Source: Rhizobium sp. Pop5 (GTDB lineage: Bacteria; Pseudomonadota; Alphaproteobacteria; Rhizobiales; Rhizobiaceae). Taken from it: a stretch of DNA of 64,000 nucleotides. Of the stretch, positions 1 to 64,000 are shown one piece after another. How positions within the stretch are numbered: the first letter of the stretch is position 1; each line of letters begins with the position of its first letter. The position numbers and the translations under genes were made by a program. The notes beneath the pieces are model-generated. The model saw only the letters and a list, made by a program, of their open reading frames with translations. It was not told the DNA's origin and made no database searches. Location: positions 124,001 to 188,000 of the forward strand of contig NZ_CP099401.1 in NCBI RefSeq assembly GCF_024721175.1, read 5' to 3'.

Positions 1-181
1 CATGAAGGATGCCAAATCCTTCCAGCTGCCTTCCAACAAGAGTGCGACCATCCCGAAGGAGGCGCCGCGCTTCGAGGACATCAAGCTGATCGACTACGAC
101 TTCAAGACCTATGGCGACCCGGCAAAGCGCAAGGAACTGCTGGAACGATGGGATCGCGAGATCGGCGCCGCCGCTAACTGA
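1..181 (+). CDS. Iron ABC transporter substrate-binding protein, C-terminal end (partial)
   Basis: This is the last ~60 codons of a gene that begins before the window, read through to a TGA at 179-181. The residues (for example DYDFKTYGDPAKRKELLERWDREIG split across the end) match the C-terminus of AfuA/FbpA-type periplasmic ferric-iron binding proteins. That fits the fused iron permease starting 69 bp downstream and the ATPase after it. An internal ATG occurs at position 2, but it lies inside the coding frame and is probably not the true start. The product would bind Fe(III) in the periplasm. Too little is present to judge ligand residues; the call rests mainly on context. Confidence 0.7.
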   Translation, partial: MKDAKSFQLPSNKSATIPKEAPRFEDIKLIDYDFKTYGDPAKRKELLERWDREIGAAAN

Positions 182-249
182 TGTCCTGACCGGCGGCGCC
201 TGTCTCCCAGGCGCGCCGCTCCCTAAACTCAAAGACAGCGAGGTCAGCC

Positions 250-2463
250 ATGAAACATGGCAATCGCAGGCTGGACATGGTCCTGATCCTGGGCGCGGTC
301 GCATTGACCCTATTGCCCTGGTATCGGATCGAGAACGGCTTCTTCGGATTCGGTTGGCTGGCCGGTTTCCCCTTTTCCTCGGAGGCTGCCCCGGGTCTCG
401 TGCAGATATTCGCGCATGGCCGGCCGTGGCTTTCCGGTGCGCTCGTGCTGCTCCTCCTAGCGCTCGCCGCCCGCGGCATGGCGGATCCGATGCGCCGCAG
501 CGCCGTGCTGGCCTCGACCGGCGCGATCGGCGTCCTCTTCCTCTCGATTCAGGGCCTTGCCATCGGCTTTTCCGGCTGGACCTGGACGGTGAGCGACACT
601 CTCTTCGGCCCGCTTTCGAATGGCCAGCCCTCCATGGGGGCGGGCGCGGTGCTCTCCGCCATCACCTTCGTGCTGCTCTTCGCCTTCGGCCTTGCCGAGC
701 GCGGCGTCATGAAGGGAGATGCCTTCGTGGTCAGCGCGATTGCGCTGCTCGTCTTCCTTGTCGCGGTCTTCGTCTTCTACCCGATCGGCAGCATGTTCGT
801 CGGTTCGGTGCAGGATTTCGACGGTTCGTTCAATGCGGCCAACTTCATCCGCAATATTCAGGATCCGAGCATCTGGAGCCTCAACTGCGTGATCGGCGCC
901 GGTCGCTGCGGTGTCGCCTGGCGCACGCTGTGGCTCGCCATCATGACCGGCCTCGGCTCGACCCTGCTCGGCCTTGCCTTCGCGCTCGTCGCCACCCGCA
1001 CGCGCTTTCCCTTCAAGAAGGGGCTGCGAATGCTCACGATCCTGCCGATCATCACGCCGCCGTTCGTCATCGGTCTGGCGCTTACATTGCTCTTCGGCCG
1101 CGCCGGCGTCGTTACTCAAGGCCTGTCAAGCCTGTTCGGCATCGAGCCCGGCCGCTGGCTTTACGGCCTCACGGGCATCTGGATCGCGCAGGTTCTATCC
1201 TTCACGCCGATCTCCTTCCTCGTGCTGATCGGCGTCGTCGAGGGCGTCAGCCCGTCGATGGAGGAGGCGTCCACGACGCTGCGCGCCGGCCGCTGGCGCA
1301 CGTTCTGGCGGGTGTCGCTGCCGCTGATGAAGCCCGGTCTCGCCAACGCCTTCCTCATCGGCTTCATCGAAAGCATGGCCGATTTCGGCAATCCGCTGGT
1401 GCTCGGCGGCAGCCATGGCGTGCTCTCGACGGAAATCTTCTTTGCCGTCGTCGGTTCGCAGAACGACCCCTCACGCGCCGCCGTGCTCGCCATGGTTCTG
1501 CTCGCCTTCACGCTTTCGGCCTTCCTTGCCCAGCGCGTCTGGCTGTCGGGCAAGAACTTTGCCACCGTCACCGGCAAGGGCGACAGCGGATCGCATATCG
1601 CCCTGCCGCGCGGGCTGGCGATCGGCGTTCACGCGCTGGTCATCCCGTGGATCGTCTTCACGCTCGTTATCTACGGCATGATCCTGATCGGCGGCTTCGT
1701 GAAGACCTGGGGGCTGGATAATTCGCTGACGCTCGACCACTACGCCAAGGCCTTTTCGATCAGCTTCGAAAACGGGATTGCCTGGACGGGCGTCGCCTGG
1801 AACTCGTTCTGGACAACGATGGAGATCGCACTGATCTCCGCCCCCCTGACCGCCGCCGTCGGTCTGCTCACCGCCTACATCATCGTGCGCCAGAAATTTT
1901 CCGGCAAGAATGCCTTCGAATTCGCCCTGATGATGAGCTTTGCCATTCCCGGCACGGTCATCGGCGTCAGCTATATCATGGCCTTCAACCTGCCGCCGCT
2001 CGAAATGACCGGCTCGGCGCTGATCCTGATCGCCTGCTTCGTTTTCCGCAACATGCCGGTCGGCGTGCGCGGCGGCATTGCGGCGATGAGCCAGCTCGAC
2101 AAGAGCCTGGACGAGGCCTCGCTGACGCTCCGGGCCAACAGCTTCCGCACGATCCGTAAGGTCATTCTGCCGCTCTTGCGCCCCGCCATCACCGCCGCGC
2201 TCGTCTATTCCTTCGTGCGCGCCATCACTTCCATCAGCGCCGTCATCTTCCTCGTCAGCGCCGAATACAACATGGCGACCTCCTACATCGTCGGCCTCGT
2301 CGAGAATGGCGAATACGGCGTGGCGATCGCCTATTCCTCCATGCTGATCGTCGTGATGCTCACCGTCATCGCCGGCCTCCAGCTCATCGTCGGCGAGCGG
2401 CGTCTGCGCCGCGAAAACCGCGTCGCCGGCCTCGCCACCTCTCGTCAGGAGAAAATCGCATGA
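250..2463 (+). CDS. Fused iron(III) ABC transporter permease
   Basis: A 737-residue inner-membrane protein that joins two permease domains of the FbpB/AfuB family. The N-terminal ~160 residues form about five hydrophobic helices. Two binding-protein-dependent transport domains follow, each with an EAA-type cytoplasmic loop that docks the ATPase: around residues 335-365 (MEEASTTLRAGRW) and 618-650 (LDEASLTLRANSF). The start is an ATG after a weak ribosome site; the stop overlaps the ATPase start by four bases (ATGA), so translation is probably coupled. It follows a binding-protein gene, as in AfuABC/FbpABC systems for ferric iron. Iron as substrate is inferred from family resemblance; related systems carry other cargoes such as thiamine or 2-aminoethylphosphonate. 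Confidence 0.88.
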   Translation: MKHGNRRLDMVLILGAVALTLLPWYRIENGFFGFGWLAGFPFSSEAAPGLVQIFAHGRPWLSGALVLLLLALAARGMADPMRRSAVLASTGAIGVLFLSIQGLAIGFSGWTWTVSDTLFGPLSNGQPSMGAGAVLSAITFVLLFAFGLAERGVMKGDAFVVSAIALLVFLVAVFVFYPIGSMFVGSVQDFDGSFNAANFIRNIQDPSIWSLNCVIGAGRCGVAWRTLWLAIMTGLGSTLLGLAFALVATRTRFPFKKGLRMLTILPIITPPFVIGLALTLLFGRAGVVTQGLSSLFGIEPGRWLYGLTGIWIAQVLSFTPISFLVLIGVVEGVSPSMEEASTTLRAGRWRTFWRVSLPLMKPGLANAFLIGFIESMADFGNPLVLGGSHGVLSTEIFFAVVGSQNDPSRAAVLAMVLLAFTLSAFLAQRVWLSGKNFATVTGKGDSGSHIALPRGLAIGVHALVIPWIVFTLVIYGMILIGGFVKTWGLDNSLTLDHYAKAFSISFENGIAWTGVAWNSFWTTMEIALISAPLTAAVGLLTAYIIVRQKFSGKNAFEFALMMSFAIPGTVIGVSYIMAFNLPPLEMTGSALILIACFVFRNMPVGVRGGIAAMSQLDKSLDEASLTLRANSFRTIRKVILPLLRPAITAALVYSFVRAITSISAVIFLVSAEYNMATSYIVGLVENGEYGVAIAYSSMLIVVMLTVIAGLQLIVGERRLRRENRVAGLATSRQEKIA

Positions 2464-3521
2464 TCAACCAGAAAGCCGGTTCCGTCGTCTTCCAAAACGT
2501 GCGCAAGACCTTTGGCGCCTTCACGGCCATCCCGGACCTCTCGCTCACCATCGAGCCCGGCACGCTCGTCACCCTGCTTGGCCCCTCCGGCTGCGGCAAG
2601 ACGACGACGCTGCGCATGCTCGCCGGCCTCGAACATCCCTCGGCTGGAAAGATCGTCATTGGCGGCAAGGACGTCACCATGCTGCCGGCCAATGAGCGCG
2701 ATGTCTCGATGGTCTTCCAGTCCTATGCGCTGTTTCCGCATATGAATGCGGGCGACAATGTTGCCTATGGCCTGGAATCCTCCGGTCTCAGCCGCAAGGA
2801 GGCGCGCGAGAAAGCAGAGGAGGGGCTGGCGCTCGTCGGCCTTGCCGGCATGGGCCATCGCCTTCCGGCCGAACTCTCCGGCGGTCAGCAGCAGCGCGTC
2901 GCTGTCGCCCGCGCGCTGGTGCTGGAGCCGCAGGTGCTGCTGCTCGACGAACCGCTCTCCAACCTCGATGCGCGCCTGCGCCGCAAGGTGCGCACGGATA
3001 TCCGCGCGCTGCAGCAACGGCTCGGCTTCACGGCCGTTTATGTCACGCACGATCAGGATGAGGCTCTGGCCGTGTCCGACCGCATCATCGTCATGAAGGA
3101 TGGCGAGATCGCCCAATCCGGCACGCCGCGCGAGCTTTACGAAGCGCCGGCATCGTCCTTCATCGCCGACTTCATGGGAGAAGCCAATGTCATCCCTTGC
3201 GAGGTGATCGGCATCGAAGGTACGGAGGCGCTCATCCGCGTGGCGGGGGTGCACCACCGGCTGCCGGGGCGCGGCGCAAAACCCGGCATGGCGAAACTTG
3301 CCGTCAGGCCCGGTTCGATCGCGATCGCGGCACCCGGTCAGCAGGGTCTGGCGGGGCGGGTTCTCCATAGCGCCTATCTCGGAGGGCATGTCGAATATGA
3401 GATCGAAACCGATGTCGGAACGCTCTTCATCATCGACCATGCCGTCGAAAGAAACCTTCCGCCAGCCAGCGATGTCACACTCGGATTCGAAAACCGCGGC
3501 ATTGCACTGATCGCTGCCTGA
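2460..3521 (+). CDS. Iron(III) ABC transporter ATP-binding protein (FbpC/AfuC-like)
   Basis: A 353-residue ATPase that powers the fused permease encoded just upstream (4-bp overlap). Visible motifs are Walker A GPSGCGKTT near residue 41, Q-loop FQSYALFPH, signature LSGGQQQR near 137, Walker B LLLDEP near 160 and the switch histidine in YVTHDQDEA. The C-terminal ~110 residues form the TOBE-type extension of the MalK/PotA/FbpC group. The protein acts as a dimer on the cytoplasmic face. Assignment to iron rather than polyamine or sugar import is contextual. Confidence 0.9.
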   Translation: MINQKAGSVVFQNVRKTFGAFTAIPDLSLTIEPGTLVTLLGPSGCGKTTTLRMLAGLEHPSAGKIVIGGKDVTMLPANERDVSMVFQSYALFPHMNAGDNVAYGLESSGLSRKEAREKAEEGLALVGLAGMGHRLPAELSGGQQQRVAVARALVLEPQVLLLDEPLSNLDARLRRKVRTDIRALQQRLGFTAVYVTHDQDEALAVSDRIIVMKDGEIAQSGTPRELYEAPASSFIADFMGEANVIPCEVIGIEGTEALIRVAGVHHRLPGRGAKPGMAKLAVRPGSIAIAAPGQQGLAGRVLHSAYLGGHVEYEIETDVGTLFIIDHAVERNLPPASDVTLGFENRGIALIAA

Positions 3522-3552
3522 ACTATTGGAATGCAAATAAAAGGATAGAAGT

Positions 3553-4353
3553 ATGACTGTGCGTGACACGGATCTCGAGCGGCGCTTCAGTTTGGCAAAA
3601 TCCCTTGCCGAGGAAGCCGGCGCGCTTGCGCTCGATTATTTCAACAAGCGCGAGAGCCTCGTGATCGAGACGAAGCGCGACCTCCAGGATGTCGTGTCGA
3701 TTGCGGACCGCAACGTCGAGACCTTCTTGCGTGAGCGGGTTGCCGCGGCAATTCCCGAGGACGGCTTCCTCGGAGAGGAGTTCGGCCATCAGGAGGGAAG
3801 TTCGGGCTTTACCTGGGTCGTCGATCCGATCGACGGAACCTCGCCCTTCGTCAACGGCATGCCGACCTGGTGCGTTTCGATCGCTGTCCTGCATGGCGGC
3901 ATCCCTGTGATCGGGGTGATCAAGGTGCCCTGCGTCGATGAGCTGTATGCTGCCGCTCAGGGCCGCGGCGCAAGCCTCAACGGGACGATGCTCGGGCTCG
4001 ATCCGTCCCGCACGATACAGAACGCGATGACGGGCATCGGCTGCAACAGCTATGTGTCACCAGAGCGTGTCGGCTCCATCATAACGGCACTGCTCGCCGC
4101 TGGCGGCAACTTCATTCGCAACGGCTCGGGAGCGCTGATGCTGGCCTATGTGGCTGCTGGCCGCCTGGTCGGCTACTACGAGCCGCATATGCGGGCCTGG
4201 GACTGCATGGCCGGTTATTGCCTGGTGAAAGAAGCTGGTGGCGCCTACCTGCCGTTTCCGACCGAGGGGGAGGATCTGCACAAGGGGCATCCCGTTCTGG
4301 CGAGCAACGTTTCGGTTTACGAGGAGCTATTGGCCATCCATCAACTTCCGTGA
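3553..4353 (+). CDS. Inositol monophosphatase family phosphatase
   Basis: A 266-residue enzyme of the Mg2+-dependent, Li+-sensitive phosphatase superfamily (SuhB, HisN, CysQ). The metal-binding motifs are all present: GEE near residues 74-76, DPIDGT near 91-96, and the WD pair of the RAWDCMAG stretch near 216-217. It starts 31 bp after the iron ATPase and is probably the last gene of that operon. The physiological substrate (inositol-1-phosphate, histidinol phosphate or another sugar phosphate) cannot be read from the sequence. Phosphatases of this family occur with FbpC-like transporters of phosphorylated compounds, so the neighbouring transporter might import such a compound instead of iron; this is speculative. 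Confidence 0.85.
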   Translation: MTVRDTDLERRFSLAKSLAEEAGALALDYFNKRESLVIETKRDLQDVVSIADRNVETFLRERVAAAIPEDGFLGEEFGHQEGSSGFTWVVDPIDGTSPFVNGMPTWCVSIAVLHGGIPVIGVIKVPCVDELYAAAQGRGASLNGTMLGLDPSRTIQNAMTGIGCNSYVSPERVGSIITALLAAGGNFIRNGSGALMLAYVAAGRLVGYYEPHMRAWDCMAGYCLVKEAGGAYLPFPTEGEDLHKGHPVLASNVSVYEELLAIHQLP

Positions 4354-4629
4354 AGGGCATAGGTCAAAAATGGGGAGGGTGATGAGCGGCATTCCGGCTC
4401 TAAAGCCGTGTTTGACCGCCTGCCGCATGTCCCTCTCCGAATGCCTCCCCGACCTTCCCCAGGTACTTCGCCACCACCGGTACCATTCAAAAGCTCACGG
4501 CGAGAGAGCGGCTGCGCTCCGACAGAGGCCGGCAATCTCGGCAGCCCCCCGCTGCAGTCTATCCGGCCTTGCTTCCGCATCTCGCGGACATCTCACCAGA
4601 AGAGGACGCCAGCCAGTCTTGGGTGGCAA
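4354..4629. other. Intergenic region between convergent genes
   Basis: This gap separates the phosphatase (plus strand) from the Nudix gene (minus strand). The overlapping open frames on both strands have no family resemblance and conflicting composition, so they are not called. No clear terminator hairpin with a T tract was found. Confidence 0.4.
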
Positions 4630-5169
4630 TCAGGGGGGTGATCTGTCACTCTTTTGAACCTTTTCCGATTTGGCCCTCAGCGCATTTTCGAGCTTCGTGA
4701 ACAAGCCACGCAGTTCCGGTTCCTCAACCAATCGGGCGGCATCGACCAGGCGCACCCACGACATCTGGCGTTGATCTTGCTCCTTGAACGTCTCCGCGAT
4801 CGACCCGATTTCCAGCGTGAACACTTCCACGAGGCAGGGAACGCTTTGTCCATCATCCAATCGCTTCAAATAGCTGTAGCGCCCGATGGCTTTCTTGCTG
4901 ATCTTGCCGTTGACGCCGGCCTCCTCGAACGCCTCTCGCGCCGCGACCTGTCGCGGGCTCTTCCCTTTCATCGGACCGCCCTTGGGGATCACCCACCGCC
5001 CAGTTCCCCGCGAGGTGATGAGGAGCGCCTGGTATCCTTGTTCAGGATCCTGCCGGTAGCAGATCGCCGCATATTGCTCGAGCCACCGTTCACCAAACAA
5101 CCCGGTGCCTGCCTTCGCGAGTTTGGAAAGATGTCTTTTCGCTTTTGGCAATGCTTCCTCGAGCAGCAT
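4630..5169 (-). CDS. Nudix hydrolase
   Basis: A 179-residue protein with a Nudix fold that would hydrolyse nucleoside diphosphates linked to another group. The Nudix box runs from about residue 64 to 86 and ends in REAFEEAGV. The glutamate normally five residues after the first glycine is replaced by lysine (GGPMKGK). To my knowledge this PMKGK variant is common in alphaproteobacterial members related to inositol polyphosphate or diadenosine polyphosphate hydrolases. The catalytic REXXEE core is intact. It stands alone between convergent and divergent neighbours. The substrate is unknown. Confidence 0.85.
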   Translation of the reverse strand: MLLEEALPKAKRHLSKLAKAGTGLFGERWLEQYAAICYRQDPEQGYQALLITSRGTGRWVIPKGGPMKGKSPRQVAAREAFEEAGVNGKISKKAIGRYSYLKRLDDGQSVPCLVEVFTLEIGSIAETFKEQDQRQMSWVRLVDAARLVEEPELRGLFTKLENALRAKSEKVQKSDRSPP

Positions 5170-5372
5170 TCTGCTGCGTGGTATAGGGTTTCATCAGAGC
5201 CGCAGGAAACAGGAAAACCCAATTTACATTACGCTTTTGTGCGACGCGAACTGAAGGAAAACGTCAACGCAACGAAGATCAACCTGCACACGTGCGTCGC
5301 AGGCAATCAATGCGAGCGCGACTGTTCACTAGGCCCGACATGCCCCGTCCTTATCCCCGCAAATTAGGCTGT

Positions 5373-5392
5373 CGGCAGCGATGCTGCTGCCG
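5373..5392 (-). terminator. Possible terminator hairpin after pit
   Basis: A perfect 7-bp stem (CGGCAGC/GCTGCCG) with a 6-nt loop sits about 20 bases beyond the stop codon of the minus-strand phosphate transporter gene. No strong T run follows, so it may be a weak or Rho-assisted terminator. Confidence 0.35.
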
Positions 5393-5410
5393 GACCGGCC
5401 CTGAACGACA

Positions 5411-6430
5411 TCACAGAAAAAGGACGTGGTTCAATACCGTGACCAGCCAAAACGAAAGTGCTGATATCACCGCCGCCGCCGGCAGGGTGATGACCCACGC
5501 GACCACGATGTTGCCCGCCAACCCCCACCGGACTGCGGAGGCGCGCTTTGCGGCGCCGACGCCGATGATGGCTCCGGTTATGGTGTGGGTGGTCGAAACA
5601 GGTATGCCGAGCCATGTGGCGCCGAAGAGTGTCAAAGCGCCACCCGTTTCGGCACAGAAGCCTTGCATCGGGTTCAGCTTGGTGATCTTCGAGCCCATCG
5701 TATGAACGATGCGCCAGCCACCGAAGAGCGTGCCGAGGGCCATTGCCGCCTGGCATGAAAGCACCACCCAGAGCGGCACGTGAAAGCTGCCCCCGAGATA
5801 GCCCTGCGAATAGAGCAGTGCGGCGATGATGCCCATGGTCTTCTGTGCGTCGTTGCCCCCGTGGCCGAGCGAATAGAGGGACGCAGACACGAATTGCAGG
5901 AAGCGAAACGATCGATCGACGGCAAAGGGCGTCTGTCGGATGAATAACCATGTCACCGCCAGGATGAGGAACAGTGCCAGAAGGAAACCGATCATTGGCG
6001 ACATGAAGATCGCCGATGCAGTCTTCAGCAGGCCGCTCCAAACGATCGAGGTCAGTCCTGACTTGGCGAGACCCGCTCCCACCAGCCCTCCGACTAACGC
6101 ATGGGAGGAACTGGAGGGAATGCCGAATATCCAGGTCAGGACATTCCAGACGATGGCGCCGATGAGAGCCGCGAATATGACTTGCGGGGTGACGATCGCC
6201 GGATCGATGATGCCGGTCCCGAGCGTCTCGGCCACATGGAGCCCGAAGAACAGGAACGCGATGAAATTGAAGAAGGCCGCCCAGAAGACTGCATATTGCG
6301 GCCTCAGGACCCGGGTCGAGACAATCGTCGCGATCGAATTGGCCGCATCATGCAGGCCGTTCAAGAAATCGAATACTAGCGCGACGCAGATAAGGCCGAC
6401 GAGGAGCGGAAGAGCGAGGGTGGCATCCAT
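5411..6430 (-). CDS. pit: Low-affinity inorganic phosphate transporter (PiT family)
   Basis: A 339-residue inner-membrane protein of the PiT family, which imports metal-phosphate complexes using the proton gradient. The duplicated PiT signature is visible: FDFLNGLHDAANSIATIV near the N-terminus and the related GGNDAQKTMGII in the second half. The hydrophobic profile suggests about ten helices. Its start coincides with the stop of the upstream DUF47 gene, so the two are one operon. In Sinorhizobium meliloti the equivalent orfA-pit operon encodes the low-affinity phosphate system and is repressed by PhoB during phosphate starvation. The Pho box found upstream supports the same arrangement here. 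Confidence 0.92.
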   Translation of the reverse strand: MDATLALPLLVGLICVALVFDFLNGLHDAANSIATIVSTRVLRPQYAVFWAAFFNFIAFLFFGLHVAETLGTGIIDPAIVTPQVIFAALIGAIVWNVLTWIFGIPSSSSHALVGGLVGAGLAKSGLTSIVWSGLLKTASAIFMSPMIGFLLALFLILAVTWLFIRQTPFAVDRSFRFLQFVSASLYSLGHGGNDAQKTMGIIAALLYSQGYLGGSFHVPLWVVLSCQAAMALGTLFGGWRIVHTMGSKITKLNPMQGFCAETGGALTLFGATWLGIPVSTTHTITGAIIGVGAAKRASAVRWGLAGNIVVAWVITLPAAAVISALSFWLVTVLNHVLFL

Positions 6431-7071
6431 CAGACATTCTCGATCACGATGCCGCTGATCTCGTTGGCAACGTCCTCGAAACGGTCGACCACCTTTTCCA
6501 ACTCGCCGTAGATCTCGCTGCCGATGATATAAGCCATCGGGTTGCTCGCGCCGTGCCGGCGAAACAGATCCTTGAGACCCTGCTCGTGCAGTTCGTCGGA
6601 TCGTCCTTCCACGCGCGTGACCTGCTCGGCAATGGCCGAGAGTCGTGACGCATTGGCATTCATACGATCGAGCAATGGGATTGCCTCGGCAATAAGGTTG
6701 GCCGCCTCTACGACTGTCTTGCCCATCTCCTGCGTTCCGGGATCAAAGCTGGTCTGCTCGAAGAGGCGGATGGTCTTCACCGTTTTGTGCATCATGTCGA
6801 TCGCGTCATCCATGGACTGGATGAGATCCTTGATGTCTCCGCGATCGAAGGGTGTGATGAAGCTTCGCCGCACGGCCTGCATGACCTCGCGGGTGATATT
6901 GTCGGCCTGGTCTTCCAATCGCACGATCGTTTCGCATTGCTTCTCGATCTCTATCCCCGACAGTAGCCGGTCCAGCGCTTGTGCGGCTCCGACGATCGTC
7001 TTGGAATGCTGTTCGAAGAGATCGAAAAACCGATCTTCGCGCGGCATCAACCTTCGAAACCAACCCAGCAT
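6430..7071 (-). CDS. DUF47 family PhoU-like protein, PiT partner
   Basis: A 213-residue, largely helical protein of the DUF47 (PhoU-related) family. It corresponds to OrfA of the rhizobial orfA-pit operon and is thought to regulate or assist the phosphate transporter. No signal peptide or transmembrane helix is apparent, so it is probably cytoplasmic. The acidic ExxxD patches in the helices (for example RLEDQADNI) resemble the metal-binding motifs of PhoU proteins. Its stop abuts the pit start, which indicates coupled expression. The Pho box lies about 110 bases upstream of its start codon. Confidence 0.88.
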   Translation of the reverse strand: MLGWFRRLMPREDRFFDLFEQHSKTIVGAAQALDRLLSGIEIEKQCETIVRLEDQADNITREVMQAVRRSFITPFDRGDIKDLIQSMDDAIDMMHKTVKTIRLFEQTSFDPGTQEMGKTVVEAANLIAEAIPLLDRMNANASRLSAIAEQVTRVEGRSDELHEQGLKDLFRRHGASNPMAYIIGSEIYGELEKVVDRFEDVANEISGIVIENV

Positions 7072-7178
7072 GTGTACCTCGCGATTTTCGTGCGCCTAAA
7101 AAGTCGATGTTGGATGGCCGTCATCGTGCAGCCGTGTCGTAACCATTATCTGCTTGAGGAGATAGGGCCGAATTTCGG

Positions 7179-7199
7179 TTTATGACAGATTTATGACAG
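7179..7199 (-). promoter_or_regulatory. Pho box upstream of DUF47-pit
   Basis: Read on the minus strand, this site carries two CTGTCAT half-sites spaced 11 bases apart, the standard PhoB-binding pattern of rhizobia. It lies about 110 bases upstream of the DUF47 start and in the correct orientation. By analogy with S. meliloti orfA-pit, PhoB probably represses this operon under phosphate limitation; direction of control is an inference. Confidence 0.8.
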
Positions 7200-7212
7200 G
7201 CGGTGATGCCCG

Positions 7213-7430
7213 CATAGCGTCAGAGGGTCACATGGATCGGCACCCGAGGAGGCTGTGCTCGCCGCGCCCTATCTGCGGATAGTCGAAGCCTCGGGGACGC
7301 CTTGCATCCTCTTGGTCAACCGGATCGACGAACCAAGAGGGCAGTTGAGGGACGTGATCGCCGCGCTTCAAGACTACGCCAACCATACCCTTTTGCTTCG
7401 CCAGATCCCAATCCGAGAGGGGGCCAGCGT
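7213..7430 (+). pseudogene. Fragment of an elongation factor G-like gene
   Basis: About 70 codons in one frame read like the GTPase-domain region of rhizobial elongation factor G paralogues, including LRIVEASGTPCILLVNRIDE (the NKxD-type guanine-specificity region appears here as NRID) and ALQDYANHTLLLRQIPIREG. Neither the P-loop nor later domains are present. The fragment ends where the antiparallel dinB remnant begins near 7430. It is a non-functional scrap, probably left by a rearrangement. Confidence 0.55.
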
Positions 7431-8484
7431 CATAGTCTGCAGCATCGAGGGAGGACAGCGTTACGCCGTGCAATCGAATTCCCTTGGAGACCGGAAAATC
7501 GGAGACAGCAGCAGATCGATGATCTCGGCGATCTCCAATGCATTCGCCACCGGCGCAACCGTAGTCTTGCTCCTGGTGATCTGGGTGAAATCGGCCCTCT
7601 TCACTTTGAGCGTCACGGTCTTGCCGCGAATGCCATTGGCTTCGCAATACCGCCAGACCTTGTCGACGAAAGGCCGCGGGCCGGCGCGGGCGGCATCAAA
7701 GTATGGAGGTCTTCGCCGAAGGTATCCTCGGCGCCAATCGATTTGCGAATGCGATCAGGTTTCACCTGACGCTCATTGATTCCGCGAGCGATCCAATAGA
7801 ACCATGGTCCCGATTTTCCAAAATGCTGCTGCAGGAAGGGAAGGGTCCTCTCCTTGAGGTCGGCGCCGGCGTCGATCCCGTGTCGATGCATCTTTTCCGC
7901 CGTCGCGGGGCCGACCCCATGGAATCTCTTGACGGGGAGGGCCTCGACGAAGGCAGGCCCGTTCTTCGGCGTAATCACGGCCTGGCCGTGGGCTTGTTCA
8001 GGTCGCTCGCCATCTTGGCAAGGAATTTGTTGTAGCAAATCCCAGCCGAGGCGTTGAGGCCGGTGACTTGCTTCATCCTGGCGCGGATCTCCCGCGCGAT
8101 CTCGGTAGCGATCTCCATTCCCTTGAGATCATGCGTGAAATCGAGATAGGCCTCATCAAGCGACAGCGGCTCGATCAGCGGTGTGTATTCCGCGAAGATC
8201 GCGCGGATCTGCTGCGACACCGCCTTATAGACATCGAAACGGAGCGGCACGAAGATCAGATTCGGACATTTGTGCTTGGCGGTCACCGACGGCATCGCCG
8301 AGTGGACACCATAGGCACGCGCCTCGTAGCTTGCCGCTGCCACCACGCTGTGGGCAGCCGATCCGCTGACGGCAACGGGCTTGCCGCGCAAGTCCGGATT
8401 ATCGCGCTGCTCTTCCGTCGCATAAAAGGCATCTTGATCGACATGGATGATTTTTCGGACGGGGGTCGAGCTCATGGCGTTCAT
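7425..8484 (-). pseudogene. dinB: Decayed DNA polymerase IV gene
   Basis: A Y-family translesion polymerase gene broken by at least three frameshifts. The first frame (8484 to about 8030) carries the N-terminus with IIHVDQDAFYA and the catalytic SLDEAYLD motif. Homology moves to a second frame near 8030 (FHGVGPATAEKMHRHGID, the helix-hairpin-helix region). It moves to a third frame near 7705 (VDKVWRYCEANGIRGKTVTL and RADFTQITRSKT, little-finger domain), then shifts again near 7510 (KGIRLHGVTLSSL, the usual C-terminal segment). The intact gene would encode about 355 residues. No single frame can make a working polymerase. Confidence 0.85.
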
Positions 8485-8581
8485 GGCGGCTTCAGCAATC
8501 GTAATGGGATTGGCATAGCATTCGGAGAGTGCAAGGCAAGGGGGCAGCAGGCAGACAAAGTTTCGAAATCGCCATAAGACG

Positions 8582-8607
8582 TGTCACAAACGGCACCTCC
8601 TTTCGTC
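8582..8607 (+). promoter_or_regulatory. ECF41-type promoter
   Basis: TGTCACA at 8582-8588 and CGTC at 8604-8607 are separated by 15 bases, 24 bases upstream of the first start codon of the sigma factor operon. Published work on ECF41 sigma factors describes a TGTCACA and CGTC promoter pair in front of the operon itself. The match is therefore strong evidence for autoregulation by the sigma factor encoded at 9519-10403. Confidence 0.75.
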
Positions 8608-8630
8608 CTTGTCAGCGAAAGGAGATTTTT

Positions 8631-9008
8631 ATGCGATCATTGCTCTGTGCCCTCTCCGCCTTACAGCTCCTCAACGGCCTGTTGATGCTGCTCACCCCAC
8701 CATTCTGGTACGGTGCCGTACCCGGTGTCGACGAGACCGGACCGTTCAACGCTCATTTCGTTCGTGACGCCGGCCTCGGTTTCCTCAGTGCCGGATTTGC
8801 CCTTTGGCTGGCGGCCATATACCCGCTGAGTGCCCGGTTGCTGGTCACGTTGGCGAGCGTTTTCCTGGTCGGCCATGCGCTGCTGCATCTCGCCGAGATC
8901 GCCATGCATGGCCCCGAACTCGGCCATATCGCGCGCGATCTCGCATTGATCGTGGTCCCGGCGCTGTTGCCGCTCATGATTTTCGCACGGAGGCGGTGCC
9001 ATGTTTAG
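8631..9008 (+). CDS. Small four-helix membrane protein in ECF41 operon
   Basis: A 125-residue hydrophobic protein with about four predicted transmembrane helices (segments around residues 3-20, 45-62, 68-88 and 103-120) and a basic tail ending ARRRCHV. The ATG at 8631 is preceded by AAGGAGA at good spacing. It overlaps the next gene by eight bases. I do not recognise a defined function; it vaguely resembles small DoxX-like or DUF4345-like membrane proteins. Its place directly behind the ECF41 promoter makes it a likely target of that sigma factor. Confidence 0.75.
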   Translation: MRSLLCALSALQLLNGLLMLLTPPFWYGAVPGVDETGPFNAHFVRDAGLGFLSAGFALWLAAIYPLSARLLVTLASVFLVGHALLHLAEIAMHGPELGHIARDLALIVVPALLPLMIFARRRCHV

Positions 9009-9522
9009 GCAACTGCTTGTCAACGCGGCCCGTAATTTCGGCGCGCGTTATGATTACGATATCGGCTATTTGGAAGCGATGGTGGCGCTCAGCGAGCGCG
9101 GCTTCCTCAAGCTCGCCCTTCTCACGCCCTTCACCCAGGAGCGTTTCGGCCTGCCGGCCGCGCCCTACTATGCGGCAAAATTCATTGCCGCCCGCGCCAT
9201 GGATTGCGGTTCCTGCGCGATGCTGATCATCCGCATGGCGGAAGAGGCGGGTGTCCGACCGGATGCCCTGGCGGCCATCGCTAGGCGGGGCCCGGCTGAT
9301 GCCGACATGCGGCTTGCGGCCGACTACGCCATGGCGGTCATCACGAATACGGGCGAGCTTCCCGCTCTTATCGAAACCGCAAGGGAGCGGTTTGGGGAAA
9401 AGGGGCTTTATGGCCTTGCCTCGGCGGTGACGGCCGGACAATTGTACCCGACATTGAAGCGCGGCGTCGGCGCGGCCTTGAGCTGCGAGATATTGCCCGC
9501 CGAGTTCCGGGAAACTGCATGA
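9001..9522 (+). CDS. Carboxymuconolactone decarboxylase (AhpD-like) family protein
   Basis: A 173-residue protein with a CGSC (CxxC) motif at residues 69-72 inside a helical core, as in AhpD-like members of the carboxymuconolactone decarboxylase family. Such proteins usually act as thiol-dependent peroxidases or reductants. ECF41 sigma factor genes are typically adjacent to a gene for a carboxymuconolactone decarboxylase, oxidoreductase or epimerase (the COE set). This gene overlaps the sigma gene by four bases and is the expected partner. Its true substrate is unknown. Confidence 0.8.
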   Translation: MFRQLLVNAARNFGARYDYDIGYLEAMVALSERGFLKLALLTPFTQERFGLPAAPYYAAKFIAARAMDCGSCAMLIIRMAEEAGVRPDALAAIARRGPADADMRLAADYAMAVITNTGELPALIETARERFGEKGLYGLASAVTAGQLYPTLKRGVGAALSCEILPAEFRETA

Positions 9523-10403
9523 TGATGGACCATGACAGGGATAAAGCGATGCCGCCGGCGCTGCGCCGGCGACTGGTGCGGCTTGCCTATCGCTATCTCG
9601 GCTCCGTCAGCGATGCGGAGGACATCGTCCAGGACGCCGCCATCAAGTTGCTGGCCAGCGACGATGTACGGGATCGCGATGCGTGGCTTGCGCGCGTCGT
9701 CACGAATGCTTCGCTCGACCGGCTGAGGCATCTGAAAGCGCGGCGCGAGACCTATATCGGCCCTTGGCTCCCCGAGCCGATCGTCGAGATCGAAGAAAGC
9801 CCCGGCGACAGGGAGCTCGACATATCCTTCGCTGTCATGCGGACACTTGAGACGCTTTCGCCGCTCGAGCGCGCCGCCTTTTTCTTGCACGACCTGTTCG
9901 GCATGGATTTCGAGACGGTCGCCGCCACACTCGGTCGCTCGCCGGCGGCGGTCCGCAAGCTCGCCTCGCGCGCCCGGCAGGCGGTAAAGGAGAGGCCGCC
10001 ACGTTTTTTAGCGAGCCAGACCGACATCGAGCGGCTGCTGATCGCAATCGGTCAAGCCGTCGAAACGGAAACTATCGACGGGCTCGCGGCCATGCTGACC
10101 GAGGACATAGAGCTGGTCTCCGACGGCGGCGGCAAGGTGGTCGCGGCGCTGCGGATGCTCTCAGGCCCGCCTGAGGTGGCGGCCTTCCTCATGCACATCG
10201 CGCGCAAGCCGCGCGCCGGCGGCTGGCATTTCACGCCGGTACAAGCGAATGGCGGCGCGGGGGTGCTGATTGGTTCCGAAGCCGGTCTCGACAGCTTTAT
10301 GGCCGTTGATCTTGATTCCGGAGGACGGATCGCCGGCATCTATCTTATCCGCAATCCGGACAAGCTCGTCCGCGTTTCCGCGAACGGCACACCGGCTGCG
10401 TGA
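9519..10403 (+). CDS. ECF41-family RNA polymerase sigma factor
   Basis: A 294-residue extracytoplasmic-function sigma factor with regions sigma-2 (residues ~18-75, including YLGSVSDAEDIVQDA) and sigma-4 (~105-157), plus a SnoaL-like C-terminal extension of about 120 residues. All three hallmark motifs of group ECF41 are present: WLPEP at 83-87 in the linker, DGGGK at 202-206 and NPDKL at 279-283. In this group there is no separate anti-sigma factor; the C-terminal domain itself modulates activity. The operon upstream has an exact ECF41-type promoter, so it is probably self-activated. The inducing signal is unknown. Confidence 0.93.
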   Translation: MMMDHDRDKAMPPALRRRLVRLAYRYLGSVSDAEDIVQDAAIKLLASDDVRDRDAWLARVVTNASLDRLRHLKARRETYIGPWLPEPIVEIEESPGDRELDISFAVMRTLETLSPLERAAFFLHDLFGMDFETVAATLGRSPAAVRKLASRARQAVKERPPRFLASQTDIERLLIAIGQAVETETIDGLAAMLTEDIELVSDGGGKVVAALRMLSGPPEVAAFLMHIARKPRAGGWHFTPVQANGGAGVLIGSEAGLDSFMAVDLDSGGRIAGIYLIRNPDKLVRVSANGTPAA

Positions 10404-10736
10404 ATTGTGGTGTTTTGCCGTCAGGTGACGTGAAGACCATTTGTGTTAAGGATTTGAAGTCGAAGCAAAATCTCTGGTCGTCAAGATTGAATTTAAAGGA
10501 CTTGCCCGTGCCGACAAATTCGCTGTCTGCGCTTGCTGCGACGACGTGTGAATTGTATCGGGTACGGCTTTAGTTCCATAAATACCCGATATGCCACATG
10601 ATTGAGATGACGTTCGGCGGTTCGGACACATTCAGGAGCAACTACAGGAAACGAGAACCGGCAAAGGCAGCTCAACAGCGCTATGGCATTTGTCATTCAT
10701 TTGCATTAACATCTCATCTGAAAGTCGGAGATCGCA
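10404..10736. other. Intergenic region with a 9-bp inverted repeat
   Basis: No convincing gene is present. A perfect 9-bp inverted repeat (TATCGGGTA at 10556-10564 and TACCCGATA at 10583-10591, 18-nt spacer) lies between the sigma operon and the toxin-antitoxin pair. It could be a stem-loop ending the sigma operon or a regulatory site; there is no T run. Confidence 0.45.
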
Positions 10737-11045
10737 ATGGCTGCAAATGCACTGGTACAAACTCGTATTGACGCCGAGATTCGGGATCGTGCCTCCGCAG
10801 TGCTTGGAAATATGGGGCTTACGGTATCGGACGCGGTTCGTATCTTGCTCACCCGGACAGCCAACGAGGGTGCGCTGCCGCTGGAGCTTCTTTCAGGCAG
10901 CGAGGCCCATGACGCTTGGTTTCGCGCCAAGGTACTTGAAGCGCTGAACGATACGCGACCGGACGTTTCGGACGATGAAGTCGAGACCCATTTTGCTGAA
11001 CGTAGAGCGGCCGCTCGCCTTAACGCGGGCGCGCGCAAATCGTGA
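10737..11045 (+). CDS. RelB/DinJ-family antitoxin
   Basis: A 102-residue protein whose first ~50 residues form a ribbon-helix-helix domain of the RelB/DinJ type (ALVQTRIDAEIRDRA, then GLTVSDAVRILLTRTANEG). The C-terminal half is charged and likely binds and neutralises the toxin. The ATG follows GGAG at good spacing, and the gene overlaps the toxin by four bases. Expected role: DNA-binding autorepressor and antitoxin of a type II module. Confidence 0.88.
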   Translation: MAANALVQTRIDAEIRDRASAVLGNMGLTVSDAVRILLTRTANEGALPLELLSGSEAHDAWFRAKVLEALNDTRPDVSDDEVETHFAERRAAARLNAGARKS

Positions 11046-11335
11046 AGCTCACCTGGTCTGCGTTCGCGTTATCGGATCGCGACGCCATCTTCACATACAT
11101 AGAAGCAGAAAATCCGGCCGCCGCCATTCTGGTCGACGAACGGATCGCTGCTGCCGTCCGTCGGTTGATAGATTTTCCAGCGAGCGGCCGTGTTGGCAGA
11201 ATCGCTGGCACCCGAGAACTGGTGATCAACGGCACGCCCTACGTCGCGGCGTATTCATTTAATGAAACAGCGGTCCGAATTCTTCGCGTTCTCCACGGTG
11301 CGCAGGAATGGCCAGATACTTTGCCAACGGGATAG
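11042..11335 (+). CDS. RelE/ParE-family toxin
   Basis: A 97-residue protein of the RelE/ParE superfamily that opens with the typical LTWSAFALSDRDAIFTYIE and contains RIAGTRELVING and a C-terminal VRILRVLHGAQEWP strand. It starts with GTG inside the antitoxin stop (4-bp overlap). The HGAQEWP ending favours the ParE branch (gyrase inhibition) over ribosome-dependent RelE endonucleases, but the sequence alone cannot settle this. The pair is intact and probably active. Confidence 0.88.
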   Translation: MKLTWSAFALSDRDAIFTYIEAENPAAAILVDERIAAAVRRLIDFPASGRVGRIAGTRELVINGTPYVAAYSFNETAVRILRVLHGAQEWPDTLPTG

Positions 11336-11437
11336 GCTTTTTTCTATGCTGAGGATAGTCGGGTCGCTGGTTCGTATCGGTTCAAGGCGGCGAATTTTCC
11401 TTAGTGCATGCAACAAAAACTGGTACTCAATAGATGA

Positions 11438-12315
11438 TTAAACAGCCTCTACCATTTTCGCTTCAATCCATCCGGCAAGGGTTTTAACGCCGGGATTTTG
11501 CCTGAGGTGATGAGCAATCCATAACTGCAATCTGTGCGGCCCGGGAGCGAACCCGAACGGAGCGACAAGATGTCCTGCGTTAACCTCGCGCTGAACCAGA
11601 TAGTGAGGCGCCATGGCAACACCCGCGCCGAAGGTAGCCGCTTGAAGCATGAGATAAAAATGCTCATATTCCTCCGCAATCTGGATTTCCGGAATTTTAT
11701 CTCCAACGGCTAGAAACCATTCTTCCCACGCTCCTTTCCGCGTCGCAGTGCCCAGAATTCTTGAGGATTTTAAATCCGAAGTGGATTTCATGGGATTCCG
11801 CAGGAGATATTCTGGGCTACAAACCGGCCCTATTTCCTCTCCGATCATATCGTGGATTACGACATCGTCGGGGGGGCATACATAGTGTTTCGGATCGCGA
11901 CGCTGATGCCGTCCCCTGCAAAATCTACTTCTCCGTAGTTCACGTTGAGACGGAAATGGACATCCGGGTTGAGTCCGCGGAATTCGGGCAATCTCGGAAT
12001 CAGCCAGTACTGCATGATCGTTGCCGAGCACGACAAGGTCAAAGGGCCAGCCGAAAGACGCGCTACCGCCAACTTAAGGGACCGGAACCCTTCGCTGAGT
12101 GTCTGCGCCATCTCGGCCCCCGCCGGCGTGGGCTCGGATGATTTCGAAAGGCGCCGGACTAACGTCGTCGCGTACAGGCGTTCCAACTCGCGAACGTGAC
12201 GGCTTATGGCGCCATGGCTCACATCGAGTTCTTGTGCGGCTTTCGTCATACTTCCCAGCCGTATCGTCGCTTCCAACGCGCGAAGAGCATGCAAGGGAAG
12301 ATTTGCATAGGACAT
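11438..12315 (-). pseudogene. LysR-family regulator with a frameshift in a C7 run
   Basis: The ATG at 12315 follows a perfect AGGAGG site and opens a GcvA-like LysR regulator: winged helix-turn-helix at residues ~5-65 (LHALRALEATIRLGSMTKAA), then the effector domain. The first frame stops at 11857. The rest of the effector domain (GEEIGPVCSPEYLLRNP through AGWIEAKM) continues in another frame down to 11438. The switch lies at 11870-11876, a run of seven G on the plus strand; one extra base would restore a ~292-residue protein. It is divergent from the RuBisCO-like cluster and is the natural candidate regulator. The frameshift could be real decay, slippage or a sequencing error. Confidence 0.8.
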
Positions 12316-12618
12316 TGATAGCCTCCTTACATACTGCACTAAGCAGGATCCCAAGACGATGTCAGCTTGATGCACATCAATGATGGTGTGAATTGCAGAC
12401 CGCTCGACGTTTTACACGGGAATACGCCACCGGCACAGGGATCGGCTAGCGTGGAAAAGCAACTCACCGGTCCATTTTTGTGTAATGATGTGATTCAAAC
12501 TCACACCAGGCGGCTTGCATTGTGCCTATTTTTAGGGGGCTGCGTGTGTATCATCGTCAGAACGATCATCGGCGTACGGAGGAGGGTCCGGTACGCTTTC
12601 GATCGAGGAGGAGATATC
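12316..12618 (+). promoter_or_regulatory. Divergent control region lysR / RuBisCO-like operon
   Basis: This noncoding stretch holds two dyads: TTGATG-CA-CATCAA at 12367-12380, a plausible LysR site close to the lysR start, and TGTGA-N7-TCACA at 12489-12505. A strong ribosome site (GAGGAGGAG) lies at 12605-12613 ahead of the GTG start. The same frame stays open upstream of 12619, but that part has no family resemblance and lacks a good start. Confidence 0.5.
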
Positions 12619-13881
12619 GTGACCAATGCAATGCGCCTCGAGGCTGACTATATCCTTGAGACATACATGCCACCGGAACAAGCTGCGGAAATAATTGCCG
12701 GCGAACAGTCGAGCGGTACGTTCGTCGCGGTTCCCGGCGAAACGCCCGAATTAAAGGCGTTGTCGGCCGCAAAAGTTGAATCCCTCGAGACCATCGCAAC
12801 GTACAATGCAGTTCCAGCTCTCGATGGTCGATATCCCACTGACGCCGCAATGCCTTTGCACCAGGTGAGGATGACGCTGTCCTGGCCTATTGCAACGGTT
12901 GGAACATCCCTTCCCAACCTTCTGGCCACAGTCGCCGGCAATCTTTTTGAACTTGCCTGTGTGACTGGCCTCAGGATTGTCGACATTCGGTTTCCGCCAC
13001 CGTATTTCCAGAAATACAAAGGTCCTGCCTTCGGGATCAAAGGCACTCGTGAACTAACCGGCGTTCAGACCGGACCGATGATCGGAACGATTATCAAGCC
13101 GAGTGTCGGCCTGACAGCTGAGCAAACCGCTTCTCTGGTCCAAGATCTTGTCGCTGGCGGTATCGATTTCATCAAGGATGACGAGCTGCAAAGCGATTCC
13201 TCAGTCTGCCCGTTTGAAGACCGCGTCGATCACGTGATGAAGGTTATCAACCAGGCCGCAGACCGCACGGGCAAGAAGACCATGTACGCGTTCAACTTGA
13301 CCGGCGACATGGATGAGATGCGCCGACGTCATGACAAGCTCGTCTCAGCTGGTGCAACATGCCTGATGGTGAGCCTGAACTCGGTCGGTATGGCGGGTTT
13401 TTTAGGTCTCAGATCGTTCAGTGAGCTGCCGATCCATGCCCATAGAAACGGCTGGGGTTACCTGACGCGTCATCATTCACTGGGCTGGTCTTATGTTGCA
13501 TGGCAGAAGATTTGGCGGCTGGCCGGCGTGGACCACATGCACGTCAACGGTGTCGACAACAAGTTTTCCGAAGACAATGACTCCGTCATCCGGTCGGCGC
13601 GTGAATGCCTGACTCCGATGTCGGCAGACAAGCCCTGCCTGGTCATGCCGGTGTTTTCGAGCGGGCAGACCGTGCGCCAGGCTCACGCCACGTATGCGGG
13701 CTTGCAGTCGGACGATCTGATCGTCACAGCCGGCGGTGGTATCGTCGCTCATCCGAACGGCCCCGCAGCAGGCGTTCAAGCTCTACGGGATGCCTACCAG
13801 GCAGCAATCTCGGGAGAAAGCCTCGAATCGGCTGCAGGACATAGCGATGTCTTGAGGCAAGCCATGGGACCGCGCGCATGA
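12619..13881 (+). CDS. RuBisCO-like protein (form IV)
   Basis: A 420-residue RuBisCO-like protein; the GTG at 12619 is chosen because GAGGAGG precedes it and homology begins there. Compared with RuBisCO, the metal and carbamate set is kept: GTIIKP (Lys160), then FIKDDE (Lys186, Asp188, Glu189), HRN (275-277), DHMH (305-308), Lys315, SSG (347-349) and AGGG (371-374). The second lysine of the KPK motif is serine (Ser162), which argues against CO2 fixation. RuBisCO-like proteins next to DUF1537 kinases are known as 3-oxo-isoapionate-4-phosphate decarboxylase (OiaX) or transcarboxylase/hydrolase (OiaT) in D-apiose catabolism. The kinase gene overlaps this stop by four bases, so a related decarboxylase on a phosphorylated 3-oxo acid is the best guess. 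Confidence 0.88.
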   Translation: MTNAMRLEADYILETYMPPEQAAEIIAGEQSSGTFVAVPGETPELKALSAAKVESLETIATYNAVPALDGRYPTDAAMPLHQVRMTLSWPIATVGTSLPNLLATVAGNLFELACVTGLRIVDIRFPPPYFQKYKGPAFGIKGTRELTGVQTGPMIGTIIKPSVGLTAEQTASLVQDLVAGGIDFIKDDELQSDSSVCPFEDRVDHVMKVINQAADRTGKKTMYAFNLTGDMDEMRRRHDKLVSAGATCLMVSLNSVGMAGFLGLRSFSELPIHAHRNGWGYLTRHHSLGWSYVAWQKIWRLAGVDHMHVNGVDNKFSEDNDSVIRSARECLTPMSADKPCLVMPVFSSGQTVRQAHATYAGLQSDDLIVTAGGGIVAHPNGPAAGVQALRDAYQAAISGESLESAAGHSDVLRQAMGPRA

Positions 13882-15245
13882 CCAGCGCCGTATCGCCTCT
13901 GCCTCCCGGCCCTTTGGTTTCCTTCTACGGCGACGATTTCACGGGATCGTCTGCTGCGATGGAAGCATTTGCCTGGCAAGGCATCAAGACGGTCCTTTTT
14001 CTCGATGTTCCATCGGCGGAACGTTTGGCAGAATTTTCCGATTACAGATGCATCGGTATCGCCGGGATAGCGCGCTCCAAGAGCCCGGCCTGGATGGAAG
14101 CCCAATTACCCGCGATCTTCGAACGTTTGGAAAAAACGGGCTCTCCCATCGTGCACTACAAGGTTTGTTCGACCTTCGATTCCTCGCCTCAGATTGGCTC
14201 CATAGGGAAAGCGGCTGAGCTGGGTGCGGAGCTGTTCCCGGGTCCAATCCCGATGTTGGTCGGCGATCTCGGCATGGGACGGATTCAGGTTTTCGGCCAT
14301 CTCTTCGCTCAAGCCAATGGCCAGTATTATCGGCTGGATCGTCATCCAACAATGGCCACCCATCCCTCGACACCAATGCAAGAATCGGACCTCGCCCGAC
14401 ACCTGGCGTCACAGACCAGTCTGCCTATATCGAATATAGATTTTCTCCAGCTGAAGGCGGGCGATCCGGCAGAGATCATCCGCCTGAACTCCCCAGATAA
14501 GTCGCAAATTTACTCGATCGATCTGCTCGATCAGGAGACGTTGCGTGCCGCAGGACAGGCCATCTGGACCATGGGCAGGGCGCAGAAGTTTGTTCTTGGC
14601 TCACAAGGTGTGGAAGCGGCGCTGGCGGCTTATTGGCGTTCGGAGGGTCTCTTGGATGAACTTCCGGTGGAAACCACGGTGCAGGCGGTCAACAGAATTG
14701 CTGTCGTGTCTGGTTCGGTTTCGCCCATGACTGCCGCGCAGATCGAGCACGCGACGTCTCATGGTTTCGAGGCAATCCGTCTCGATCTAAGTCGGGTGTC
14801 AGACCAGGATGCGTGGAATGCCGAAATTGATCTTGCCGTGCATAAATCCAAGGCCGCTCTGTCCGAGGGTCGCGACCCCCTCGTGTTTACAGCGAAGGGT
14901 CCCGAAGACCCCGCCGTCAAGCAGTTCAAAGCAAAATTCTACCATGACCGGACGACCGCGGAGGCCGCCAACGATCTCATTGGAAGCAGCCTTGGACAGA
15001 TACTCGACAGGCTGATCGAGGAAGCAGGATTAAACCGCGTGGTTCTGTCGGGAGGAGACACGTCTAGCCATGCTGCGTTGAGGCTCAAGATCGACGCCTT
15101 AACCAGTGTGGCGAAGCTTGCTCCAGGCGGTCCCCTATGCCGAGCTCATTCTGCAGACCCGTCCAGAGACGGAATCGAGATCGCGATGAAGGGCGGACAG
15201 GTGGGATCTGTCGGCTATTTCGCGGCGGCAAGAGACGGACAGTGA
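13878..15245 (+). CDS. DUF1537 four-carbon/branched sugar-acid kinase
   Basis: A 455-residue kinase of the DUF1537 family (OtnK, DtnK, OiaK). The N-terminal domain starts with FYGDDFTGSSAAMEAF near residue 15, the substrate-binding DDFTG motif. The C-terminal domain carries GGDTSSHAAL near 393 and KGGQVGS near 440, which bind ATP. It overlaps the RuBisCO-like gene by four bases, so the two are translated together. It probably phosphorylates the acid on which the RuBisCO-like protein then acts. OiaK (3-oxo-isoapionate kinase) is the closest known role; tetronate kinases are the alternative. Confidence 0.88.
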   Translation: MTSAVSPLPPGPLVSFYGDDFTGSSAAMEAFAWQGIKTVLFLDVPSAERLAEFSDYRCIGIAGIARSKSPAWMEAQLPAIFERLEKTGSPIVHYKVCSTFDSSPQIGSIGKAAELGAELFPGPIPMLVGDLGMGRIQVFGHLFAQANGQYYRLDRHPTMATHPSTPMQESDLARHLASQTSLPISNIDFLQLKAGDPAEIIRLNSPDKSQIYSIDLLDQETLRAAGQAIWTMGRAQKFVLGSQGVEAALAAYWRSEGLLDELPVETTVQAVNRIAVVSGSVSPMTAAQIEHATSHGFEAIRLDLSRVSDQDAWNAEIDLAVHKSKAALSEGRDPLVFTAKGPEDPAVKQFKAKFYHDRTTAEAANDLIGSSLGQILDRLIEEAGLNRVVLSGGDTSSHAALRLKIDALTSVAKLAPGGPLCRAHSADPSRDGIEIAMKGGQVGSVGYFAAARDGQ

Positions 15246-15327
15246 AAGTTTTGCCTCGCTCAGATCCGTAAGGACGGAGCGTGTGCCGGTGTATTGCCGG
15301 TAAATTTCGGAGTTAGGGAGGAATGGC

Positions 15328-16098
15328 ATGCCAGAACAGAATGAAACAAGAGTTGCACTCGTCACCGGTTCCGCAATGGGCATCGGGTTCGCGATTGCGA
15401 ATCAACTCGCCTTGGATGGCTTTGCGATTATCATTGCCGACATCAACAAGGAAGCCGCGGAAAAAGCTTCGGACGAACTGAGAGCCGCTAGGCTTAACGC
15501 GCAGTCAGTCGTGATGGATGTCGGCAGTCCAGCTTCGATCGCGGAGGCGTTCAAAGCTGTTGAGGCAGAACATGGTCGCTGCGATGTTCTCGTCAATAAT
15601 GCCGGCATCGCCAAGACATTTCCATTTATCGACTTTCCTTATGACAACTGGGCTGCAACGCTCAACATCAACGTAACTGGGTCACTGCTGTGTAGTCAGC
15701 ATGCCGCGCGGCTTATGCAGCGATTCGGTTGGGGCAGGATCATCAATATTGCATCTGTGGCGGGCGAACGTGCCGTGGGTCATGGCCGGACCGCATACGG
15801 CGTGTCAAAGGCGGCTGTTATCGGCCTGACCAGGCAGATGGCTGCCGAACTTGCGACTTACGGCATCACCAGCAATGCCGTTGCGCCCGGTCCCGTGGAC
15901 ACACCGCTGACCGAGGTTCTCCACTCTGCCGAGTTCAGGGCGACATACACGGCAGCCATTCCGGCCAAGCGTTACGGCAAGCCGAGCGAGATTGCGTCGA
16001 CCGTATCGTTTCTAGCGTCCGACGGCGCGAGCTACATTAATGGTGCGGTTATTCCCGTAGACGGTGGCTTTCTCGCCGCCGGGGCGCTGCCAACTTAG
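15328..16098 (+). CDS. Short-chain dehydrogenase/reductase
   Basis: A 256-residue classical SDR: TGSAMGIG near residue 14 (cofactor), an aspartate after strand 2 (ADIN, favouring NAD), NNAG near 90, serine in IASVAG, and YGVSK (catalytic Tyr and Lys) near 155-159. It ends with the typical INGAVIPVDGG. The ATG follows GGAGG at good spacing, 82 bp after the kinase. In this operon it probably oxidises a sugar or sugar acid before phosphorylation. The known apiose pathways use other families for the oxidation and oxidoisomerase steps, so its reaction is open. Confidence 0.85.
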   Translation: MPEQNETRVALVTGSAMGIGFAIANQLALDGFAIIIADINKEAAEKASDELRAARLNAQSVVMDVGSPASIAEAFKAVEAEHGRCDVLVNNAGIAKTFPFIDFPYDNWAATLNINVTGSLLCSQHAARLMQRFGWGRIINIASVAGERAVGHGRTAYGVSKAAVIGLTRQMAAELATYGITSNAVAPGPVDTPLTEVLHSAEFRATYTAAIPAKRYGKPSEIASTVSFLASDGASYINGAVIPVDGGFLAAGALPT

Positions 16099-16285
16099 GC
16101 GCGGATCGCCTCAGGAGAAACTACGGGCAGCTTTGGAACGAGCATTTGGGTGATGTGCCGCCATTTCGGGAGAGGAGCCCGCGGTTTCCGGCACATCGTC
16201 AACGACGAATACGCATGAATTCAACATTCAACCTAAAGCGACGTGCAATACCTGGGAGGTAGGGCGCGCAAAAGGGGTGTGCCTC

Positions 16286-17296
16286 ATGGAAATGCAATTC
16301 AGAGAAAGTCCTTCGTCAGTTCCGTTCTTCAAGACGATGCAAAAAGTGCCTGCCGGCATGATGTTGATCCCGCTTATACTTGGGGTCCTTATCAACACAT
16401 TTGCACCAGACGCGCTGCGAATTGGCGGCTTCACCCAAGCCTTGTTCAAGGACGGTGCGCTGGCTCTGATCGGCCTGCTGATTTTTGCAACCGGCGCGCA
16501 GATCACCGGCAGCCATAGCGGCAAGGCAGCCGCTGCCACCACCGGCGTGGTGCTGCTGTGCAAGACCCTCATACCTGCAGCGATTGCGGTTATTTTGGGC
16601 CTTATATTCGGGCTCGAAGGCTTCTGGGGAATCTCGATACTTGCGCTCCTCGCTATCATGGGCAATAGCAATGGCGCGCTATGGTTGGCTTTTGCGGGCG
16701 AGTATGGCGATGAGCGAGACACAGGCGCCTATGTCGCCAGCGCCTTCGATGATGGTCCGTTCCTCGCCTTGATCTTTTTGGGCGCTTCCGGCCTTGGTCA
16801 GATCCCGTTCATGGCTCTCGTTGCAGCAATCGTTCCTTTCGCTCTGGGCCTGATCGTCGGCGCTGTCGATCGCGAGTGGACCCGTGTGCTCGATAGCGTG
16901 CCGAGCATCACGATCCCGTTTATGTCCTTTGCCGTTGGAACCGGCATCAGCCTGGGCACAGTGCTGACGGGTGGCGTTCAGGGCCTGTTCCTAGGCGTTG
17001 CGGTCGTCGTTTTTACAGGTGGGCTCAATTACCTCGGCTATCGGTTTTTGTTACGCCGTGGTTCGAAGAGCGGCATTGGCTTCGCGGCAGGGACCACGGC
17101 TGGTAACGCTGTCGCCGTCCCTATGGCTGTGGCCGTGGCCGACCCCCGCTTCCTGCCGTTTGTCGAATCCGCCACCGCGCAAACTGCGACAGCAGTTCTG
17201 GTTACCGCCATCCTGGCACCAATCGTCGCGTCTTGGGTTCTCAAGCGCTCCGGCGGGCTTACTGTGCACGATCCGCTGGCCGCGGGTGTGGCGTAA
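16286..17296 (+). CDS. KdgT-type 2-keto-3-deoxygluconate permease
   Basis: A ~336-residue membrane protein of the 2-keto-3-deoxygluconate transporter family, with about ten hydrophobic helices and the family's glycine-rich segments (for example GNSNGALWLAFAGEYGD and GFAAGTTAGNAVAVP). The ATG at 16286 is chosen; a GTG nine bases upstream and an ATG six bases downstream are alternatives. It is a proton-coupled symporter type, and this member probably imports a sugar acid used by the RuBisCO-like/kinase pathway. It is separated from the upstream SDR by 187 bp and from the ABC transporter by a promoter. Confidence 0.85.
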   Translation: MEMQFRESPSSVPFFKTMQKVPAGMMLIPLILGVLINTFAPDALRIGGFTQALFKDGALALIGLLIFATGAQITGSHSGKAAAATTGVVLLCKTLIPAAIAVILGLIFGLEGFWGISILALLAIMGNSNGALWLAFAGEYGDERDTGAYVASAFDDGPFLALIFLGASGLGQIPFMALVAAIVPFALGLIVGAVDREWTRVLDSVPSITIPFMSFAVGTGISLGTVLTGGVQGLFLGVAVVVFTGGLNYLGYRFLLRRGSKSGIGFAAGTTAGNAVAVPMAVAVADPRFLPFVESATAQTATAVLVTAILAPIVASWVLKRSGGLTVHDPLAAGVA

Positions 17297-17781
17297 CGGG
17301 CCTCCTGAGGAAGGAAGGGGGTGCCCGGTTCCCCTCCTGAACCCACGTCATCGCACCAGTCAACGCGCTGCTAGCCAGCGGGTTTGAGAGAACGATCTTC
17401 AGGTCTGGGATCCTAATCAGGAGAAGCAAGAAGCGGGGGCTTAAGTCAGAGCCTTATGACATTTCATTGACATGTCAGTGGAATTTCACTATGATTTTAT
17501 AGGGAGATTTTGCGGACGGGGCAGGAAGTCGTTCGGTCCGGCTTAAAGTCTGAGACAATAAAAGAGGTCGCTACACTGGCACATCTGGATGTGGCGCAGC
17601 CTGGTAAGCTTAGACCGAAAGACGACATCGTGAGAGGTTGCCCAAGCGCCGTTGATGGCACTGCGGTCGCCACCGACCGGCTAGTCGTACTCGCCTGAGA
17701 AAAGCCTGACAAAACGGCAACGCCGATTTCGCGGCCATGCCCAAACAAATGTACATCATTCGTTGGAGGAGGAGCCGCGAC
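17297..17781 (+). other. Intergenic leader ahead of sugar ABC operon
   Basis: This 485-bp stretch contains a good sigma-70 promoter (17467-17495) and a ~280-nt untranslated leader before the ATP-binding gene. Short open frames on both strands here show no family resemblance and no ribosome site. No known riboswitch class was recognised, but the leader is long enough to hold a structured element. Confidence 0.5.
17467..17495 (+). promoter_or_regulatory. Sigma-70 promoter with overlapping palindrome
   Basis: TTGACA at 17467-17472 and TATGAT at 17490-17495 are separated by 17 bases, close to the consensus. A perfect 10-bp palindrome TGACATGTCA (17468-17477) overlaps the -35 box. That is where a repressor such as the GntR/FCD protein encoded at the operon end would block transcription. 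Which regulator binds is an inference. Confidence 0.65.
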
Positions 17782-19353
17782 ATGAGTGCTGAGATAAGTG
17801 CAACAGGTTTGCGGCCTGATGATTTGAACGGCGAAAATTTCGCCGCCAGAGTCTCCAGCATCGATAAAAAATACGGCGTCGTGCACGCGCTCAAAGGTGT
17901 TTCCATTTCGTTTAACCGCGGCGATGTTCACGCGATCGCGGGCGAAAACGGTGCTGGCAAGTCTACGCTCATGAAGATTTTGTCGGGCGTGATCGGCGGC
18001 TACGACGGACATATCGAGATTGAAGGCGAACGCTGTCGATTTGACAGCATTCGCGATGCTGAAAGGCACGGCGTGTTTCTGGTTCCACAGGAACTCAATG
18101 TGGTGCCGGAACTGCGGGTTGGTGAATACCTGTTCCTCAACCGGGAACCTCGCCGTTGGGGCATGGTGGATACAAGGATGCTGTGGGCTGACGCGGTCCG
18201 CTGGCTGGCAGTCTTCAAGCTCGATCTGTCTCCGTTATTGCGCATGGGCGACCTGAGCACGCACCAGCAGCAACTCGTCAGCATCGCCCGCGCGATGACG
18301 CAGGGCGTAAAACTGCTGATCCTCGATGAGCCGACATCGAACCTGACCGAGCGTGAGACCGAACTGATGTTCGAGCAGATTTCCAATCTGCACAAGCACG
18401 GTGTGACTACCATCTACATCTCTCACCGGCTCCATGAGTTCGAGCGCATCGCAAACGCGGTGACGGTCATGCGCGACGGCGCAGTCGTTGATCAGTTCCG
18501 CCTTTTGGGGCAGTCCGACACACCGCGTCGAGTCGTTCAGGCCATGGTTGGGCGAGACCTCACGGAGATGTACCCCAAGGTCGCTGTCGTAGCTGGCAAG
18601 CCCAAACTATCCCTGCGGGGATGGACCATTCCAAATCGCGGGCCGGGGCGTGCCAATCTCGTTGAAAATCTCAATCTCGATGTCCGGGCAGGCGAGGTCC
18701 TGGGGATATTCGGCCTGCTCGGCTCGGGAGCCTTCGACCTGACGCGCTCGCTTTTCGGAGCCCACGAGGCAAAGGTGCGGGGTAGGATGGAAGTCGGCGG
18801 TCGGGCCGTCACCGTTGTAAGCCCGCGCGACGCCATTCGCAGCGGCATTGCCTACGTTCCCGCCGAGCGAAAGCGCGACGGTCTGATAGAAGCTCACTCA
18901 ATCACGAGCAATATGACTCTGGCCGCACTCGGTCGTCTCACGCATTTCGGTTTTCTTGACCGCTATGCCGAACTTAAGAGCGTGCAGCAATATGTGACGA
19001 GCCTCAAGGTCAAGTGCGGATCTGTGGAGCAGTCGATTTCGCAACTTTCGGGCGGAAATCAGCAGAAGGTTGTAGCTGCGAAATGGCTGCTCACCGCACC
19101 GGAGGTTTTCATCCTCGAAGAGCCGACGAGAGGCGTGGACATCAATGCACGCCTCGATTTCTACGCGCTTATCAACGACCTCGCGGCGGCGGCTAAGGCA
19201 ATCATCATCGTTTCCACTGATTTGCCGGAGGTACTGGGCATGTCCGACCGTGTGCTGGCCATGCTCGAAGGGAAAATCGTGCGGGAATGGTCCCGGGGCG
19301 AGGCAACGGAGGAGGACGTGATGACAGCAGCTGCATGTGGATCCAGGCAATGA
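17782..19353 (+). CDS. Sugar ABC transporter ATP-binding protein (RbsA/XylG type)
   Basis: A 523-residue protein with two fused ATPase domains. The first has a full Walker A (GENGAGKST near residue 54) and Walker B (LLILDEPTSNL near 178). The second has a degenerate P-loop (GLLGSGAFDLTRSLFG) but a clear signature LSGGNQQK near 425 and FILEEPTRGVD. This asymmetry is normal for RbsA, XylG and MglA. The start at 17782 follows GGAGGAGG; an in-frame ATG 45 bases upstream lacks such a site. It overlaps the permease gene by four bases. It energises uptake of a monosaccharide or sugar acid. Confidence 0.92.
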   Translation: MSAEISATGLRPDDLNGENFAARVSSIDKKYGVVHALKGVSISFNRGDVHAIAGENGAGKSTLMKILSGVIGGYDGHIEIEGERCRFDSIRDAERHGVFLVPQELNVVPELRVGEYLFLNREPRRWGMVDTRMLWADAVRWLAVFKLDLSPLLRMGDLSTHQQQLVSIARAMTQGVKLLILDEPTSNLTERETELMFEQISNLHKHGVTTIYISHRLHEFERIANAVTVMRDGAVVDQFRLLGQSDTPRRVVQAMVGRDLTEMYPKVAVVAGKPKLSLRGWTIPNRGPGRANLVENLNLDVRAGEVLGIFGLLGSGAFDLTRSLFGAHEAKVRGRMEVGGRAVTVVSPRDAIRSGIAYVPAERKRDGLIEAHSITSNMTLAALGRLTHFGFLDRYAELKSVQQYVTSLKVKCGSVEQSISQLSGGNQQKVVAAKWLLTAPEVFILEEPTRGVDINARLDFYALINDLAAAAKAIIIVSTDLPEVLGMSDRVLAMLEGKIVREWSRGEATEEDVMTAAACGSRQ

Positions 19354-20555
19354 ACATGAGCGCGAGGACGACAGTGACGGCACAAACGACAACGAACAAG
19401 GGAGGGACATTCCGGAATCTGCCAGAAATGATGTCACATGGCGAGCTTCGGCTGCTGCCGCTGATCATCGTTCTGATGGTGGTCTGGATGGTGATGCAGT
19501 ATCTCACCGGCGGGCTCTTTCTCAGTGCCCGCAATCTTACCAATCTGAGTGGCCAGGTCGCCATCACCGCGCTGCTGACATCCGGCGCCGTCTTGATAAT
19601 GATCCCGGGCTTCATCGACCTTTCGCTGGGCGCGACCGTTGCTGCCGCCGCCGTGATCGCCGCAATGGCTGGGGCACAGTTCGAGCTTCCGCTTTGGCAG
19701 ACCATCGTGGTCACCTTGGGCTTCGGCTTGGTGATCGGTCTTTGGCACGCTTTTTGGATCGCGTGGATGAAAGTGCCTTCCTTTATCGTGACCCTGGGCA
19801 GTCTGCTGGCCATACGCGGTCTATCGCTTGTCATCACCAATGCCGAGACGATATCGCCGAGCCCGGATATCCTGGTGATCTCGGACACGTCCTTGTCGGC
19901 AACGCTGAGCATTGTCGTCTTGATGGCCTTCTGGCTCGCCTTTGCACTGCTGCAGTTGCGGGAGTGGAGGGCTCGGAAGCAAGCCGGCATCAAGTCGTCA
20001 TTTTTTTCCGTCGTCGGTATACCGGCGGTGTCTGTGGGCATCTTTGCATGTGGTGTCATGGTCGTGGCCGTCAGCTACAGGGGTTTGCCTCTGCCAGTGG
20101 TTTTCGTTCTGGCGGTTGTCGCCCTGACCGGCTGGCTGCTGCGTTACACCGCTTTCGGCCGTCGGCTCTACGCCATCGGCGGCAATCGCCAGGCGGCCTT
20201 GCTCGCCGGGATCAATATTCGTGCACATGTCTCCATGGTGTTCGCGTTCATGGGGCTGCTCTACGGTTTGGCCGGGCTTGTATTGGTTGCCCGTCTCGAC
20301 AGCGCGCCGCCAGGCGCAATGCAGGGGCTCGAACTTAACGTCATCGCCGCCGCCGTGATCGGCGGAACCAGCCTCATGGGTGGCAGGGGAACCGTGGCTG
20401 GTGCCGTCATCGGCGCAATCCTGATGGAAAGCCTGTCCAACGGAATGAGCCTCATGAACCTGCCGTCGGCCTACCAGTCCATCACGGTCGGTCTCGTCCT
20501 CCTTTTTGCAGTCTATGCAGATATGCGCGGACGCGGCGGAAGATTTGGAGACTGA
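19350..20555 (+). CDS. Sugar ABC transporter permease (RbsC/XylH type)
   Basis: A 401-residue integral membrane protein of the branched RbsC/XylH/AraH family, with roughly ten transmembrane helices. The signature between helices is visible: [20 protein letters not shown]. An extra loop of ~40 residues (VISDTSL through [10 protein letters not shown]), containing a [11 protein letters not shown] stretch, is typical of the longer XylH-like members. The ATG at 19350 overlaps the ATPase stop (ATGA). It forms the channel for the substrate brought by the downstream binding protein. Confidence 0.9.
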
Positions 20556-20631
20556 TTGAAGCAGTCTTCGACCACATACTGTCTATCGAATTGTCGCCGA
20601 TGGAGTGCGACAGAAACTGGGAGAGAGAAAC

Positions 20632-21717
20632 ATGACAGACAAAGTGAAGAAGTCGGGCATCACACGCCGGCATACGCTCGGCATCGCCGGGGCAGGTTTG
20701 CTGGCAGCGCTGGTGAACTTCAAGGCCGTTCATGCGCAAGACAAGAAACTGAAGGTCGGCTTGATCATGCCGAATTACGATCAGCTTCGCTGGAAGAACG
20801 CCGACCAGGCATTCTTCGAAAAGCAGGCTGCCGAACTGGGTATCGAAGTCCTTGCCCAAGCCTCTAACGCGTCGGAATCGCTGCAGGCGAGCCAGGTTGA
20901 GAATATGCTCACGCAAGGGATCGACGTTCTCGTCCTTACGCCAGTCAACGCGAATGCGGCCAATGCGCTGATCCGCAAGGCCAAGCAGGCGAACGTGCCA
21001 GTGATCAACTACAACTTCCTGATCAACAAGGGCGACGTCGTCTGCTTCCTCGGTCGCGACGCGGTGGAGATGGGCGAGAAGATTGCTCAGGCTGCAGTCG
21101 CGGCCCATCCGAAGGGCAACTATGTGATCGCCGCCGGCGAGGAATCGACCAGCGTTGCCAAAGAGACACGTCAGGGTTTTCTCAACGTGCTGAAGCCGTT
21201 TCTGGATAAGGGGGACATCAAGCTGGTGTCCGATCAATTCAACAAGAACTGGTCAACCGACAGCGCGCGTGCCCAGGTTGAGAACGCTTTGACGAAGAAC
21301 AACAACGACGTGGTCGCTGTTCTTTGCGGCAATGACGGCACCGCTTACGGAGCCATCCAGGCCCTGCAGGCGCAGGGGCTCGGCGGCAAGGTCTTCGTTA
21401 CCGGCGTCGATGCGGAGCCACGTGCGCAGGAACTTATCAAACAGGGTCTGATGGCGCTGTCCAACTTCACGGCCTTCGACCAGATGGGCGTCGAGGCAGC
21501 CAAGGCGGCGTTTGCTATCGGGAATGGCAAGCCGATCGAAGCTTCCGCCACGGTCAACAACGGCCTGAAAGACGTGCCGTGGATCAAGATCCTGAATTTC
21601 AACGTCACCAAGGATAATCTCGACCAGGCGACCAAGGACTTCCCCCTGGTGGTTCGCCAAGGCCTGATCGAGATAGCGGCCCTCGGGACCCAAGACGCCG
21701 AGGGCCGCGAAGCCTGA
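20632..21717 (+). CDS. Sugar ABC transporter substrate-binding protein (XylF/RbsB type)
   Basis: A 361-residue periplasmic binding protein. The N-terminus has a twin-arginine-like signal (TRRHTLGIAGAG) and a hydrophobic stretch ending at VHAQ, so export may be by Tat. The mature part follows the type I periplasmic fold of XylF/RbsB (LKVGLIMPNYDQLRWKNADQ; LTQGIDVLVLTPVNANA; VAVLCGNDGTAYGAIQAL; VFVTGVDAE). The start is the ATG at 20632 after GGGAGAGAG. The known D-apiose binding proteins belong to this broad family, which agrees with the catabolic genes next door, but the ligand cannot be read off. Confidence 0.9.
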   Translation: MTDKVKKSGITRRHTLGIAGAGLLAALVNFKAVHAQDKKLKVGLIMPNYDQLRWKNADQAFFEKQAAELGIEVLAQASNASESLQASQVENMLTQGIDVLVLTPVNANAANALIRKAKQANVPVINYNFLINKGDVVCFLGRDAVEMGEKIAQAAVAAHPKGNYVIAAGEESTSVAKETRQGFLNVLKPFLDKGDIKLVSDQFNKNWSTDSARAQVENALTKNNNDVVAVLCGNDGTAYGAIQALQAQGLGGKVFVTGVDAEPRAQELIKQGLMALSNFTAFDQMGVEAAKAAFAIGNGKPIEASATVNNGLKDVPWIKILNFNVTKDNLDQATKDFPLVVRQGLIEIAALGTQDAEGREA

Positions 21718-21742
21718 CCGACATTAGTATCAGGAGAACATC

Positions 21743-22516
21743 GTGACCGATGAATTTTTAATGGAACCTGCGGGACATCAGCACGATCTTGCGACACGGC
21801 TTGGCGCCGTGCTTCGAGGCATGCGGGTGGTGGATCTGTCGCCGATGCTGGAAAGAGGCATTCCGAACTGGCCGATGCATCCGCCGCTTGTGATCGACAA
21901 GGCGAGACTGAAGGCACGCGACGGCTATTATAGCCAGTTGCTCATGATTTCAGAGCATACAGGGACCCACGTCGATGCGCCCGCCCATTTCCACGATGAC
22001 CTCATGCACATGACAATCGACACAGTCCCACCAGACAAGTTGATTGCGCCCGCAGTGCTCTACGATTTTTCGGACAGGCATCTCCAGCCAGGAGATTTGA
22101 TTTCCCTGGACATGGTGAAAACCTACGAGGCGGAAAAAGGTGTGCAGGTCGGAGAGGGCGAAATTCCGCTGATTAACTTTGGTTGGATGCAGCGCTTCTG
22201 GCGGACCGACGATCAGAGCACCTGGTTTGTCAAGAACGCCCCGGGTATCCAGGAGGATGCGATCATCTATTTCAAGGAGAGAGGCATCCGAGCGATCGGC
22301 TGCGATACCGTTGCTTGCGATATGGCCGTGATCGATGGTGTCGGTCAGGAGACAACCGGGCATACTACACATTGGTTGCCAAACGGTATTTTGATTATTG
22401 AGATGCTCACCAACCTCCATCAGCTTTCTCTGCGCAGCCTCTTTGTTGCCACTCCTATGAAAATCAAGGACGGTTCGGGATCGCCAATTCGTCCCGTTGC
22501 TTTCTGTGAGCCGTGA
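21743..22516 (+). CDS. Cyclase / kynurenine formamidase-like metal hydrolase
   Basis: A 257-residue protein of the cyclase (PF04199) family. The metal-binding motif HTGTHVDAPAHF lies near residues 72-83, and later histidines (TTGHTTHWL) are present. Family members hydrolyse N-formylkynurenine or other amide and lactone bonds. It begins 26 bp after the binding-protein gene and is cotranscribed with the transporter. In a sugar-acid operon it might open a lactone such as an aldonolactone, a role played by other families in known apiose pathways. That function is an inference. Confidence 0.82.
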   Translation: MTDEFLMEPAGHQHDLATRLGAVLRGMRVVDLSPMLERGIPNWPMHPPLVIDKARLKARDGYYSQLLMISEHTGTHVDAPAHFHDDLMHMTIDTVPPDKLIAPAVLYDFSDRHLQPGDLISLDMVKTYEAEKGVQVGEGEIPLINFGWMQRFWRTDDQSTWFVKNAPGIQEDAIIYFKERGIRAIGCDTVACDMAVIDGVGQETTGHTTHWLPNGILIIEMLTNLHQLSLRSLFVATPMKIKDGSGSPIRPVAFCEP

Positions 22517-22642
22517 AACTTGCTCTTATTAAAGTCAGCAATTCAGCTTGTCTTGAACGCGCGCTCGTTCAATTTATGGGTTAACATTCGCGATCTGCAA
22601 TCGAACCTGATATTGCTTCACTGATTGTGAAGGAGAAGCTGC

Positions 22643-23359
22643 ATGAAACACGATTCTAGTCCCGGTCAAGAATATGTCGGCCCGAAGCGTGTCCTGCTGC
22701 GTGATGAGGCATACCAGACGATCAAGGAGTTCCTGCTCACCGAAGAGTCCGAAGAGGTCCTCTCCGAACGAACGCTTGCATCGCGGTTCAAGCTGGGTCT
22801 CGCGCCCGTGCGATCTGCAGTCGAACGTCTAAGAGCGGAGGGACTACTTACGGCGATGATGAACAGCGGCCTCCGTCTCCCGGAAATCACCGCACGCGAA
22901 ATCTTGGACTTCTACGAGATGCGGATGGTGATCGAGGTGCACGTCGTCGCCTCGCTCACAGGCAAGCTTTCGGATGATCAATTACAACAACTGTACCAGA
23001 TACTGGACGAGCAGGATATCTGCGCAGAAATTCGTAATACGAACCGCTACCACCAGCTTGATCTGGACTTTCATACAACGCTTGCAGAGTTGCACGGAAA
23101 TTCCGAGATGGTTCGGACCCTGCAACAGATGCGCGACAAAATGTACAGGCTTTCGCGACGCCTACACCGACTTCATCCCGATCGACTGAGTTTGAACGCG
23201 CAACAGCATAGGGCGATCGTAGATGCAATTCGTGAAGGTGAGATCGACAAGTCGCGCAAGAGTATGCAGGCGCATCTGGCCTGGGGACGTGCATTCACCC
23301 TCGATCCCAACGGGCGATTGGGAGGGGACTGGCAGCGATTGACGGTCGCTGCAGGCTGA
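22643..23359 (+). CDS. GntR-family regulator with FCD domain
   Basis: A 238-residue transcription factor: winged helix at residues ~20-75 (SERTLASRFKLGLAPVRSAVERLRAEGLL) and an all-helical FCD effector domain at ~85-220. The FCD domain carries metal/ligand residues D and H in HQLDLDFHTTLAELHGN and a later QHRAIVDAI. FadR/UxuR-type FCD regulators commonly sense organic or sugar acids and repress the linked operon. The ATG follows GGAG. It is the last gene of the catabolic island and the only regulator there with an intact frame. Confidence 0.88.
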   Translation: MKHDSSPGQEYVGPKRVLLRDEAYQTIKEFLLTEESEEVLSERTLASRFKLGLAPVRSAVERLRAEGLLTAMMNSGLRLPEITAREILDFYEMRMVIEVHVVASLTGKLSDDQLQQLYQILDEQDICAEIRNTNRYHQLDLDFHTTLAELHGNSEMVRTLQQMRDKMYRLSRRLHRLHPDRLSLNAQQHRAIVDAIREGEIDKSRKSMQAHLAWGRAFTLDPNGRLGGDWQRLTVAAG

Positions 23360-23461
23360 CTGATCCCAATTTGGCGAAGACTTGGCGCTCTAAGAGATTG
23401 TACAGCTTTCTTAAGCTGATTGATGCGAATTCCTCGCATTTGACCTGATGTCACGGAGGTT

Positions 23462-23596
23462 TTATCCGGCTACGATTACAGCCTCGGCGTTCCGCAGGCG
23501 GCTCTCTCCAGCCGCGAATACCTGCGGCAGTTCGCAGCTCCGTTCGAGACGTGCGCAGGTTCAGGCAATCAATCGGCGAACTGATGATCTGTCAAA
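23462..23596 (+). pseudogene. AraC-type regulator C-terminal remnant
   Basis: A short stretch reads SREYLRQFAAP and, after small indels, matches the C-terminal helix-turn-helix end of the AraC-type remnant at 28743-29240, but on the opposite strand. There is no start, no N-terminal domain and the frame is broken. It is a decayed copy lying between the GntR gene and the TetR gene; the rest of 23360-23717 shows nothing else. Confidence 0.6.
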
Positions 23597-23717
23597 GGGC
23601 TGTCAGCTCGAAGCTATCGGCTGCAACGCTGTCAAGACACCGGTCGTCATCCCGAAATGATTAGCCCTTGTTGACGTCTGCGTCCGCGATGCTCTCCGGC
23701 GAGCGTGAGGTGTGAAG

Positions 23718-24278
23718 TCATCCCCCCTGGACGGGAATTGTTTTTTCGCCGATCCATGCCTGGGTCTCAGACAAGAGTTCGGCTGACAGCGCGGGGTCAT
23801 CGATTGATCGGGACAGGATGAGCGCGCCGACCATCGCCGCCCAACTGCCGATCGCAGATCTGCGACGCTTGGAGAGATCCTCACCCGGCATGATGTCGGT
23901 GAGGGTGGTGATTTGCGAGGCAAGGACCTTTGCCATCGACGCGCGTGCCTCCGGGGCCTGCTGCCGCATGAATCCCGCGAGGGCAGCCATCGGGCAGCCC
24001 AGCTCCGGATGCGCACGATGGGGCTCCGAGAGATAGGTGTCGATCCAGACGCCAAGGTCATCGATCACGGATTGGCTGCCGACCGCATGAGCGATGGTCT
24101 GGGCGACCAGATCGTCCTTTGACTGAAAATGTCCGTAGAAGCCGCCATGGGTCATCCCGGCAGCCTTCATCACTTCGGCGACACTAACCGCATCGAAACC
24201 CTTCTCGCGAAACAGACGTCCCGCCTCTGTCAGAATGCGGCTGCGGTTCTCCGCTTTCTGCTCCTGGCTCACCTTCAT
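23718..24278 (-). CDS. TetR-family repressor
   Basis: A 186-residue TetR regulator. The N-terminal helix-turn-helix is clear (RILTEAGRLFREKGFDAVSVAEVMKAAGMTHGGFYGHFQSK). The C-terminal ligand domain resembles the group that senses electrophiles and other xenobiotics. The ATG at 24278 is preferred because GGAGGCG lies just upstream; a frame extension to 24338 would run into the operator. It is transcribed away from the oxidoreductase cluster and probably represses both directions through the two palindromes between them. Confidence 0.9.
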   Translation of the reverse strand: MKVSQEQKAENRSRILTEAGRLFREKGFDAVSVAEVMKAAGMTHGGFYGHFQSKDDLVAQTIAHAVGSQSVIDDLGVWIDTYLSEPHRAHPELGCPMAALAGFMRQQAPEARASMAKVLASQITTLTDIMPGEDLSKRRRSAIGSWAAMVGALILSRSIDDPALSAELLSETQAWIGEKTIPVQGG

Positions 24279-24309
24279 TTCACTTCGCCTCCGCACGGTA
24301 TTGACATTT

Positions 24310-24354
24310 TGATGATAGTCATCATATTTACTCAGCAATGATGACAGTCATCAT
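24310..24354. promoter_or_regulatory. Paired TetR operators in divergent promoter
   Basis: Two near-identical palindromes, TGATGATAGTCATCA (24310-24324) and ATGATGACAGTCATCAT (24338-24354), have centres 29 bp apart, between the TetR gene and the SDR gene. A plus-strand promoter (TTGACA at 24301-24306, TATTTA at 24325-24330) has the first palindrome in its spacer. Repression of the plus-strand operon by the adjacent TetR protein is the expected reading. Confidence 0.75.
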
Positions 24355-24388
24355 GAATATAGTGTTGATTTCAAGAAAGGGCAATGCC

Positions 24389-25177
24389 ATGACCGACAAG
24401 CCAACCGTCCTTATTACCGGGGCCTCCACAGGCATTGGTGCCGCCTACGCCGAACGCTTCGCGCGCCGTGGCCATGACCTGGTGCTGGTCGCCCGTAACA
24501 CGGCGCGGATGGAGGCGCTGGCCGATCGTCTGCGACGCGACACCGGCGTTACGATCGACATCATGAAGGCGGATCTGGTCAATCCAGCGGAGCGTGTAGC
24601 GGTCGAGGCGCGGCTGCGTGACGACGCACAGATCGGAATCCTCATCAACAATGCCGGGGCGAGCCTGGCGGGCACCTTTATCGAGCAAGCTGTTGACGAT
24701 ATCGACAGGCTGGTGACGCTCAACACGACCGCGCTCGTGCGCCTTGCGCACGCCATCGCTCCCCGCCTTGCGCAAGCGGGTGAAGGCGCGATCGTAAATA
24801 TCGGTTCCGCAGTTGGCCTCGCTCCGGAATTCGGCATGCCGGTCTATGGCGCGACCAAGGCCTTCGTGCTGCATCTCTCCCAGGCGTTGAGCCTCCAGCT
24901 CGCTTCCCAGGGCGTCTACGTCCAGGCCGTGCTTCCGGCTGCGACGCGCACCGAGATCTGGGGCCATGCGGGCGTCGATGTCGACACCCTTTCAGGTGTG
25001 ATGGAGGTGGACGATCTGGTGGACGCGGCCTTGGTCGGCTTCGACCGGCGCGAGCCCGTCACCATCCCGCCACTTCATGACGGGGGACAATGGTCAGATT
25101 TCGAGGCCGCGCGTCAGGCCATGATCCCCGGCTTCGCGCAGTCCCGGCCCGCCGATCGCTATCTGGCGAGCGCGTGA
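24389..25177 (+). CDS. Short-chain dehydrogenase/reductase (TetR cluster)
   Basis: A 262-residue SDR with TGASTGIG near residue 10, NNAG near 86, serine in NIGSAVGL and YGATK near 154. The arginine in ARNTARME after strand 2 suggests NADP preference. The ATG at 24389 is used because homology begins there. First gene of the TetR-controlled set, followed 53 bp later by an Old Yellow Enzyme. The substrate is unknown; the set looks suited to reducing reactive carbonyls. Confidence 0.88.
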   Translation: MTDKPTVLITGASTGIGAAYAERFARRGHDLVLVARNTARMEALADRLRRDTGVTIDIMKADLVNPAERVAVEARLRDDAQIGILINNAGASLAGTFIEQAVDDIDRLVTLNTTALVRLAHAIAPRLAQAGEGAIVNIGSAVGLAPEFGMPVYGATKAFVLHLSQALSLQLASQGVYVQAVLPAATRTEIWGHAGVDVDTLSGVMEVDDLVDAALVGFDRREPVTIPPLHDGGQWSDFEAARQAMIPGFAQSRPADRYLASA

Positions 25178-25230
25178 GAAGCCACAGAATTACGCAAACG
25201 CATCAACGCATTCGAACGGAAACTGAGACG

Positions 25231-26325
25231 ATGACCGATACCGATTTGTTTAGCCCTTACGACCTCCGCGGCCTCGCGCTTGCGAACCGCATCGTCATGG
25301 CGCCCTTGACCCGCAACCGCGCGGCGGCGGGCCTCGTGCCGAGCCGATTCGCGGCGAACTATTATGCGCAGCGCGCGAGCGCCGGGCTCATTATTACCGA
25401 GGCCACGCAGGTCTCGCGGCAGGCTCAGGGTTATCAGGATACGCCCGGCCTCTACACGCCCGAACAGATCGCAGGTTGGCGCCAGGTGACCGACGCGGTC
25501 CATGCCAAGGGCGGCCGCATCTTCGTGCAGCTCTGGCACGTCGGTCGTGTCAGCCATGTCGATCTTCATGACGGAGAGGCGCCGGTCGCGCCATCGGCGA
25601 TCCGTGCCGAGACCAAGACGTTCGTGAACAATGGTTTCGTCGATGTATCCGAGCCCCGCGCGCTTGAAGTGGACGAGATCTGCGACATCGTCGAGGATTT
25701 CCGCAAGGCCGCGGCCAATGCGATCGAGGCCGGTTTCGACGGCGTCGAGGTCCACGGTGCGAATGGCTATCTGCTTGACCAGTTCCTGCGCGAAACTGCC
25801 AATGTCCGCACGGACGTCTATGGCGGTTCGGTCGAGAACCGCGCCCGGTTGCTGATCGAAGTGACCGCCGCCGTGGCGAGCGAGATCGGTGCGCAGCGTA
25901 CGGGCGTTCGCCTCTCGCCGGTGTCTCCGGCAAGCGGCATCGTCCCGTCGAGTGGCGAGCAAACGCAGTTCAACCATGTCGTGGAAGCGCTCGACGGTCT
26001 TGGCATCGCCTATATCCACGTCGTCGAGGGCGCGACCGGCGGACCGCGTGATGTGACGCCCTTCGATTTCGACGCACTGAGGCAGCGCTTCCGCAACACC
26101 TACATCGCCAACAATGGCTATGACTTTGAACTGGCGAAGTCGCGCCTCAGCGAGGGCAAGGCCGACCTATTTGCCTTTGGGCATCATTTCATTGCCAATC
26201 CCGACCTCGTCGAGCGTTTCAAAAGCGGTGTGGCGCTCGCCCAAATGAATCCGGCCACGATCTACGGTGGCGGCGCTGAGGGCTACACCGATTATCCCGC
26301 CGCGATCGTTTCAGCCGACGCCTGA
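25231..26325 (+). CDS. Alkene reductase, Old Yellow Enzyme family
   Basis: A 364-residue flavoenzyme of the NemA/OYE family that reduces activated C=C bonds or nitro groups with NAD(P)H. Family motifs are MAPLTRNRA near the N-terminus, QLWHVGRVSH, the active-site segment VHGANGYLLDQFLRE and TDVYGGSVENRARLLIEV. The usual second active-site histidine position (HGAHGY in many members) is asparagine here, as in the H/N-type OYEs. The start at 25231 is chosen from homology. The conserved flavin-binding end (YIANNGYD, then ADLFAFGHHFIANPDL) is intact. Confidence 0.92.
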   Translation: MTDTDLFSPYDLRGLALANRIVMAPLTRNRAAAGLVPSRFAANYYAQRASAGLIITEATQVSRQAQGYQDTPGLYTPEQIAGWRQVTDAVHAKGGRIFVQLWHVGRVSHVDLHDGEAPVAPSAIRAETKTFVNNGFVDVSEPRALEVDEICDIVEDFRKAAANAIEAGFDGVEVHGANGYLLDQFLRETANVRTDVYGGSVENRARLLIEVTAAVASEIGAQRTGVRLSPVSPASGIVPSSGEQTQFNHVVEALDGLGIAYIHVVEGATGGPRDVTPFDFDALRQRFRNTYIANNGYDFELAKSRLSEGKADLFAFGHHFIANPDLVERFKSGVALAQMNPATIYGGGAEGYTDYPAAIVSADA

Positions 26326-26341
26326 TCGGGAGGAGAGTATC

Positions 26342-27343
26342 ATGAAGGCCTTCATTCTCGACCGCTACGGCAAGAAACAGCAGTTACGACTGGGCGACAT
26401 GCCCGAACCCGTGCCTGGCCCCAACGACGTGCTAGTCGAGGTTGAGGCAGCAGGGCTCAACCCGCTCGACTCCAAGATCAGGGACGGCGCATTCAAGCCG
26501 ATCCTTCCGTACAAGCCGCCGCTCGTCCTCGGCCATGAGCTTGCGGGCACGGTCATCGCGGTCGGCGCAAATGTACGGCGCTTCAAGCCGGGAGATGCCG
26601 TCTTTGCGCGACCGCGTGACGGGCAGATCGGCGCTTTTTCCGAACGCATCGCCGTCGAGGAAGCCGATCTGGCGCCCAAGCCTCTTAGCCTGTCGATGGC
26701 GGAGGCCGCGTCGATCCCGCTGGTCGGGCTGACCGCCTGGCAGGTGCTGGTCGAGCGAGCGCAGATTAAGCCGGGACAGAAGGTGCTGATCCATGCCGGA
26801 TCAGGCGGCGTCGGCACTTTCGCCATCCAGCTCGCCAAGCATCTCGGCGCCACCGTCGCAACGACCGCGAGTGCCACCAACACCGCAATGGTGAAGGAGC
26901 TGGGTGCGGATGTCGTCATCGACTACCGCAGCCAGAAGTTCGAGGAAGAGCTGTCGGGCTACGACGTCGTTCTCAACAGTCTCGACGCCGCGACGCTCGA
27001 AAAGTCGCTGAAGGTCTTGAAGCCTGGCGGCAAGCTCATCTCAATCTCCGGCCCCCCCGACCCCGCCTTCGCGCAGGCTCAAGGATTGAATGTGGTGCTT
27101 CGGATCGTGCTGCGCCTGCTCAGCCTGGGCATCCGGCGCAAGGCGAAGCGCGCGGGCGTCGACTATTCGTTCCTGTTCATGCACGCGGACGGAGAGCAGT
27201 TGAGCCGGATCTCCAAGCTAATCGAAGACGGCACAATTCGCCCCGTGGTCGACCGAGTCTTCGCCTTCGCGAAACTGAAAGAAGCTCTCGCGTACGTCGA
27301 CACCGGGCGCGCCAAGGGCAAGGTTGTCGTCACGCTCAAGTGA
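26342..27343 (+). CDS. NADP-dependent medium-chain reductase (quinone oxidoreductase-like)
   Basis: A 333-residue member of the zinc-independent branch of the medium-chain dehydrogenase/reductase superfamily. It has the GroES-like N-terminal domain (NDVLVEVEAAGLNPLDSKI), GHELAGTV, and the dinucleotide fold HAGSGGVGTFAIQLAKHLGA near residues 150-170. The catalytic zinc cysteines are absent. It starts 16 bp after the OYE gene behind GGAGAG. Probably reduces quinones or enones. Confidence 0.9.
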   Translation: MKAFILDRYGKKQQLRLGDMPEPVPGPNDVLVEVEAAGLNPLDSKIRDGAFKPILPYKPPLVLGHELAGTVIAVGANVRRFKPGDAVFARPRDGQIGAFSERIAVEEADLAPKPLSLSMAEAASIPLVGLTAWQVLVERAQIKPGQKVLIHAGSGGVGTFAIQLAKHLGATVATTASATNTAMVKELGADVVIDYRSQKFEEELSGYDVVLNSLDAATLEKSLKVLKPGGKLISISGPPDPAFAQAQGLNVVLRIVLRLLSLGIRRKAKRAGVDYSFLFMHADGEQLSRISKLIEDGTIRPVVDRVFAFAKLKEALAYVDTGRAKGKVVVTLK

Positions 27344-27369
27344 CGCGATCCCAAAACAAGGATTCCACT

Positions 27370-28221
27370 ATGACTACCGGTATTCATAGCGCAGATTGGA
27401 AGACGGCACCCACCCGCCACGTCGAAGCCGCCGGCACGCGTTTCGTCTATCGGCGTCTCGGGCCTGACGCCGGCGTGCCGGTGGTGCTGCTCAATCACTG
27501 GGGCGCGAACCTCGACAATTTCGACCCTCCCATCGTCGAGGGGCTCGCTGCCGATCGGCCGGTCTATGCCCTCGACTATCGTGGCATCGGCGCGTCTGGC
27601 GGCGCAGCCCCTCTGAGCGTCGCCGAAATGGCGAGAGACACCATCTCCACAGTCCGCGCGCTGGGACTGACGTCGGTCGATCTGATCGGCTTCTCGCTCG
27701 GTGGCTTCGTTGCGCAGCAAATCCTTCTCGACGCGCCTGATCTCGTCCGCCGCGCCATCCTCGCCGGAACAGGCCCTGCGGGCGGAAAGGGTATCGAACG
27801 GGTCGGTCCCGTTTCGTGGCCGCTAATCATCAAGGGCCTTATCACCTTCCGTGATCCTAAATTCTATCTCTTCTTCACGTCAAGCGCGGCGGGTAAGCGT
27901 GCGGCCAAGGCGTTTCTCGCTCGATTGAAGGAGCGTACGAGAGATCGTGACAAGGCGGTCCCGCTGAAAGCCTTTCTGCGACAGTTGAAGGCCATTAAGG
28001 CTTGGGGCCAGCAGGCCCCTCAACCGCTGGACGTCGTTGACAAGCCCGTCCTCGTGGCGAACGGCGATCATGACATCATGGTGCCAAGCGAGAACTCCTC
28101 CGATCTGGCACGTCGCATCCCTGGCGCGCAGCTCGTCCTGTACCCCGACGCAGGCCATGGCGGCATCTTCCAGTATCACGACGCCTTCCTGACAAAGGCC
28201 AAAGCCTTCCTGGGGGCCTGA
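27370..28221 (+). CDS. Alpha/beta hydrolase
   Basis: A 283-residue alpha/beta-hydrolase. The nucleophile elbow GFSLGG lies near residue 109, the acid is likely the aspartate of NGDHDIMVP and the base the histidine of AGHGGIF. The oxyanion region appears as LNHWGAN. It resembles haloperoxidase/esterase-like hydrolases often found with TetR-regulated oxidoreductases. It starts 27 bp after the reductase and is the last intact gene of the operon. Confidence 0.88.
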   Translation: MTTGIHSADWKTAPTRHVEAAGTRFVYRRLGPDAGVPVVLLNHWGANLDNFDPPIVEGLAADRPVYALDYRGIGASGGAAPLSVAEMARDTISTVRALGLTSVDLIGFSLGGFVAQQILLDAPDLVRRAILAGTGPAGGKGIERVGPVSWPLIIKGLITFRDPKFYLFFTSSAAGKRAAKAFLARLKERTRDRDKAVPLKAFLRQLKAIKAWGQQAPQPLDVVDKPVLVANGDHDIMVPSENSSDLARRIPGAQLVLYPDAGHGGIFQYHDAFLTKAKAFLGA

Positions 28222-28254
28222 TCGCCAGCGCCTACCGATGAGGATATATACGCC

Positions 28255-28630
28255 ATGGATTATGTGACATTCGGCCGTAAGGGCTTTCATTTTTCCGGCT
28301 GGCCTGGGCGCCGGTAATTTCGGCGCGGGTTGAGGCTAAGGCGACGATCCGGAACGGCGGTCGCCATTCTGAACGCCTATACGGGGGCGGGCGGCAATTT
28401 CATCGCCACGGCTGACGTCTATCATTTCGGCCAGTCGGAAGAAATACTGGGTAATGCGCGGGAGGGCGGCGCAAGGATTTCGCGCTTGCGACCAAGTTCA
28501 CCAATGGGGCGGCACCGAACGCCGACCGGCTGGTGACGGGCAATAGCCGCAAGACCACGACTGCCTCGGTCGAGGTGAGCCTGCGGCGACTGAAGACCGA
28601 CCGGATCGATTTATTGGGAACATCACCCTG
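28255..28630 (+). pseudogene. Aldo/keto reductase remnant
   Basis: An ATG at 28255 opens MDYVTFGRKGFHFSG, but homology then hops between frames: GAGNFGAG, then NAYTGAGGNFIATADVYHFG (28369 onward), then FALATKFTNGAAPNADRLV and VSLRRLKTDRIDLL. Only about the first 125 codons of a ~320-residue aldo/keto reductase remain. It is in the position expected for a fifth member of the TetR operon. The region 28630-28742 holds no recognisable gene. Confidence 0.75.
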
Positions 28631-28742
28631 ATGGACTGGAAAAGATGGCACGCCGCGAAGTACCCTTTGATGGCTCACCACAGTGCGATGGCCACCGGAA
28701 TCTTGGATAGCCTGGAGCCAACAGCTTCGAACTGACGGCCGA

Positions 28743-29240
28743 CTAATTGATCACTTGAATGTCGATTGAATGCCTGAGCTTGCGCACGTCGCGTGCGGGC
28801 GGAGCCCCGAACTGCCGCAGATATTCGCGGCTGAACTGGGAGGGGCTTTCGTGGCCGACCGCGTAGGCAACGTCGGAGGCGCTAAGGTCGCCGGCGAGCA
28901 GCAATTGGCGTGCTTCCTGAAGGCGTAGCTGCTTGTGATACTGGATCGGGCTCAGGCCAGTCAGCGCGACGAAGTGCCGATGCAGGTTCGCGCGGCTCAT
29001 GCCGGCGGCTTCACACAGCGCCTCGATCCGCAGCCGCGTGTTGCCGTCGCGAATCCATTCGACAGCCCGGCGGATACGGCCAATCGCCCGGGCGGGCGAT
29101 ATGACGCAAAAGCCGCCCCTGCGGACCTTGCAGGAGACGATAGAGCAATTCGCGTTCGGCCATCGGCGCGAGCGCCGTGATGTCCGCAGGCGCGTCGAGC
29201 AACGCAAGAAGTCGCAGCAGCGTGCGCGCAGCAGAATTTC
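28743..29240 (-). pseudogene. Truncated, frameshifted AraC-family regulator
   Basis: The DNA-binding half of an AraC/XylS regulator of the AraC_N type is intact from about 29110 to 28743: RRAVEWIRDGNTRLRIEALCEAAGMSRANLHRHF and FSREYLRQFGAPPARDVRKL. The upstream part reads LLALLDAPADITALAPMAERELLYRLLQGPQGRLLRHIA in a neighbouring frame, so there is a frameshift near 29100. The first ~140 residues of the sensor domain are missing; the sequence changes character near 29240. It is probably dead, although the DNA-binding piece has an open frame. Confidence 0.75.
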
Positions 29241-29247
29241 GATCGTT

Positions 29248-30355
29248 TCAATTCAATGCGCGTTGATCGAATTCCTTGCTGCGATCTTGTCCGGGAAGAA
29301 CTACAGGTTCCTGAGAAAGGGCGACGTTCTTGGATCCCACGATTATAGCGGCAGCAGTGCTCTCTTTCAGGATTTTCTTTCGGGCGTCGCGCCATTTTCG
29401 ACAGCATTCGACGCTGATTCTGCCAAGGACTTCTATCAAATCTATCGGCTTCGGGCCTGAAACCCAAATTCGCCAGCCATTGCGTGTTCTCGCCTCGTGG
29501 AGCAGCGCGCAGCAGATCGATTTCTGCTCGCAAGATTGTCTTCCGGGACGCGCTGCAGGCCGCGATTTTGACCTTCGTAGACGATTACGGTCGAGGCTTA
29601 TTGACGAGCCCTCGTCGGCGAAACCAGCATTGTTCAACCGGACGACGTCATGCCAATGACGAGCAAAACGATCACTGCGGAGGCGCTCCTGCAGGCAGAA
29701 GACATGGCTTGCGATTGCTTTCTCCCAGAACGTCCGCTCCGCGTGCATGGCGCGGGGGCTCGCTTTCGGAAATTCGACACCATCGACCTGACCCGCGGCG
29801 TCGCAGTCGATATCGCGGATACTGGCTGGCTCGCCGGTCGACCGTGCTCCGAATTCGAGCATGACGCTCGGGGCGACATAACCGGATCCGCTGCTCACCG
29901 CGTGATAGTCCAGATAGAGCGTATCATCCTCGAGGCGAATTGCCGCCGGAAGAGATTGATCGCATAGCGCGCCGGCGATCACCGGCTCCACCGAGGCCGA
30001 GACCCAGACCGGAAGCCGCTTTCGCACTTCGCTGGTCCAGCGCTTCTCCTCACTGCGGGTTTTCGGCAGCGCCTCATCGTTGTCGCCGACCAAGTCCGGC
30101 GCCAGCGCGCGGATATCGTAGGTCAGATCCACATCCTCAGAGAACCTTTTGATGACCCCATAGGCTTTCGAAAGCGAGGTGCCGCCCTTGAAGACGAGAT
30201 GCTCACCGAGCTTGGACGCAGAGAGCGTCTGCAGCGTCCAGACGACCCAGACATCCTTTTCGAGCAGATGAATGGGGCCGTCCGGTGCGGTCGGCCGCCA
30301 CAGCCAAGGCTTCGCGGCGGTCATCCTTCGACAAGGCCAGGAACTGATCAGCCAT
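29248..30355 (-). pseudogene. AbiEii/AbiGii-type nucleotidyltransferase toxin, broken
   Basis: The family nucleotidyltransferase core is clear: HLLEKDVWVVWTLQTL, FKGGTSLSKAYG and FSEDVDLTYDI, then WEKAIASHVFCLQERL and the HDVVRLNNAGF segment. The natural start (MADQFLALSKDDRREALAV) is the ATG at 30355, overlapping the antitoxin stop. That frame must shift by one base in the CCCC run (plus-strand GGGG at 30274-30277) to join the core. After about 29620 the usual C-terminal ~80 residues are replaced by unrelated, basic sequence. The antitoxin is intact, so the toxin appears inactivated. Confidence 0.75.
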
Positions 30356-30941
30356 GCGCAGCCTTTCCCACGCTTCTCGCAAGCCAGGTCGGGAACTGCG
30401 GAGCCGCCGCCACCAGCTCGCCGAACGCGTCCGGCGGCAGCTTTCGCTTGATCCGCGACAGTGCTTCATCGGCCTTCTCCGGCCCAAGCCATGCAAGCGC
30501 GCGGACCGCCACGCCGGCGGGCCGGTCGGCCAAGGCCAGTTGCCAGCGAGGCACATGTCTGAGCTCGACCGTCTGCTGTCCAAGGTTCATCGTCCGGCTT
30601 CGGCCGGATGTCAGGTAGACGGAGCGGACCGGGACCTGGGTGGTCAGGCCCAGGGCATTCGCAGCGGCGGCGCCGTTTGAGACGATCACCTCGCCGCGCT
30701 GCTGCGCCACTGCCTCCACCGCCTGTTCGATCGTCGGCGGCCGGCTGCCGAAACGGCTTTTGACAGGCCGCATATAGATGCCGCGGCCGGCCCGGACGAG
30801 CTCGCCGCGCTCGGCCAGGCGCGACAGAGCCTGGTCCAGGGCGGCACGATTTCCGAGATGCAAAAAGCTCTTTGCCGAAAGCGCGGATCCTTCCGGCAGT
30901 CGTTCAGCATGTCCCATGATTTGCGATGTCAGCTTTTGCAT
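30348..30941 (-). CDS. AbiEi-like antitoxin (DUF6088-type)
   Basis: A 197-residue protein with an N-terminal winged-helix region (LTSQIMGHAERLPEGSAL, ALSRLAERGELVRAGRGIYMRP). The C-terminal domain is typical of AbiEi-like antitoxins (GAAAANALGLTTQVP, YLTSGRSRTMNLG, PRWQLALADRPAG). The ATG at 30941 follows AGGAGA. Such proteins repress their own promoter and counter the AbiEii nucleotidyltransferase (type IV system, phage abortive infection). Its stop overlaps the toxin start by a few bases. Confidence 0.82.
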   Translation of the reverse strand: MQKLTSQIMGHAERLPEGSALSAKSFLHLGNRAALDQALSRLAERGELVRAGRGIYMRPVKSRFGSRPPTIEQAVEAVAQQRGEVIVSNGAAAANALGLTTQVPVRSVYLTSGRSRTMNLGQQTVELRHVPRWQLALADRPAGVAVRALAWLGPEKADEALSRIKRKLPPDAFGELVAAAPQFPTWLARSVGKAAHG

Positions 30942-31316
30942 GGCATGTCTCCTGTTAGAAATATATGCAAGTTTCTGACAGTTTGCAATGAGAGGGGAGA
31001 CGACGCGTGTCATACTGGTATTTTTCGCCGCTTTCGTATTCTTGCTGGGAAAATCGAGGAAGGCGCCCGCTGCCAAAGCAGGGCGTCTAGCGTCACGCTG
31101 ACACTTCGCGCCTCGGCGTAGTTGTAGCGGTCGTTCGACATCCGCTTCGAGGACGTCGCTGGCACGGCGAGAGCTTTCGAGGCCGGCGACCGGCTTGTTG
31201 CCATAGAGTTCGCGTTTTAGGCCAGAAAGATCGCATAATGGATCGAATGGAACGCCAATTCATCGGACACGCCGATGGGCGGTACGGTGAAGGGAACTAT
31301 GGTGGCCGCAACGGCA
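30942..31316. other. Intergenic mosaic between AbiE and HicAB
   Basis: No complete gene is recognised. The minus strand carries a short frame (31010-31204) without clear family; it may be a gene scrap. The 63-bp dispersed repeat lies at 31191-31253. Confidence 0.4.
31191..31253 (+). repeat. Dispersed 63-bp direct repeat, copy 1
   Basis: About 83 percent identical to 42817-42879 in the same orientation, with a 21-base identical core ending GCATAATGGATCGAA. The two copies bracket the HicAB and RTX secretion genes, 11.6 kb apart. I do not recognise the family; it could be the end of a mobile element or a rhizobial intergenic mosaic element. Confidence 0.7.
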
Positions 31317-31673
31317 CTACGCCGGCAGGCGCGCCTCGGCAAAATGGTCGGCGGCTTCTTCCAGCACCTCTTCTGCCCACTGGTTCAGACTCTTTCCCGA
31401 AAGCTCAGCAGCAAGAGCTGCTCGGCGATGGACTTCGGGAGCGACACGAAACATCATCTTCCCAGAATAGGGTCGCTGAGGCTCTTTGCCGATTCTCCTG
31501 CAGGTCTCGAGGTAGTCATCGACTGCCTCATGGAAGGCTTTCTTGAGTTCAGCGACACTGTCACCGTGAAAGCCGATTATATCGGAGATACCTGCAATCT
31601 TGCCGAAAAACACATCGTCCTCAGCGTCGAATTCGATGCGAGCGTGATACCCGTTGTAGGTCATGGTGTTCAT
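31317..31673 (-). CDS. HicB-family antitoxin
   Basis: A 118-residue HicB protein. The N-terminal partially degraded RNase H-like domain (YHARIEFDAEDDVFFGKIAGI, FHGDSVAELKKAFHEAVDDYLE) is followed by a ribbon-helix-helix DNA-binding end (GKMMFRVAPEVHRRAALAAELSGKSLNQWAEEVL). It overlaps the HicA gene by four bases, and would neutralise HicA and repress the shared promoter. Confidence 0.92.
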   Translation of the reverse strand: MNTMTYNGYHARIEFDAEDDVFFGKIAGISDIIGFHGDSVAELKKAFHEAVDDYLETCRRIGKEPQRPYSGKMMFRVAPEVHRRAALAAELSGKSLNQWAEEVLEEAADHFAEARLPA

Positions 31674-31924
31674 GGCGTTACTCCAATCTGCATCAGGAAC
31701 TCGCGAGCATCACGCACCTGATAACGCTTGGCTTCCTTGTCCGGATGAGGTCGATGGAAGCTCGCAATGATCCCGTCTTTTTCAAACTTAACGCGGGAAC
31801 CGTTCCCCTCAATGACGTCGGCTCCGGCAGCCGCAAGCAGATTCTCTATAGCGGCCCATTCAATGGTTCCCGAGACCGGGTCCTTGAATACGGCCGCAAG
31901 GGTCTTTCTCTGCTTGCTGTTCAT
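31670..31924 (-). CDS. HicA-family mRNA interferase toxin
   Basis: An 84-residue HicA-type toxin with a double-stranded RNA-binding fold. The catalytic histidine is in SFHRPHP and the GNGSRVKF strand precedes it. HicA cleaves mRNA independently of ribosomes. The gene comes first in the operon, the usual HicA-HicB order. Both partners look intact. Confidence 0.9.
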   Translation of the reverse strand: MNSKQRKTLAAVFKDPVSGTIEWAAIENLLAAAGADVIEGNGSRVKFEKDGIIASFHRPHPDKEAKRYQVRDAREFLMQIGVTP

Positions 31925-31942
31925 GCTAGCAAATATAGAGAC

Positions 31943-31961
31943 GCTTGCTGATTATGCAAGC
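31943..31961. promoter_or_regulatory. Likely HicB operator
   Basis: An inverted repeat GCTTGC-N7-GCAAGC lies 19 bases upstream of the hicA start codon. Ribbon-helix-helix antitoxins bind such dyads, so this is a good candidate for autoregulation. Confidence 0.55.
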
Positions 31962-32418
31962 AAAAACTCAACATCATCTTGAATTCATCCCAAAGATCGA
32001 ATGTGGTGCGTGGCCGGGCATAACCACGGGTAGGCTTGGTTTTGGATGTTGAGATCAACGGTGGTTCGAACTGGTTCAAGGCGAACAGAGATGATCAGCG
32101 TGGCAGCTTGCCCGAAGCAAGAAGCCTCTGGGGTTACTCACGCCTAATCGGCGGTAACGTTTTTCTTCTCCGAGTTTGACTTGACGCGGTAGCCGATCAC
32201 ATCCGCTCACATTCAACTGGGGTCAATTTACGCACGCCTAAGAAGCATTTGTAGGCATATGCAATTATGCTTGACTTGGTCGATAAAACAACCTCTAGTG
32301 ATAAAAGCTACCCTCGTTTTGCACCCATTGCACGTCATCAATATTAACGGAGCATAGAGGCGACCAATTTTGCTCACAGTCTCGGGCATCGTTCGGCTCT
32401 GCCACGTGAGTAACTTGA
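31962..32418. other. Intergenic region before RTX locus
   Basis: About 450 bp with no gene that I can support. It has mixed composition and drops in GC toward 32250, where the AT-richer RTX locus begins. Confidence 0.4.
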
Positions 32419-32910
32419 TTGCTCAATTGCCGCAGTAGGATTTTAGAGAGCACGGTATTGAGAATTTTTCTGATCATGTTGGCGGCAATCGCGCTCATCA
32501 CAGGAGCCTGGACGTTCATCAGGTTCAAGACGGCTGGTAACACGTGGGAGGCTGCGTATGACTGCGACGATCGCGGTCCACTCAGCGACAACGAATATAT
32601 CAGAGCAGCGGTTGCGCAGAGCATCAAGCCCTCTGCACGTTCACCCTACTATCTGCAGTCGTCAAAGTTGAAATCTAATTATAATTTCGCAGATAAGTTT
32701 ATCGCTGAAAACCCTGGGTGCTGCAGCATATACCGCGGAGATCCTCAAGATTACTTCTCTCCAGAGACATTTGAGCAGTTTCTTACGAGAACTGTTGCGA
32801 GGGTCGTGAAGATAAACTTCACAAAAGAGAATCTATCTAATGGGGTATACGTAGGAAATCCTGCTTCGCATTATGTGAAACTCGATGCGTGCGCAAATCA
32901 ACTGGATTAG
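32419..32910 (+). CDS. Hypothetical protein with N-terminal membrane anchor
   Basis: An open frame of up to 163 residues, AT-richer than its surroundings, with one hydrophobic segment (LRIFLIMLAAIALITGAWTF) near the N-terminus. A soluble domain follows, with a CC pair (NPGCCSIYRGDP) and other cysteines. The start is uncertain: TTG at 32419, TTG near 32458 or ATG at 32476. It lies 10 bp before the RTX gene and may be co-expressed with it. I do not recognise the family. A periplasmic or membrane accessory of the secretion locus is possible but unsupported. Confidence 0.5.
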   Translation: MLNCRSRILESTVLRIFLIMLAAIALITGAWTFIRFKTAGNTWEAAYDCDDRGPLSDNEYIRAAVAQSIKPSARSPYYLQSSKLKSNYNFADKFIAENPGCCSIYRGDPQDYFSPETFEQFLTRTVARVVKINFTKENLSNGVYVGNPASHYVKLDACANQLD

Positions 32911-32919
32911 GGACCTAAA

Positions 32920-33267
32920 ATGACCTCTTATCGCAACGATGTAACAATGAACTATCTGTTTAACTCCTCCGATTTTCCGACAGATTTGCTCGATGAGAAC
33001 TTAATCCGAAACGCTAATGAGCGAGGGGAAATCTCTGTTGACGTCGCGTCGTACATGCAGGCAGGGGGGGGGTCGTTTTGCAAATGCGTCTCAGTTCGAA
33101 TTGATTCAAATATTTTTCGAAAACAGCACGGCAGTTCCTTCGGGAACCTACACCAAGGAAGAACTGGCTGCCGCTTATTCGTTGAGCAGCTTTGGATTGG
33201 ACATTCGACAGTTTTACTATCTCGATGGCGTCGACGACTATGCCGAACGAACTTATGTTTTCAATAG
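32920..33267 (+). CDS. RTX protein N-terminal fragment, frameshifted at G9
   Basis: The ATG at 32920 opens MTSYRNDVTMNYLFNSSDF and continues to VDVASYMQAGGG. A run of nine G (33064-33072) then throws the frame off and it ends at 33267. Deleting one G reads straight into RFANASQFEL of the long downstream frame. The first ~50 codons are therefore the true start of the giant RTX protein; codons after 33072 in this frame are spurious. Confidence 0.65.
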   Translation: MTSYRNDVTMNYLFNSSDFPTDLLDENLIRNANERGEISVDVASYMQAGGGSFCKCVSVRIDSNIFRKQHGSSFGNLHQGRTGCRLFVEQLWIGHSTVLLSRWRRRLCRTNLCFQ

Positions 33268-36200
33268 TGGACGATTTAAGATCAGTGATAACGCGCAGTT
33301 TATCATTCACCCGGATGGAACCCGAGAGATACTAAACTTTAGTATAGTCCCACGCGAAGACGATAATTTTGACTTTGAAGGCGGCGGTATTGCGGCAGAC
33401 GTCGGCAACGACATTTGGGAGCCTGAAATAGATCCATCGGGCATTGGACGCACGGTCGATATCAAGTTTGTCGGCACTGTCCCGGATCGAACATACACGA
33501 TTCAAGACTATACAGATGATCAGGCGACTGTCTCTTCCTGGGCGCTGTCGCCGGGACCGAGCGACATTCAGAAGTTGCTGGATGTCTCGCAACAGCTCTG
33601 GGACGACGGCGTCACCAAGTTGCTTGTGGACTATAAGGGAACGGCAGACGATGCCGACGATCGGCCGGTCATCTATGGAACGAACAATTTTGACGATTTT
33701 TCCGTGGATTTCGAAGGCCGCGTCAGTTCTTTGATGGAGCCTTACCTCGTAAACGGCGTCGCGATCGTAGCCGGGAAGGGCAACGACTACGTTGTCGGCT
33801 CGAACTATGCAGATCTATTATTGGGCGGAAGCGGCGAGGATACTCTGGTAGGGGGAAGTACGGGTGAATCGCTCTCCGGAACATCAGATCTTACTGTGCC
33901 CCATAGAACATGGGACGACGGAAAGCAGGATGTCTTGGACGGTGGCACAGGCTTCGACACCTATCTCATCTCGCACCTGAATGGATCCACGAGCGGGTGG
34001 GTAAACGACCTCGACTCAGTCTTATCCAAAATCGATATCATCAATGAACACGATGGGGATGGGCGTGGTCGATTAGACGTGCAGATAGTTACAGACTTCG
34101 GTATGGGAGTCGATGTATTACAGCTTAGAATTGAAGGGAAATATGTTAAATACAGGCTCGAGCCGGGCGATGAAAGCGTGGGCGCAAACGAGCCTATGTT
34201 CACGTATTACGGCAATGACGAAGCGTATTACCTAACGAGCTTCGTCAGGTCTGAAGGCGGCAAGGATATTCCATATGTCTTCATCATGCAGGCGTATCCT
34301 TATTCCGAAGAACCAATCGCCGCCATTCGCGACTTTAGGCAGGGCGATTTCGGAATCCATCTCGAAGGTTTCGTCGGACGCAAAGAAGGAACGGATGACG
34401 ATGATCGTTATCAAGGAGATGGCGGCAGCGGAAACCGCGCTGCCTTCCTGAGTCAGGCAGAAAGCACGACTATCTACAACGATATCATATCCGACGCTGA
34501 TCCGGATTCCAATCAGCGGATTCACATGGGCGCGGGCAATGACGTAGCCTATGGGCGCGGCGGTGACGACGAAATCCGAGGAGACGAAGGTGTAGATCAA
34601 CTCTTCGGAAACGAGGGTAATGACACACTTTCTGGAGGATTGGGAAACGATATTCTTGAAGGCAATGACGGTGCCGACCGGTTGAGTGGAGATGTTGGGG
34701 ATGATTTGCTCTCCGGCGGAACAGGTGCCGACACGTACGTCTACAAGCTTGGTGACGGAAATGACGTGATCGAAGGCGAAGGAGACAACGGGGATGAACT
34801 GGACGTCCTTCATCTGGCGAATCTCATGGAATACGATGTCTCCCTCAGCCGAATAGACGATGACCTTGCCATTATCATCGGCAGCAGTGGCGAGACCGTC
34901 ACGGTTGCTGGGCATTTCGCATCTCAGACTGGATCAACTGGTATCGAGTCGATCGTCTTCGCCAACGGTACGGTTTGGGACAAAGCGGCAATAATTGAGA
35001 GGATCGCAAATCCCTTAATCAACGGCACAACGGGCGATGACACGTTGCAGGGAACGTCGGGGAACGATGTGCTGCACGGCGGACTTGGTAACGATCAGCT
35101 GCTTGGAGGAGTTGGTTCCGACGATTACCTATACGCAGCGGGCGACGGCTCGGACAATATCGACGACCAAACCGGCCAAGCCGGCGACGCGGATGTCCTC
35201 CGGCTGTGCGGTCTGAAGTCGACCGATATAGCGTTGAACCGCGTCGGCGCCGATCTCCGGATAACTATTATTGCAAGCGGAGAGGTTGTTACGATCGCCG
35301 GTCAATACCTAGCCTCACCAGATGGCGCTGGTTTGGAGGAAGTTCGGTTTGCCGACGGCATCGTTTTGGATCGAGCGGCACTGCTGGCAATCCCTGAAAA
35401 CAGCGGAGATGTCCCAACGATCGTTGGGACAGGTGGGGACGACACCCTGAATGGGGCATACGATGACGACATTTTCCAGGGCGGGCAGGGAGATGACGTC
35501 CTAATTGGCGCCAGGGGTAGCGATACCTACCTCTACCGTCTTGGCGATGGCAGCGACCTTATCGACGACCTGGACTGGCCGTTCGACGTCGATACTTTGA
35601 AACTGATCAATATTAAATCGAGCGACGTCGTCGCCGTACACAACGGGGTAAACCTCGAGATCACCATTACCAGCACGGGCGACATCATCACCGTTAAGAA
35701 TCAATGGTACACCAGTTGGGGGAATGCCGGTCTCGAGTCGATCGAGTTTTCCGACGGAACATGGGACCGTGAAACGATCATGGCGATTGAAGCCATTCCA
35801 ATCGTTGGAACCGGCGGCAATGACACGATCGAAGGAACGACAGATGACGACAATATCACCGGTGGCCTCGGTGACGATCATCTGAGCGGTAGAACTGGCA
35901 GCGATGTCTATGTCTACGCCTCGGGAGATGGTAACGACGTACTTGATGACAAGGGAAGTGACGTCGGGGGTGTCGACATCCTTCGCCTGACCAATATAAA
36001 CGCCGCTGACATCGTTGCCACGCGTGACGGCTTCGCGCTCACGCTCCGGGTCATCAGCACGAACGCCGTCATCACAATCGAGCAGCAGTATTCATCTCAG
36101 AACGACTACTATGGCTTCGAGGAGATCGAATTCGCCGATGGAAGCTCCTGGAACCGAGACGCTCTCATGGAGTTGGGTCGGATCCCAAATATCGTCGGAA

Positions 36201-38941
36201 CGTCGGCAAACGACACGCTGGACGGCATTTGGTTCAACGAAACGATCAGCGGCGGCCTGGGTGACGACTTGCTGAGGGGAGGCTCCGGCGGCGACACGTA
36301 CGTCTACAACTCAGGAGACGGTAACGATCGCATCGACGATTTTTACTCTTCTTCCTCAGACAACGATGTTCTGCGGCTGGCGGATGTCAACGCTGTCGGT
36401 ATCTCATTGGCTCGAAGCGGTCTGGACCTCAAGATTACGATACTGGCGACCGGCGAGATAATAACGATCGACGACCAGTTCGATCCAGCCGGGTCTTACG
36501 GACTCGAGAAAGTCGAGTTCGCCGATGGCAGCTATTTGTCCCGCGCTGACTTGCTGGCGATCAACGAATCCAGCCAGACGCTTGTCGGAACAAGCGCCGT
36601 CGATTTTTTGACTGGCGCATCGGCAAACGATACCCTTGAGGGCAAAGGAGGGGATGATTGGCTGGACGGCGCCGCCGGATCCGACGTCTATATCTACGCG
36701 GCAGGCGATGGGAATGACAACATCACGGACCGGAAAGATGACCGGCTGAGCGATGTCGATGTTCTTCGTCTGACTGATCTCAACCCATCCGACGTCGTCC
36801 TGGTCCGAAGTGGCGCCGATCTCCAGGTCAGAATTCTGAGTACCGGGAGCGCAATCACGGTCTGGCAGCAATTTTCGAGCCAGTCCGACTTCGCCGGCCT
36901 CGAGCGGATCGAATTTGCCGACGGAAGCTCCTGGGATCGGTCCGTCATCATGGCGGCTGAAAGCGGCGGTGAGATTACCGGCACGAGTGGAAACGACATC
37001 CTGAATGGTACCTCCGGCGACGACGTCTTTAATGGCGGACTGGGCGATGACCGTTTGTACGGGGCGGGCGGAACGGACGTTTACATATACTCGTCCGGCG
37101 ATGGCTCCGATTACATCGACGACGAAGCGACCGAGCCGAACTCGGTCGACACCCTTCGTTTCACGGATATCAACGCATCCGACATTTCCGTGGCGCGCAA
37201 TGGGGTCAATCTGGACATAACGGTGCTGGCGACCGGCGATGTCATCACGATCGATGAGCAGTGGTACAACGTAAATGGCTACTGGGGATTCGAGAAGATC
37301 GAGTTCGCGGACGGCAGTTCGTGGAACCGTTCCGACATTATGGCTATCGGAGCCACTCCGCAGGGGCCGATCACTGGAACGGCAGGAAATGACACGCTTA
37401 CGGGAACAGATGGCGCTGACACCTTCATCGGTGGGCAGGGCAACGATCGAATGCTCGGCGGCCTGGGTGCAGACGTCTACGTCTACACGTCGGGTGATGG
37501 AACCGACTACATTGACGATGAGGCTAATGAGTCCGATTCGATCGACACGCTACGCTTTACCGATATCAACGCATCGGGCATTTCTGTAACCCGCAACGGT
37601 GTCAATCTCGACATAACGGTTCTGGCAACCGGCGATGTCATCACACTCGATGAGCAGTGGTACAGCGACGCTGCCTATTGGGGCTTCGAGAAAATCGATT
37701 TCGCCGATGGATCCTCGTGGAATCGCGAAGTTCTTATGAACATCACGAATACCGTTGCACCCACGACTGGTACGAGCGGAGGCGACACTCTGCTCGGTAC
37801 GGGAGGAGATGATGTAATCGCAGGCCTCGCGGGCGACGACCAGATTCGGGGCGGCAATGGTAGCGACCGGATGGATGGCGGTGTGGGATCGGACGTAGCG
37901 GTCTTCGAGTACGATCTCAGCGCCTACACAATCTCGGCGGTTGATGGCCGTGTCGTGGTCGTCGATGGCTCGTTCACGGATGTCATCACCAACATTGAGA
38001 AGCTGCAGTTCAACGATCTGAGTATTTCCGTCGGCGCTGGTGCCTCACTGACCTACACCGGTACGGCCGGCGATGACACCATCACCGGATCGGTAGGTAA
38101 CGATACGATCAAGGGATCGGCTGGCAACGATACCGTCAACGGTCTTCTTGGCGACGATTCCCTGTATGGCGGCGCAGGCGACGATCTTCTCGATGGTTTG
38201 GAAGGCAACGATTCCTATTCCTACGCTTCTGGCGACGGCAACGACACAATATCGGACGTGGCCATTGCACTCGGCGATACCGACGTACTTCGCTTCACCG
38301 ATCTCAATATCGGCGACTTGACGATATCGCGCACTGGTGAAGACATGTTCATTACGGTCAATGCGACCGGTCACGTCATCACAGTCAACACGCAGTATTA
38401 TAACGCTGCCCAGGGATGGTCGCTTGAGACCTTAGAGTTCGCCGACGGCACTTCGCTTGCCCTGGATCATCTACCGGATACCAGTTGGATCTATGGCACC
38501 AATTCTGCTGAAACGATCGATGGCAACTGGGGCAAGGACTACTTCTTCGGAGGTCAGGGCGACGATGTGATCAACGGCAGTGCCGGCGGTGATGTCTATT
38601 TTTATCGCCAAGGGGATGGAAGTGACCTGCTGAACGACGAGGTCGGCTTCACTGATGCCCTGGACGTCCTACGTTTTACCGACTTGAACGCATCCGATTT
38701 GTCGGCTGCTCGTCACGGAGACGATGTCGAGCTGACGATCGTTCCCACGGGCGCTGTCATTACCCTCAAAGGACAACTACTCGAAGACCCCGGCTATTGG
38801 GGTATCGACAAGTTTGATTTTGCTGACGGCAGTTCGTGGAGCCGCGAAGCCATCACAGCATTTGCCCTGAACGCCATCGACAAGATTACGGTGGTTGGAA
38901 CAAGTGGTGACGATACCCTCTATGGAACGTCGAGATCATGA
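33017..38941 (+). CDS. Giant RTX calcium-binding repeat protein, main frame
   Basis: This ~1,960-residue open frame is the body of a ~2,220-residue secreted RTX protein (true start 32920, true end 39599). Its first ~280 residues form an unassigned N-terminal domain. Glycine-aspartate nonapeptides (GGXGXDXUX type) start near GNDYVVGSNYADLLLGGSGEDTLVGG. From about 34500 onward come long repeats of ~130 residues, each a calcium-binding nonapeptide block followed by a haemolysin-type calcium-binding-related segment (DVLRLTDLN, ATGDVITI, GFEKIEFADGSSW). No Sec signal is present; export is by the type I system encoded next. The frame ends early at 38941 through a one-base shift near 38930. Surface layer, adhesion or biofilm roles are known for similar proteins; no enzymatic domain was recognised. 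Confidence 0.8.
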   Translation: MSEGKSLLTSRRTCRQGGGRFANASQFELIQIFFENSTAVPSGTYTKEELAAAYSLSSFGLDIRQFYYLDGVDDYAERTYVFNSGRFKISDNAQFIIHPDGTREILNFSIVPREDDNFDFEGGGIAADVGNDIWEPEIDPSGIGRTVDIKFVGTVPDRTYTIQDYTDDQATVSSWALSPGPSDIQKLLDVSQQLWDDGVTKLLVDYKGTADDADDRPVIYGTNNFDDFSVDFEGRVSSLMEPYLVNGVAIVAGKGNDYVVGSNYADLLLGGSGEDTLVGGSTGESLSGTSDLTVPHRTWDDGKQDVLDGGTGFDTYLISHLNGSTSGWVNDLDSVLSKIDIINEHDGDGRGRLDVQIVTDFGMGVDVLQLRIEGKYVKYRLEPGDESVGANEPMFTYYGNDEAYYLTSFVRSEGGKDIPYVFIMQAYPYSEEPIAAIRDFRQGDFGIHLEGFVGRKEGTDDDDRYQGDGGSGNRAAFLSQAESTTIYNDIISDADPDSNQRIHMGAGNDVAYGRGGDDEIRGDEGVDQLFGNEGNDTLSGGLGNDILEGNDGADRLSGDVGDDLLSGGTGADTYVYKLGDGNDVIEGEGDNGDELDVLHLANLMEYDVSLSRIDDDLAIIIGSSGETVTVAGHFASQTGSTGIESIVFANGTVWDKAAIIERIANPLINGTTGDDTLQGTSGNDVLHGGLGNDQLLGGVGSDDYLYAAGDGSDNIDDQTGQAGDADVLRLCGLKSTDIALNRVGADLRITIIASGEVVTIAGQYLASPDGAGLEEVRFADGIVLDRAALLAIPENSGDVPTIVGTGGDDTLNGAYDDDIFQGGQGDDVLIGARGSDTYLYRLGDGSDLIDDLDWPFDVDTLKLINIKSSDVVAVHNGVNLEITITSTGDIITVKNQWYTSWGNAGLESIEFSDGTWDRETIMAIEAIPIVGTGGNDTIEGTTDDDNITGGLGDDHLSGRTGSDVYVYASGDGNDVLDDKGSDVGGVDILRLTNINAADIVATRDGFALTLRVISTNAVITIEQQYSSQNDYYGFEEIEFADGSSWNRDALMELGRIPNIVGTSANDTLDGIWFNETISGGLGDDLLRGGSGGDTYVYNSGDGNDRIDDFYSSSSDNDVLRLADVNAVGISLARSGLDLKITILATGEIITIDDQFDPAGSYGLEKVEFADGSYLSRADLLAINESSQTLVGTSAVDFLTGASANDTLEGKGGDDWLDGAAGSDVYIYAAGDGNDNITDRKDDRLSDVDVLRLTDLNPSDVVLVRSGADLQVRILSTGSAITVWQQFSSQSDFAGLERIEFADGSSWDRSVIMAAESGGEITGTSGNDILNGTSGDDVFNGGLGDDRLYGAGGTDVYIYSSGDGSDYIDDEATEPNSVDTLRFTDINASDISVARNGVNLDITVLATGDVITIDEQWYNVNGYWGFEKIEFADGSSWNRSDIMAIGATPQGPITGTAGNDTLTGTDGADTFIGGQGNDRMLGGLGADVYVYTSGDGTDYIDDEANESDSIDTLRFTDINASGISVTRNGVNLDITVLATGDVITLDEQWYSDAAYWGFEKIDFADGSSWNREVLMNITNTVAPTTGTSGGDTLLGTGGDDVIAGLAGDDQIRGGNGSDRMDGGVGSDVAVFEYDLSAYTISAVDGRVVVVDGSFTDVITNIEKLQFNDLSISVGAGASLTYTGTAGDDTITGSVGNDTIKGSAGNDTVNGLLGDDSLYGGAGDDLLDGLEGNDSYSYASGDGNDTISDVAIALGDTDVLRFTDLNIGDLTISRTGEDMFITVNATGHVITVNTQYYNAAQGWSLETLEFADGTSLALDHLPDTSWIYGTNSAETIDGNWGKDYFFGGQGDDVINGSAGGDVYFYRQGDGSDLLNDEVGFTDALDVLRFTDLNASDLSAARHGDDVELTIVPTGAVITLKGQLLEDPGYWGIDKFDFADGSSWSREAITAFALNAIDKITVVGTSGDDTLYGTSRS

Positions 38942-39290
38942 CGTCTTCAATGGCGGCCTTGGAAATGATTTTCTCTTGGGTGGCTATGGCAGTGACACCT
39001 ACCTTTACGCGGCGGGAGACGGAACTGACTACATTGACGACGAGGCTAATGCCGCCAATCAAATCGATGTCCTGAAGTTCACTGATCTGAACCAGTCGGA
39101 CATCGTTGCCGAACGTGAGGGGATCAACCTGAAGCTGACAGTGGTTGGCACCGGGGATACGATTACGCTTGATGAGCAGTACTATGCTGACACCGATTAT
39201 TGGGGCTTCGAGAAGATCGAGTTCGCAGACGGTACTGTCTGGGATCGCGATTCGATCATGGGTATCGGTTCGCCGGGCGCAATGGTCGCT
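34500..39290 (+). repeat. Tandem ~130-residue RTX/HCBP repeats
   Basis: Eleven full units and one deviant unit (around 37780-38040, lacking the second half) follow each other. Each unit has the order GT-GNDTL-G, GG-GDD-L-G, SD-YVYASGDGND, D-LRFTDIN, T-GDVITI-QWY and GFEKIEFADGSSW. Units near 37000-37750 are the most alike, which suggests recent duplication; outer units have drifted. The repeat length (~390-410 bp) makes copy-number change by recombination likely. Confidence 0.8.
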
Positions 39291-39599
39291 TCGGTCAGCC
39301 CGGCATCCGCGGCCAGCAGCGACAACGTCCTTGTAGGTACCGAGGCCGATGACACCTTCATCTTCCGGGGCAAGTTCGGCCACGATACCATTGTCGATTT
39401 TTCGGCAGGCGCCGGCTCGATGGATGTCATCGATATGGAGACCGATGTCTTCGCAGACTTCGCATCGGTGATCGCCTCTGCCACGCAATCGGGTTCGGAC
39501 ACGCTGATCACGCAGGACGGCGACAATTCCATCCTGCTGAAAAACGTTGCCCTGACCACGCTGCACCAGGACGACTTCCGTTTCGTGGCCGCAGCATGA
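38895..39599 (+). CDS. RTX protein C-terminal fragment with secretion signal
   Basis: Continuation of the RTX protein in a new frame: the last long repeat (HDVFNGGLGNDFLLGG through GFEKIEFADGTVW), then the C-terminal ~100 residues. These include LVGTEADDTFIF, GHDTIVDFSAG and a final LHQDDFRFV segment, the standard type I secretion signal region of rhizobial RTX proteins. The start at 38895 is only the first in-frame start codon; real homology begins near 38935. The frame joins the upstream body if one base near 38930 is removed. Confidence 0.75.
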   Translation: MEQVVTIPSMERRDHDVFNGGLGNDFLLGGYGSDTYLYAAGDGTDYIDDEANAANQIDVLKFTDLNQSDIVAEREGINLKLTVVGTGDTITLDEQYYADTDYWGFEKIEFADGTVWDRDSIMGIGSPGAMVASVSPASAASSDNVLVGTEADDTFIFRGKFGHDTIVDFSAGAGSMDVIDMETDVFADFASVIASATQSGSDTLITQDGDNSILLKNVALTTLHQDDFRFVAAA

Positions 39600-39612
39600 G
39601 CGGAGTCTGAGT

Positions 39613-41364
39613 TTGTCGACAGGTAATACCAAGCCGCCACAGGTGTTTCTTGTGGCGGTGCTTTTTTCGCTGAAGAAGGCCGTTCTCGGCATCGGGGCGA
39701 CGAGTGCCATCGTCAATATCCTCGCACTGACCGGTTCATTCTTTATGCTCCAGGTCTATGACCGCGTCATTCCCGGCCGAAGTCTCCCGACCCTGGCTGG
39801 CCTGGCCATCATCGCTGCCACTCTGTATGTCTTTCAGGGTGTTCTTGAACTCGTCCGCTCGATGCTCCTGGTGCGTATCGGGCTTTCCGTGGACGAGCGT
39901 TTCGAAGAGACGGTTCACAACTCCCTTGTGCTTCTTCCTTCGCGCATGCAGATGTCCGGCGATGGCCTCCAATCGGTGCGCGACATGGACACGGTGCGAG
40001 GTTTCCTGTCGGGTCCTGGGCCAACGGCCTTGTTCGATATTCCCTGGATGCCGTTTTATCTGGGCCTTTGCTTTTTCTTCCATGTCTGGATCGGATGGAC
40101 TGCTCTCGCCGGTGCTGTGATGCTCATCGGCCTCACGATCCTGGCGGAACAGAAATCCCGTGAGCCTGCAAAGGAGGCCGCTAAAATCGCCTCCGAACGA
40201 ACTGCACTTGCGGAAGCGACGCGGCGAAATTCCGAGGCTGTTCTGGCAATGGGCTTCGGCCACCGTCTTGGCCGGAAATGGCACGAAGTCAATCATCGCT
40301 ATCTTAACAATCATCTGCGCGCATCGAACGTGACCGGCACACTCGGAACACTTTCGAAGATCCTTCGAATGATGCTGCAGTCCGCGGTGCTGGCCGTGGG
40401 GGCAGTGCTTGTGATCCGTCAGGAAGCATCCGGCGGGATCATGATTGCCAGTTCCATCCTCGTCAGCCGTGCGCTGGCGCCCGTTGAACTGGCTATTGGA
40501 CAATGGAAAGGATTTGTTGCGGCGCGAAATAGTTGGTCTCGCCTGTTGCAGCTTTCGCAACTCATGCCGAGCAACGAACGCGAAGTATCTCTGCCTGCTC
40601 CGACTGACGGGCTGAAAGTCGAGAACTTGCACCTCGCCGCGCCCGGTTCAAAGAACCCGATCTTGCGGGGCATCTCGTTCGAGCTGCGAGCCGGTGACGC
40701 GGTCGGCGTCATCGGCCCCAGCGCCTCGGGAAAATCATCGCTCGCCCGGAGCCTAGTCGGTCTGTGGCAGCCGCTTGCGGGTGCGGTTCGTCTGGACGGC
40801 GCGATGCTGTCGCAATGGGATCCAACGGCACTTGGTGAGCATGTCGGATATCTGCCCCAGGATGTTTCCCTCTTCGGCGGATCGATTGCCGAAAACATCG
40901 CGCGCTTCGATCCTGAAGCGTCATCCGAAAAGATCATTGCGGCGGCCAAGGCCGCAGGCGTCTATGAAATGATCGTTCAATTTCCCGATGGTTTCGACAC
41001 GAAAATTGGTGAGCAAGGGGCCACCCTTTCGGGGGGGCAGCGTCAGCGCATTGCCCTGGCAAGAGCCCTGTACGGCAATCCCTTCCTAGTGGTTCTCGAT
41101 GAGCCCAATTCCAACCTCGATGCGGAAGGGGAGGCAGCACTGACGAGGGCCGTCAGCGGTATCCGGGCACGTGGCGGCATCGCGATAGTCATCGCCCATC
41201 GTCCCAGCGCCCTCGCGGGGGTCGATTTGGTTCTCATTCTCGCAAATGGTCAGGCTTCGGCGTTCGGTCCGAAAGACGAGGTCTTGAAAAAGGTTGCGCC
41301 ACCGCCGACGACAGTACCTGCCCCTGTTCGGCTGATGGTATCAGGCGAGGGAATGGCACAATGA
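39613..41364 (+). CDS. Type I secretion ABC exporter (PrsD/LapB-like)
   Basis: A 583-residue inner-membrane exporter with an N-terminal membrane domain (about six helices, residues 15-320; FFMLQVYDRVIPGRSLPTL is typical of PrsD/AprD). The C-terminal ATPase has Walker A GPSASGKSS near 365, signature LSGGQRQR near 473 and Walker B LVVLDEP near 493. It starts with TTG at 39613, 13 bp after the RTX stop, behind GGAG. No C39 peptidase domain is present. It exports the RTX protein in one step with the fusion protein and an outer-membrane TolC encoded elsewhere. Confidence 0.92.
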   Translation: MSTGNTKPPQVFLVAVLFSLKKAVLGIGATSAIVNILALTGSFFMLQVYDRVIPGRSLPTLAGLAIIAATLYVFQGVLELVRSMLLVRIGLSVDERFEETVHNSLVLLPSRMQMSGDGLQSVRDMDTVRGFLSGPGPTALFDIPWMPFYLGLCFFFHVWIGWTALAGAVMLIGLTILAEQKSREPAKEAAKIASERTALAEATRRNSEAVLAMGFGHRLGRKWHEVNHRYLNNHLRASNVTGTLGTLSKILRMMLQSAVLAVGAVLVIRQEASGGIMIASSILVSRALAPVELAIGQWKGFVAARNSWSRLLQLSQLMPSNEREVSLPAPTDGLKVENLHLAAPGSKNPILRGISFELRAGDAVGVIGPSASGKSSLARSLVGLWQPLAGAVRLDGAMLSQWDPTALGEHVGYLPQDVSLFGGSIAENIARFDPEASSEKIIAAAKAAGVYEMIVQFPDGFDTKIGEQGATLSGGQRQRIALARALYGNPFLVVLDEPNSNLDAEGEAALTRAVSGIRARGGIAIVIAHRPSALAGVDLVLILANGQASAFGPKDEVLKKVAPPPTTVPAPVRLMVSGEGMAQ

Positions 41365-42671
41365 TTTCCAGCAATGCGCCATTGGCAGAGCGAGCCATCC
41401 GCCATCTGACGCTAGTCGCTCTCGCAGCAATCGTGATGTTGGTTGGCGTCCTTGGGGGGCTTGCAGCCACGATCCGGCTCCAGGGTGCCGTCATCGCCGC
41501 CGGAACGCTTGTAGTCGACAGCTACGTAAAACCCGTTCAGCATCAGAAGGGTGGTACTGTTGGAGAGGTATTCATTAAAAATGGCGACATCGTCGAAGCC
41601 GGCCAGATACTCGTACATCTCGATGACACGCAGACGCGTGCCAGTCTGGCGATCGTCTCGAAGCGGCTGAAAGAGCTGGCCGCGCGAACGGCCCGCCTGA
41701 TGGCCGAACGGGACGGGAGAGAGGCCATTTCTTTCCCGGAGACGCTCCTCACACATCAGCAAGATCCGGAGGTTGCTGCGATGCTCGATGGCGAACAGCG
41801 CCTGTTCAATGATCGACGGTCGTCGGCGAGGGGACGCAAGGCGCAGCTCACCGAACGCGTTCGGCAACTCTCGAAGGAGACGGATGGGCTGACTGCGCAG
41901 CAACAGGGCAAGCAGGCGGCGATCTCCATCATCAACAAGGAACTCGCCAGCTTGCAGCCGCTGCTCGATCAGGGGATCATTCCGGCGACCCGCGTCTATG
42001 CGTTGCAGCGAGAAGCTGCCGACCTCTCCGGCGAACTTGGAAATCTCGTTGCGTCCGAGGCGCAAACAAAGGGAAGAATAGCCGAAACCGAGCTGCAGAT
42101 CATTCAGGTCGATGATGATCAGAGAACCGAGGTATCGGACCAACTCCGCCAGGCGGAAAGCGAGATTGGAGAATATTCCGAGCGGCTTATCGCAGCCGAG
42201 GATGAGTTGCGGCACATCGATATTCGATCGCCACAGGCTGGTATAGTCCACGAACTAGCTATTCATGCGCCGGGGGCAGTTGTCACACCAGGCGAAGCGA
42301 TCATGCAGATCGTGCCCATCAATGATGCCCTGACACCGGAGCTTCGGCTTGCGCCTCAGGACATTGATCAGGTTGCAGTTGGGCAGGATGTGACACTCCG
42401 CTTTTCCGCGTTCAGCCAGCGAACCACTCCGGAATTGAACGGCCGTGTGACCAAGATCGCAGCAGACTTGATTGTCGATCAACGGACCGGCCAAAGTTAT
42501 TATCGCCTCAGAGTTTCCATTCCTGTCGCTGAATGGGCTCGTCTTGATGATCTGACGCCTGTGGCCGGCATGCCAGTCGAAGCGTTCGTTCAGACTGGGG
42601 AGAGGACCGCACTCGCTTATCTTACGAAGCCTCTGGCCGATCAGGTAGTTCGGGCGTTTAAGGAGGAATAG
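41361..42671 (+). CDS. Type I secretion membrane fusion protein (HlyD/PrsE family)
   Basis: A 436-residue periplasmic adaptor with an N-terminal transmembrane helix (residues ~17-40, LVALAAIVMLVGVLGGLAATI). A lipoyl-like hairpin (GGTVGEVFIKNGDIVEAGQILVHLDD), a long coiled-coil region (~95-275) and the AprE/HlyD beta-barrel end (LTPVAGMPVEAFVQTGERTALAYLTKPL) follow. It overlaps the exporter gene by four bases. It links the ABC exporter to TolC. No TolC-type gene is in the window. Confidence 0.92.
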   Translation: MISSNAPLAERAIRHLTLVALAAIVMLVGVLGGLAATIRLQGAVIAAGTLVVDSYVKPVQHQKGGTVGEVFIKNGDIVEAGQILVHLDDTQTRASLAIVSKRLKELAARTARLMAERDGREAISFPETLLTHQQDPEVAAMLDGEQRLFNDRRSSARGRKAQLTERVRQLSKETDGLTAQQQGKQAAISIINKELASLQPLLDQGIIPATRVYALQREAADLSGELGNLVASEAQTKGRIAETELQIIQVDDDQRTEVSDQLRQAESEIGEYSERLIAAEDELRHIDIRSPQAGIVHELAIHAPGAVVTPGEAIMQIVPINDALTPELRLAPQDIDQVAVGQDVTLRFSAFSQRTTPELNGRVTKIAADLIVDQRTGQSYYRLRVSIPVAEWARLDDLTPVAGMPVEAFVQTGERTALAYLTKPLADQVVRAFKEE

Positions 42672-42999
42672 TGGTGCTATGCAGCACCTGAGCGGGATAA
42701 ACGCGGCTCTTCCAGGCGGTCGATTACAAAGCGGCCGTTGTTGAAAACTACGGCACGATGCGTCCATGAAACGAGTCATCCCGATAGCAGAGTTCGATTG
42801 TCCAGTTCCCTGCAGCCCGCTTGTTGCTATGGGATTCACCTTTTAGTCCAAGAAGATCGCATAATGGATCGAACGGAACAAATAAGACGAAGTGGGGCGA
42901 GGGGCAGAAAGCGGCGCAAATGCCTGACCACTGATCCAGGTGCTATCCGTAAGGACGCTGTGTTCTTGTTTTCGCCAGTCCGAATGTCGCGCGACCCAG
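42672..42999. other. Intergenic region after RTX locus
   Basis: Holds copy 2 of the 63-bp direct repeat (42817-42879). Short open frames on both strands have no family resemblance. No clear terminator was found behind the fusion protein gene. Confidence 0.4.
42817..42879 (+). repeat. Dispersed 63-bp direct repeat, copy 2
   Basis: Matches 31191-31253 at about 83 percent identity, same orientation, sharing the core ending GCATAATGGATCGAA. It marks the right edge of the HicAB-RTX segment. Confidence 0.7.
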
Positions 43000-43920
43000 C
43001 TACCCGCCATTCGCCTCAAGCATCGCCAGATGCTCGGAGCATACCGTCTCAACCAGTTGGAGCAACAGGGCAGTTTGTTCTGCAAGCCAGCCGAGAGCCT
43101 CCTCGCTGATCTCGAAATGCTTGGAATAGCGAGCCTTAACGTAGGCTTCGTTCAGCGTGTTGAACCAGGCGCGCTCACGATGCTGATCGCGAGGAAAGGC
43201 ATCGGCCAGGCGCCGATCCTGTTCCTCGGCAAGGGAGCGAAGGAATTTGATGTTGTGAGACGGCGGGCCGTAGTTCGTGAGCGTCAACAGAACACAGGAA
43301 TAGGCCTGCTCGATCGATTGATGGAGCTCGAAGGCTGCGTTCTCAACATAATGACGCTCAATCGCTAATGTTGCCATCTGCAGAAAGCGGGTCGCGGCTC
43401 GAAACCTTTGTTCGAAATGTTCGTCCGCAACCTTAAAAAGATCCGCCAGCGAGAGCGGCTTGGCTTCTGCAAGCGGCTCGTCGTCGAGTTCATAGAGAAC
43501 GATGCCTTCCCTCCGGATATCGGAGAAGAAGTATTGCCCTTCCTTCAGATAAGTGTTCACCTCACGCCTGGAGTGGACGACGAAGCTTACCGGCGTTTCG
43601 ATCGATTTGTCATGGATCAGCCGATCTGCGGCCTTGTGCCAGTACTCAGCGAAATCGGTGAGCTTGCGATTGTTGACGATGATCAAGAGGTCGAAATCGG
43701 AGCGATATCCCTTCATCGTAAAAGGCTCATCGACCCATCCACCCTTCGCGTACGAACCAAAGAGGATAATCTTCACAATCCGGCCGCGCTTCTTGAATTC
43801 CGCCGTGCCGTCCTTCAGCGCGTCCTCGAATTCCTCATGCAGGATCTCCAGAACGCGGCTGATCTCGCGTTGCTTGCGAAGTGGCATATGGTTGAAGGAC
43901 GATTTCATCATGGAGAGCAA
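43000..43920 (-). CDS. MNT-HEPN fusion protein
   Basis: A 306-residue protein joining a minimal nucleotidyltransferase domain (residues ~15-150) to a HEPN domain (~165-300). The first carries IILFGSYAKGGW and RSDFDLLIIV (GS and DxD metal motifs). The HEPN part is helical, with FELHQSIEQAYSCVLLTLTNYGPPSHNI and RERAWFNTLNEAY. In type VII toxin-antitoxin systems these are separate: the HEPN RNase toxin is AMPylated by the nucleotidyltransferase. Fused forms exist in proteobacteria and their roles are less clear. The start may also be one of the ATGs a few codons in. It is the only intact gene between the RTX locus and the relics. Confidence 0.82.
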   Translation of the reverse strand: MLSMMKSSFNHMPLRKQREISRVLEILHEEFEDALKDGTAEFKKRGRIVKIILFGSYAKGGWVDEPFTMKGYRSDFDLLIIVNNRKLTDFAEYWHKAADRLIHDKSIETPVSFVVHSRREVNTYLKEGQYFFSDIRREGIVLYELDDEPLAEAKPLSLADLFKVADEHFEQRFRAATRFLQMATLAIERHYVENAAFELHQSIEQAYSCVLLTLTNYGPPSHNIKFLRSLAEEQDRRLADAFPRDQHRERAWFNTLNEAYVKARYSKHFEISEEALGWLAEQTALLLQLVETVCSEHLAMLEANGG

Positions 43921-44109
43921 TGATCGCGGACGGCTGAAAGCGGTTAATAAAAATCGGCTAGGCTCGATTCTACACTGCTCACCTTAAATCACAACCTTGG
44001 GCATGCTGGTGCGTCGAGCGCTGGAGCCACGACGGGCAGCAGTCACCTAGCCTTGATGAGGACGGGTTCTGAGCCTCGTTTAGCAGCGCCGAGCTTCTCC
44101 AGCTTTTCG
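43921..44109. other. Short intergenic patch
   Basis: Contains a small minus-strand scrap reading AKYERIEKLEKLGAAKRGSE near 44060-44135, resembling the tail of an unidentified small protein. No start or partner was seen. Confidence 0.3.
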
Positions 44110-44476
44110 ATCCGCTCATACTTGGCAGCTTCTTCGTGTCGTCGGCGCAAGCCCAGGAAATGAAACAGGACCAGATGTCGGCCACGCTCGCACCGGGCGA
44201 GTCCACCGAAATCAAGCTTTCGATGAAGCAGGGGGCCAAGGCGACCTATTCCTGGACGGCTGAAGGCGGCGTCTGAACTTCGATCTTCATGCCGACGGTG
44301 AAGGCGGTTCGACCACTAGTTACAAGAAGGGCCGCGCCCAACCGGGTGATGAGGGTGAGTTCGAGGCCGCCTTCGATGGCTTGCATGGTTGGTTCTGGCG
44401 GAACCGCACTGGGGACAACGTCACGGTGGCCATCAAGGCGTCTGGCGATTTCGCCGAGATGAAGAAGATGAAGTAA
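44110..44476 (+). pseudogene. Remnant of a small secreted protein gene
   Basis: The first part reads SSAQAQEMKQDQMSATLAPGE and IKLSMKQGAKATYSWTAEGG in one frame. After a shift near 44272 it continues NFDLHADGEGGSTTSYKKGR and FEAAFDGLHGWFWRNRTG in another, ending with a stop at 44474-44476. Together they resemble a periplasmic hypothetical protein family of rhizobia with signal peptide (here largely lost) and a WFWRN motif. The function is unknown and the gene is broken. Confidence 0.6.
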
Positions 44477-44559
44477 ACGCTGGCGCGGTGCCCTTGAACG
44501 GTGCCGCGCCCACCACTTGGCCGAATGTCCGCTGGTCGGATCCCTTTTTGAGGCGGTCT

Positions 44560-44712
44560 ATGCCCCGATGAGTGTCATCAAAAGTTCAGCCGTGCGATCA
44601 TCCGAAATCGCCACCGACTTTCCGAAATGCTTGATCAGAAACTCGAGAGTCTACTGCTTGAGGTCGGGCGGGTGTCGATTCCATGAAGGGTTTCATCGAT
44701 AAGGAACTTCAC
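44560..44712 (-). pseudogene. Truncated DUF5615-type toxin gene
   Basis: A GTG at 44712 overlaps the stop of the DUF433 gene by four bases and begins VKFLIDETLHG, the usual N-terminus of DUF5615 PIN-like toxins. Homology is lost after about 12 codons; the frame closes soon after, and a foreign piece (LEFLIKHFGKSVAISDDRTAELL) follows in another frame. The toxin of this pair is therefore gone. Confidence 0.55.
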
Positions 44713-45341
44713 GAGGACGAGCCAGACGTTTTGGGGACGTTCTCGTTCCGAAGGATCAGGCGCTTTACGGATTTCACCTTCAGGCCCTGCTCCGAAAGCT
44801 TCCTCGGACGTCCTCTGGCGGGATGGGCCGCAACCCAGATCTCGGCAAGTTCCACCATGCGCTCGGTGAGCGAGGGATAGCCCTCGACGATTTCCGCTGT
44901 ACTTGCGCCTTGGGTCTTCATCGCGGCAATTGTTCGCACGGGAACACGGGTTTTCTCGAATACCGGCTCACCGCCCACGACCCCTTTCACGCTTTCAATC
45001 ATTCGTTCGGCTTCTCGAAGCGCCTCGGCCCGCGCGGCCAATTGTTCTCGTGCCCGCGCAACGTCGATAATGAGATAGTCGTCTGCCCTAACAGTTTCGG
45101 CATCCGGGTTCTGGTCGATCGTATCGAACAAGCGCTTGCGGCGCTCGGCAGACAAGATCGATCCGACGCCATACCAGAGCTTCAACCGAAGCAGATCCTC
45201 ATCGGTGAGTGCTCGACCCCTGCTGCCAACGAGATGAGTCTCAATGATGCGCTTGTCGATCGCATTGTGCACTGACTTCACAGCGATCTCGCTGACAGCC
45301 GCAGCCTCGGCAGGCGTGTAGGCGTGTGGGGTGTTGGTCAT
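44709..45341 (-). CDS. DUF433 antitoxin with N-terminal helix-turn-helix
   Basis: A 210-residue protein. The N-terminal part is a MerR-like helix-turn-helix (YTPAEAAAVSEIAVKSVHNAI, LVGSRGRALTDEDLLRLKL). The C-terminal DUF433 domain reads VVGGEPVFEKTRVPVRTIA and YPSLTERMVELAEIWVAAHPARGRP. The ATG at 45341 is chosen because AAGGAG sits seven bases upstream; the ATG at 45347 is too close. DUF433 proteins pair with DUF5615 PIN-like toxins, and the overlap with a truncated one supports this. An orphan antitoxin may persist as an autorepressor. Confidence 0.8.
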   Translation of the reverse strand: MTNTPHAYTPAEAAAVSEIAVKSVHNAIDKRIIETHLVGSRGRALTDEDLLRLKLWYGVGSILSAERRKRLFDTIDQNPDAETVRADDYLIIDVARAREQLAARAEALREAERMIESVKGVVGGEPVFEKTRVPVRTIAAMKTQGASTAEIVEGYPSLTERMVELAEIWVAAHPARGRPRKLSEQGLKVKSVKRLILRNENVPKTSGSSS

Positions 45342-45777
45342 AATCATTCTCCTTGCGGAGAATATAAAAGTCAGACGAGGCTCGCGTAAAGATCGACCGA
45401 GCTTTTCGATCTCGCTTCTGCTTGGTGGGCACTTCTGTAGCGGCCGTTCAGTCACGCGAAACAGTGCCTCCGTCCAAGCGAGAGATTTGCTCGTGCCGGC
45501 TCTTCACTTCGGTTCGTCAAAGATCAAGAGCCGGAATTTTCTCAAGATTTGCTCTCGCTGATTGCGGCAAATGCAGGGCTATCGATTCTGCTCCCATCAA
45601 AGGCGGGCATCTCAACAGCAGCGCTATACTAGATTTTGAATATTAGTATAATTAGGATCGGGGCGGGAATGACTGTTATTCGAGGAGAGGGCGGGGCAGC
45701 GCCCACGGGTAAAAGCCGCCGAGCTTGCTTGCAGCTGGTACCTATACTATATTTGTGAAAATGATATAGAGGCCGCC
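45342..45777. other. Intergenic control region, DUF433 / GSU2403
   Basis: Divergent promoters are expected here. A 7-bp inverted repeat TATACTA/TAGTATA (45625-45650) and a second TATACTA near 45743 lie in an AT-rich setting. No gene is supported. Confidence 0.45.
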
Positions 45778-46839
45778 GTGATTAAGCAGATTGATCTCAT
45801 GTTCCGCACTATGGTTGCGGAACTCCAGCAGCGGGCATTTGACGATGATTGGGCGGAAGATTTTCCCCCATCGGGTAGATTCGTGCCGGTGGCAGTCGAT
45901 GGTCGGCGTTATTGGTATTTCGACCAACCAGATGGTGGGGGTGGGCAGAAGCGCCGGTATGTCGGACCTGCCGACGATCCCTTGATTTCGGAACGGGTCG
46001 AAACCTTCAAGGGTGAGAAGTCAGATTATAAGGTTCGCCGCAAGTTCGTTTCCACGCTAACGCGCGAAGCCGGTTTGATTGCCGCTGATCACTTTACCGG
46101 CGATATAGTGCAGGCGCTTGCCAAGGCCGGTCTTTTCCGGCTGCGCGGTGTTCTTATCGGCACCGTCGCTTTTCAATGCTACTCGGCATATCTTGGCATC
46201 CGTCTGCCTTCGGCGGCGATCCTAACAGGTGATGCAGACATAGCCCAGGATTTCGCGATCTCCGCTGAGGTGGCGGATTCGCTGCCGCCGATCCTCGATC
46301 TCCTAAAAGGGCTTGATCCAACGTTCCGCGCCGTGCCGCATATCAGCGGCAGCTCTCGATCTCATGCCTTCCGGAATCAAACCGGTTACAGGGTCGAGTT
46401 CATGACGACTAACAGGGGAGCCGAAGAATATTCGGACAAACCCGCCAACATGCCCGCTCTCGGTGGTGCGTCAGCCGAACCGCTAAGATTCATGGATTTC
46501 CTGATCCGCGATCCCGTTCGTTCGATCTTGCTACATGGTGCCGGTATCTCAGTTGTTATCCCTGATCCTTGCCGGTACGCGGTGCACAAGCTTATCATTG
46601 CCGGTCGCCGTCAAAATGACGCCGGCGGCCAGGCCAAACGGGATAAAGACCTCAGACAGGCAGGAATGCTATTCGACGCCCTGCCGGTCACGGGCCATGG
46701 ACCTTCACTGGTTTACGCTCTGGAAGAGGCATGGGATCGCGGACCTGCGTGGAAGCTGGCGATCTCGGAAGCAGCCGAAACCATGCACAAGGAATATTGG
46801 GGCGCTATCAATCGAATGGTTGGCATTCTCAAGAGATAA
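45778..46839 (+). CDS. GSU2403-family nucleotidyltransferase-fold protein
   Basis: A 353-residue protein starting with GTG behind AGAGG. The N-terminal ~110 residues are family-specific (RYWYFDQPDGGG, RRKFVSTLTREAGL). A nucleotidyltransferase-like core follows (LFRLRGVLIGTVAFQCY, TGDADIAQDFAIS). The C-terminal part holds the conserved RYAVHKLIIAGRR stretch. GSU2403-like proteins are related to AbiEii-type nucleotidyltransferases and are suspected toxin or defence factors. No obvious antitoxin partner lies next to it. Confidence 0.78.
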   Translation: MIKQIDLMFRTMVAELQQRAFDDDWAEDFPPSGRFVPVAVDGRRYWYFDQPDGGGGQKRRYVGPADDPLISERVETFKGEKSDYKVRRKFVSTLTREAGLIAADHFTGDIVQALAKAGLFRLRGVLIGTVAFQCYSAYLGIRLPSAAILTGDADIAQDFAISAEVADSLPPILDLLKGLDPTFRAVPHISGSSRSHAFRNQTGYRVEFMTTNRGAEEYSDKPANMPALGGASAEPLRFMDFLIRDPVRSILLHGAGISVVIPDPCRYAVHKLIIAGRRQNDAGGQAKRDKDLRQAGMLFDALPVTGHGPSLVYALEEAWDRGPAWKLAISEAAETMHKEYWGAINRMVGILKR

Positions 46840-47282
46840 AGGTTAGGCCCGCTTGAAAAGGCAGGCCATATGACAACGCCCATTGGCCCGCTGGGCCTAA
46901 GTTTTGTCTGACTCAGCTCTTCACGCTTTCTGGACTTAGTTCGAAATCATGGCGGCCAATGCTGACTTGTCCTGCGGAAGAAAGCGACTATGGTGCTGTT
47001 GCACGACATCAGGCGCACTTACGCGCGAGAAACGTGCAGGTCGCCAGTTCGTATCCCATCAAGGCGAGCAACCTGTCCAGTCGTTAGCAAACCCGGGAGG
47101 GCCTGCTCTCAATAGGATTGAGCAGCGAGGGGCTCTCCTAGTCGGAGAGGAGGCTGCGGTCGGCGAGACCGTTGCTGGCGAATAGTGAGGAGGAGAAAAG
47201 AGGAGGAGGAGGGAAGGGGGAGGCTGTGACGGATTGAGAGATTTGGAGAGAGGCTCCAGCCGGTCCGCCACGGAGAAACGAC
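46840..47282. other. Intergenic region with purine-rich leader
   Basis: No gene is supported. At 47180-47225 the plus strand is almost purely G and A (repeated GAGGAG units), just upstream of the ParB-like gene. It could be a structured or protein-binding leader, or a relaxed ribosome-binding stretch. The rest holds nothing recognisable. Confidence 0.45.
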
Positions 47283-49400
47283 ATGGCTCAGGCTATGCAG
47301 AAAATCATCCTCAGTGCAGCCCGGGATATTCCCTTCAACAAGCTGGTGCTTAGCCAGCAGAACGTCCGCAAGATCAAGGCTGGCATCTCGATCGAGGACC
47401 TTGCGGAAGACATCGCCCATCGCGGGCTGCTGACAAGCCTCAACGTCCGTCCGGAATTGGACGGCGATGGCAACGAGACGGGCATCTATCGCATCCCGGC
47501 CGGCGGACGCCGCTATCGCGCTCTCGAGCGTCTTGTGGCGCAGAAGCGGCTGGCCAAGACCGCCGGCGTTCCCTGCATCGTCAGCAAGGGCGAAACCCTT
47601 GAGGTTGAGGACTCGCTCGCCGAAAACGTCCAGCGCGTATCCCTGCATCCGCTCGATCAGTTCCGGGCTTTCCAGACCTTGCGCGAGCAGGGCCTCAGCG
47701 AGGAGGAGATCGCGGCGCGCTTCTTCGTCTCGGTTGCCACCGTCAGGCAGCGCCTGCGGCTGGCCTCTGTCTCGCCGCGGCTTCTCGATCTTTATGCCGA
47801 GGACGAGATGACGCTCGAACAGATCATGGCATTCTCGATCACCAACGACCGTGTTCGCCAGGAGCAGGTCTGGGATACGGTCTCGCGATCCCATAGCCGC
47901 GAGCCCTATTACATCCGCCGCCTGCTGACCGAAACCGCGATCCGTGCCAGTGACCGCCGCGCCGTCTATGTCGGCGTTGATGTTTATGAAGCTGCCGGCG
48001 GCGTGGTGATGCGCGATCTGTTCGAGCAGGATCAGGGCGGATGGCTGCGGGATCCGGCGCTGCTGGAGCAACTCGCGCTCGAAAAACTCAAGGCCGACGC
48101 AGATGCGATCCAGGAGGCCGAGGGCTGGAAGTGGATCGATACCGCTTTTGATTTCCCCTATGGCCACACATCCGGGCTTCGTCGCTTCTACGGTGAGCAG
48201 ACCGAGATGACCGAGGAGGAGCTCGCCCGTTACGATGCCATACGAGCCGAGTACGAAAAGCTCGATGCAGAGCATGCCAATGCGAGCGAATATTCGGAGG
48301 CGACAGAACAGAAGCTCGAGGAACTCGGCACGGAGATCGACCGGCTCAATGATCGACCTTATGTCTTCGACGCCGAGGACGTTGCTCGCGGCGGCGTCTT
48401 TGTTTCGCTGGGCGCCGGCGGCGAGCTCAAGATCCAACGGGGTTTCGTACGGCCCGAAGATGAGCAAAACGTGGACGCCGACCCCTCCGATGCTGACGGC
48501 AACGGTAGTGTCGATCTCGATGACGGTTCATCGGTCACGGACGGATCGGCCGCTGGCGGCGATCAATCGGAGGACGAGGACGAGACGATCAAGTCGCTCC
48601 CCGATCGCCTGGTTCTTGATCTGACGGCCGTGCGGACTGTTGCGCTCCGCAATGCGCTCGCCAACGATCCGGTCATGGCCTTCATCGCTGTGCTGCACGC
48701 CTTCGTGCTGAAGACGTTCTATTTCTACGGCTTGGACTCATGCCTGGAGATAACGTTGCAGAACGCGAAATTCAGCCAAACTGACGGGCTGGCCGATACG
48801 ATATGGGCGAAGGAAATCGACCAACGGCAGGAAGCCTGGGGTCAGGATCTTCCCAAGGATCCGAACGATCTCTGGGCGTTTCTGATCGCACTCGACGATG
48901 TGAGCCGGCAGGCGTTGTTCGCCCATTGTGCCTCGCTGTCGGTCAATGCGGTGATCGAGCCATGGAACAAGCGGACGCGGGCGATCTCGCACGCCGATCA
49001 ACTGGCCCGATCGATCGGCTTTGGGATGGTCGAAGCCGGTTGGGTGCCAACGGCTGACAACTACCTCGGCCGCGTCACCAAGGCCCGTATCCTGCAGGCG
49101 GTCCGGGAGGCGAAGGGGGCCCAGTCGGCGGAACTGATCGGCCATCTCAAGAAGGCCGACATGGCCCGCGAGGCTGAACGGCTGATGAGCGGAAGCGGCT
49201 GGCTGCCGGAACCGCTTCGGCTTGTCACAGATAGCGCCTCGGTCGAGCGGGCGATCGTCGAAACCAGTGAGATTGCTGATGGGGGGACAGTCGAGGCACC
49301 GGCGCCCGATCTCCCGGCTTTCCTGACTGACGATGGGGATGATGCTTCCGCGCCGACTGACGAGATCGACGAACACCAGCATCTCGACGCGGCCGAATAA
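47283..49400 (+). CDS. Large ParB-like nuclease-domain protein
   Basis: A 705-residue protein. The N-terminal ParB/Srx-like domain (residues ~15-110, with LSQQNVRKIKAGISIEDLAEDI and IPAGGRRYRALE) is followed by a KorB-like helix-turn-helix (EEEIAARFFVSVATVRQRLRLASV). The long C-terminal half has an acidic low-complexity linker (~395-440: DADPSDADGNGSVDLDDGSS) and a second domain. It is much longer than chromosomal ParB (~300 residues). Such proteins occur with DUF932 genes on rhizobial and other alphaproteobacterial plasmids. A segregation role is doubtful because no ParA gene is adjacent; regulation of transfer functions is possible. Confidence 0.85.
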   Translation: MAQAMQKIILSAARDIPFNKLVLSQQNVRKIKAGISIEDLAEDIAHRGLLTSLNVRPELDGDGNETGIYRIPAGGRRYRALERLVAQKRLAKTAGVPCIVSKGETLEVEDSLAENVQRVSLHPLDQFRAFQTLREQGLSEEEIAARFFVSVATVRQRLRLASVSPRLLDLYAEDEMTLEQIMAFSITNDRVRQEQVWDTVSRSHSREPYYIRRLLTETAIRASDRRAVYVGVDVYEAAGGVVMRDLFEQDQGGWLRDPALLEQLALEKLKADADAIQEAEGWKWIDTAFDFPYGHTSGLRRFYGEQTEMTEEELARYDAIRAEYEKLDAEHANASEYSEATEQKLEELGTEIDRLNDRPYVFDAEDVARGGVFVSLGAGGELKIQRGFVRPEDEQNVDADPSDADGNGSVDLDDGSSVTDGSAAGGDQSEDEDETIKSLPDRLVLDLTAVRTVALRNALANDPVMAFIAVLHAFVLKTFYFYGLDSCLEITLQNAKFSQTDGLADTIWAKEIDQRQEAWGQDLPKDPNDLWAFLIALDDVSRQALFAHCASLSVNAVIEPWNKRTRAISHADQLARSIGFGMVEAGWVPTADNYLGRVTKARILQAVREAKGAQSAELIGHLKKADMAREAERLMSGSGWLPEPLRLVTDSASVERAIVETSEIADGGTVEAPAPDLPAFLTDDGDDASAPTDEIDEHQHLDAAE

Positions 49401-49475
49401 TCCCGTTTCACGAAACTCAACCGAAGGCCCGGCTCCGAAAGGAGACCGGGCCGCATCCGTTTTCAGGAGAGTTCA

Positions 49476-50131
49476 ATGCCCGATTTTACGATCGAAACCA
49501 CCTATCATCTGCCAGTGTTCCGGCATCGCAGCTATGCCGCCGAGACGCTGGAGGCAGCTTGCCGTGCTGCAATCGAAGATGGCAACTGGGAAATCTCCGA
49601 GAAGGACCAGGATTCCTCCCGCGAAATCCACGTCACTGGCGTCTGGGAAGGAACGCACGCTGCCTATACCGGCCCTTCGATCCCGGTGCCGCCGCAATTC
49701 GATGAAGCGGTCCAGCGTCGAGCCCGCCATTTCGAAATTTTGCTTGGTCTCTTGAAGATCTTCTTCGACGATGCGCATGCGGCAGTGAACCATCGGTCGA
49801 TTGGCTTGCCCGTTCGGCTTGGGAGATTGCCCGAGGAGAAGCCATTCTCGCGGGAGACCCGGATCCTGACGAGCCTGCCGACCCGCCAAAACCCGTCCAT
49901 GTTCTCGCCCGGCTGCAGGAAGATAGGGTTCGCGAGGCTATCGTCGCCATCCTTGAGGTCGATCACAGTTTCGGTGGGCTTTCGGCTGCGGCGGTGAGCG
50001 ATGACGAGATCCATGAAGCGTGCGTGACCATCGCAACGACGACCGACTTCTCGGACGTCATCAGCAACGCCGAATTCCAGGCGGCATTGACGGCGATCCG
50101 GGCAGCGCACCGACGCCTCCACCGAGAGTGA
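49476..50131 (+). pseudogene. Plasmid-type hypothetical protein, frameshifted
   Basis: The ATG at 49476 follows AGGAGA and reads MPDFTIETTYHLPVFRHRSY through PPQFDEAVQRRARHFEILLG in one frame. Near 49775-49790 sensible coding moves to another frame (WLARSAWEIARGEAILAGD, ARLQEDRVREAIVAILEVDH, ending AAHRRLHRE and a stop at 50131). That second part has no start codon of its own, so one gene of ~217 residues with a frameshift is the simplest reading. It lies between the ParB-like and DUF932 genes, as in related plasmids. Function unknown. Confidence 0.6.
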
Positions 50132-50207
50132 TCCCCATCAGCCTTTATATCCCTTAACCCCCAGCCCGGACGTTGCGCCGGGTTCTTGTTTTTCAGGAGA
50201 TAATTCA

Positions 50208-51398
50208 ATGAACACGCTCAGCACCAACACCCGGCCCGCGGCATCCGGCTTCAAGGTCGATATTTCCCGCGGCGAACGGATCGGCCGCGTTTCGTCGGAA
50301 TGGTTTACGCGCCCCGACGACGAACGATTCCTCTCATTGACCGAGCTCTACGATACCGTTCGGTCCCGTGCCGACCGGGCTCAGGCGCGAACGATCGAGA
50401 GTGCCGCTATCCGCGTCGAGGCCACGCGCGACAACGCTGAGCGGCTCGAGCTCCTTGTTCCCGGTCAGCGCCAGCCGATTGCGCCGACCCATTGGAGCTA
50501 CGGTCAGCTCTGCAGCGTGGTCGGCGCGCCCGCCACCTATATGCGCCAGCTGCCGGCGCCGCTTGCCGCCATCAACCTTCAGCACGGCTTGCTCAATCAC
50601 CGTGCCGAACTGGTGAAAACGCTCGAGATGGACGACGGCCGGCTCGAACTCAGGGCCGTCACCGGGCCGGGATACGGCCGCATCTGGGACCACGAACTGG
50701 TCTCAGCGGTGATGAAGATCGCCGGTAATGGCACCGGCGATACGATGTGGAAGGTACCTGGCGTGCTCGACTGGGCGACGATGACGCACAACCCGTTTGT
50801 CGACATCACCAAGGATACGACCACGCTCTACGCCAGTGACCGCGACGTATTCCTGTTTCTGGTCGACGATACCCATCCGATCGAAGCCGGACGGCTGCCG
50901 AACGGCGAACCGGACCTTTATTTCCGGGGCTTTTACGCCTGGAATAGCGAGGTTGGATCGAAGACGCTTGGCATTGCCTCCTTCTACCTGCGCGCCGTTT
51001 GTGCCAACCGGCATCTTTGGGGCACAGAAAACTTCGAAGAGATTACCATCCGACATTCGAAGTTTGCCGCGCAGCGGTTCGCGCAGGAAGCAGCGCCTTC
51101 ATTGATCAGCTTTGCCAATTCCTCACCGGCACCATTCATCGCTGGCATCAAGGCGGTGCGCGAGCGGATCGTCGCCCGTAAGGACGAGGATCGCGAAACC
51201 TTCCTGCGCCGGCGCGGCTTCTCGAAGGGCGAAACCGGCAAGGTGATCGAAATGGTCTTGTCGGAAGAGGGCCGACCGCCGGAATCGATCTTCGACTTCG
51301 TGCAGGGGATCACGGCGCTGGCGCGCACCAAGACCAACCAGGACACCCGCCTTGAGCTGGAGGGCAAGGCGAAGAAACTTCTCGAAAGCGCAGCCTGA
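50208..51398 (+). CDS. DUF932 domain protein
   Basis: A 396-residue protein of the DUF932 family, commonly encoded on plasmids and phages; some members are annotated as phage/plasmid-like proteins of unknown role. The core lies at about residues 75-320 (YGQLCSVVGAPATYMRQLPAPLAAINLQHGL, GIASFYLRAVCANRHLWGTENF). The ATG follows AGGAGA. It forms a unit with the two genes upstream. No catalytic motif is evident. Confidence 0.85.
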   Translation: MNTLSTNTRPAASGFKVDISRGERIGRVSSEWFTRPDDERFLSLTELYDTVRSRADRAQARTIESAAIRVEATRDNAERLELLVPGQRQPIAPTHWSYGQLCSVVGAPATYMRQLPAPLAAINLQHGLLNHRAELVKTLEMDDGRLELRAVTGPGYGRIWDHELVSAVMKIAGNGTGDTMWKVPGVLDWATMTHNPFVDITKDTTTLYASDRDVFLFLVDDTHPIEAGRLPNGEPDLYFRGFYAWNSEVGSKTLGIASFYLRAVCANRHLWGTENFEEITIRHSKFAAQRFAQEAAPSLISFANSSPAPFIAGIKAVRERIVARKDEDRETFLRRRGFSKGETGKVIEMVLSEEGRPPESIFDFVQGITALARTKTNQDTRLELEGKAKKLLESAA

Positions 51399-52033
51399 TC
51401 ACGCGCAAGCCCATCCAACGCGATGCCGTTGACTGTCCGAACCTGATCGACAGCATCGTCAGTTTCCCAAACGAGCGGCCGAATTGATCGGCCGGTCGTG
51501 GCGATGGCCGCGCTCAATGCGCGGCGTGGTCAGGGCCAGTTGTGCCGCCGAAGGTAATCATCAATGTCACTTGCGTAGCAGCAGGGGACGACGAGGGCGG
51601 CCCACAAAAGAAGAGATATAAGCATTGCTTGCTCCTTGAGCGTTTGTGTTGATGCCACCTTTCAGGGTGGCATCTCAATGGCCGCCCGTAAGCTTGTAAG
51701 TATCAAACGCCGGCAAAATCCGGCGAGCCTCGTTCAGGCGTCGGACGGCCGCCTAAAGAGATATGGAACGCACGGGCGGGGGCAGTCGGTTCCGCCTCCC
51801 TGACGGCCGCTATGCTGAGGCTCCTGCGGCTGCCCTTGTTCCGCCCTTAGCGTGGCGAGAATTCCCGAAATCCGCCTTACGGCGCCGCTATGCTGATTTC
51901 TCCAATACTCTTCATTGTTTGATTGGAACCCGCCCTGCAGGCGGGTTGCCCCATAGCCCCTGGCAATTGCCGCCGGCCGTATGAGCTGGACCGGCGCGAT
52001 TCGCCATCCCGCCTCATTGGCGTCGAAAATCAG
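51399..52033. other. Gene-poor region with several hairpins
   Basis: Three perfect inverted repeats are visible: GATGCCACC-N6-GGTGGCATC (51652-51675), CGCCGG-N6-CCGGCG (51710-51727) and AACCCGCC-N5-GGCGGGTT (about 51928-51948). The phrase CCGCTATGCTGA occurs twice, near 51807 and 51888. A small minus-strand gene is listed separately. The cluster of hairpins ahead of the transfer operon could be a transfer origin or termination/attenuation zone; no relaxase gene is in view. Confidence 0.5.
51530..51625 (-). CDS. Possible 31-residue secreted peptide
   Basis: An ATG at 51625 with GGAG seven bases upstream opens a 31-codon frame reading MLISLLLWAALVVPCCYASD and then IDDYLRRHNWP. The first ~18 residues look like a signal peptide or a membrane helix. 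Small membrane peptides are easily missed, but chance frames of this size are common. No homologue is known to me. Confidence 0.35.
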   Translation of the reverse strand: MLISLLLWAALVVPCCYASDIDDYLRRHNWP

Positions 52034-52405
52034 TCAGTTTAACCCTGCGCCCTCGCTGGCACGGAAGGAGCTCAACTTGTTCAGCAGCTCCTGTGAGATC
52101 TCGAACTGCCGCGCCGTCCCCCGGCCCATGGAGTTCTTCCCCATCGTCTCCACCAGCATTCCCCGCTTTACCAGAAGATCGACCGTCTCTTTCACGCCGC
52201 TTCGCGTCAGTTCGGTAATCTCGATGATATTCGAAAGGGTTAGCTTTTGGTGGGCTTGGGTCATCGCATAGAGGATCGTCATCATGCCGATCTGCTTCAG
52301 CCGCGCCTGCGGCGTCTCGTCCTCCAGCGGATGGTCAAGAATCTCATGGAGAATGAGGCCGGAAAACGCAAGGTTGTGCCATTGAGTTTTAATCGCGCTT
52401 GTCAT
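52034..52405 (-). CDS. MarR-type winged-helix regulator of transfer genes
   Basis: A 123-residue protein with a winged helix (GMMTILYAMTQAHQKLTLSNI, ITELTRSGVKETVDLLVKRGMLVE). The ATG at 52405 is preferred; an in-frame ATG at 52441 would add 12 residues over an AT-rich promoter-like stretch. It is divergent from the TrbM-VirB operon, and an imperfect dyad ACTG-N12-CAGT (52414-52433) lies between them. It probably represses the transfer operon. Confidence 0.75.
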   Translation of the reverse strand: MTSAIKTQWHNLAFSGLILHEILDHPLEDETPQARLKQIGMMTILYAMTQAHQKLTLSNIIEITELTRSGVKETVDLLVKRGMLVETMGKNSMGRGTARQFEISQELLNKLSSFRASEGAGLN

Positions 52406-52504
52406 GTGATTTAACTGTGTTATATAAGTCAGTATAAGCACGGGCAGTCAAAGTTGACCTCCCCGAATGCAAAAAGGGCGTCGTCGTCTCGAAGGGTCCT
52501 GTCC

Positions 52505-53044
52505 ATGAAAAGCCTTCTGCTGAATTCACTGCTTGCCATCTGCTGCACGGTGCCACCCTATCTCATTTCCGGCGATAATGCGCGGGCCGAAGAATGGGGA
52601 TGCCAGGTTATCCTATGCCTTTCCAATCCCGGCGGGCCAACCCAATATGCCGAATGCCGGCCGCCGATCCAGAAACTGTGGCGGGAGCTTGCCGAGGGGC
52701 ATTCGTTCCCGACCTGCAGCGGTGTCGGTTTTCAGAGCTCGCGACCGGGTTATGACCCCTATTACTGCGATGCAGGATACAGGCTGACGAGCAACTATGG
52801 CCCGCGCAGGCAGGAAACGACCTGCGTTTCGACGTCACCGCAGCCGGTAAGCAATGCCCTCTGCTCCAATGACGGCGATGGGTACAATGCCAGCAACAAC
52901 TCGGTCCTGTCACCGCATTGGCAACGCCAGGACGGGCGCCGCCAATGCATGGGCTATCCGATAGTGCGCCCCAATGTGCGATCGCAGCCGCATTATATCG
53001 ACGTTACCATCGACGGCGCCGGTAAACAGCGCGTCTGGTATTGA
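52505..53044 (+). CDS. TrbM/KikA-like conjugation protein
   Basis: A 179-residue exported protein with a signal peptide (MKSLLLNSLLAICCTVPPYL, cleavage near DNARA). A cysteine-rich TrbM-type domain follows (WGCQVILCLSNPGGP, ECRPPIQKLWRELAEGHSFPTC). The C-terminal half is rich in paired cysteines (YYCDAGYRLTSNYGP, NALCSNDGDGY) and lies in the periplasm. First gene of the type IV secretion operon, three bases before VirB1. TrbM-family proteins are accessory to mating-pair formation. Confidence 0.8.
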   Translation: MKSLLLNSLLAICCTVPPYLISGDNARAEEWGCQVILCLSNPGGPTQYAECRPPIQKLWRELAEGHSFPTCSGVGFQSSRPGYDPYYCDAGYRLTSNYGPRRQETTCVSTSPQPVSNALCSNDGDGYNASNNSVLSPHWQRQDGRRQCMGYPIVRPNVRSQPHYIDVTIDGAGKQRVWY

Positions 53045-53047
53045 TCC

Positions 53048-53710
53048 ATGGCCGCGGCATTCGTTGACATTGCGCAAACCTGCGCGCCGATAGTGCAGGT
53101 TGAGACGCTTGCAGGCATCATAAGCCTTGAGAGCCGGTTTCAGCCGTTTGCCATTCGCATCAACAGCGGCCCGCCGCTTGCCGCCCAACCCGCATCGAAG
53201 GCGGAGGCGATCGAGGTCGCCACGTCTCTGATCGCCGATCATCAGGATATCCAGATCGGCCTTGGCGGTATCGGGATCGAGCAGCTTCAGAAACTGAAGC
53301 TCTCTGTCGCCGACGCCTTCGATCCCTGCCTGAACCTCAAGGCCACAGCCACGCTTCTTGACGGATATTATCGCGTCGCTTTGCGCGCGGGGAACGATCC
53401 GGCTCAGGCCGAGACGGTGATGCTCCAGTCCTACTACGGTCGTGATGATCCATCCCTCGGCGCCATGATCAAATACGACGAGCAGGTGCGCCGAGAAACG
53501 AAGCGGCTATCGCCGATGCTTGCCTCCCTTGCCATTGGCGAGCCGGATGGTCCGGTTCGGCCTGGCAAGCAGCCGCAAGATGAGGCGCCGCCGGCGCTTG
53601 CGAAACAATCCTCCCAAACTGCCGCGGCCGCATCCTGGAATGTTTTCAGCTCAAGGCGGCAATCCTCGGTTCTCGTTTTTCAGAATGATCGATCGGAGCA
53701 AAGCGAATGA
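53048..53710 (+). CDS. virB1: Lytic transglycosylase VirB1
   Basis: A 220-residue lytic transglycosylase domain protein. The catalytic glutamate is in IISLESRF near residue 28, and the family glycine/serine context (IGLGGIGIEQLQKL) follows. No signal peptide is visible at the chosen ATG, as in several conjugative VirB1 proteins. It locally opens peptidoglycan for assembly of the secretion channel. Its stop overlaps the VirB2 start. Confidence 0.88.
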   Translation: MAAAFVDIAQTCAPIVQVETLAGIISLESRFQPFAIRINSGPPLAAQPASKAEAIEVATSLIADHQDIQIGLGGIGIEQLQKLKLSVADAFDPCLNLKATATLLDGYYRVALRAGNDPAQAETVMLQSYYGRDDPSLGAMIKYDEQVRRETKRLSPMLASLAIGEPDGPVRPGKQPQDEAPPALAKQSSQTAAAASWNVFSSRRQSSVLVFQNDRSEQSE

Positions 53711-54006
53711 TCTCCAAAACCAGTCTTCGACCCCTTGCCGCATCCATCCTCATGGCGACTGCTATCCTCGCCTGCCTAGTCGAACCGGCCTTCGCCCAGG
53801 CTGCCGGTATCGAAACCGTGCTGCAGAACATCGTCGACATGCTGACCGGCAATATCGCCCGTCTGCTGGCGGTCATCGCCGTCATCATCATCTGCATCGC
53901 CTGGATGTTCGGTTACATGGACCTCAGGCGCGCCGGCTTCTGGATAATCGGGATCGGCGGGATTTTCGGCGCCACCGAGTTGGTCAACACCATCGTCGGC
54001 AGCTGA
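53707..54006 (+). CDS. virB2: VirB2-type pilin
   Basis: A 99-residue prepilin: signal peptide of ~32 residues ending AFAQA, then two hydrophobic segments (LLAVIAVIIICIAWMFGYM and AGFWIIGIGGIFGATELV) as in VirB2/TrbC major pilins. It overlaps virB1 by four bases. The mature subunit (~67 residues) forms the conjugative pilus. Confidence 0.9.
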   Translation: MISKTSLRPLAASILMATAILACLVEPAFAQAAGIETVLQNIVDMLTGNIARLLAVIAVIIICIAWMFGYMDLRRAGFWIIGIGGIFGATELVNTIVGS

Positions 54007-54013
54007 GCGTGTC

Positions 54014-54352
54014 ATGACGATCATTCCGAGCCTTGAAGACGATACGCTGTTTCTCGCCTGCACCCGCCCAGCGATGATTGCCGGCGTGACCATGGAGGCG
54101 ATGGGCGTCAACATCATGCTGACGACTGTCCTCTATATCACCGCGGGATCGATTGCCTATGCGCTGGTTGGGATCGTTTTCCATTTCCTGTTTCGCACCC
54201 TCGTCAAGTACGACCACAACATGTTCCGCATCCTGGTCGCGTGGGTCGAAACCCGTGGCCGCTCCCGCAACGTCGCCTATTGGGGCGGCGCCACGCTCTC
54301 GCCCCTGACGCTCACCCGGCGCTACGACGAAAGGGATTTGAGCCTTGGCTAA
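54014..54352 (+). CDS. virB3: VirB3-type inner-membrane protein
   Basis: A 112-residue protein with two closely spaced helices (GVNIMLTTVLYITAGSIAYALVGIVFHFLF) and a conserved RYDERDLSLG tail, typical of VirB3. It overlaps virB4 by eight bases. VirB3 works with VirB4 in pilus assembly. Confidence 0.9.
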   Translation: MTIIPSLEDDTLFLACTRPAMIAGVTMEAMGVNIMLTTVLYITAGSIAYALVGIVFHFLFRTLVKYDHNMFRILVAWVETRGRSRNVAYWGGATLSPLTLTRRYDERDLSLG

Positions 54353-56711
54353 TTTCGCGACGCTCCGGTCGCGCGAGCTCGGGCCGGAGACCTTCATTCC
54401 CTATGTCAGGCATGTCGACGAGACGACCATCGCGCTCGATTCCCGAGCGTTGATGACGATGATCGCGCTCGACGGTGTTTCCTTCGAAACATCAGACATC
54501 AGGGACCTCAACGGCCTGCACCGCAGTCTGAACACGCTTTATCGCAATATCGCCGACGAGCGGCTGGCGCTCTGGACGCATGTCGTGCGCCGCCGTGACA
54601 AAGACTATCCCGAGGGACGCTTCGCCAATGCCTTCTCCCACGACCTGAACGCCAGATATCGCGAGCGGATGGTGCGCGAAGACCTGTTTCGCAACGATCT
54701 CTACCTCAACCTCGTCTGGCACCCCGGCCGGGATCCTGCCAAAAAGGCGGCCAACCTTCTCTCCCAGCTGCGCAAGGCGCGCCGATCGGGCATCGAACTC
54801 GACGAGCATGCCCTGAAGCATCTGCGCGACCGCGTGGCGGACGTTGTCGCCGGCCTGCAGCGCTTCGAGCCGCGGCTGCTGACCCTTCATGAGCAGGACG
54901 GCATCCTGTTCTCCGAGCCGAGCGAAGTTCTTCACCAGATCGTCGGCGGCCGGCGGGAGCCGATCCCGTTGACGGAGGGACGGATTTCCTCGGCGATCTA
55001 TTCCGACCGGGTCATTTTCGGGCGCGAAACCGTCGAGATCCGTCACGAGGCTGACAGCCGCTATGCCGGCATGTTCGGCTTCAAGGAATATCCGGCCACC
55101 ACGCGCAGCGGCATGCTCGACGGCATTCTGACGGCACCTTTCGAACTCATCCTGACGCAATCCTTCGCTTTCGCCTCAAAGGCCGATGCCCGCACGATCA
55201 TGGGCCGCAAGCAGAACCAGATGGTGAGCGCCGGCGACAAGGCGGCCTCGCAGATCGCCGAACTCGGCGAGGCGATGGACGATCTCGAATCCAATCGCTT
55301 CGTTCTCGGGGAACATCATCTGGCGCTTGCCGTCTTCGCCCCGTCGGTCAAGGAACTGGTCGACCACATGGCGAAGGCCCGCGCCTATCTCACCAGCGGC
55401 GGCGCGGTCGTCGCCCGCGAGGATCTTGGGCTCGAGGCGGCCTGGTGGGCGCAACTGCCGGGCAATTTTCGCTATCGGGCGCGCTCAGGGGCAATCACCT
55501 CCCGCAACTTCGCAGCCCTTGCTCCCTATCATTCCTATCCCACCGGCCAGAAGGACGGCAATGAATGGGGACCGGCGGTCGCCATGCTCAAGACCGCGTC
55601 CGGCTCGCCCTTCTATTTCAATTTCCATCACGGCGATCTCGGCAACACCTTCGTCTGCGGCCCGTCGGGTGCCGGCAAGACGGTGCTGTTGAACTTCATG
55701 CTGTCTCAGCTCGAAAAGCATGATCCGCATATGGTTTTCTTCGACAAGGACCGCGGCGCCGATCTTTTCGTACGCGCGGCCGGCGGCACCTATCTGCCGC
55801 TGAAGAATGGCGTTGCCACCGGCTGCGCGCCGTTGAAAGCCCTGGAACTTACTGCGGAAAACAAGGTATTCCTCACCGGGTGGATCGCCAGGCTGGTCGG
55901 ATCCGCATCCGGCGAACTATCGATCACCGAGTTGCGCGACATCGCCTTGGCGGTCGACGGGGTGGCGGACCTGCCGGTGGAGCGTCGCTCCATCGGCGCC
56001 CTGCGCACCTTCCTCAACAATACCGATCCCGAGGGCATTGCTGCACGTCTCCGACGGTGGGAGAGGGGCGGGCCACTTGGCTGGGTCTTCGACAATCAGG
56101 CCGACGATATCGGCATCGGCGCCAAGTTCATCGGTTACGACATGACCGATTTCCTCGACAACGAGGAAATCCGCACGCCGTTGATGGCCTACCTGTTCTA
56201 TCGCATCGAGCAACTGATCGATGGCCGCCGCATCATCATCGTCATCGACGAGTTCTGGAAGGCGCTGCAGGACGAAGGTTTCCGCGATCTCGCCCAGAAC
56301 AAGCTCAAGACGATCCGCAAGCAGAACGGCCTGATGCTCTTTGCGACCCAGAGCCCGCGCGACGCTATCGTCTCGCCGATCGCTCATACGATCATCGAAC
56401 AGTGCCCGACGCAGATCTTCCTCCCGAACCCACGCGGCGACGGGGCCGACTATGTCGACGGATTCAAGCTGACCGAGCGCGAATTCGAGCTCGTCTCGCG
56501 CGAGCTGTCCGTCGAGAGCCGCCGGTTCATCGTCAAACAAGGGCACAACAGTGTTGTCGCCGAACTGAACCTCAACGGTTTCGACGACGAGCTCGCCATC
56601 CTCTCCGGCCGGGCGGCCAATGTGGAACTGGCCGACACGATCCGATCTGAGATCGGCGAGGGACCGGAGGACTGGCTTGCCGTGTTTCACCAGAAAAGGA
56701 GGACAGCATGA
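54345..56711 (+). CDS. virB4: VirB4 secretion ATPase
   Basis: A 788-residue VirB4/TrbE-family ATPase. The N-terminal half is the CagE/TrbE domain; the C-terminal half has Walker A CGPSGAGKT near residue 439, Walker B RIIIVIDEFWKALQ near 630 and the conserved LMLFATQSPRDAI segment after it. It begins with TTG (overlapping virB3) and ends overlapping virB5. It energises pilus biogenesis and substrate transfer at the inner membrane. Confidence 0.94.
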   Translation: MANFATLRSRELGPETFIPYVRHVDETTIALDSRALMTMIALDGVSFETSDIRDLNGLHRSLNTLYRNIADERLALWTHVVRRRDKDYPEGRFANAFSHDLNARYRERMVREDLFRNDLYLNLVWHPGRDPAKKAANLLSQLRKARRSGIELDEHALKHLRDRVADVVAGLQRFEPRLLTLHEQDGILFSEPSEVLHQIVGGRREPIPLTEGRISSAIYSDRVIFGRETVEIRHEADSRYAGMFGFKEYPATTRSGMLDGILTAPFELILTQSFAFASKADARTIMGRKQNQMVSAGDKAASQIAELGEAMDDLESNRFVLGEHHLALAVFAPSVKELVDHMAKARAYLTSGGAVVAREDLGLEAAWWAQLPGNFRYRARSGAITSRNFAALAPYHSYPTGQKDGNEWGPAVAMLKTASGSPFYFNFHHGDLGNTFVCGPSGAGKTVLLNFMLSQLEKHDPHMVFFDKDRGADLFVRAAGGTYLPLKNGVATGCAPLKALELTAENKVFLTGWIARLVGSASGELSITELRDIALAVDGVADLPVERRSIGALRTFLNNTDPEGIAARLRRWERGGPLGWVFDNQADDIGIGAKFIGYDMTDFLDNEEIRTPLMAYLFYRIEQLIDGRRIIIVIDEFWKALQDEGFRDLAQNKLKTIRKQNGLMLFATQSPRDAIVSPIAHTIIEQCPTQIFLPNPRGDGADYVDGFKLTEREFELVSRELSVESRRFIVKQGHNSVVAELNLNGFDDELAILSGRAANVELADTIRSEIGEGPEDWLAVFHQKRRTA

Positions 56712-57409
56712 TCCATACAGGCAGATTGAGGCCGTTGCTTGCATCGGCCGCCTTTGTGGCTTCAGCGGTGCTGACCTATGCCCAGGGTATCCCGGTCATC
56801 GATCAGACCTCGATCGCCAAGCAGATTGAGAGCATCACGCAGCTCAAGTCCCAGCTCGACACCTTGAACCAGCAGCTGCAGCAGGCCCAACAGCTCTACG
56901 GATCGCTGAACAAGATCACCAACATGGCTGATGTCGCCAACCTGCTGAACGATCCGTCGATCCGCAAGGCGCTGCCGCAGGATTTCAACGCGATCGAGGG
57001 GCTGTTCAAAGGGTCTGGCAGCGGCGTCTTCGGCAGTTCCGCCTCGAAATTCCTTCAGGACAACTCCAGCTATCGCACCGATGCCGACGATTTCTATGCG
57101 CAGGAGTTGTCGCGCATCCAGAACCAGAACGCCGGGCAGATGAGCCTCGGCCAGCAGATCTACGATGCCGCCACCAAGCGTATCGATGGCATCGATGAGC
57201 TTCGCGAGAAGATCTCAAGCGCGGTCGACGCCAAGGACATCGCCGATCTTCAAGCGCGTCTGCAGGCCGAGACCGCCTTCCTGCAGACTGACGTCCTGCG
57301 CATTCAGGGCCTGCAGATGGTCCAGCAGGCCCAGGTGCAGGTCGACGACCAGCGCAAGGCCGAAGACTGGCGCAAGCGCATGGACACGATGGGAGCGACG
57401 CTCAAATGA
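56708..57409 (+). CDS. virB5: VirB5-type minor pilus protein
   Basis: A 233-residue secreted protein with a signal peptide (cleavage near TYAQG) and a mostly coiled-coil mature part (SITQLKSQLDTLNQQLQQAQQLYGSL). The family end AQVQVDDQRKAEDWRKRMD is present. VirB5 sits at the pilus tip and helps contact recipients. It overlaps virB4 by four bases. Confidence 0.9.
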   Translation: MIHTGRLRPLLASAAFVASAVLTYAQGIPVIDQTSIAKQIESITQLKSQLDTLNQQLQQAQQLYGSLNKITNMADVANLLNDPSIRKALPQDFNAIEGLFKGSGSGVFGSSASKFLQDNSSYRTDADDFYAQELSRIQNQNAGQMSLGQQIYDAATKRIDGIDELREKISSAVDAKDIADLQARLQAETAFLQTDVLRIQGLQMVQQAQVQVDDQRKAEDWRKRMDTMGATLK

Positions 57410-57431
57410 GCGGTTTCTTTCTGGCGCTGCC

Positions 57432-57638
57432 ATGCTTCTCCTGGCGGCCTGTTCCCCGCAGGCCGATAGGGTTTACACCGTCGATGAACTTGCGGCCAAC
57501 GATGCTCTGCTCGCAAAAATCATCGGGGAATGCCGCAACAATCCCGGCGAACTCCGCGACATGCCCAATTGCCGCAATGCCGAGGCCGCGGACAGCAAGT
57601 TGCGGCTGGAGCGCATGCGCAAGTCGCTCGGGGGCTGA
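57432..57638 (+). CDS. eexN: EexN-like entry exclusion lipoprotein
   Basis: A 68-residue lipoprotein: MLLLAACSPQ gives a lipobox with Cys7. A short domain with two cysteines follows (KIIGECRNNPGELRDMPNCRNAE), as in EexN proteins of IncN-like systems. The signal is unusually short from this ATG; translation may start at a non-ATG codon upstream, in the VirB5 end. EexN prevents redundant mating. The placement between VirB5 and VirB6 matches other plasmids. Confidence 0.75.
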   Translation: MLLLAACSPQADRVYTVDELAANDALLAKIIGECRNNPGELRDMPNCRNAEAADSKLRLERMRKSLGG

Positions 57639-57641
57639 GCG

Positions 57642-58574
57642 ATGTATCAGGTCTTCAGCTTCGTCGATGGGCAGTTCAAGACACCGTTGGAAAACTTCAT
57701 TTCCTCCGGTACATCGAATATCGCCAGCTGGGTCAGCGGCCCGCTGACGGCGGCGCTTACGCTCTATGTCGTGCTCTATGGCTACCTCGTTCTGCGCGGC
57801 TCCGTGCAGGAACCGATCCTCGAATTCGCCTTCCGGGCGATGAAGCTCGCCATCATCGTCATGCTCGTCAGGAATGCCGGCGACTATCAGACCTACGTCA
57901 CCAATATCTTTTTCGACGCGCTGCCAAAGGAGATTTCGCAGGCGCTGAACTCCGGCGCGGCGCCGAGCGCATCGACCTTCGACAGTCTGCTCGATAAGGG
58001 CCAGAAATGCGCTTACGAGATATGGTCCCGTGCCTCCTGGCCGGTCGATATCGTCACCGGCATCGGCGGCATGATGGTCATTGGTGCCAGTTTCATCGTG
58101 GCAGCGATCGGCTACATCGTTTCGCTCTATGCACGGCTGGCGCTAGCCATCGTCCTGGCGATCGGCCCGATCTTCATCGCGCTCGCTATGTTCCAATCGA
58201 CCCGCCGTTTCACCGAATCCTGGATCGGCCAGCTTGTCAATTTCGTCATCCTGCAGGTCTTGGTCGTTGCCATCGGATCGCTGCTGATCACCTGCATCGA
58301 TACGACGTTTACGGCGATCGAAGGCTATAGCGACGTGCTGATGCGCCCGATCGCGCTCTGCGCCATCTGCCTTGCCGCCCTTTACGTCTTCTATCAGCTG
58401 CCCGGCATCGCTTCCGCACTTGCGGCGGGCGGGGCGTCGCTCACCTACGGCTATGGCGCTGCTCGTGATGCACATGAAAGCACGCTCGCCTGGGCGACAT
58501 CCCACACGGCCAGAGCGGTCGGCCGTGGAGCGCGTTCCGTCGGCCGTCGCATGACTCCGGGCCGGAGTGAATGA
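57642..58574 (+). CDS. virB6: VirB6-type channel protein
   Basis: A 310-residue polytopic membrane protein with about five to six helices. The central periplasmic loop lies near residues 100-140, and the conserved stretch LALAIVLAIGPIFIALAMFQSTRRFTESWIGQ is present. It belongs to the TrbL/VirB6 family and forms part of the inner-membrane translocation pore. It begins three bases after the EexN-like gene. Confidence 0.92.
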   Translation: MYQVFSFVDGQFKTPLENFISSGTSNIASWVSGPLTAALTLYVVLYGYLVLRGSVQEPILEFAFRAMKLAIIVMLVRNAGDYQTYVTNIFFDALPKEISQALNSGAAPSASTFDSLLDKGQKCAYEIWSRASWPVDIVTGIGGMMVIGASFIVAAIGYIVSLYARLALAIVLAIGPIFIALAMFQSTRRFTESWIGQLVNFVILQVLVVAIGSLLITCIDTTFTAIEGYSDVLMRPIALCAICLAALYVFYQLPGIASALAAGGASLTYGYGAARDAHESTLAWATSHTARAVGRGARSVGRRMTPGRSE

Positions 58575-58614
58575 CGGCCACAACGCTCAAGACAATTGGA
58601 CAGGTTATTTCCGA

Positions 58615-58905
58615 ATGATCCGTATCGTTTTATCGCTTTTGCTGACCGCTGGCCTCGTAGGCTGCGGCTCGATTTCCCACCCTCTGCCCAAATGTGATGG
58701 TTATTCCCGCCGGCAGTTGAACCGCTCGATGTGGCAGTGGCAAGACCGAGATAATGGGGCAACAAAGCAGCCGACGACCGGCGCTGTTCCCGCGGAGCCG
58801 ACCATTCACGCCGCCGCCTATGTGCAGGATCCGCCCGCTGCTATGTCGGCCGCCTTCGCACATTTCGATGTCGCGGGCTCCTACCGTCCATGCGAGGGCA
58901 AGTGA
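58615..58905 (+). CDS. Small VirB7-like lipoprotein
   Basis: A 96-residue lipoprotein with a clear signal and lipobox (MIRIVLSLLLTAGLVGCGS; Cys17). The rest is proline- and alanine-rich and holds two further cysteines (KCDGYSRRQLNRSMW, YRPCEGK). The position between VirB6 and VirB8 is that of VirB7, but it is longer and its sequence is unlike Agrobacterium VirB7. The ATG at 58615 is chosen because the lipobox needs it. Confidence 0.75.
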   Translation: MIRIVLSLLLTAGLVGCGSISHPLPKCDGYSRRQLNRSMWQWQDRDNGATKQPTTGAVPAEPTIHAAAYVQDPPAAMSAAFAHFDVAGSYRPCEGK

Positions 58906-58906
58906 T

Positions 58907-59578
58907 ATGGTGACCACACATAATTTGAAGAGTTATTTCGACAAGGCCCGCCGGTTCGATCAGGACCGCATGATCCAAGTCGAGCGTTCCGCCCGCATTG
59001 CCTGGTTCGTCGCCATTTGTGCCGGCACCCTTGCTGCCGTCTCCGTATTTGCAGTCGCCGGCCTTACCCCTCTGAAAACCGTCGAACCCTTCGTCGTGCG
59101 GGTCGATAATTCCACCGGCATCGTCGATGTCGTCTCGGCGTTGACATCGACGGCCGGCACCTACGACGAGGCCGTCACCAAATATTTTGCCGCCAAATAT
59201 ATTCGCGCCCGCGAAGGTTACGTCTGGAGCGAGGGCGAGGAGAATTTTCGCACCGTCGCCTTGCTGTCGACGCAGCCCGAGCAGACGCGGTTTGCAGCGC
59301 TCTACCGCGGCAGCAATCCGGATTCGCCGCAGAACATTTATGGCCGCAGCGCGACCTCGCGGATCAACATCGTTTCCATCTCGCTGATCAACGCCAATGT
59401 GGCATCCGTCCGCTATATCAGAACCGTGACCGGTGGTGACGAGGTGCGCACCACGCATTGGGTTGCGACCCTGACCTTTTCTTATGCCAACGCCCCGATG
59501 TCCTCGACCGATCGGCTGATCAATCCGCTCGGCTTCGTCGTCAGCGAATATCGCGCCGATCCGGAGGCCATCAATTGA
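58907..59578 (+). CDS. virB8: VirB8-type scaffold protein
   Basis: A 223-residue bitopic protein: cytoplasmic tail, one helix (residues ~26-48, IAWFVAICAGTLAAVSVFAVAG) and the NTF2-like periplasmic domain (VSALTSTAGTYDEAVTKYF, YVWSEGEENFRTVALLS, SATSRINIVSISLIN). It nucleates the inner-membrane complex. The ATG at 58907 fits the family start; the frame extension upstream overlaps the lipoprotein gene. Confidence 0.92.
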   Translation: MVTTHNLKSYFDKARRFDQDRMIQVERSARIAWFVAICAGTLAAVSVFAVAGLTPLKTVEPFVVRVDNSTGIVDVVSALTSTAGTYDEAVTKYFAAKYIRAREGYVWSEGEENFRTVALLSTQPEQTRFAALYRGSNPDSPQNIYGRSATSRINIVSISLINANVASVRYIRTVTGGDEVRTTHWVATLTFSYANAPMSSTDRLINPLGFVVSEYRADPEAIN

Positions 59579-60432
59579 GACCGCACATTCTCCTTCCGCT
59601 TATCCTGGCCGGCACCATTTCTTTGCCGGCGCTCGCCCTCGAAACGCCCCGCGGCGCGGCGCAGGATAGCCGCATCCGTTTCGTTGATTACCAACCCTAC
59701 AACATCACCAAAGTCGTCGGCACGCTGCGGTCTTCGGTGCAGATCGAATTCGCCGCCGACGAGGAAATTGCGCATGTCGCTCTCGGCAACAGCGTTGCGT
59801 GGGAAGTGGCGCCCGCCGGCAACATCCTGTTCCTGAAGCCCAGGGAAAACCAGCCGGTGACGAATATCTCCGTCGTGACGACACGACGGGACGGATCGAC
59901 CCGCAGCTATCAGATGGAACTCACCGTCCGCGACGGCAGCGTCGAAGCCGGGCAGAACACTTATTTCTATGTGAAATACCGCTACCCCACGGATGAAGCC
60001 GAGCGGCGCCGGCAGGAAGCGGCTGCACGTACGCAGGCGGTGCAGGCCGGCGAGGCCGATCGCGTGCTTGCCCTTCACGAAGCCTACGGACCGCGCAACT
60101 GGCGCTACTCGGCGCAGGGATCCCAGGCGCTGGAGCCGCAAGCCGTTTATGACAACGGCAAGGTCACGACCTTCGCCTTCGTCGGAAACCAGGAAATGCC
60201 AGCGATCTACATCGAAAACTCCGACGGCACCGAGAGCCTGGTCCCCAAATCCATCGATGGCAATCTCGTCCTCGTTCACGCAATCAGCCGGAAGTTCATT
60301 CTTCGCCGGGGCGGCGACGTCCTCTGCGTCTTCAATGAAGCTTATGATCGCGTCGGCATCAATCCCGAGACCAACACGACGTCACCGTCGGTCGAGCGCG
60401 TCGTCAAGGTGCCGCCCGACACAGCGCGATAG
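59575..60432 (+). CDS. virB9: VirB9-type outer-membrane core protein
   Basis: A 285-residue exported protein, starting with TTG in the TTGA overlap with virB8. It has a signal peptide (cleavage near PALAL), the N-terminal beta domain (IRFVDYQPYNITKVVGTLRSSVQIEF) and the C-terminal domain that binds VirB7/VirB10 (NWRYSAQGSQALEPQAVYD, TFAFVGNQEMPAIY, KFILRRGGDVLCVFNEAY). It is part of the outer-membrane core. Confidence 0.92.
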   Translation: MRPHILLPLILAGTISLPALALETPRGAAQDSRIRFVDYQPYNITKVVGTLRSSVQIEFAADEEIAHVALGNSVAWEVAPAGNILFLKPRENQPVTNISVVTTRRDGSTRSYQMELTVRDGSVEAGQNTYFYVKYRYPTDEAERRRQEAAARTQAVQAGEADRVLALHEAYGPRNWRYSAQGSQALEPQAVYDNGKVTTFAFVGNQEMPAIYIENSDGTESLVPKSIDGNLVLVHAISRKFILRRGGDVLCVFNEAYDRVGINPETNTTSPSVERVVKVPPDTAR

Positions 60433-60440
60433 GAGTTGAT

Positions 60441-61616
60441 ATGGCCGAGGAAGAGATTACCCAGATCCCGGGCGAACGCGCCGAGACGTCGGCCGGTGGA
60501 AGGCTCGACAACAACCCGATCCTCAAACGCGGCGCCGTCGCACTGGCGATCGTCGTCTTTGTCGCCTTCGCGCTCTGGTCGATGCGAGGGCAGGATAAAC
60601 CCTCGGATGGCGCCCAGCCCGAGCGGGTGGTCATCCGCCAGACGACGGATTTCGAGCCTGCCAAGGAACCGGTCCAGCCTGTAGCGCCTCTTCCGCAGGT
60701 TCAACTGCCGACACCCGCCGTCACAGAACAAGCGCCGACCGACGACGGCAAGCTGCTCGACGCTGCCCGCCGTGCCCCGGTCATCGCCTATGGCGGCGAG
60801 AAATCGCCGGCGCCGCGGCGGCAGGATCAAGATGCGGCGACGGATCAGGCTTCGAACTACGTGCCGCTCGGCGCCAATACTGGTGGCTTCGCCTCGCAGG
60901 GCGAAAACGAGGACCAGCGTTTCAACCGCTTGCTGATGCCGACACAGCTGCAGGGATCGCGTGCCGGCACACTTGGTAACCGCGATTTCATCGTGGCGAT
61001 GGGAACGTCCATTCCTTGCGTTCTCGAGACGGCGCTCTCCTCCGATCAGCCGGGGTTCACGAGCTGCGTCATCAACCGGGACATCCTGTCCGATAACGGC
61101 CGCGTCGTGTTGATGGAAAAAGGCACGCAGGTCGTCGGCGAATATCGCGGCGGTCTTCGCCGCGGACAGAAGCGCCTGTTCGTTCTCTGGAATCGCGCGA
61201 AGACGCCGAAAGGCGTGATCATCACTTTGGCGTCGCCGGCAACCGATGCCCTCGGCCGGGCCGGCGTCGACGGCTATGTCGACACCCATTGGTGGGAACG
61301 GTTCGGCAGCGCAATGCTCCTGTCGATCGTCGGCGATGCCAGCTCTTATGCCAGCAGCCGGCTGCAGGACAGCGATGTCGACGCGCAAAATACCACCAGC
61401 GCCGGTCAGCAGGCTGCGGCGATCGCCGTCGAGCAATCGATCAACATTCCGCCGACCCTCATGAAACATCAGGGCGAACTGGTCTCGATCTTCGTCGCCC
61501 GCGACCTCGATTTCTCGAGCGTTTACCGGCTTCGCGTGACCGAGCCCCGCAATCGAGTCTACGACCGCGCGGTGCTTGGTGATTTCAGCCCCTCCTCAAA
61601 GCTCGTCACGAAATAG
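60441..61616 (+). CDS. virB10: VirB10-type envelope-spanning protein
   Basis: A 391-residue protein with a cytoplasmic tail, one helix (residues ~31-48, GAVALAIVVFVAFALWSM), a proline-rich periplasmic stretch (~70-100) and the C-terminal beta-barrel domain (GTSIPCVLETALSSDQPG, VLMEKGTQVVGEYRGG, GVDGYVDTHWWERFGSAMLLS). VirB10 bridges both membranes and senses ATPase energy. Confidence 0.93.
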   Translation: MAEEEITQIPGERAETSAGGRLDNNPILKRGAVALAIVVFVAFALWSMRGQDKPSDGAQPERVVIRQTTDFEPAKEPVQPVAPLPQVQLPTPAVTEQAPTDDGKLLDAARRAPVIAYGGEKSPAPRRQDQDAATDQASNYVPLGANTGGFASQGENEDQRFNRLLMPTQLQGSRAGTLGNRDFIVAMGTSIPCVLETALSSDQPGFTSCVINRDILSDNGRVVLMEKGTQVVGEYRGGLRRGQKRLFVLWNRAKTPKGVIITLASPATDALGRAGVDGYVDTHWWERFGSAMLLSIVGDASSYASSRLQDSDVDAQNTTSAGQQAAAIAVEQSINIPPTLMKHQGELVSIFVARDLDFSSVYRLRVTEPRNRVYDRAVLGDFSPSSKLVTK

Positions 61617-61624
61617 GTTCGCCG

Positions 61625-62656
61625 ATGACTGAAGCTGCCGACTCCGGCGTCGTGCGGGAACTGCTGTTGCCGCTCGCCCGCTTCCTGCGCGACAAGACGC
61701 TCTATGAGGTCATCGTCAACTGGCCGGGGCAGGTTGTCACGGAGGGCAGGGAGGGATGGCAAACGCGCGACGTGCCGGAGCTGTCCTACGACAGGCTGAT
61801 GCGTCTCGCCCGCGCGGTCGCAAGCTTCTCCAACCAATCGATCGATGAGACGCGGCCGCTCCTGTCGGCGACCTTGCCTGACGATGAGCGGATTCAGATC
61901 GTCATCCCGCCGGCAACGACGAAGGGAACCGTCAGCATTACCATTCGCAAGCCATCCTCCGTGTCGTTGACCCTCGAGGATCTCGATCATGGGGGATTGT
62001 TCGCCGATGTCGCGCCGGCCGAAGGCGACGGCAGCCGAACGGACCATAGGCTGTTGGAATATTATCGGATCGGCGCCTACAAGGCGTTTCTACGGGAGGC
62101 GGTGTTTGCAAGGAAGAACATCATCATCTCCGGCGCTACCGGGTCGGGAAAGACAACGCTATCGAAAGCCCTAATCCGCTATATTCCGCAAAGCGAGCGG
62201 ATCATTTCCATCGAGGACACACCGGAACTGGTGGTCCCGCAGCCGAACCATGTTCGTCTCTTCTATTCCAAGGGAGGGCAGGGGCTCGCCAAAGTCGGTG
62301 CCAAGGACCTGCTCGAATCCTGCCTGCGCATGCGGCCCGACCGCATCCTGCTGCAGGAGTTGCGAGACGGGACGGCCTTCTACTACATTCGCAACGTCAA
62401 CTCCGGCCATCCCGGCTCGATCACCACGGTCCACGCCGATTCCGCACGCCTCGCTTTCGAACAACTGACATTGCTGGTCAAGGAGTCGGAGGGCGGCGGG
62501 GACCTCGAACGGCACGACATCCGCGAGATGCTGGCGATCGCGGTCGACATCATCGTCCAATGCAAGCGGATCGACGGTCGGTTTCGGGTGAGCGAGATCT
62601 ACTATCGAGGCGCCGCTGAGGCGATGACAACGGCAGCAGGTCACTATTCTGAGTGA
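61625..62656 (+). CDS. virB11: VirB11-type secretion ATPase
   Basis: A 343-residue hexameric ATPase of the VirB11/PilT group. Walker A SGATGSGKTT lies near residue 171, the Asp box region IISIEDTPELVVP near 196, Walker B-like RMRPDRILLQELRDG near 237 and the His box NSGHPGSITTVHAD near 260. It begins eight bases after virB10 and closes the operon. VirD4 coupling protein and relaxase genes are not in this window. Confidence 0.94.
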   Translation: MTEAADSGVVRELLLPLARFLRDKTLYEVIVNWPGQVVTEGREGWQTRDVPELSYDRLMRLARAVASFSNQSIDETRPLLSATLPDDERIQIVIPPATTKGTVSITIRKPSSVSLTLEDLDHGGLFADVAPAEGDGSRTDHRLLEYYRIGAYKAFLREAVFARKNIIISGATGSGKTTLSKALIRYIPQSERIISIEDTPELVVPQPNHVRLFYSKGGQGLAKVGAKDLLESCLRMRPDRILLQELRDGTAFYYIRNVNSGHPGSITTVHADSARLAFEQLTLLVKESEGGGDLERHDIREMLAIAVDIIVQCKRIDGRFRVSEIYYRGAAEAMTTAAGHYSE

Positions 62657-63012
62657 ACCCATTCCCTATTCGCGATTGTGCTTTCCTGCGGGGGGCTTTG
62701 CTTTGCCGACGACACAGAAAAATAGGGCCGCTGGAAAACCAGGGCCCTTTAAGGTGTGAAGGTCAAAAACCTCCAGAGGGGAACAGCTGACACGATGGCA
62801 CTGGGAGGAAAACCATCAACTGCATCAGCTGGTGACAATATGCTCATATTTTAACCGCTTGGTAAAACATTTATTGTGCAGTGCAGCTATGCAGAATGGC
62901 GAGGAGTTCACTGGCTGGCCAATTTGAACCGGCGAGCGCTTCACGCAGTTGAGATCGTCCGCGCGATGTCCTCCGGTCATCTGCGCAGCCGGACCAAGAA
63001 CACTGATGCTGA
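62657..63012. other. Intergenic region between convergent virB11 and DUF1173
   Basis: A terminator hairpin is present at 62724-62748. No gene is supported in the remainder; the stretch at 62820-62880 is AT-rich. Confidence 0.5.
62724..62748 (+). terminator. Terminator of the virB operon
   Basis: Stem AGGGCC-(G)-CTGG with a four-A loop and CCAG-GGCCCT, one bulge, followed by TTTAAG, 67 bases after the virB11 stop. It resembles an intrinsic terminator with a short T run and may work in both directions. Confidence 0.6.
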
Positions 63013-64000
63013 TCATGGGAGTCGCGGCATTTCGCCTTCGGCCACGCGCCAGATCCACGGCGTCATCTCGGCTCTCGCGGCAATCATCTCATTCAATGCA
63101 ACCTCATAGTCTTGGTCGGCCTTCGTCGGAACGATGAACATAGCGGCAGGCGCTGGCTTTGCCTCCGGTAACGTCACGGCGGCAATCGGCTGGTCGCGGG
63201 AGAGATCAAACCGCAGTCCTTTCACGCTCCTGCACTTCAGGCCGGAGAGCCGCTCCAGGAGACGCTGTTCATGGATATTTTCGAACGGAATCCAGTTCTC
63301 GTTGACTACCATCATCGCCACTTCCTCCACCGAAGCGATCCCCGTTCCCGAAATACCGAACGTGGCGATGACGATGAGATGGAAATTCTCGCTGGATCGC
63401 CACAGTTCCAGCTCGGCTTTATAACGGGAGTTCAGCCGCTTCCACGCACCCTCGTCGAGCATAAAGGGGAAGGGCAGGTGGCGCACGACTATCTTCTGGC
63501 CATCGCGTGCCGAGGAAAACTCCTTCACCTCGGCGACCGTCATCATCAGTTTGCGCGGACCGAGACCAGTTGTGTGGGCGCCGGCCAACATTGCCGCGCG
63601 CCTGGCGGAGATCCCTTCTTTGTCCTCCTGGTGAAACACCTCCGGGATAAACAGGATGTCACTCAGAGGGCCGCCGCGGACGATCATTTGTCGCGCTGCG
63701 TTCAACAGGCTGCTGCGGACGCGACCCCAGCCGCGTCTCCCGGCCCAGAGCGACGTCCATTCCGTCAGTTCCCCTGTCTCCCAGAGATAATGGAGTACCG
63801 CCTTGAGTGACAGCTTTTTGGGATCTGTTCGTACCGTTTCCGACAGTTCCGAGGGCATTGTAGAAGCCGATCGGTTCCCTCGTTTCGACAGCGAGAAATC
63901 GAGTTTCAGCATAACCGCGCCCGTCGCAGCGTCGATCTGGATGGCATTCCCGATCAAAGGTCCGAGGCCGGTTAGTTCATAGGGCGGTTCGTAGGATGGG
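63013..64000 (-). CDS. DUF1173 family protein (5' partial)
   Basis: At least 329 residues of a DUF1173 protein. The gene continues past the window: upstream of the internal ATG at 63957 the frame stays open to position 64000, reading PSYEPPYELTGLGPLIGN, which matches the family before its middle part. The missing N-terminus would add about 60 residues. Conserved blocks are KLSLKAVLHYLWETGELTEW and VRSSLLNAARQMIVRG. DUF1173 genes are frequent on rhizobial plasmids and integrative elements near transfer genes; function unknown. Confidence 0.8.
   Translation of the reverse strand, partial: PSYEPPYELTGLGPLIGNAIQIDAATGAVMLKLDFSLSKRGNRSASTMPSELSETVRTDPKKLSLKAVLHYLWETGELTEWTSLWAGRRGWGRVRSSLLNAARQMIVRGGPLSDILFIPEVFHQEDKEGISARRAAMLAGAHTTGLGPRKLMMTVAEVKEFSSARDGQKIVVRHLPFPFMLDEGAWKRLNSRYKAELELWRSSENFHLIVIATFGISGTGIASVEEVAMMVVNENWIPFENIHEQRLLERLSGLKCRSVKGLRFDLSRDQPIAAVTLPEAKPAPAAMFIVPTKADQDYEVALNEMIAARAEMTPWIWRVAEGEMPRLP

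Follow-up and report, generated by a model that had tools for sequence, protein, structure and literature searches.

A recurrent Rubisco-like protein and DUF1537 kinase operon of Rhizobium sp. Pop5 as a putative acid-import, SDR-fed variant of the 3-oxo-isoapionate pathway

A stretch of 64,000 nucleotides from Rhizobium sp. Pop5 (hereafter the window) carries genes for a LysR-type regulator, a Rubisco-like protein (RLP), a DUF1537 kinase, a short-chain dehydrogenase (SDR), and a KdgT-family permease. Our preferred reading, to which we give a probability of about one half, is that this operon encodes a variant of the 3-oxo-isoapionate (OiaK-OiaT) pathway that imports an acid and is fed by the SDR. 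The unit and the auxiliary genes downstream of it are as follows:

11438..12375, minus strand: LysR-type regulator (GcvA-like), divergent; two tblastn pieces against the R. etli orthologue
12619..13881, plus strand: RLP of the putative OiaT type; Pfam RuBisCO_large 223 bits; 420 aa from a GTG start
13878..15245, plus strand: DUF1537 kinase, nearest OiaK; SBD_N 156 bits, NBD_C 120 bits
15328..16098, plus strand: SDR, putative oxidation of an aldonate at the C3 hydroxyl
16277..17296, plus strand: KdgT-family permease, putative sugar-acid importer; Pfam KdgT 353 bits; NCBIfam kdgT 202 bits (cut-off 454)
17737..19353, plus strand: sugar ABC transporter ATPase (xylose/GguA-like), auxiliary module
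19287..20555, plus strand: ABC transporter permease, auxiliary module
20605..21717, plus strand: ABC substrate-binding protein (XylF-like), auxiliary module
21743..22516, plus strand: cyclase-family protein, putative lactone opening
22643..23359, plus strand: GntR/FCD regulator, auxiliary module

The 4-base overlap of the RLP and kinase genes described in the initial annotation is present (shared bases 13878-13881), and the SDR gene, the KdgT permease gene downstream of it, and the more distant cyclase-family gene that it had listed were all located, on the plus strand. The bases preceding the GTG start of the RLP gene are GAGGAGGAGATATC. The LysR frame of the window is interrupted close to 11870, where seven G stand in a row, and the two tblastn pieces lie in different frames, covering amino acids 1-149 (89%) and 148-290 (76%) of the R. 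etli orthologue; expression of the unit is therefore uncertain. The same gene gives a single tblastn piece, with at least 94% coverage, in 8 other loci of the window kind.

The window RLP equals the RLPs of ApnO-containing loci at 19 of 19 catalytic positions, which we assigned by Rubisco residue numbering. We take it on these residues to be of the OiaT type, a label that goes back to JGI names and ApnO neighbours, the tree rows holding no protein of proven OiaT activity. The carbamylated-lysine/metal motif is retained (KDDE 186-189), as had been claimed. The reported loss of the second KPK lysine also holds, since the first lysine is kept (160) and the second is serine 162, although this is a family rule rather than a peculiarity of the window: the position is serine in 53/53 RLPs of the OiaT-type family. 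In Rubisco numbering, the changes are K177 to S162 and H298 to W279, and with the second KPK lysine and H298 absent, a carboxylating Rubisco (forms I-III) was rejected. A methionine-salvage RLP, which the initial annotation had given as an example of an outcome contrary to its proposal, was likewise excluded (MtnW enolase model TIGR03332, 141.9 bits against a cut-off of 513.6). The structure model of the RLP has a mean pLDDT of 89.5.

An OiaX identity was ruled out, too. The window RLP scores 406.6 bits with the OiaX model NF042437, below the cut-off of 700, and OiaX proteins differ from it at E60, N123, and H327 in 30 of 30 cases, 29 of them from the genus of the window. An RLP above the NF042437 cut-off is present in 60 of the 120 relatives searched. 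In the quick RLP tree, 6 OiaX rows fall on one side of a branch (100) and the window is among the other 92. The proposal of an OiaX/OiaT-OiaK signature thus survives as an OiaT/OiaK-like pair, and its OiaX half does not. To the OiaX-OiaK branch (NF042437, NF042436), the window pair is alike in superfamily and gene partnership, whereas its RLP is only 40-44% identical to the OiaX proteins.

The kinase scores 526.5 bits with the OiaK model NF042436, under the cut-off of 700, which is also missed by the ApnO-adjacent kinase of locus L167 (594.4 bits) and passed by that of L089 (822.2). It carries a group-specific Asp130, a residue unlike that of most apiose-locus kinases; the mean pLDDT of its structure model is 91.0. 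In the quick kinase tree, the window kind lies inside a group of 24 rows (SH-aLRT 97), comprising 21 of the SDR type, 1 with ApnO only (L004), and 2 unlabelled. The quick RLP tree, the first one, set the window kind apart, on a long stem. In an AU test of the RLP without eight rows (L087, L063, L056, L047, L070, L054, L066, and L033), the constrained tree beat the free quick tree by 41.8 log units (p-AU 0.909). The AU test and the kinase tree place the window kind in the SDR/TRAP group, and the RLP data do not contradict this.

These scores and residues also bear on a distinctly unlikely reading, in which the substrate would be a four-carbon acid (threonate or erythronate) that the SDR oxidises to 3-oxo-tetronate and the kinase phosphorylates, the RLP replacing the OtnC decarboxylase to give dihydroxyacetone phosphate. 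According to parts of the respective papers, DUF1537 kinases act on such acids (PMC10971088) and plants make threonate from ascorbate (PMC12540250), and acid importers would fit; against this, the kinase scores 526 bits with OiaK and 173 bits with the 3-oxo-tetronate kinase model, and the catalytic residues of the RLP are those of the OiaT type.

The LysR, RLP, kinase, SDR, and KdgT genes recur jointly in 8 other loci (RLP identity 79-93%): in R. wenxiniae (L002), Paracoccus (L003), and the family members L205 and L206, and on plasmids of R. etli (L082), A. tumefaciens (L083), Rhizobium sp. CC1099 (L084), and R. leguminosarum (L216). Because the five-gene set recurs in this way, its arrangement is not due to chance. 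A pyruvate kinase gene lies between SDR and KdgT in the Paracoccus locus. More broadly, SDR units occur in Rhizobium, Agrobacterium, Paracoccus, Azospirillum, Methylobacterium, Microvirga, and Bradyrhizobium; those of Cupriavidus, Caballeronia, and Chimaeribacter contain a remoter RLP.

Among the best 80 of 577 loci, a sample biased by its ranking on likeness to the window RLP, 48 contain ApnO, 18 contain an SDR unit, and none contains both. Within this sample, a TRAP or KdgT acid importer (TRAP being counted at at least 45% identity to Azospirillum proteins) is present in 14/18 SDR units versus 0/48 ApnO loci, the same LysR family in 13/18 versus 3/48, and pyruvate kinase in 4/18 versus 1/48; the last is also found in Cupriavidus KK10. 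Some ApnO loci hold remoter TRAP (25-33%) or SDR (28-37%) genes. Four loci (L057, L069, L079, and L081), in which the SDR gene does not adjoin the kinase gene and Asp130 is absent, were counted as neither, and two (L006 and L010) were manually assigned to the SDR units, since their kinase and SDR genes are separated by TRAP and pyruvate kinase genes.

Genome-wide, the split between SDR units and ApnO is weak. Sixteen other SDR genomes were searched for ApnO, of which those of L057 and L081 have no proper SDR units, leaving 14; ApnO is found somewhere in 7 of these and is absent from 7. It stands beside a second RLP-kinase pair, away from the SDR unit, in the genomes of L003 (Paracoccus) and L009 (Microvirga), and in four of the seven (L013, L015, L016, and L048) it is on a contig on which no RLP was found. 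No second RLP exists in the genomes of L015 and L016, and in these two the kinase and RLP of the SDR unit may therefore also take 3-oxo-isoapionate from ApnO.

In the genome of Rhizobium sp. Pop5 itself (estimated completeness 99.67%), genome-wide searches found no OiaX, ApnL, or ApnO, the sole ApnO match scoring 23 bits at 33% identity. A first ApnL search gave no signal in 14 control genomes; in a second, to which positive genomes were added, 8 of 11 genomes matched, and the window genome and the SDR-type genomes of L002 and L008 did not. ApsD (a Gfo/Idh/MocA sugar dehydrogenase), searched for at the level of loci, was not found, and no conserved sugar dehydrogenase was seen in the SDR unit. 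The standard apiose enzymes are thus missing as had been claimed, ApnL and ApnO throughout the genome and ApsD at the locus. An ordinary apiose or apionate pathway with the absent enzymes encoded elsewhere in the genome was rejected by the ApnL and ApnO searches and is largely refuted for this genome. The likeness of the RLP and kinase to OiaT and OiaK and the presence of ApnO in half of the other SDR-unit genomes speak for it, the acid importers in place of the usual sugar ABC set against it, and we regard it as highly improbable.

The SDR scores 219 bits against a cut-off of 215 for a subfamily named glucose 1-dehydrogenase. The superfamily is huge, and the sequence does not reveal the reaction. 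SDRs encoded next after the kinase form two sub-groups, about 43% identical and joined at a support of 86 only, and two recruitments are therefore possible. Of 13 plasmid records, 4, with SDRs 50-58% identical, showed no RLP in the stretch examined. A second SDR gene lies directly upstream of several RLP genes; none was seen at that place in the window kind, and the gene has no part in our model.

KdgT is kept in 9/9 window-kind loci and the ABC auxiliary module is present in 5/9. Cyclase genes occur near SDR-type RLPs in three arrangements, and in each of the 4 plasmid records whose cyclase is more than 80% identical, an SDR-type RLP is no more than about 10 kb away. We set aside, as probably unrelated, the GST and AraC genes close to the cyclase gene in Bradyrhizobium loci and A. 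tumefaciens. The XylF-like binding protein, the possible hydrolase downstream, and the SDR score would suit a pathway that starts with C1 oxidation of an imported aldose by the SDR and lactone opening by the cyclase-family protein, after which the kinase and RLP need no separate C3 oxidation. The ABC-cyclase module was not found, however, in the stretch examined for 4/9 window-kind loci, yet KdgT and SDR are retained there, and the chemistry of the OiaT-family RLPs needs a 3-oxo group; we regard this reading as very unlikely. A beta-keto acid cleavage gene cluster occurs in 5 loci (the L005 copy was scanned). The window genome has GlcD homologues, one with a neighbour read as GlcE, which count in favour of the variant that we prefer; they score 466.6 bits, under the model cut-off of 567.9.

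In the acid-import variant that we prefer, KdgT (TRAP in sister lineages) would import a sugar acid with a one-carbon branch already at C2. The SDR would oxidise the C3 hydroxyl of this 2-C-branched aldonate to a 3-oxo acid and ApnO would not be needed. The DUF1537 kinase would then phosphorylate the terminal hydroxyl, and the RLP would remove the C2 carboxylate to leave a Rubisco-like enediolate and split the product into 3-phosphoglycerate and a small acid, for example glycolate; pyruvate kinase in SDR loci fits 3-phosphoglycerate as product. The lactone of this acid would be taken up by the ABC transporter encoded nearby and opened by the cyclase-family protein. As to the substrate, our leading guesses are isoapionate and hamamelonate (2-carboxyarabinitol). 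The ApnO step is a hydroxymethyl shift, and no SDR is known to perform it; with this step absent from the whole genome, apionate is an unlikely substrate of the window unit. Of the earlier suggestion of a variant pathway for apionate or another branched sugar acid, we therefore keep the variant and the branched acid and not apionate.

The OiaT-OiaK branch of D-apiose catabolism was reportedly described by Carter and colleagues in 2018. The window unit shares with it the RLP tree group, the catalytic residues, and the kinase family, and the window RLP is 62% identical to an Ancylobacter RLP (L031), of whose 120 listed matches 7 (80-81% identical) are named 3-oxoisoapionate-4-phosphate transcarboxylase/hydrolase by JGI. 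Unlike that branch, the subject of a passage in PMC6302742, the window locus lacks ApsD, ApnL, ApnO, and a NanR-type regulator and has an SDR instead, and the window kind and its sisters have a KdgT or TRAP importer, a LysR regulator, and kinase Asp130. In further RLP-DUF1537 loci (L148, L169-L172, and L174), the kinase gene also follows the RLP gene, and a short stretch of 3/6 holds a TRAP binding protein, but their RLPs are 45-47% and kinases 32-35% identical to those of the window, and the kinase of L184 scores 240 bits with the OiaK model, against the cut-off of 700.

2-Carboxy-D-arabinitol is hamamelonate, the dephosphorylated form of the night inhibitor of plant Rubisco. Its 3-oxo acid 5-phosphate would be the six-carbon intermediate of Rubisco minus one phosphate. 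As a special case of our explanation, D-hamamelonate may be the substrate, and the unit the lower part of the D-hamamelose pathway of Ochrobactrum (Kim et al. 2018), a possibility that we place on the unlikely side: the SDR would yield the 3-oxo acid, the kinase its 5-phosphate, and the RLP, by decarboxylation and cleavage with or without O2, 3-phosphoglycerate and glycolate. That pathway, according to a passage on Ochrobactrum (PMC8914248) and the title of Kim et al. (2018), has an RLP, described as an oxygenase, among sugar genes, and 3-phosphoglycerate and glycolate are named; it may overlap the window unit. According to PMC9833046, this acid occurs in leaves, and a reference title there equates carboxyarabinitol-1-phosphate with hamamelonic acid 2(1)-phosphate. 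The resemblance to the Rubisco intermediate and the distinctive kinase residue 130 also speak for hamamelonate, whereas the RLP catalytic residues shared with the ApnO type, the want of a conserved sugar dehydrogenase in the unit, and the L015 and L016 genomes, which favour 3-oxo-isoapionate as a shared intermediate, speak against it.

The SDR unit marks a distinct group of RLPs and DUF1537 kinases for which no tested function was found, and from it we predict a single short pathway for a branched sugar acid that lends itself to assays. It also suggests how a different upstream oxidation can feed Rubisco-like chemistry. An unlikely extension is that soil and plant-associated bacteria use an RLP to break down the carbon backbone of 2-carboxy-D-arabinitol, which derives from the plant Rubisco inhibitor: C3 oxidation by the SDR and C5 phosphorylation would turn it into a near copy of the six-carbon intermediate of Rubisco, which the RLP would then decarboxylate or cleave. 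If the acid is indeed 2-carboxyarabinitol, the regulation of leaf Rubisco would be linked to carbon use by soil bacteria.

The unit of a Rubisco-like protein (RLP), a DUF1537 kinase and a short-chain dehydrogenase (SDR) is assembled from ordinary parts, yet it is a real and recurrent pathway variant. The genome that carries the window (6.74 Mb in 5 contigs, the window being 64 kb of contig C4) has a single RLP, whose gene overlaps the kinase gene by four bases, as the initial annotation had stated and the coordinates bear out:

11438-12375, minus strand: LysR gene, divergent from the operon, with a frame change near 11870
12619-13881, plus strand: RLP, core operon
13878-15245, plus strand: DUF1537 kinase, overlapping the RLP gene by four bases
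15328-16098, plus strand: SDR, core operon
16277-17296, plus strand: KdgT permease, core operon
17737-21717: sugar ABC transporter, downstream of the core operon
21743-22516: cyclase-family protein, downstream of the core operon
22643-23359: GntR regulator, downstream of the core operon

Seven consecutive G (about 11870-11876) mark the point where the LysR frame breaks, and the gene is in one piece in the eight other loci of the window kind; either the broken copy is a pseudogene, or the run varies in length, or the assembly is wrong here. Farther along the window lie another catabolic-looking cluster (24338-28221: an SDR, an NADH:flavin oxidoreductase, a zinc alcohol dehydrogenase and an alpha/beta hydrolase) and, on the minus strand at 29248-31076, genes for an AbiEii-family protein and a DUF6088 protein that resemble a type IV toxin-antitoxin pair.

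Against NCBIfam models, the window RLP scores 406.6 bits for OiaX (cut-off 700) and 249.5 bits for form III Rubisco (cut-off 497); an MtnW identity was rejected (141.9 bits, cut-off 514). In a quick tree built from 98 RLP rows, a branch with support 100 sets the six OiaX rows apart from the other 92, among which the window lies; this larger side takes in loci with the apiose enzymes ApnO (oxidoisomerase), ApnL (lactonase) and ApsD (sugar dehydrogenase). Because of these loci, and because the JGI name 3-oxoisoapionate-4-phosphate transcarboxylase/hydrolase stands on 7 of 120 relatives of the group member L031 among the matches listed, we take the group holding the window RLP to be the probable OiaT group. 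Nineteen catalytic positions, given in Rubisco numbering, were located by aligning the rows with the form I Rubiscos L182 and L183. The 53 ApnO-type rows are invariant at all of them, and the window RLP has their commonest residue at each, while the OiaX rows (n=30, 29 from the genus of the window) have D in place of E60, G in place of N123 and Q in place of H327 in 30/30. The reported loss of the second KPK lysine is true but ordinary, since this position is S in 53/53 ApnO-type rows and A in 29/30 OiaX rows.

Two types of neighbourhood were found in a species-genome scan for RLP loci, of which the best 80 of 577 confirmed stretches were classified by tblastn at fixed thresholds, reaching at most 10 kb on each side, with many loci ending at contig ends. 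ApnO was in the locus in 48, an SDR unit (an RLP-kinase locus with an SDR after the kinase) in 18, both in 0 and neither in 14. The ApnO loci contain ApnL (24), ApsD (18), a NanR-type GntR regulator (32), LysR (3) and pyruvate kinase (1), with no KdgT, cyclase or TRAP transporter of the SDR-unit kind, and some hold more distant TRAP (25-33%) and SDR (28-37%) genes. The SDR units contain LysR (13), TRAP (either part; 12), KdgT (2), cyclase (2) and pyruvate kinase (4); ApnL, ApsD and NanR were each found by tblastn in 0/18 of these loci. In the nine loci of the window kind (the window, L002, L003, L082, L083, L084, L205, L206 and L216), RLP, kinase, SDR and KdgT follow the same order in 9/9; in L003, a pyruvate kinase gene precedes KdgT.

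Other arrangements were also seen. A second, separate SDR group lies directly upstream of the RLP in L005 (an ApnO locus), L008, L009, L012, L013, L014 and L017, and a beta-keto acid cleavage enzyme cluster is near the RLP in L005 (its copy matching PF05853), L012, L025, L048 and L052. A further RLP-DUF1537 type (L148, L169, L170, L171, L172 (L184) and L174; RLP 45-47% and kinase 32-35% to the window) has a TRAP binding protein alongside in 3/6 short stretches and shares several genomes with SDR-type RLPs.

In the kinase tree, the window kind falls inside a 24-row group (support 97) of 21 SDR-type rows, one ApnO-only row (L004) and two unlabelled rows. The RLP data permit, without proving, that the window kind groups with SDR/TRAP rows, because the tree constrained to this is 41.8 log units better (p-AU 0.909) though the free tree kept them apart. 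Among the 55 SDRs of these RLP loci only, the after-kinase SDRs, three Azospirillum SDRs and one of L081 form a single cluster of 24 (support 86) with two sub-groups. An SDR match was obtained in 62 plasmid records; the first 13 of these (SDR 50-94% identical) include nine with an RLP within about 13 kb (Rhizobium sp. Kim5 being counted by coordinates only) and four in which none was found near the SDR (58, 55, 53 and 50% identical), one of these stretches (L223) stopping at the end of the record. A window-like SDR is also present on Chimaeribacter, Caballeronia and Cupriavidus KK10 plasmids, in the vicinity of a DUF1537 kinase and of an RLP less similar to that of the window (50-52%).

Kinase residue Asp130, close to the invariant Arg135 in the sugar-binding domain, occurs in 6/6 rows of the window kind and 15/19 rows first labelled SDR (exceptions L057, L069, L079 and L081); elsewhere it occurs in 1/33 apiose, 1/17 ApnO-only, 2/5 other and 0/5 OiaX rows, and in the distant kinase of Chimaeribacter the position is not Asp. 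It is a fair guess from this distribution that Asp130 marks a changed kinase substrate.

A genome-wide search of the window genome found no OiaX, ApnL or ApnO, so the absence of the lactonase and ApnO first noted for the window holds for the entire genome, which has no second apiose route; an RLP above the OiaX cut-off is present in 60/120 relatives searched. Across the kind as a whole the result is uneven: of 16 other SDR-labelled genomes searched for ApnO, 9 are without it (7/14 once L057 and L081, not proper SDR units, are set aside). Among the seven that have ApnO, two contain a separate RLP-kinase-ApnO locus, that of L003 with an OiaX-like RLP and all three genes on one contig, that of L009 with an OiaT-like RLP; in the genome of L012, ApnO and the other RLP (L004) are 8 kb apart, on opposite strands. 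The SDR unit would, because of these loci, be redundant there if it also handled apiose. L012 itself has an RLP followed by an SDR with no kinase between, and L004 has both RLP and kinase. In the genomes of L013, L015, L016 and L048, ApnO is on a contig where no RLP was found, and the SDR-unit RLP is the sole RLP in those of L015 and L016; the kinase and RLP of the unit may here also take 3-oxo-isoapionate from ApnO. This arrangement favours 3-oxo-isoapionate or a close compound as a shared intermediate, formed from apionate via ApnO and from another acid via the SDR.

In the pathway of Carter et al. 2018, the shift of the hydroxymethyl group reportedly requires ApnO; for an acid already carrying its C2 branch on arrival, the SDR alone would suffice. 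In the resulting model the SDR would oxidise that acid, the kinase would phosphorylate it and the RLP would cleave it, with 3-phosphoglycerate as the likely product; the pyruvate kinase genes adjoining several SDR units and the GlcD homologues in the window genome fit this. Candidate substrates are isoapionate and hamamelonate. According to PMC6302742, 3-oxo-isoapionate-4-phosphate is a substrate of RLPs from A. radiobacter K84 and X. autotrophicus, the reactions being decarboxylation, and transcarboxylation with hydrolysis; an Ochrobactrum RLP is reported second-hand to act in a D-hamamelose pathway yielding 3-phosphoglycerate and glycolate (PMC8914248); and a reference title in PMC9833046 equates the phosphate of carboxyarabinitol with that of hamamelonic acid.

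The module of ABC transporter and cyclase may import and open a lactone. It is present in 5/9 loci of the window kind. Among 348 plasmid records matching the cyclase, identity exceeds 80% in four, from R. leguminosarum, R. etli, R. phaseoli and A. tumefaciens, and each of these has an SDR-type RLP no farther than about 10 kb away. The module precedes the TRAP-type SDR unit L217 in R. phaseoli, and in the Bradyrhizobium loci L023 and L035 parts of it lie about 4 kb downstream on the opposite strand; at E < 1e-60, the window genome alone among 120 relatives has the cyclase. Hence the module goes with the pathway without being obligatory.

In a partial coverage of the literature on apiose, RLPs, DUF1537 kinases, hamamelose and carboxyarabinitol, no title concerned the SDR-RLP-kinase unit; this is no proof of novelty, because Carter 2018, Kim 2018 and Zhang 2016 lie outside that coverage. 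The substrate of the unit is easily testable. PMC8914248 credits the RLPs of R. etli CFN42 and R. phaseoli CIAT652 with a role in CO2 uptake, and this reading would change if they were catabolic enzymes of the OiaX or SDR type.
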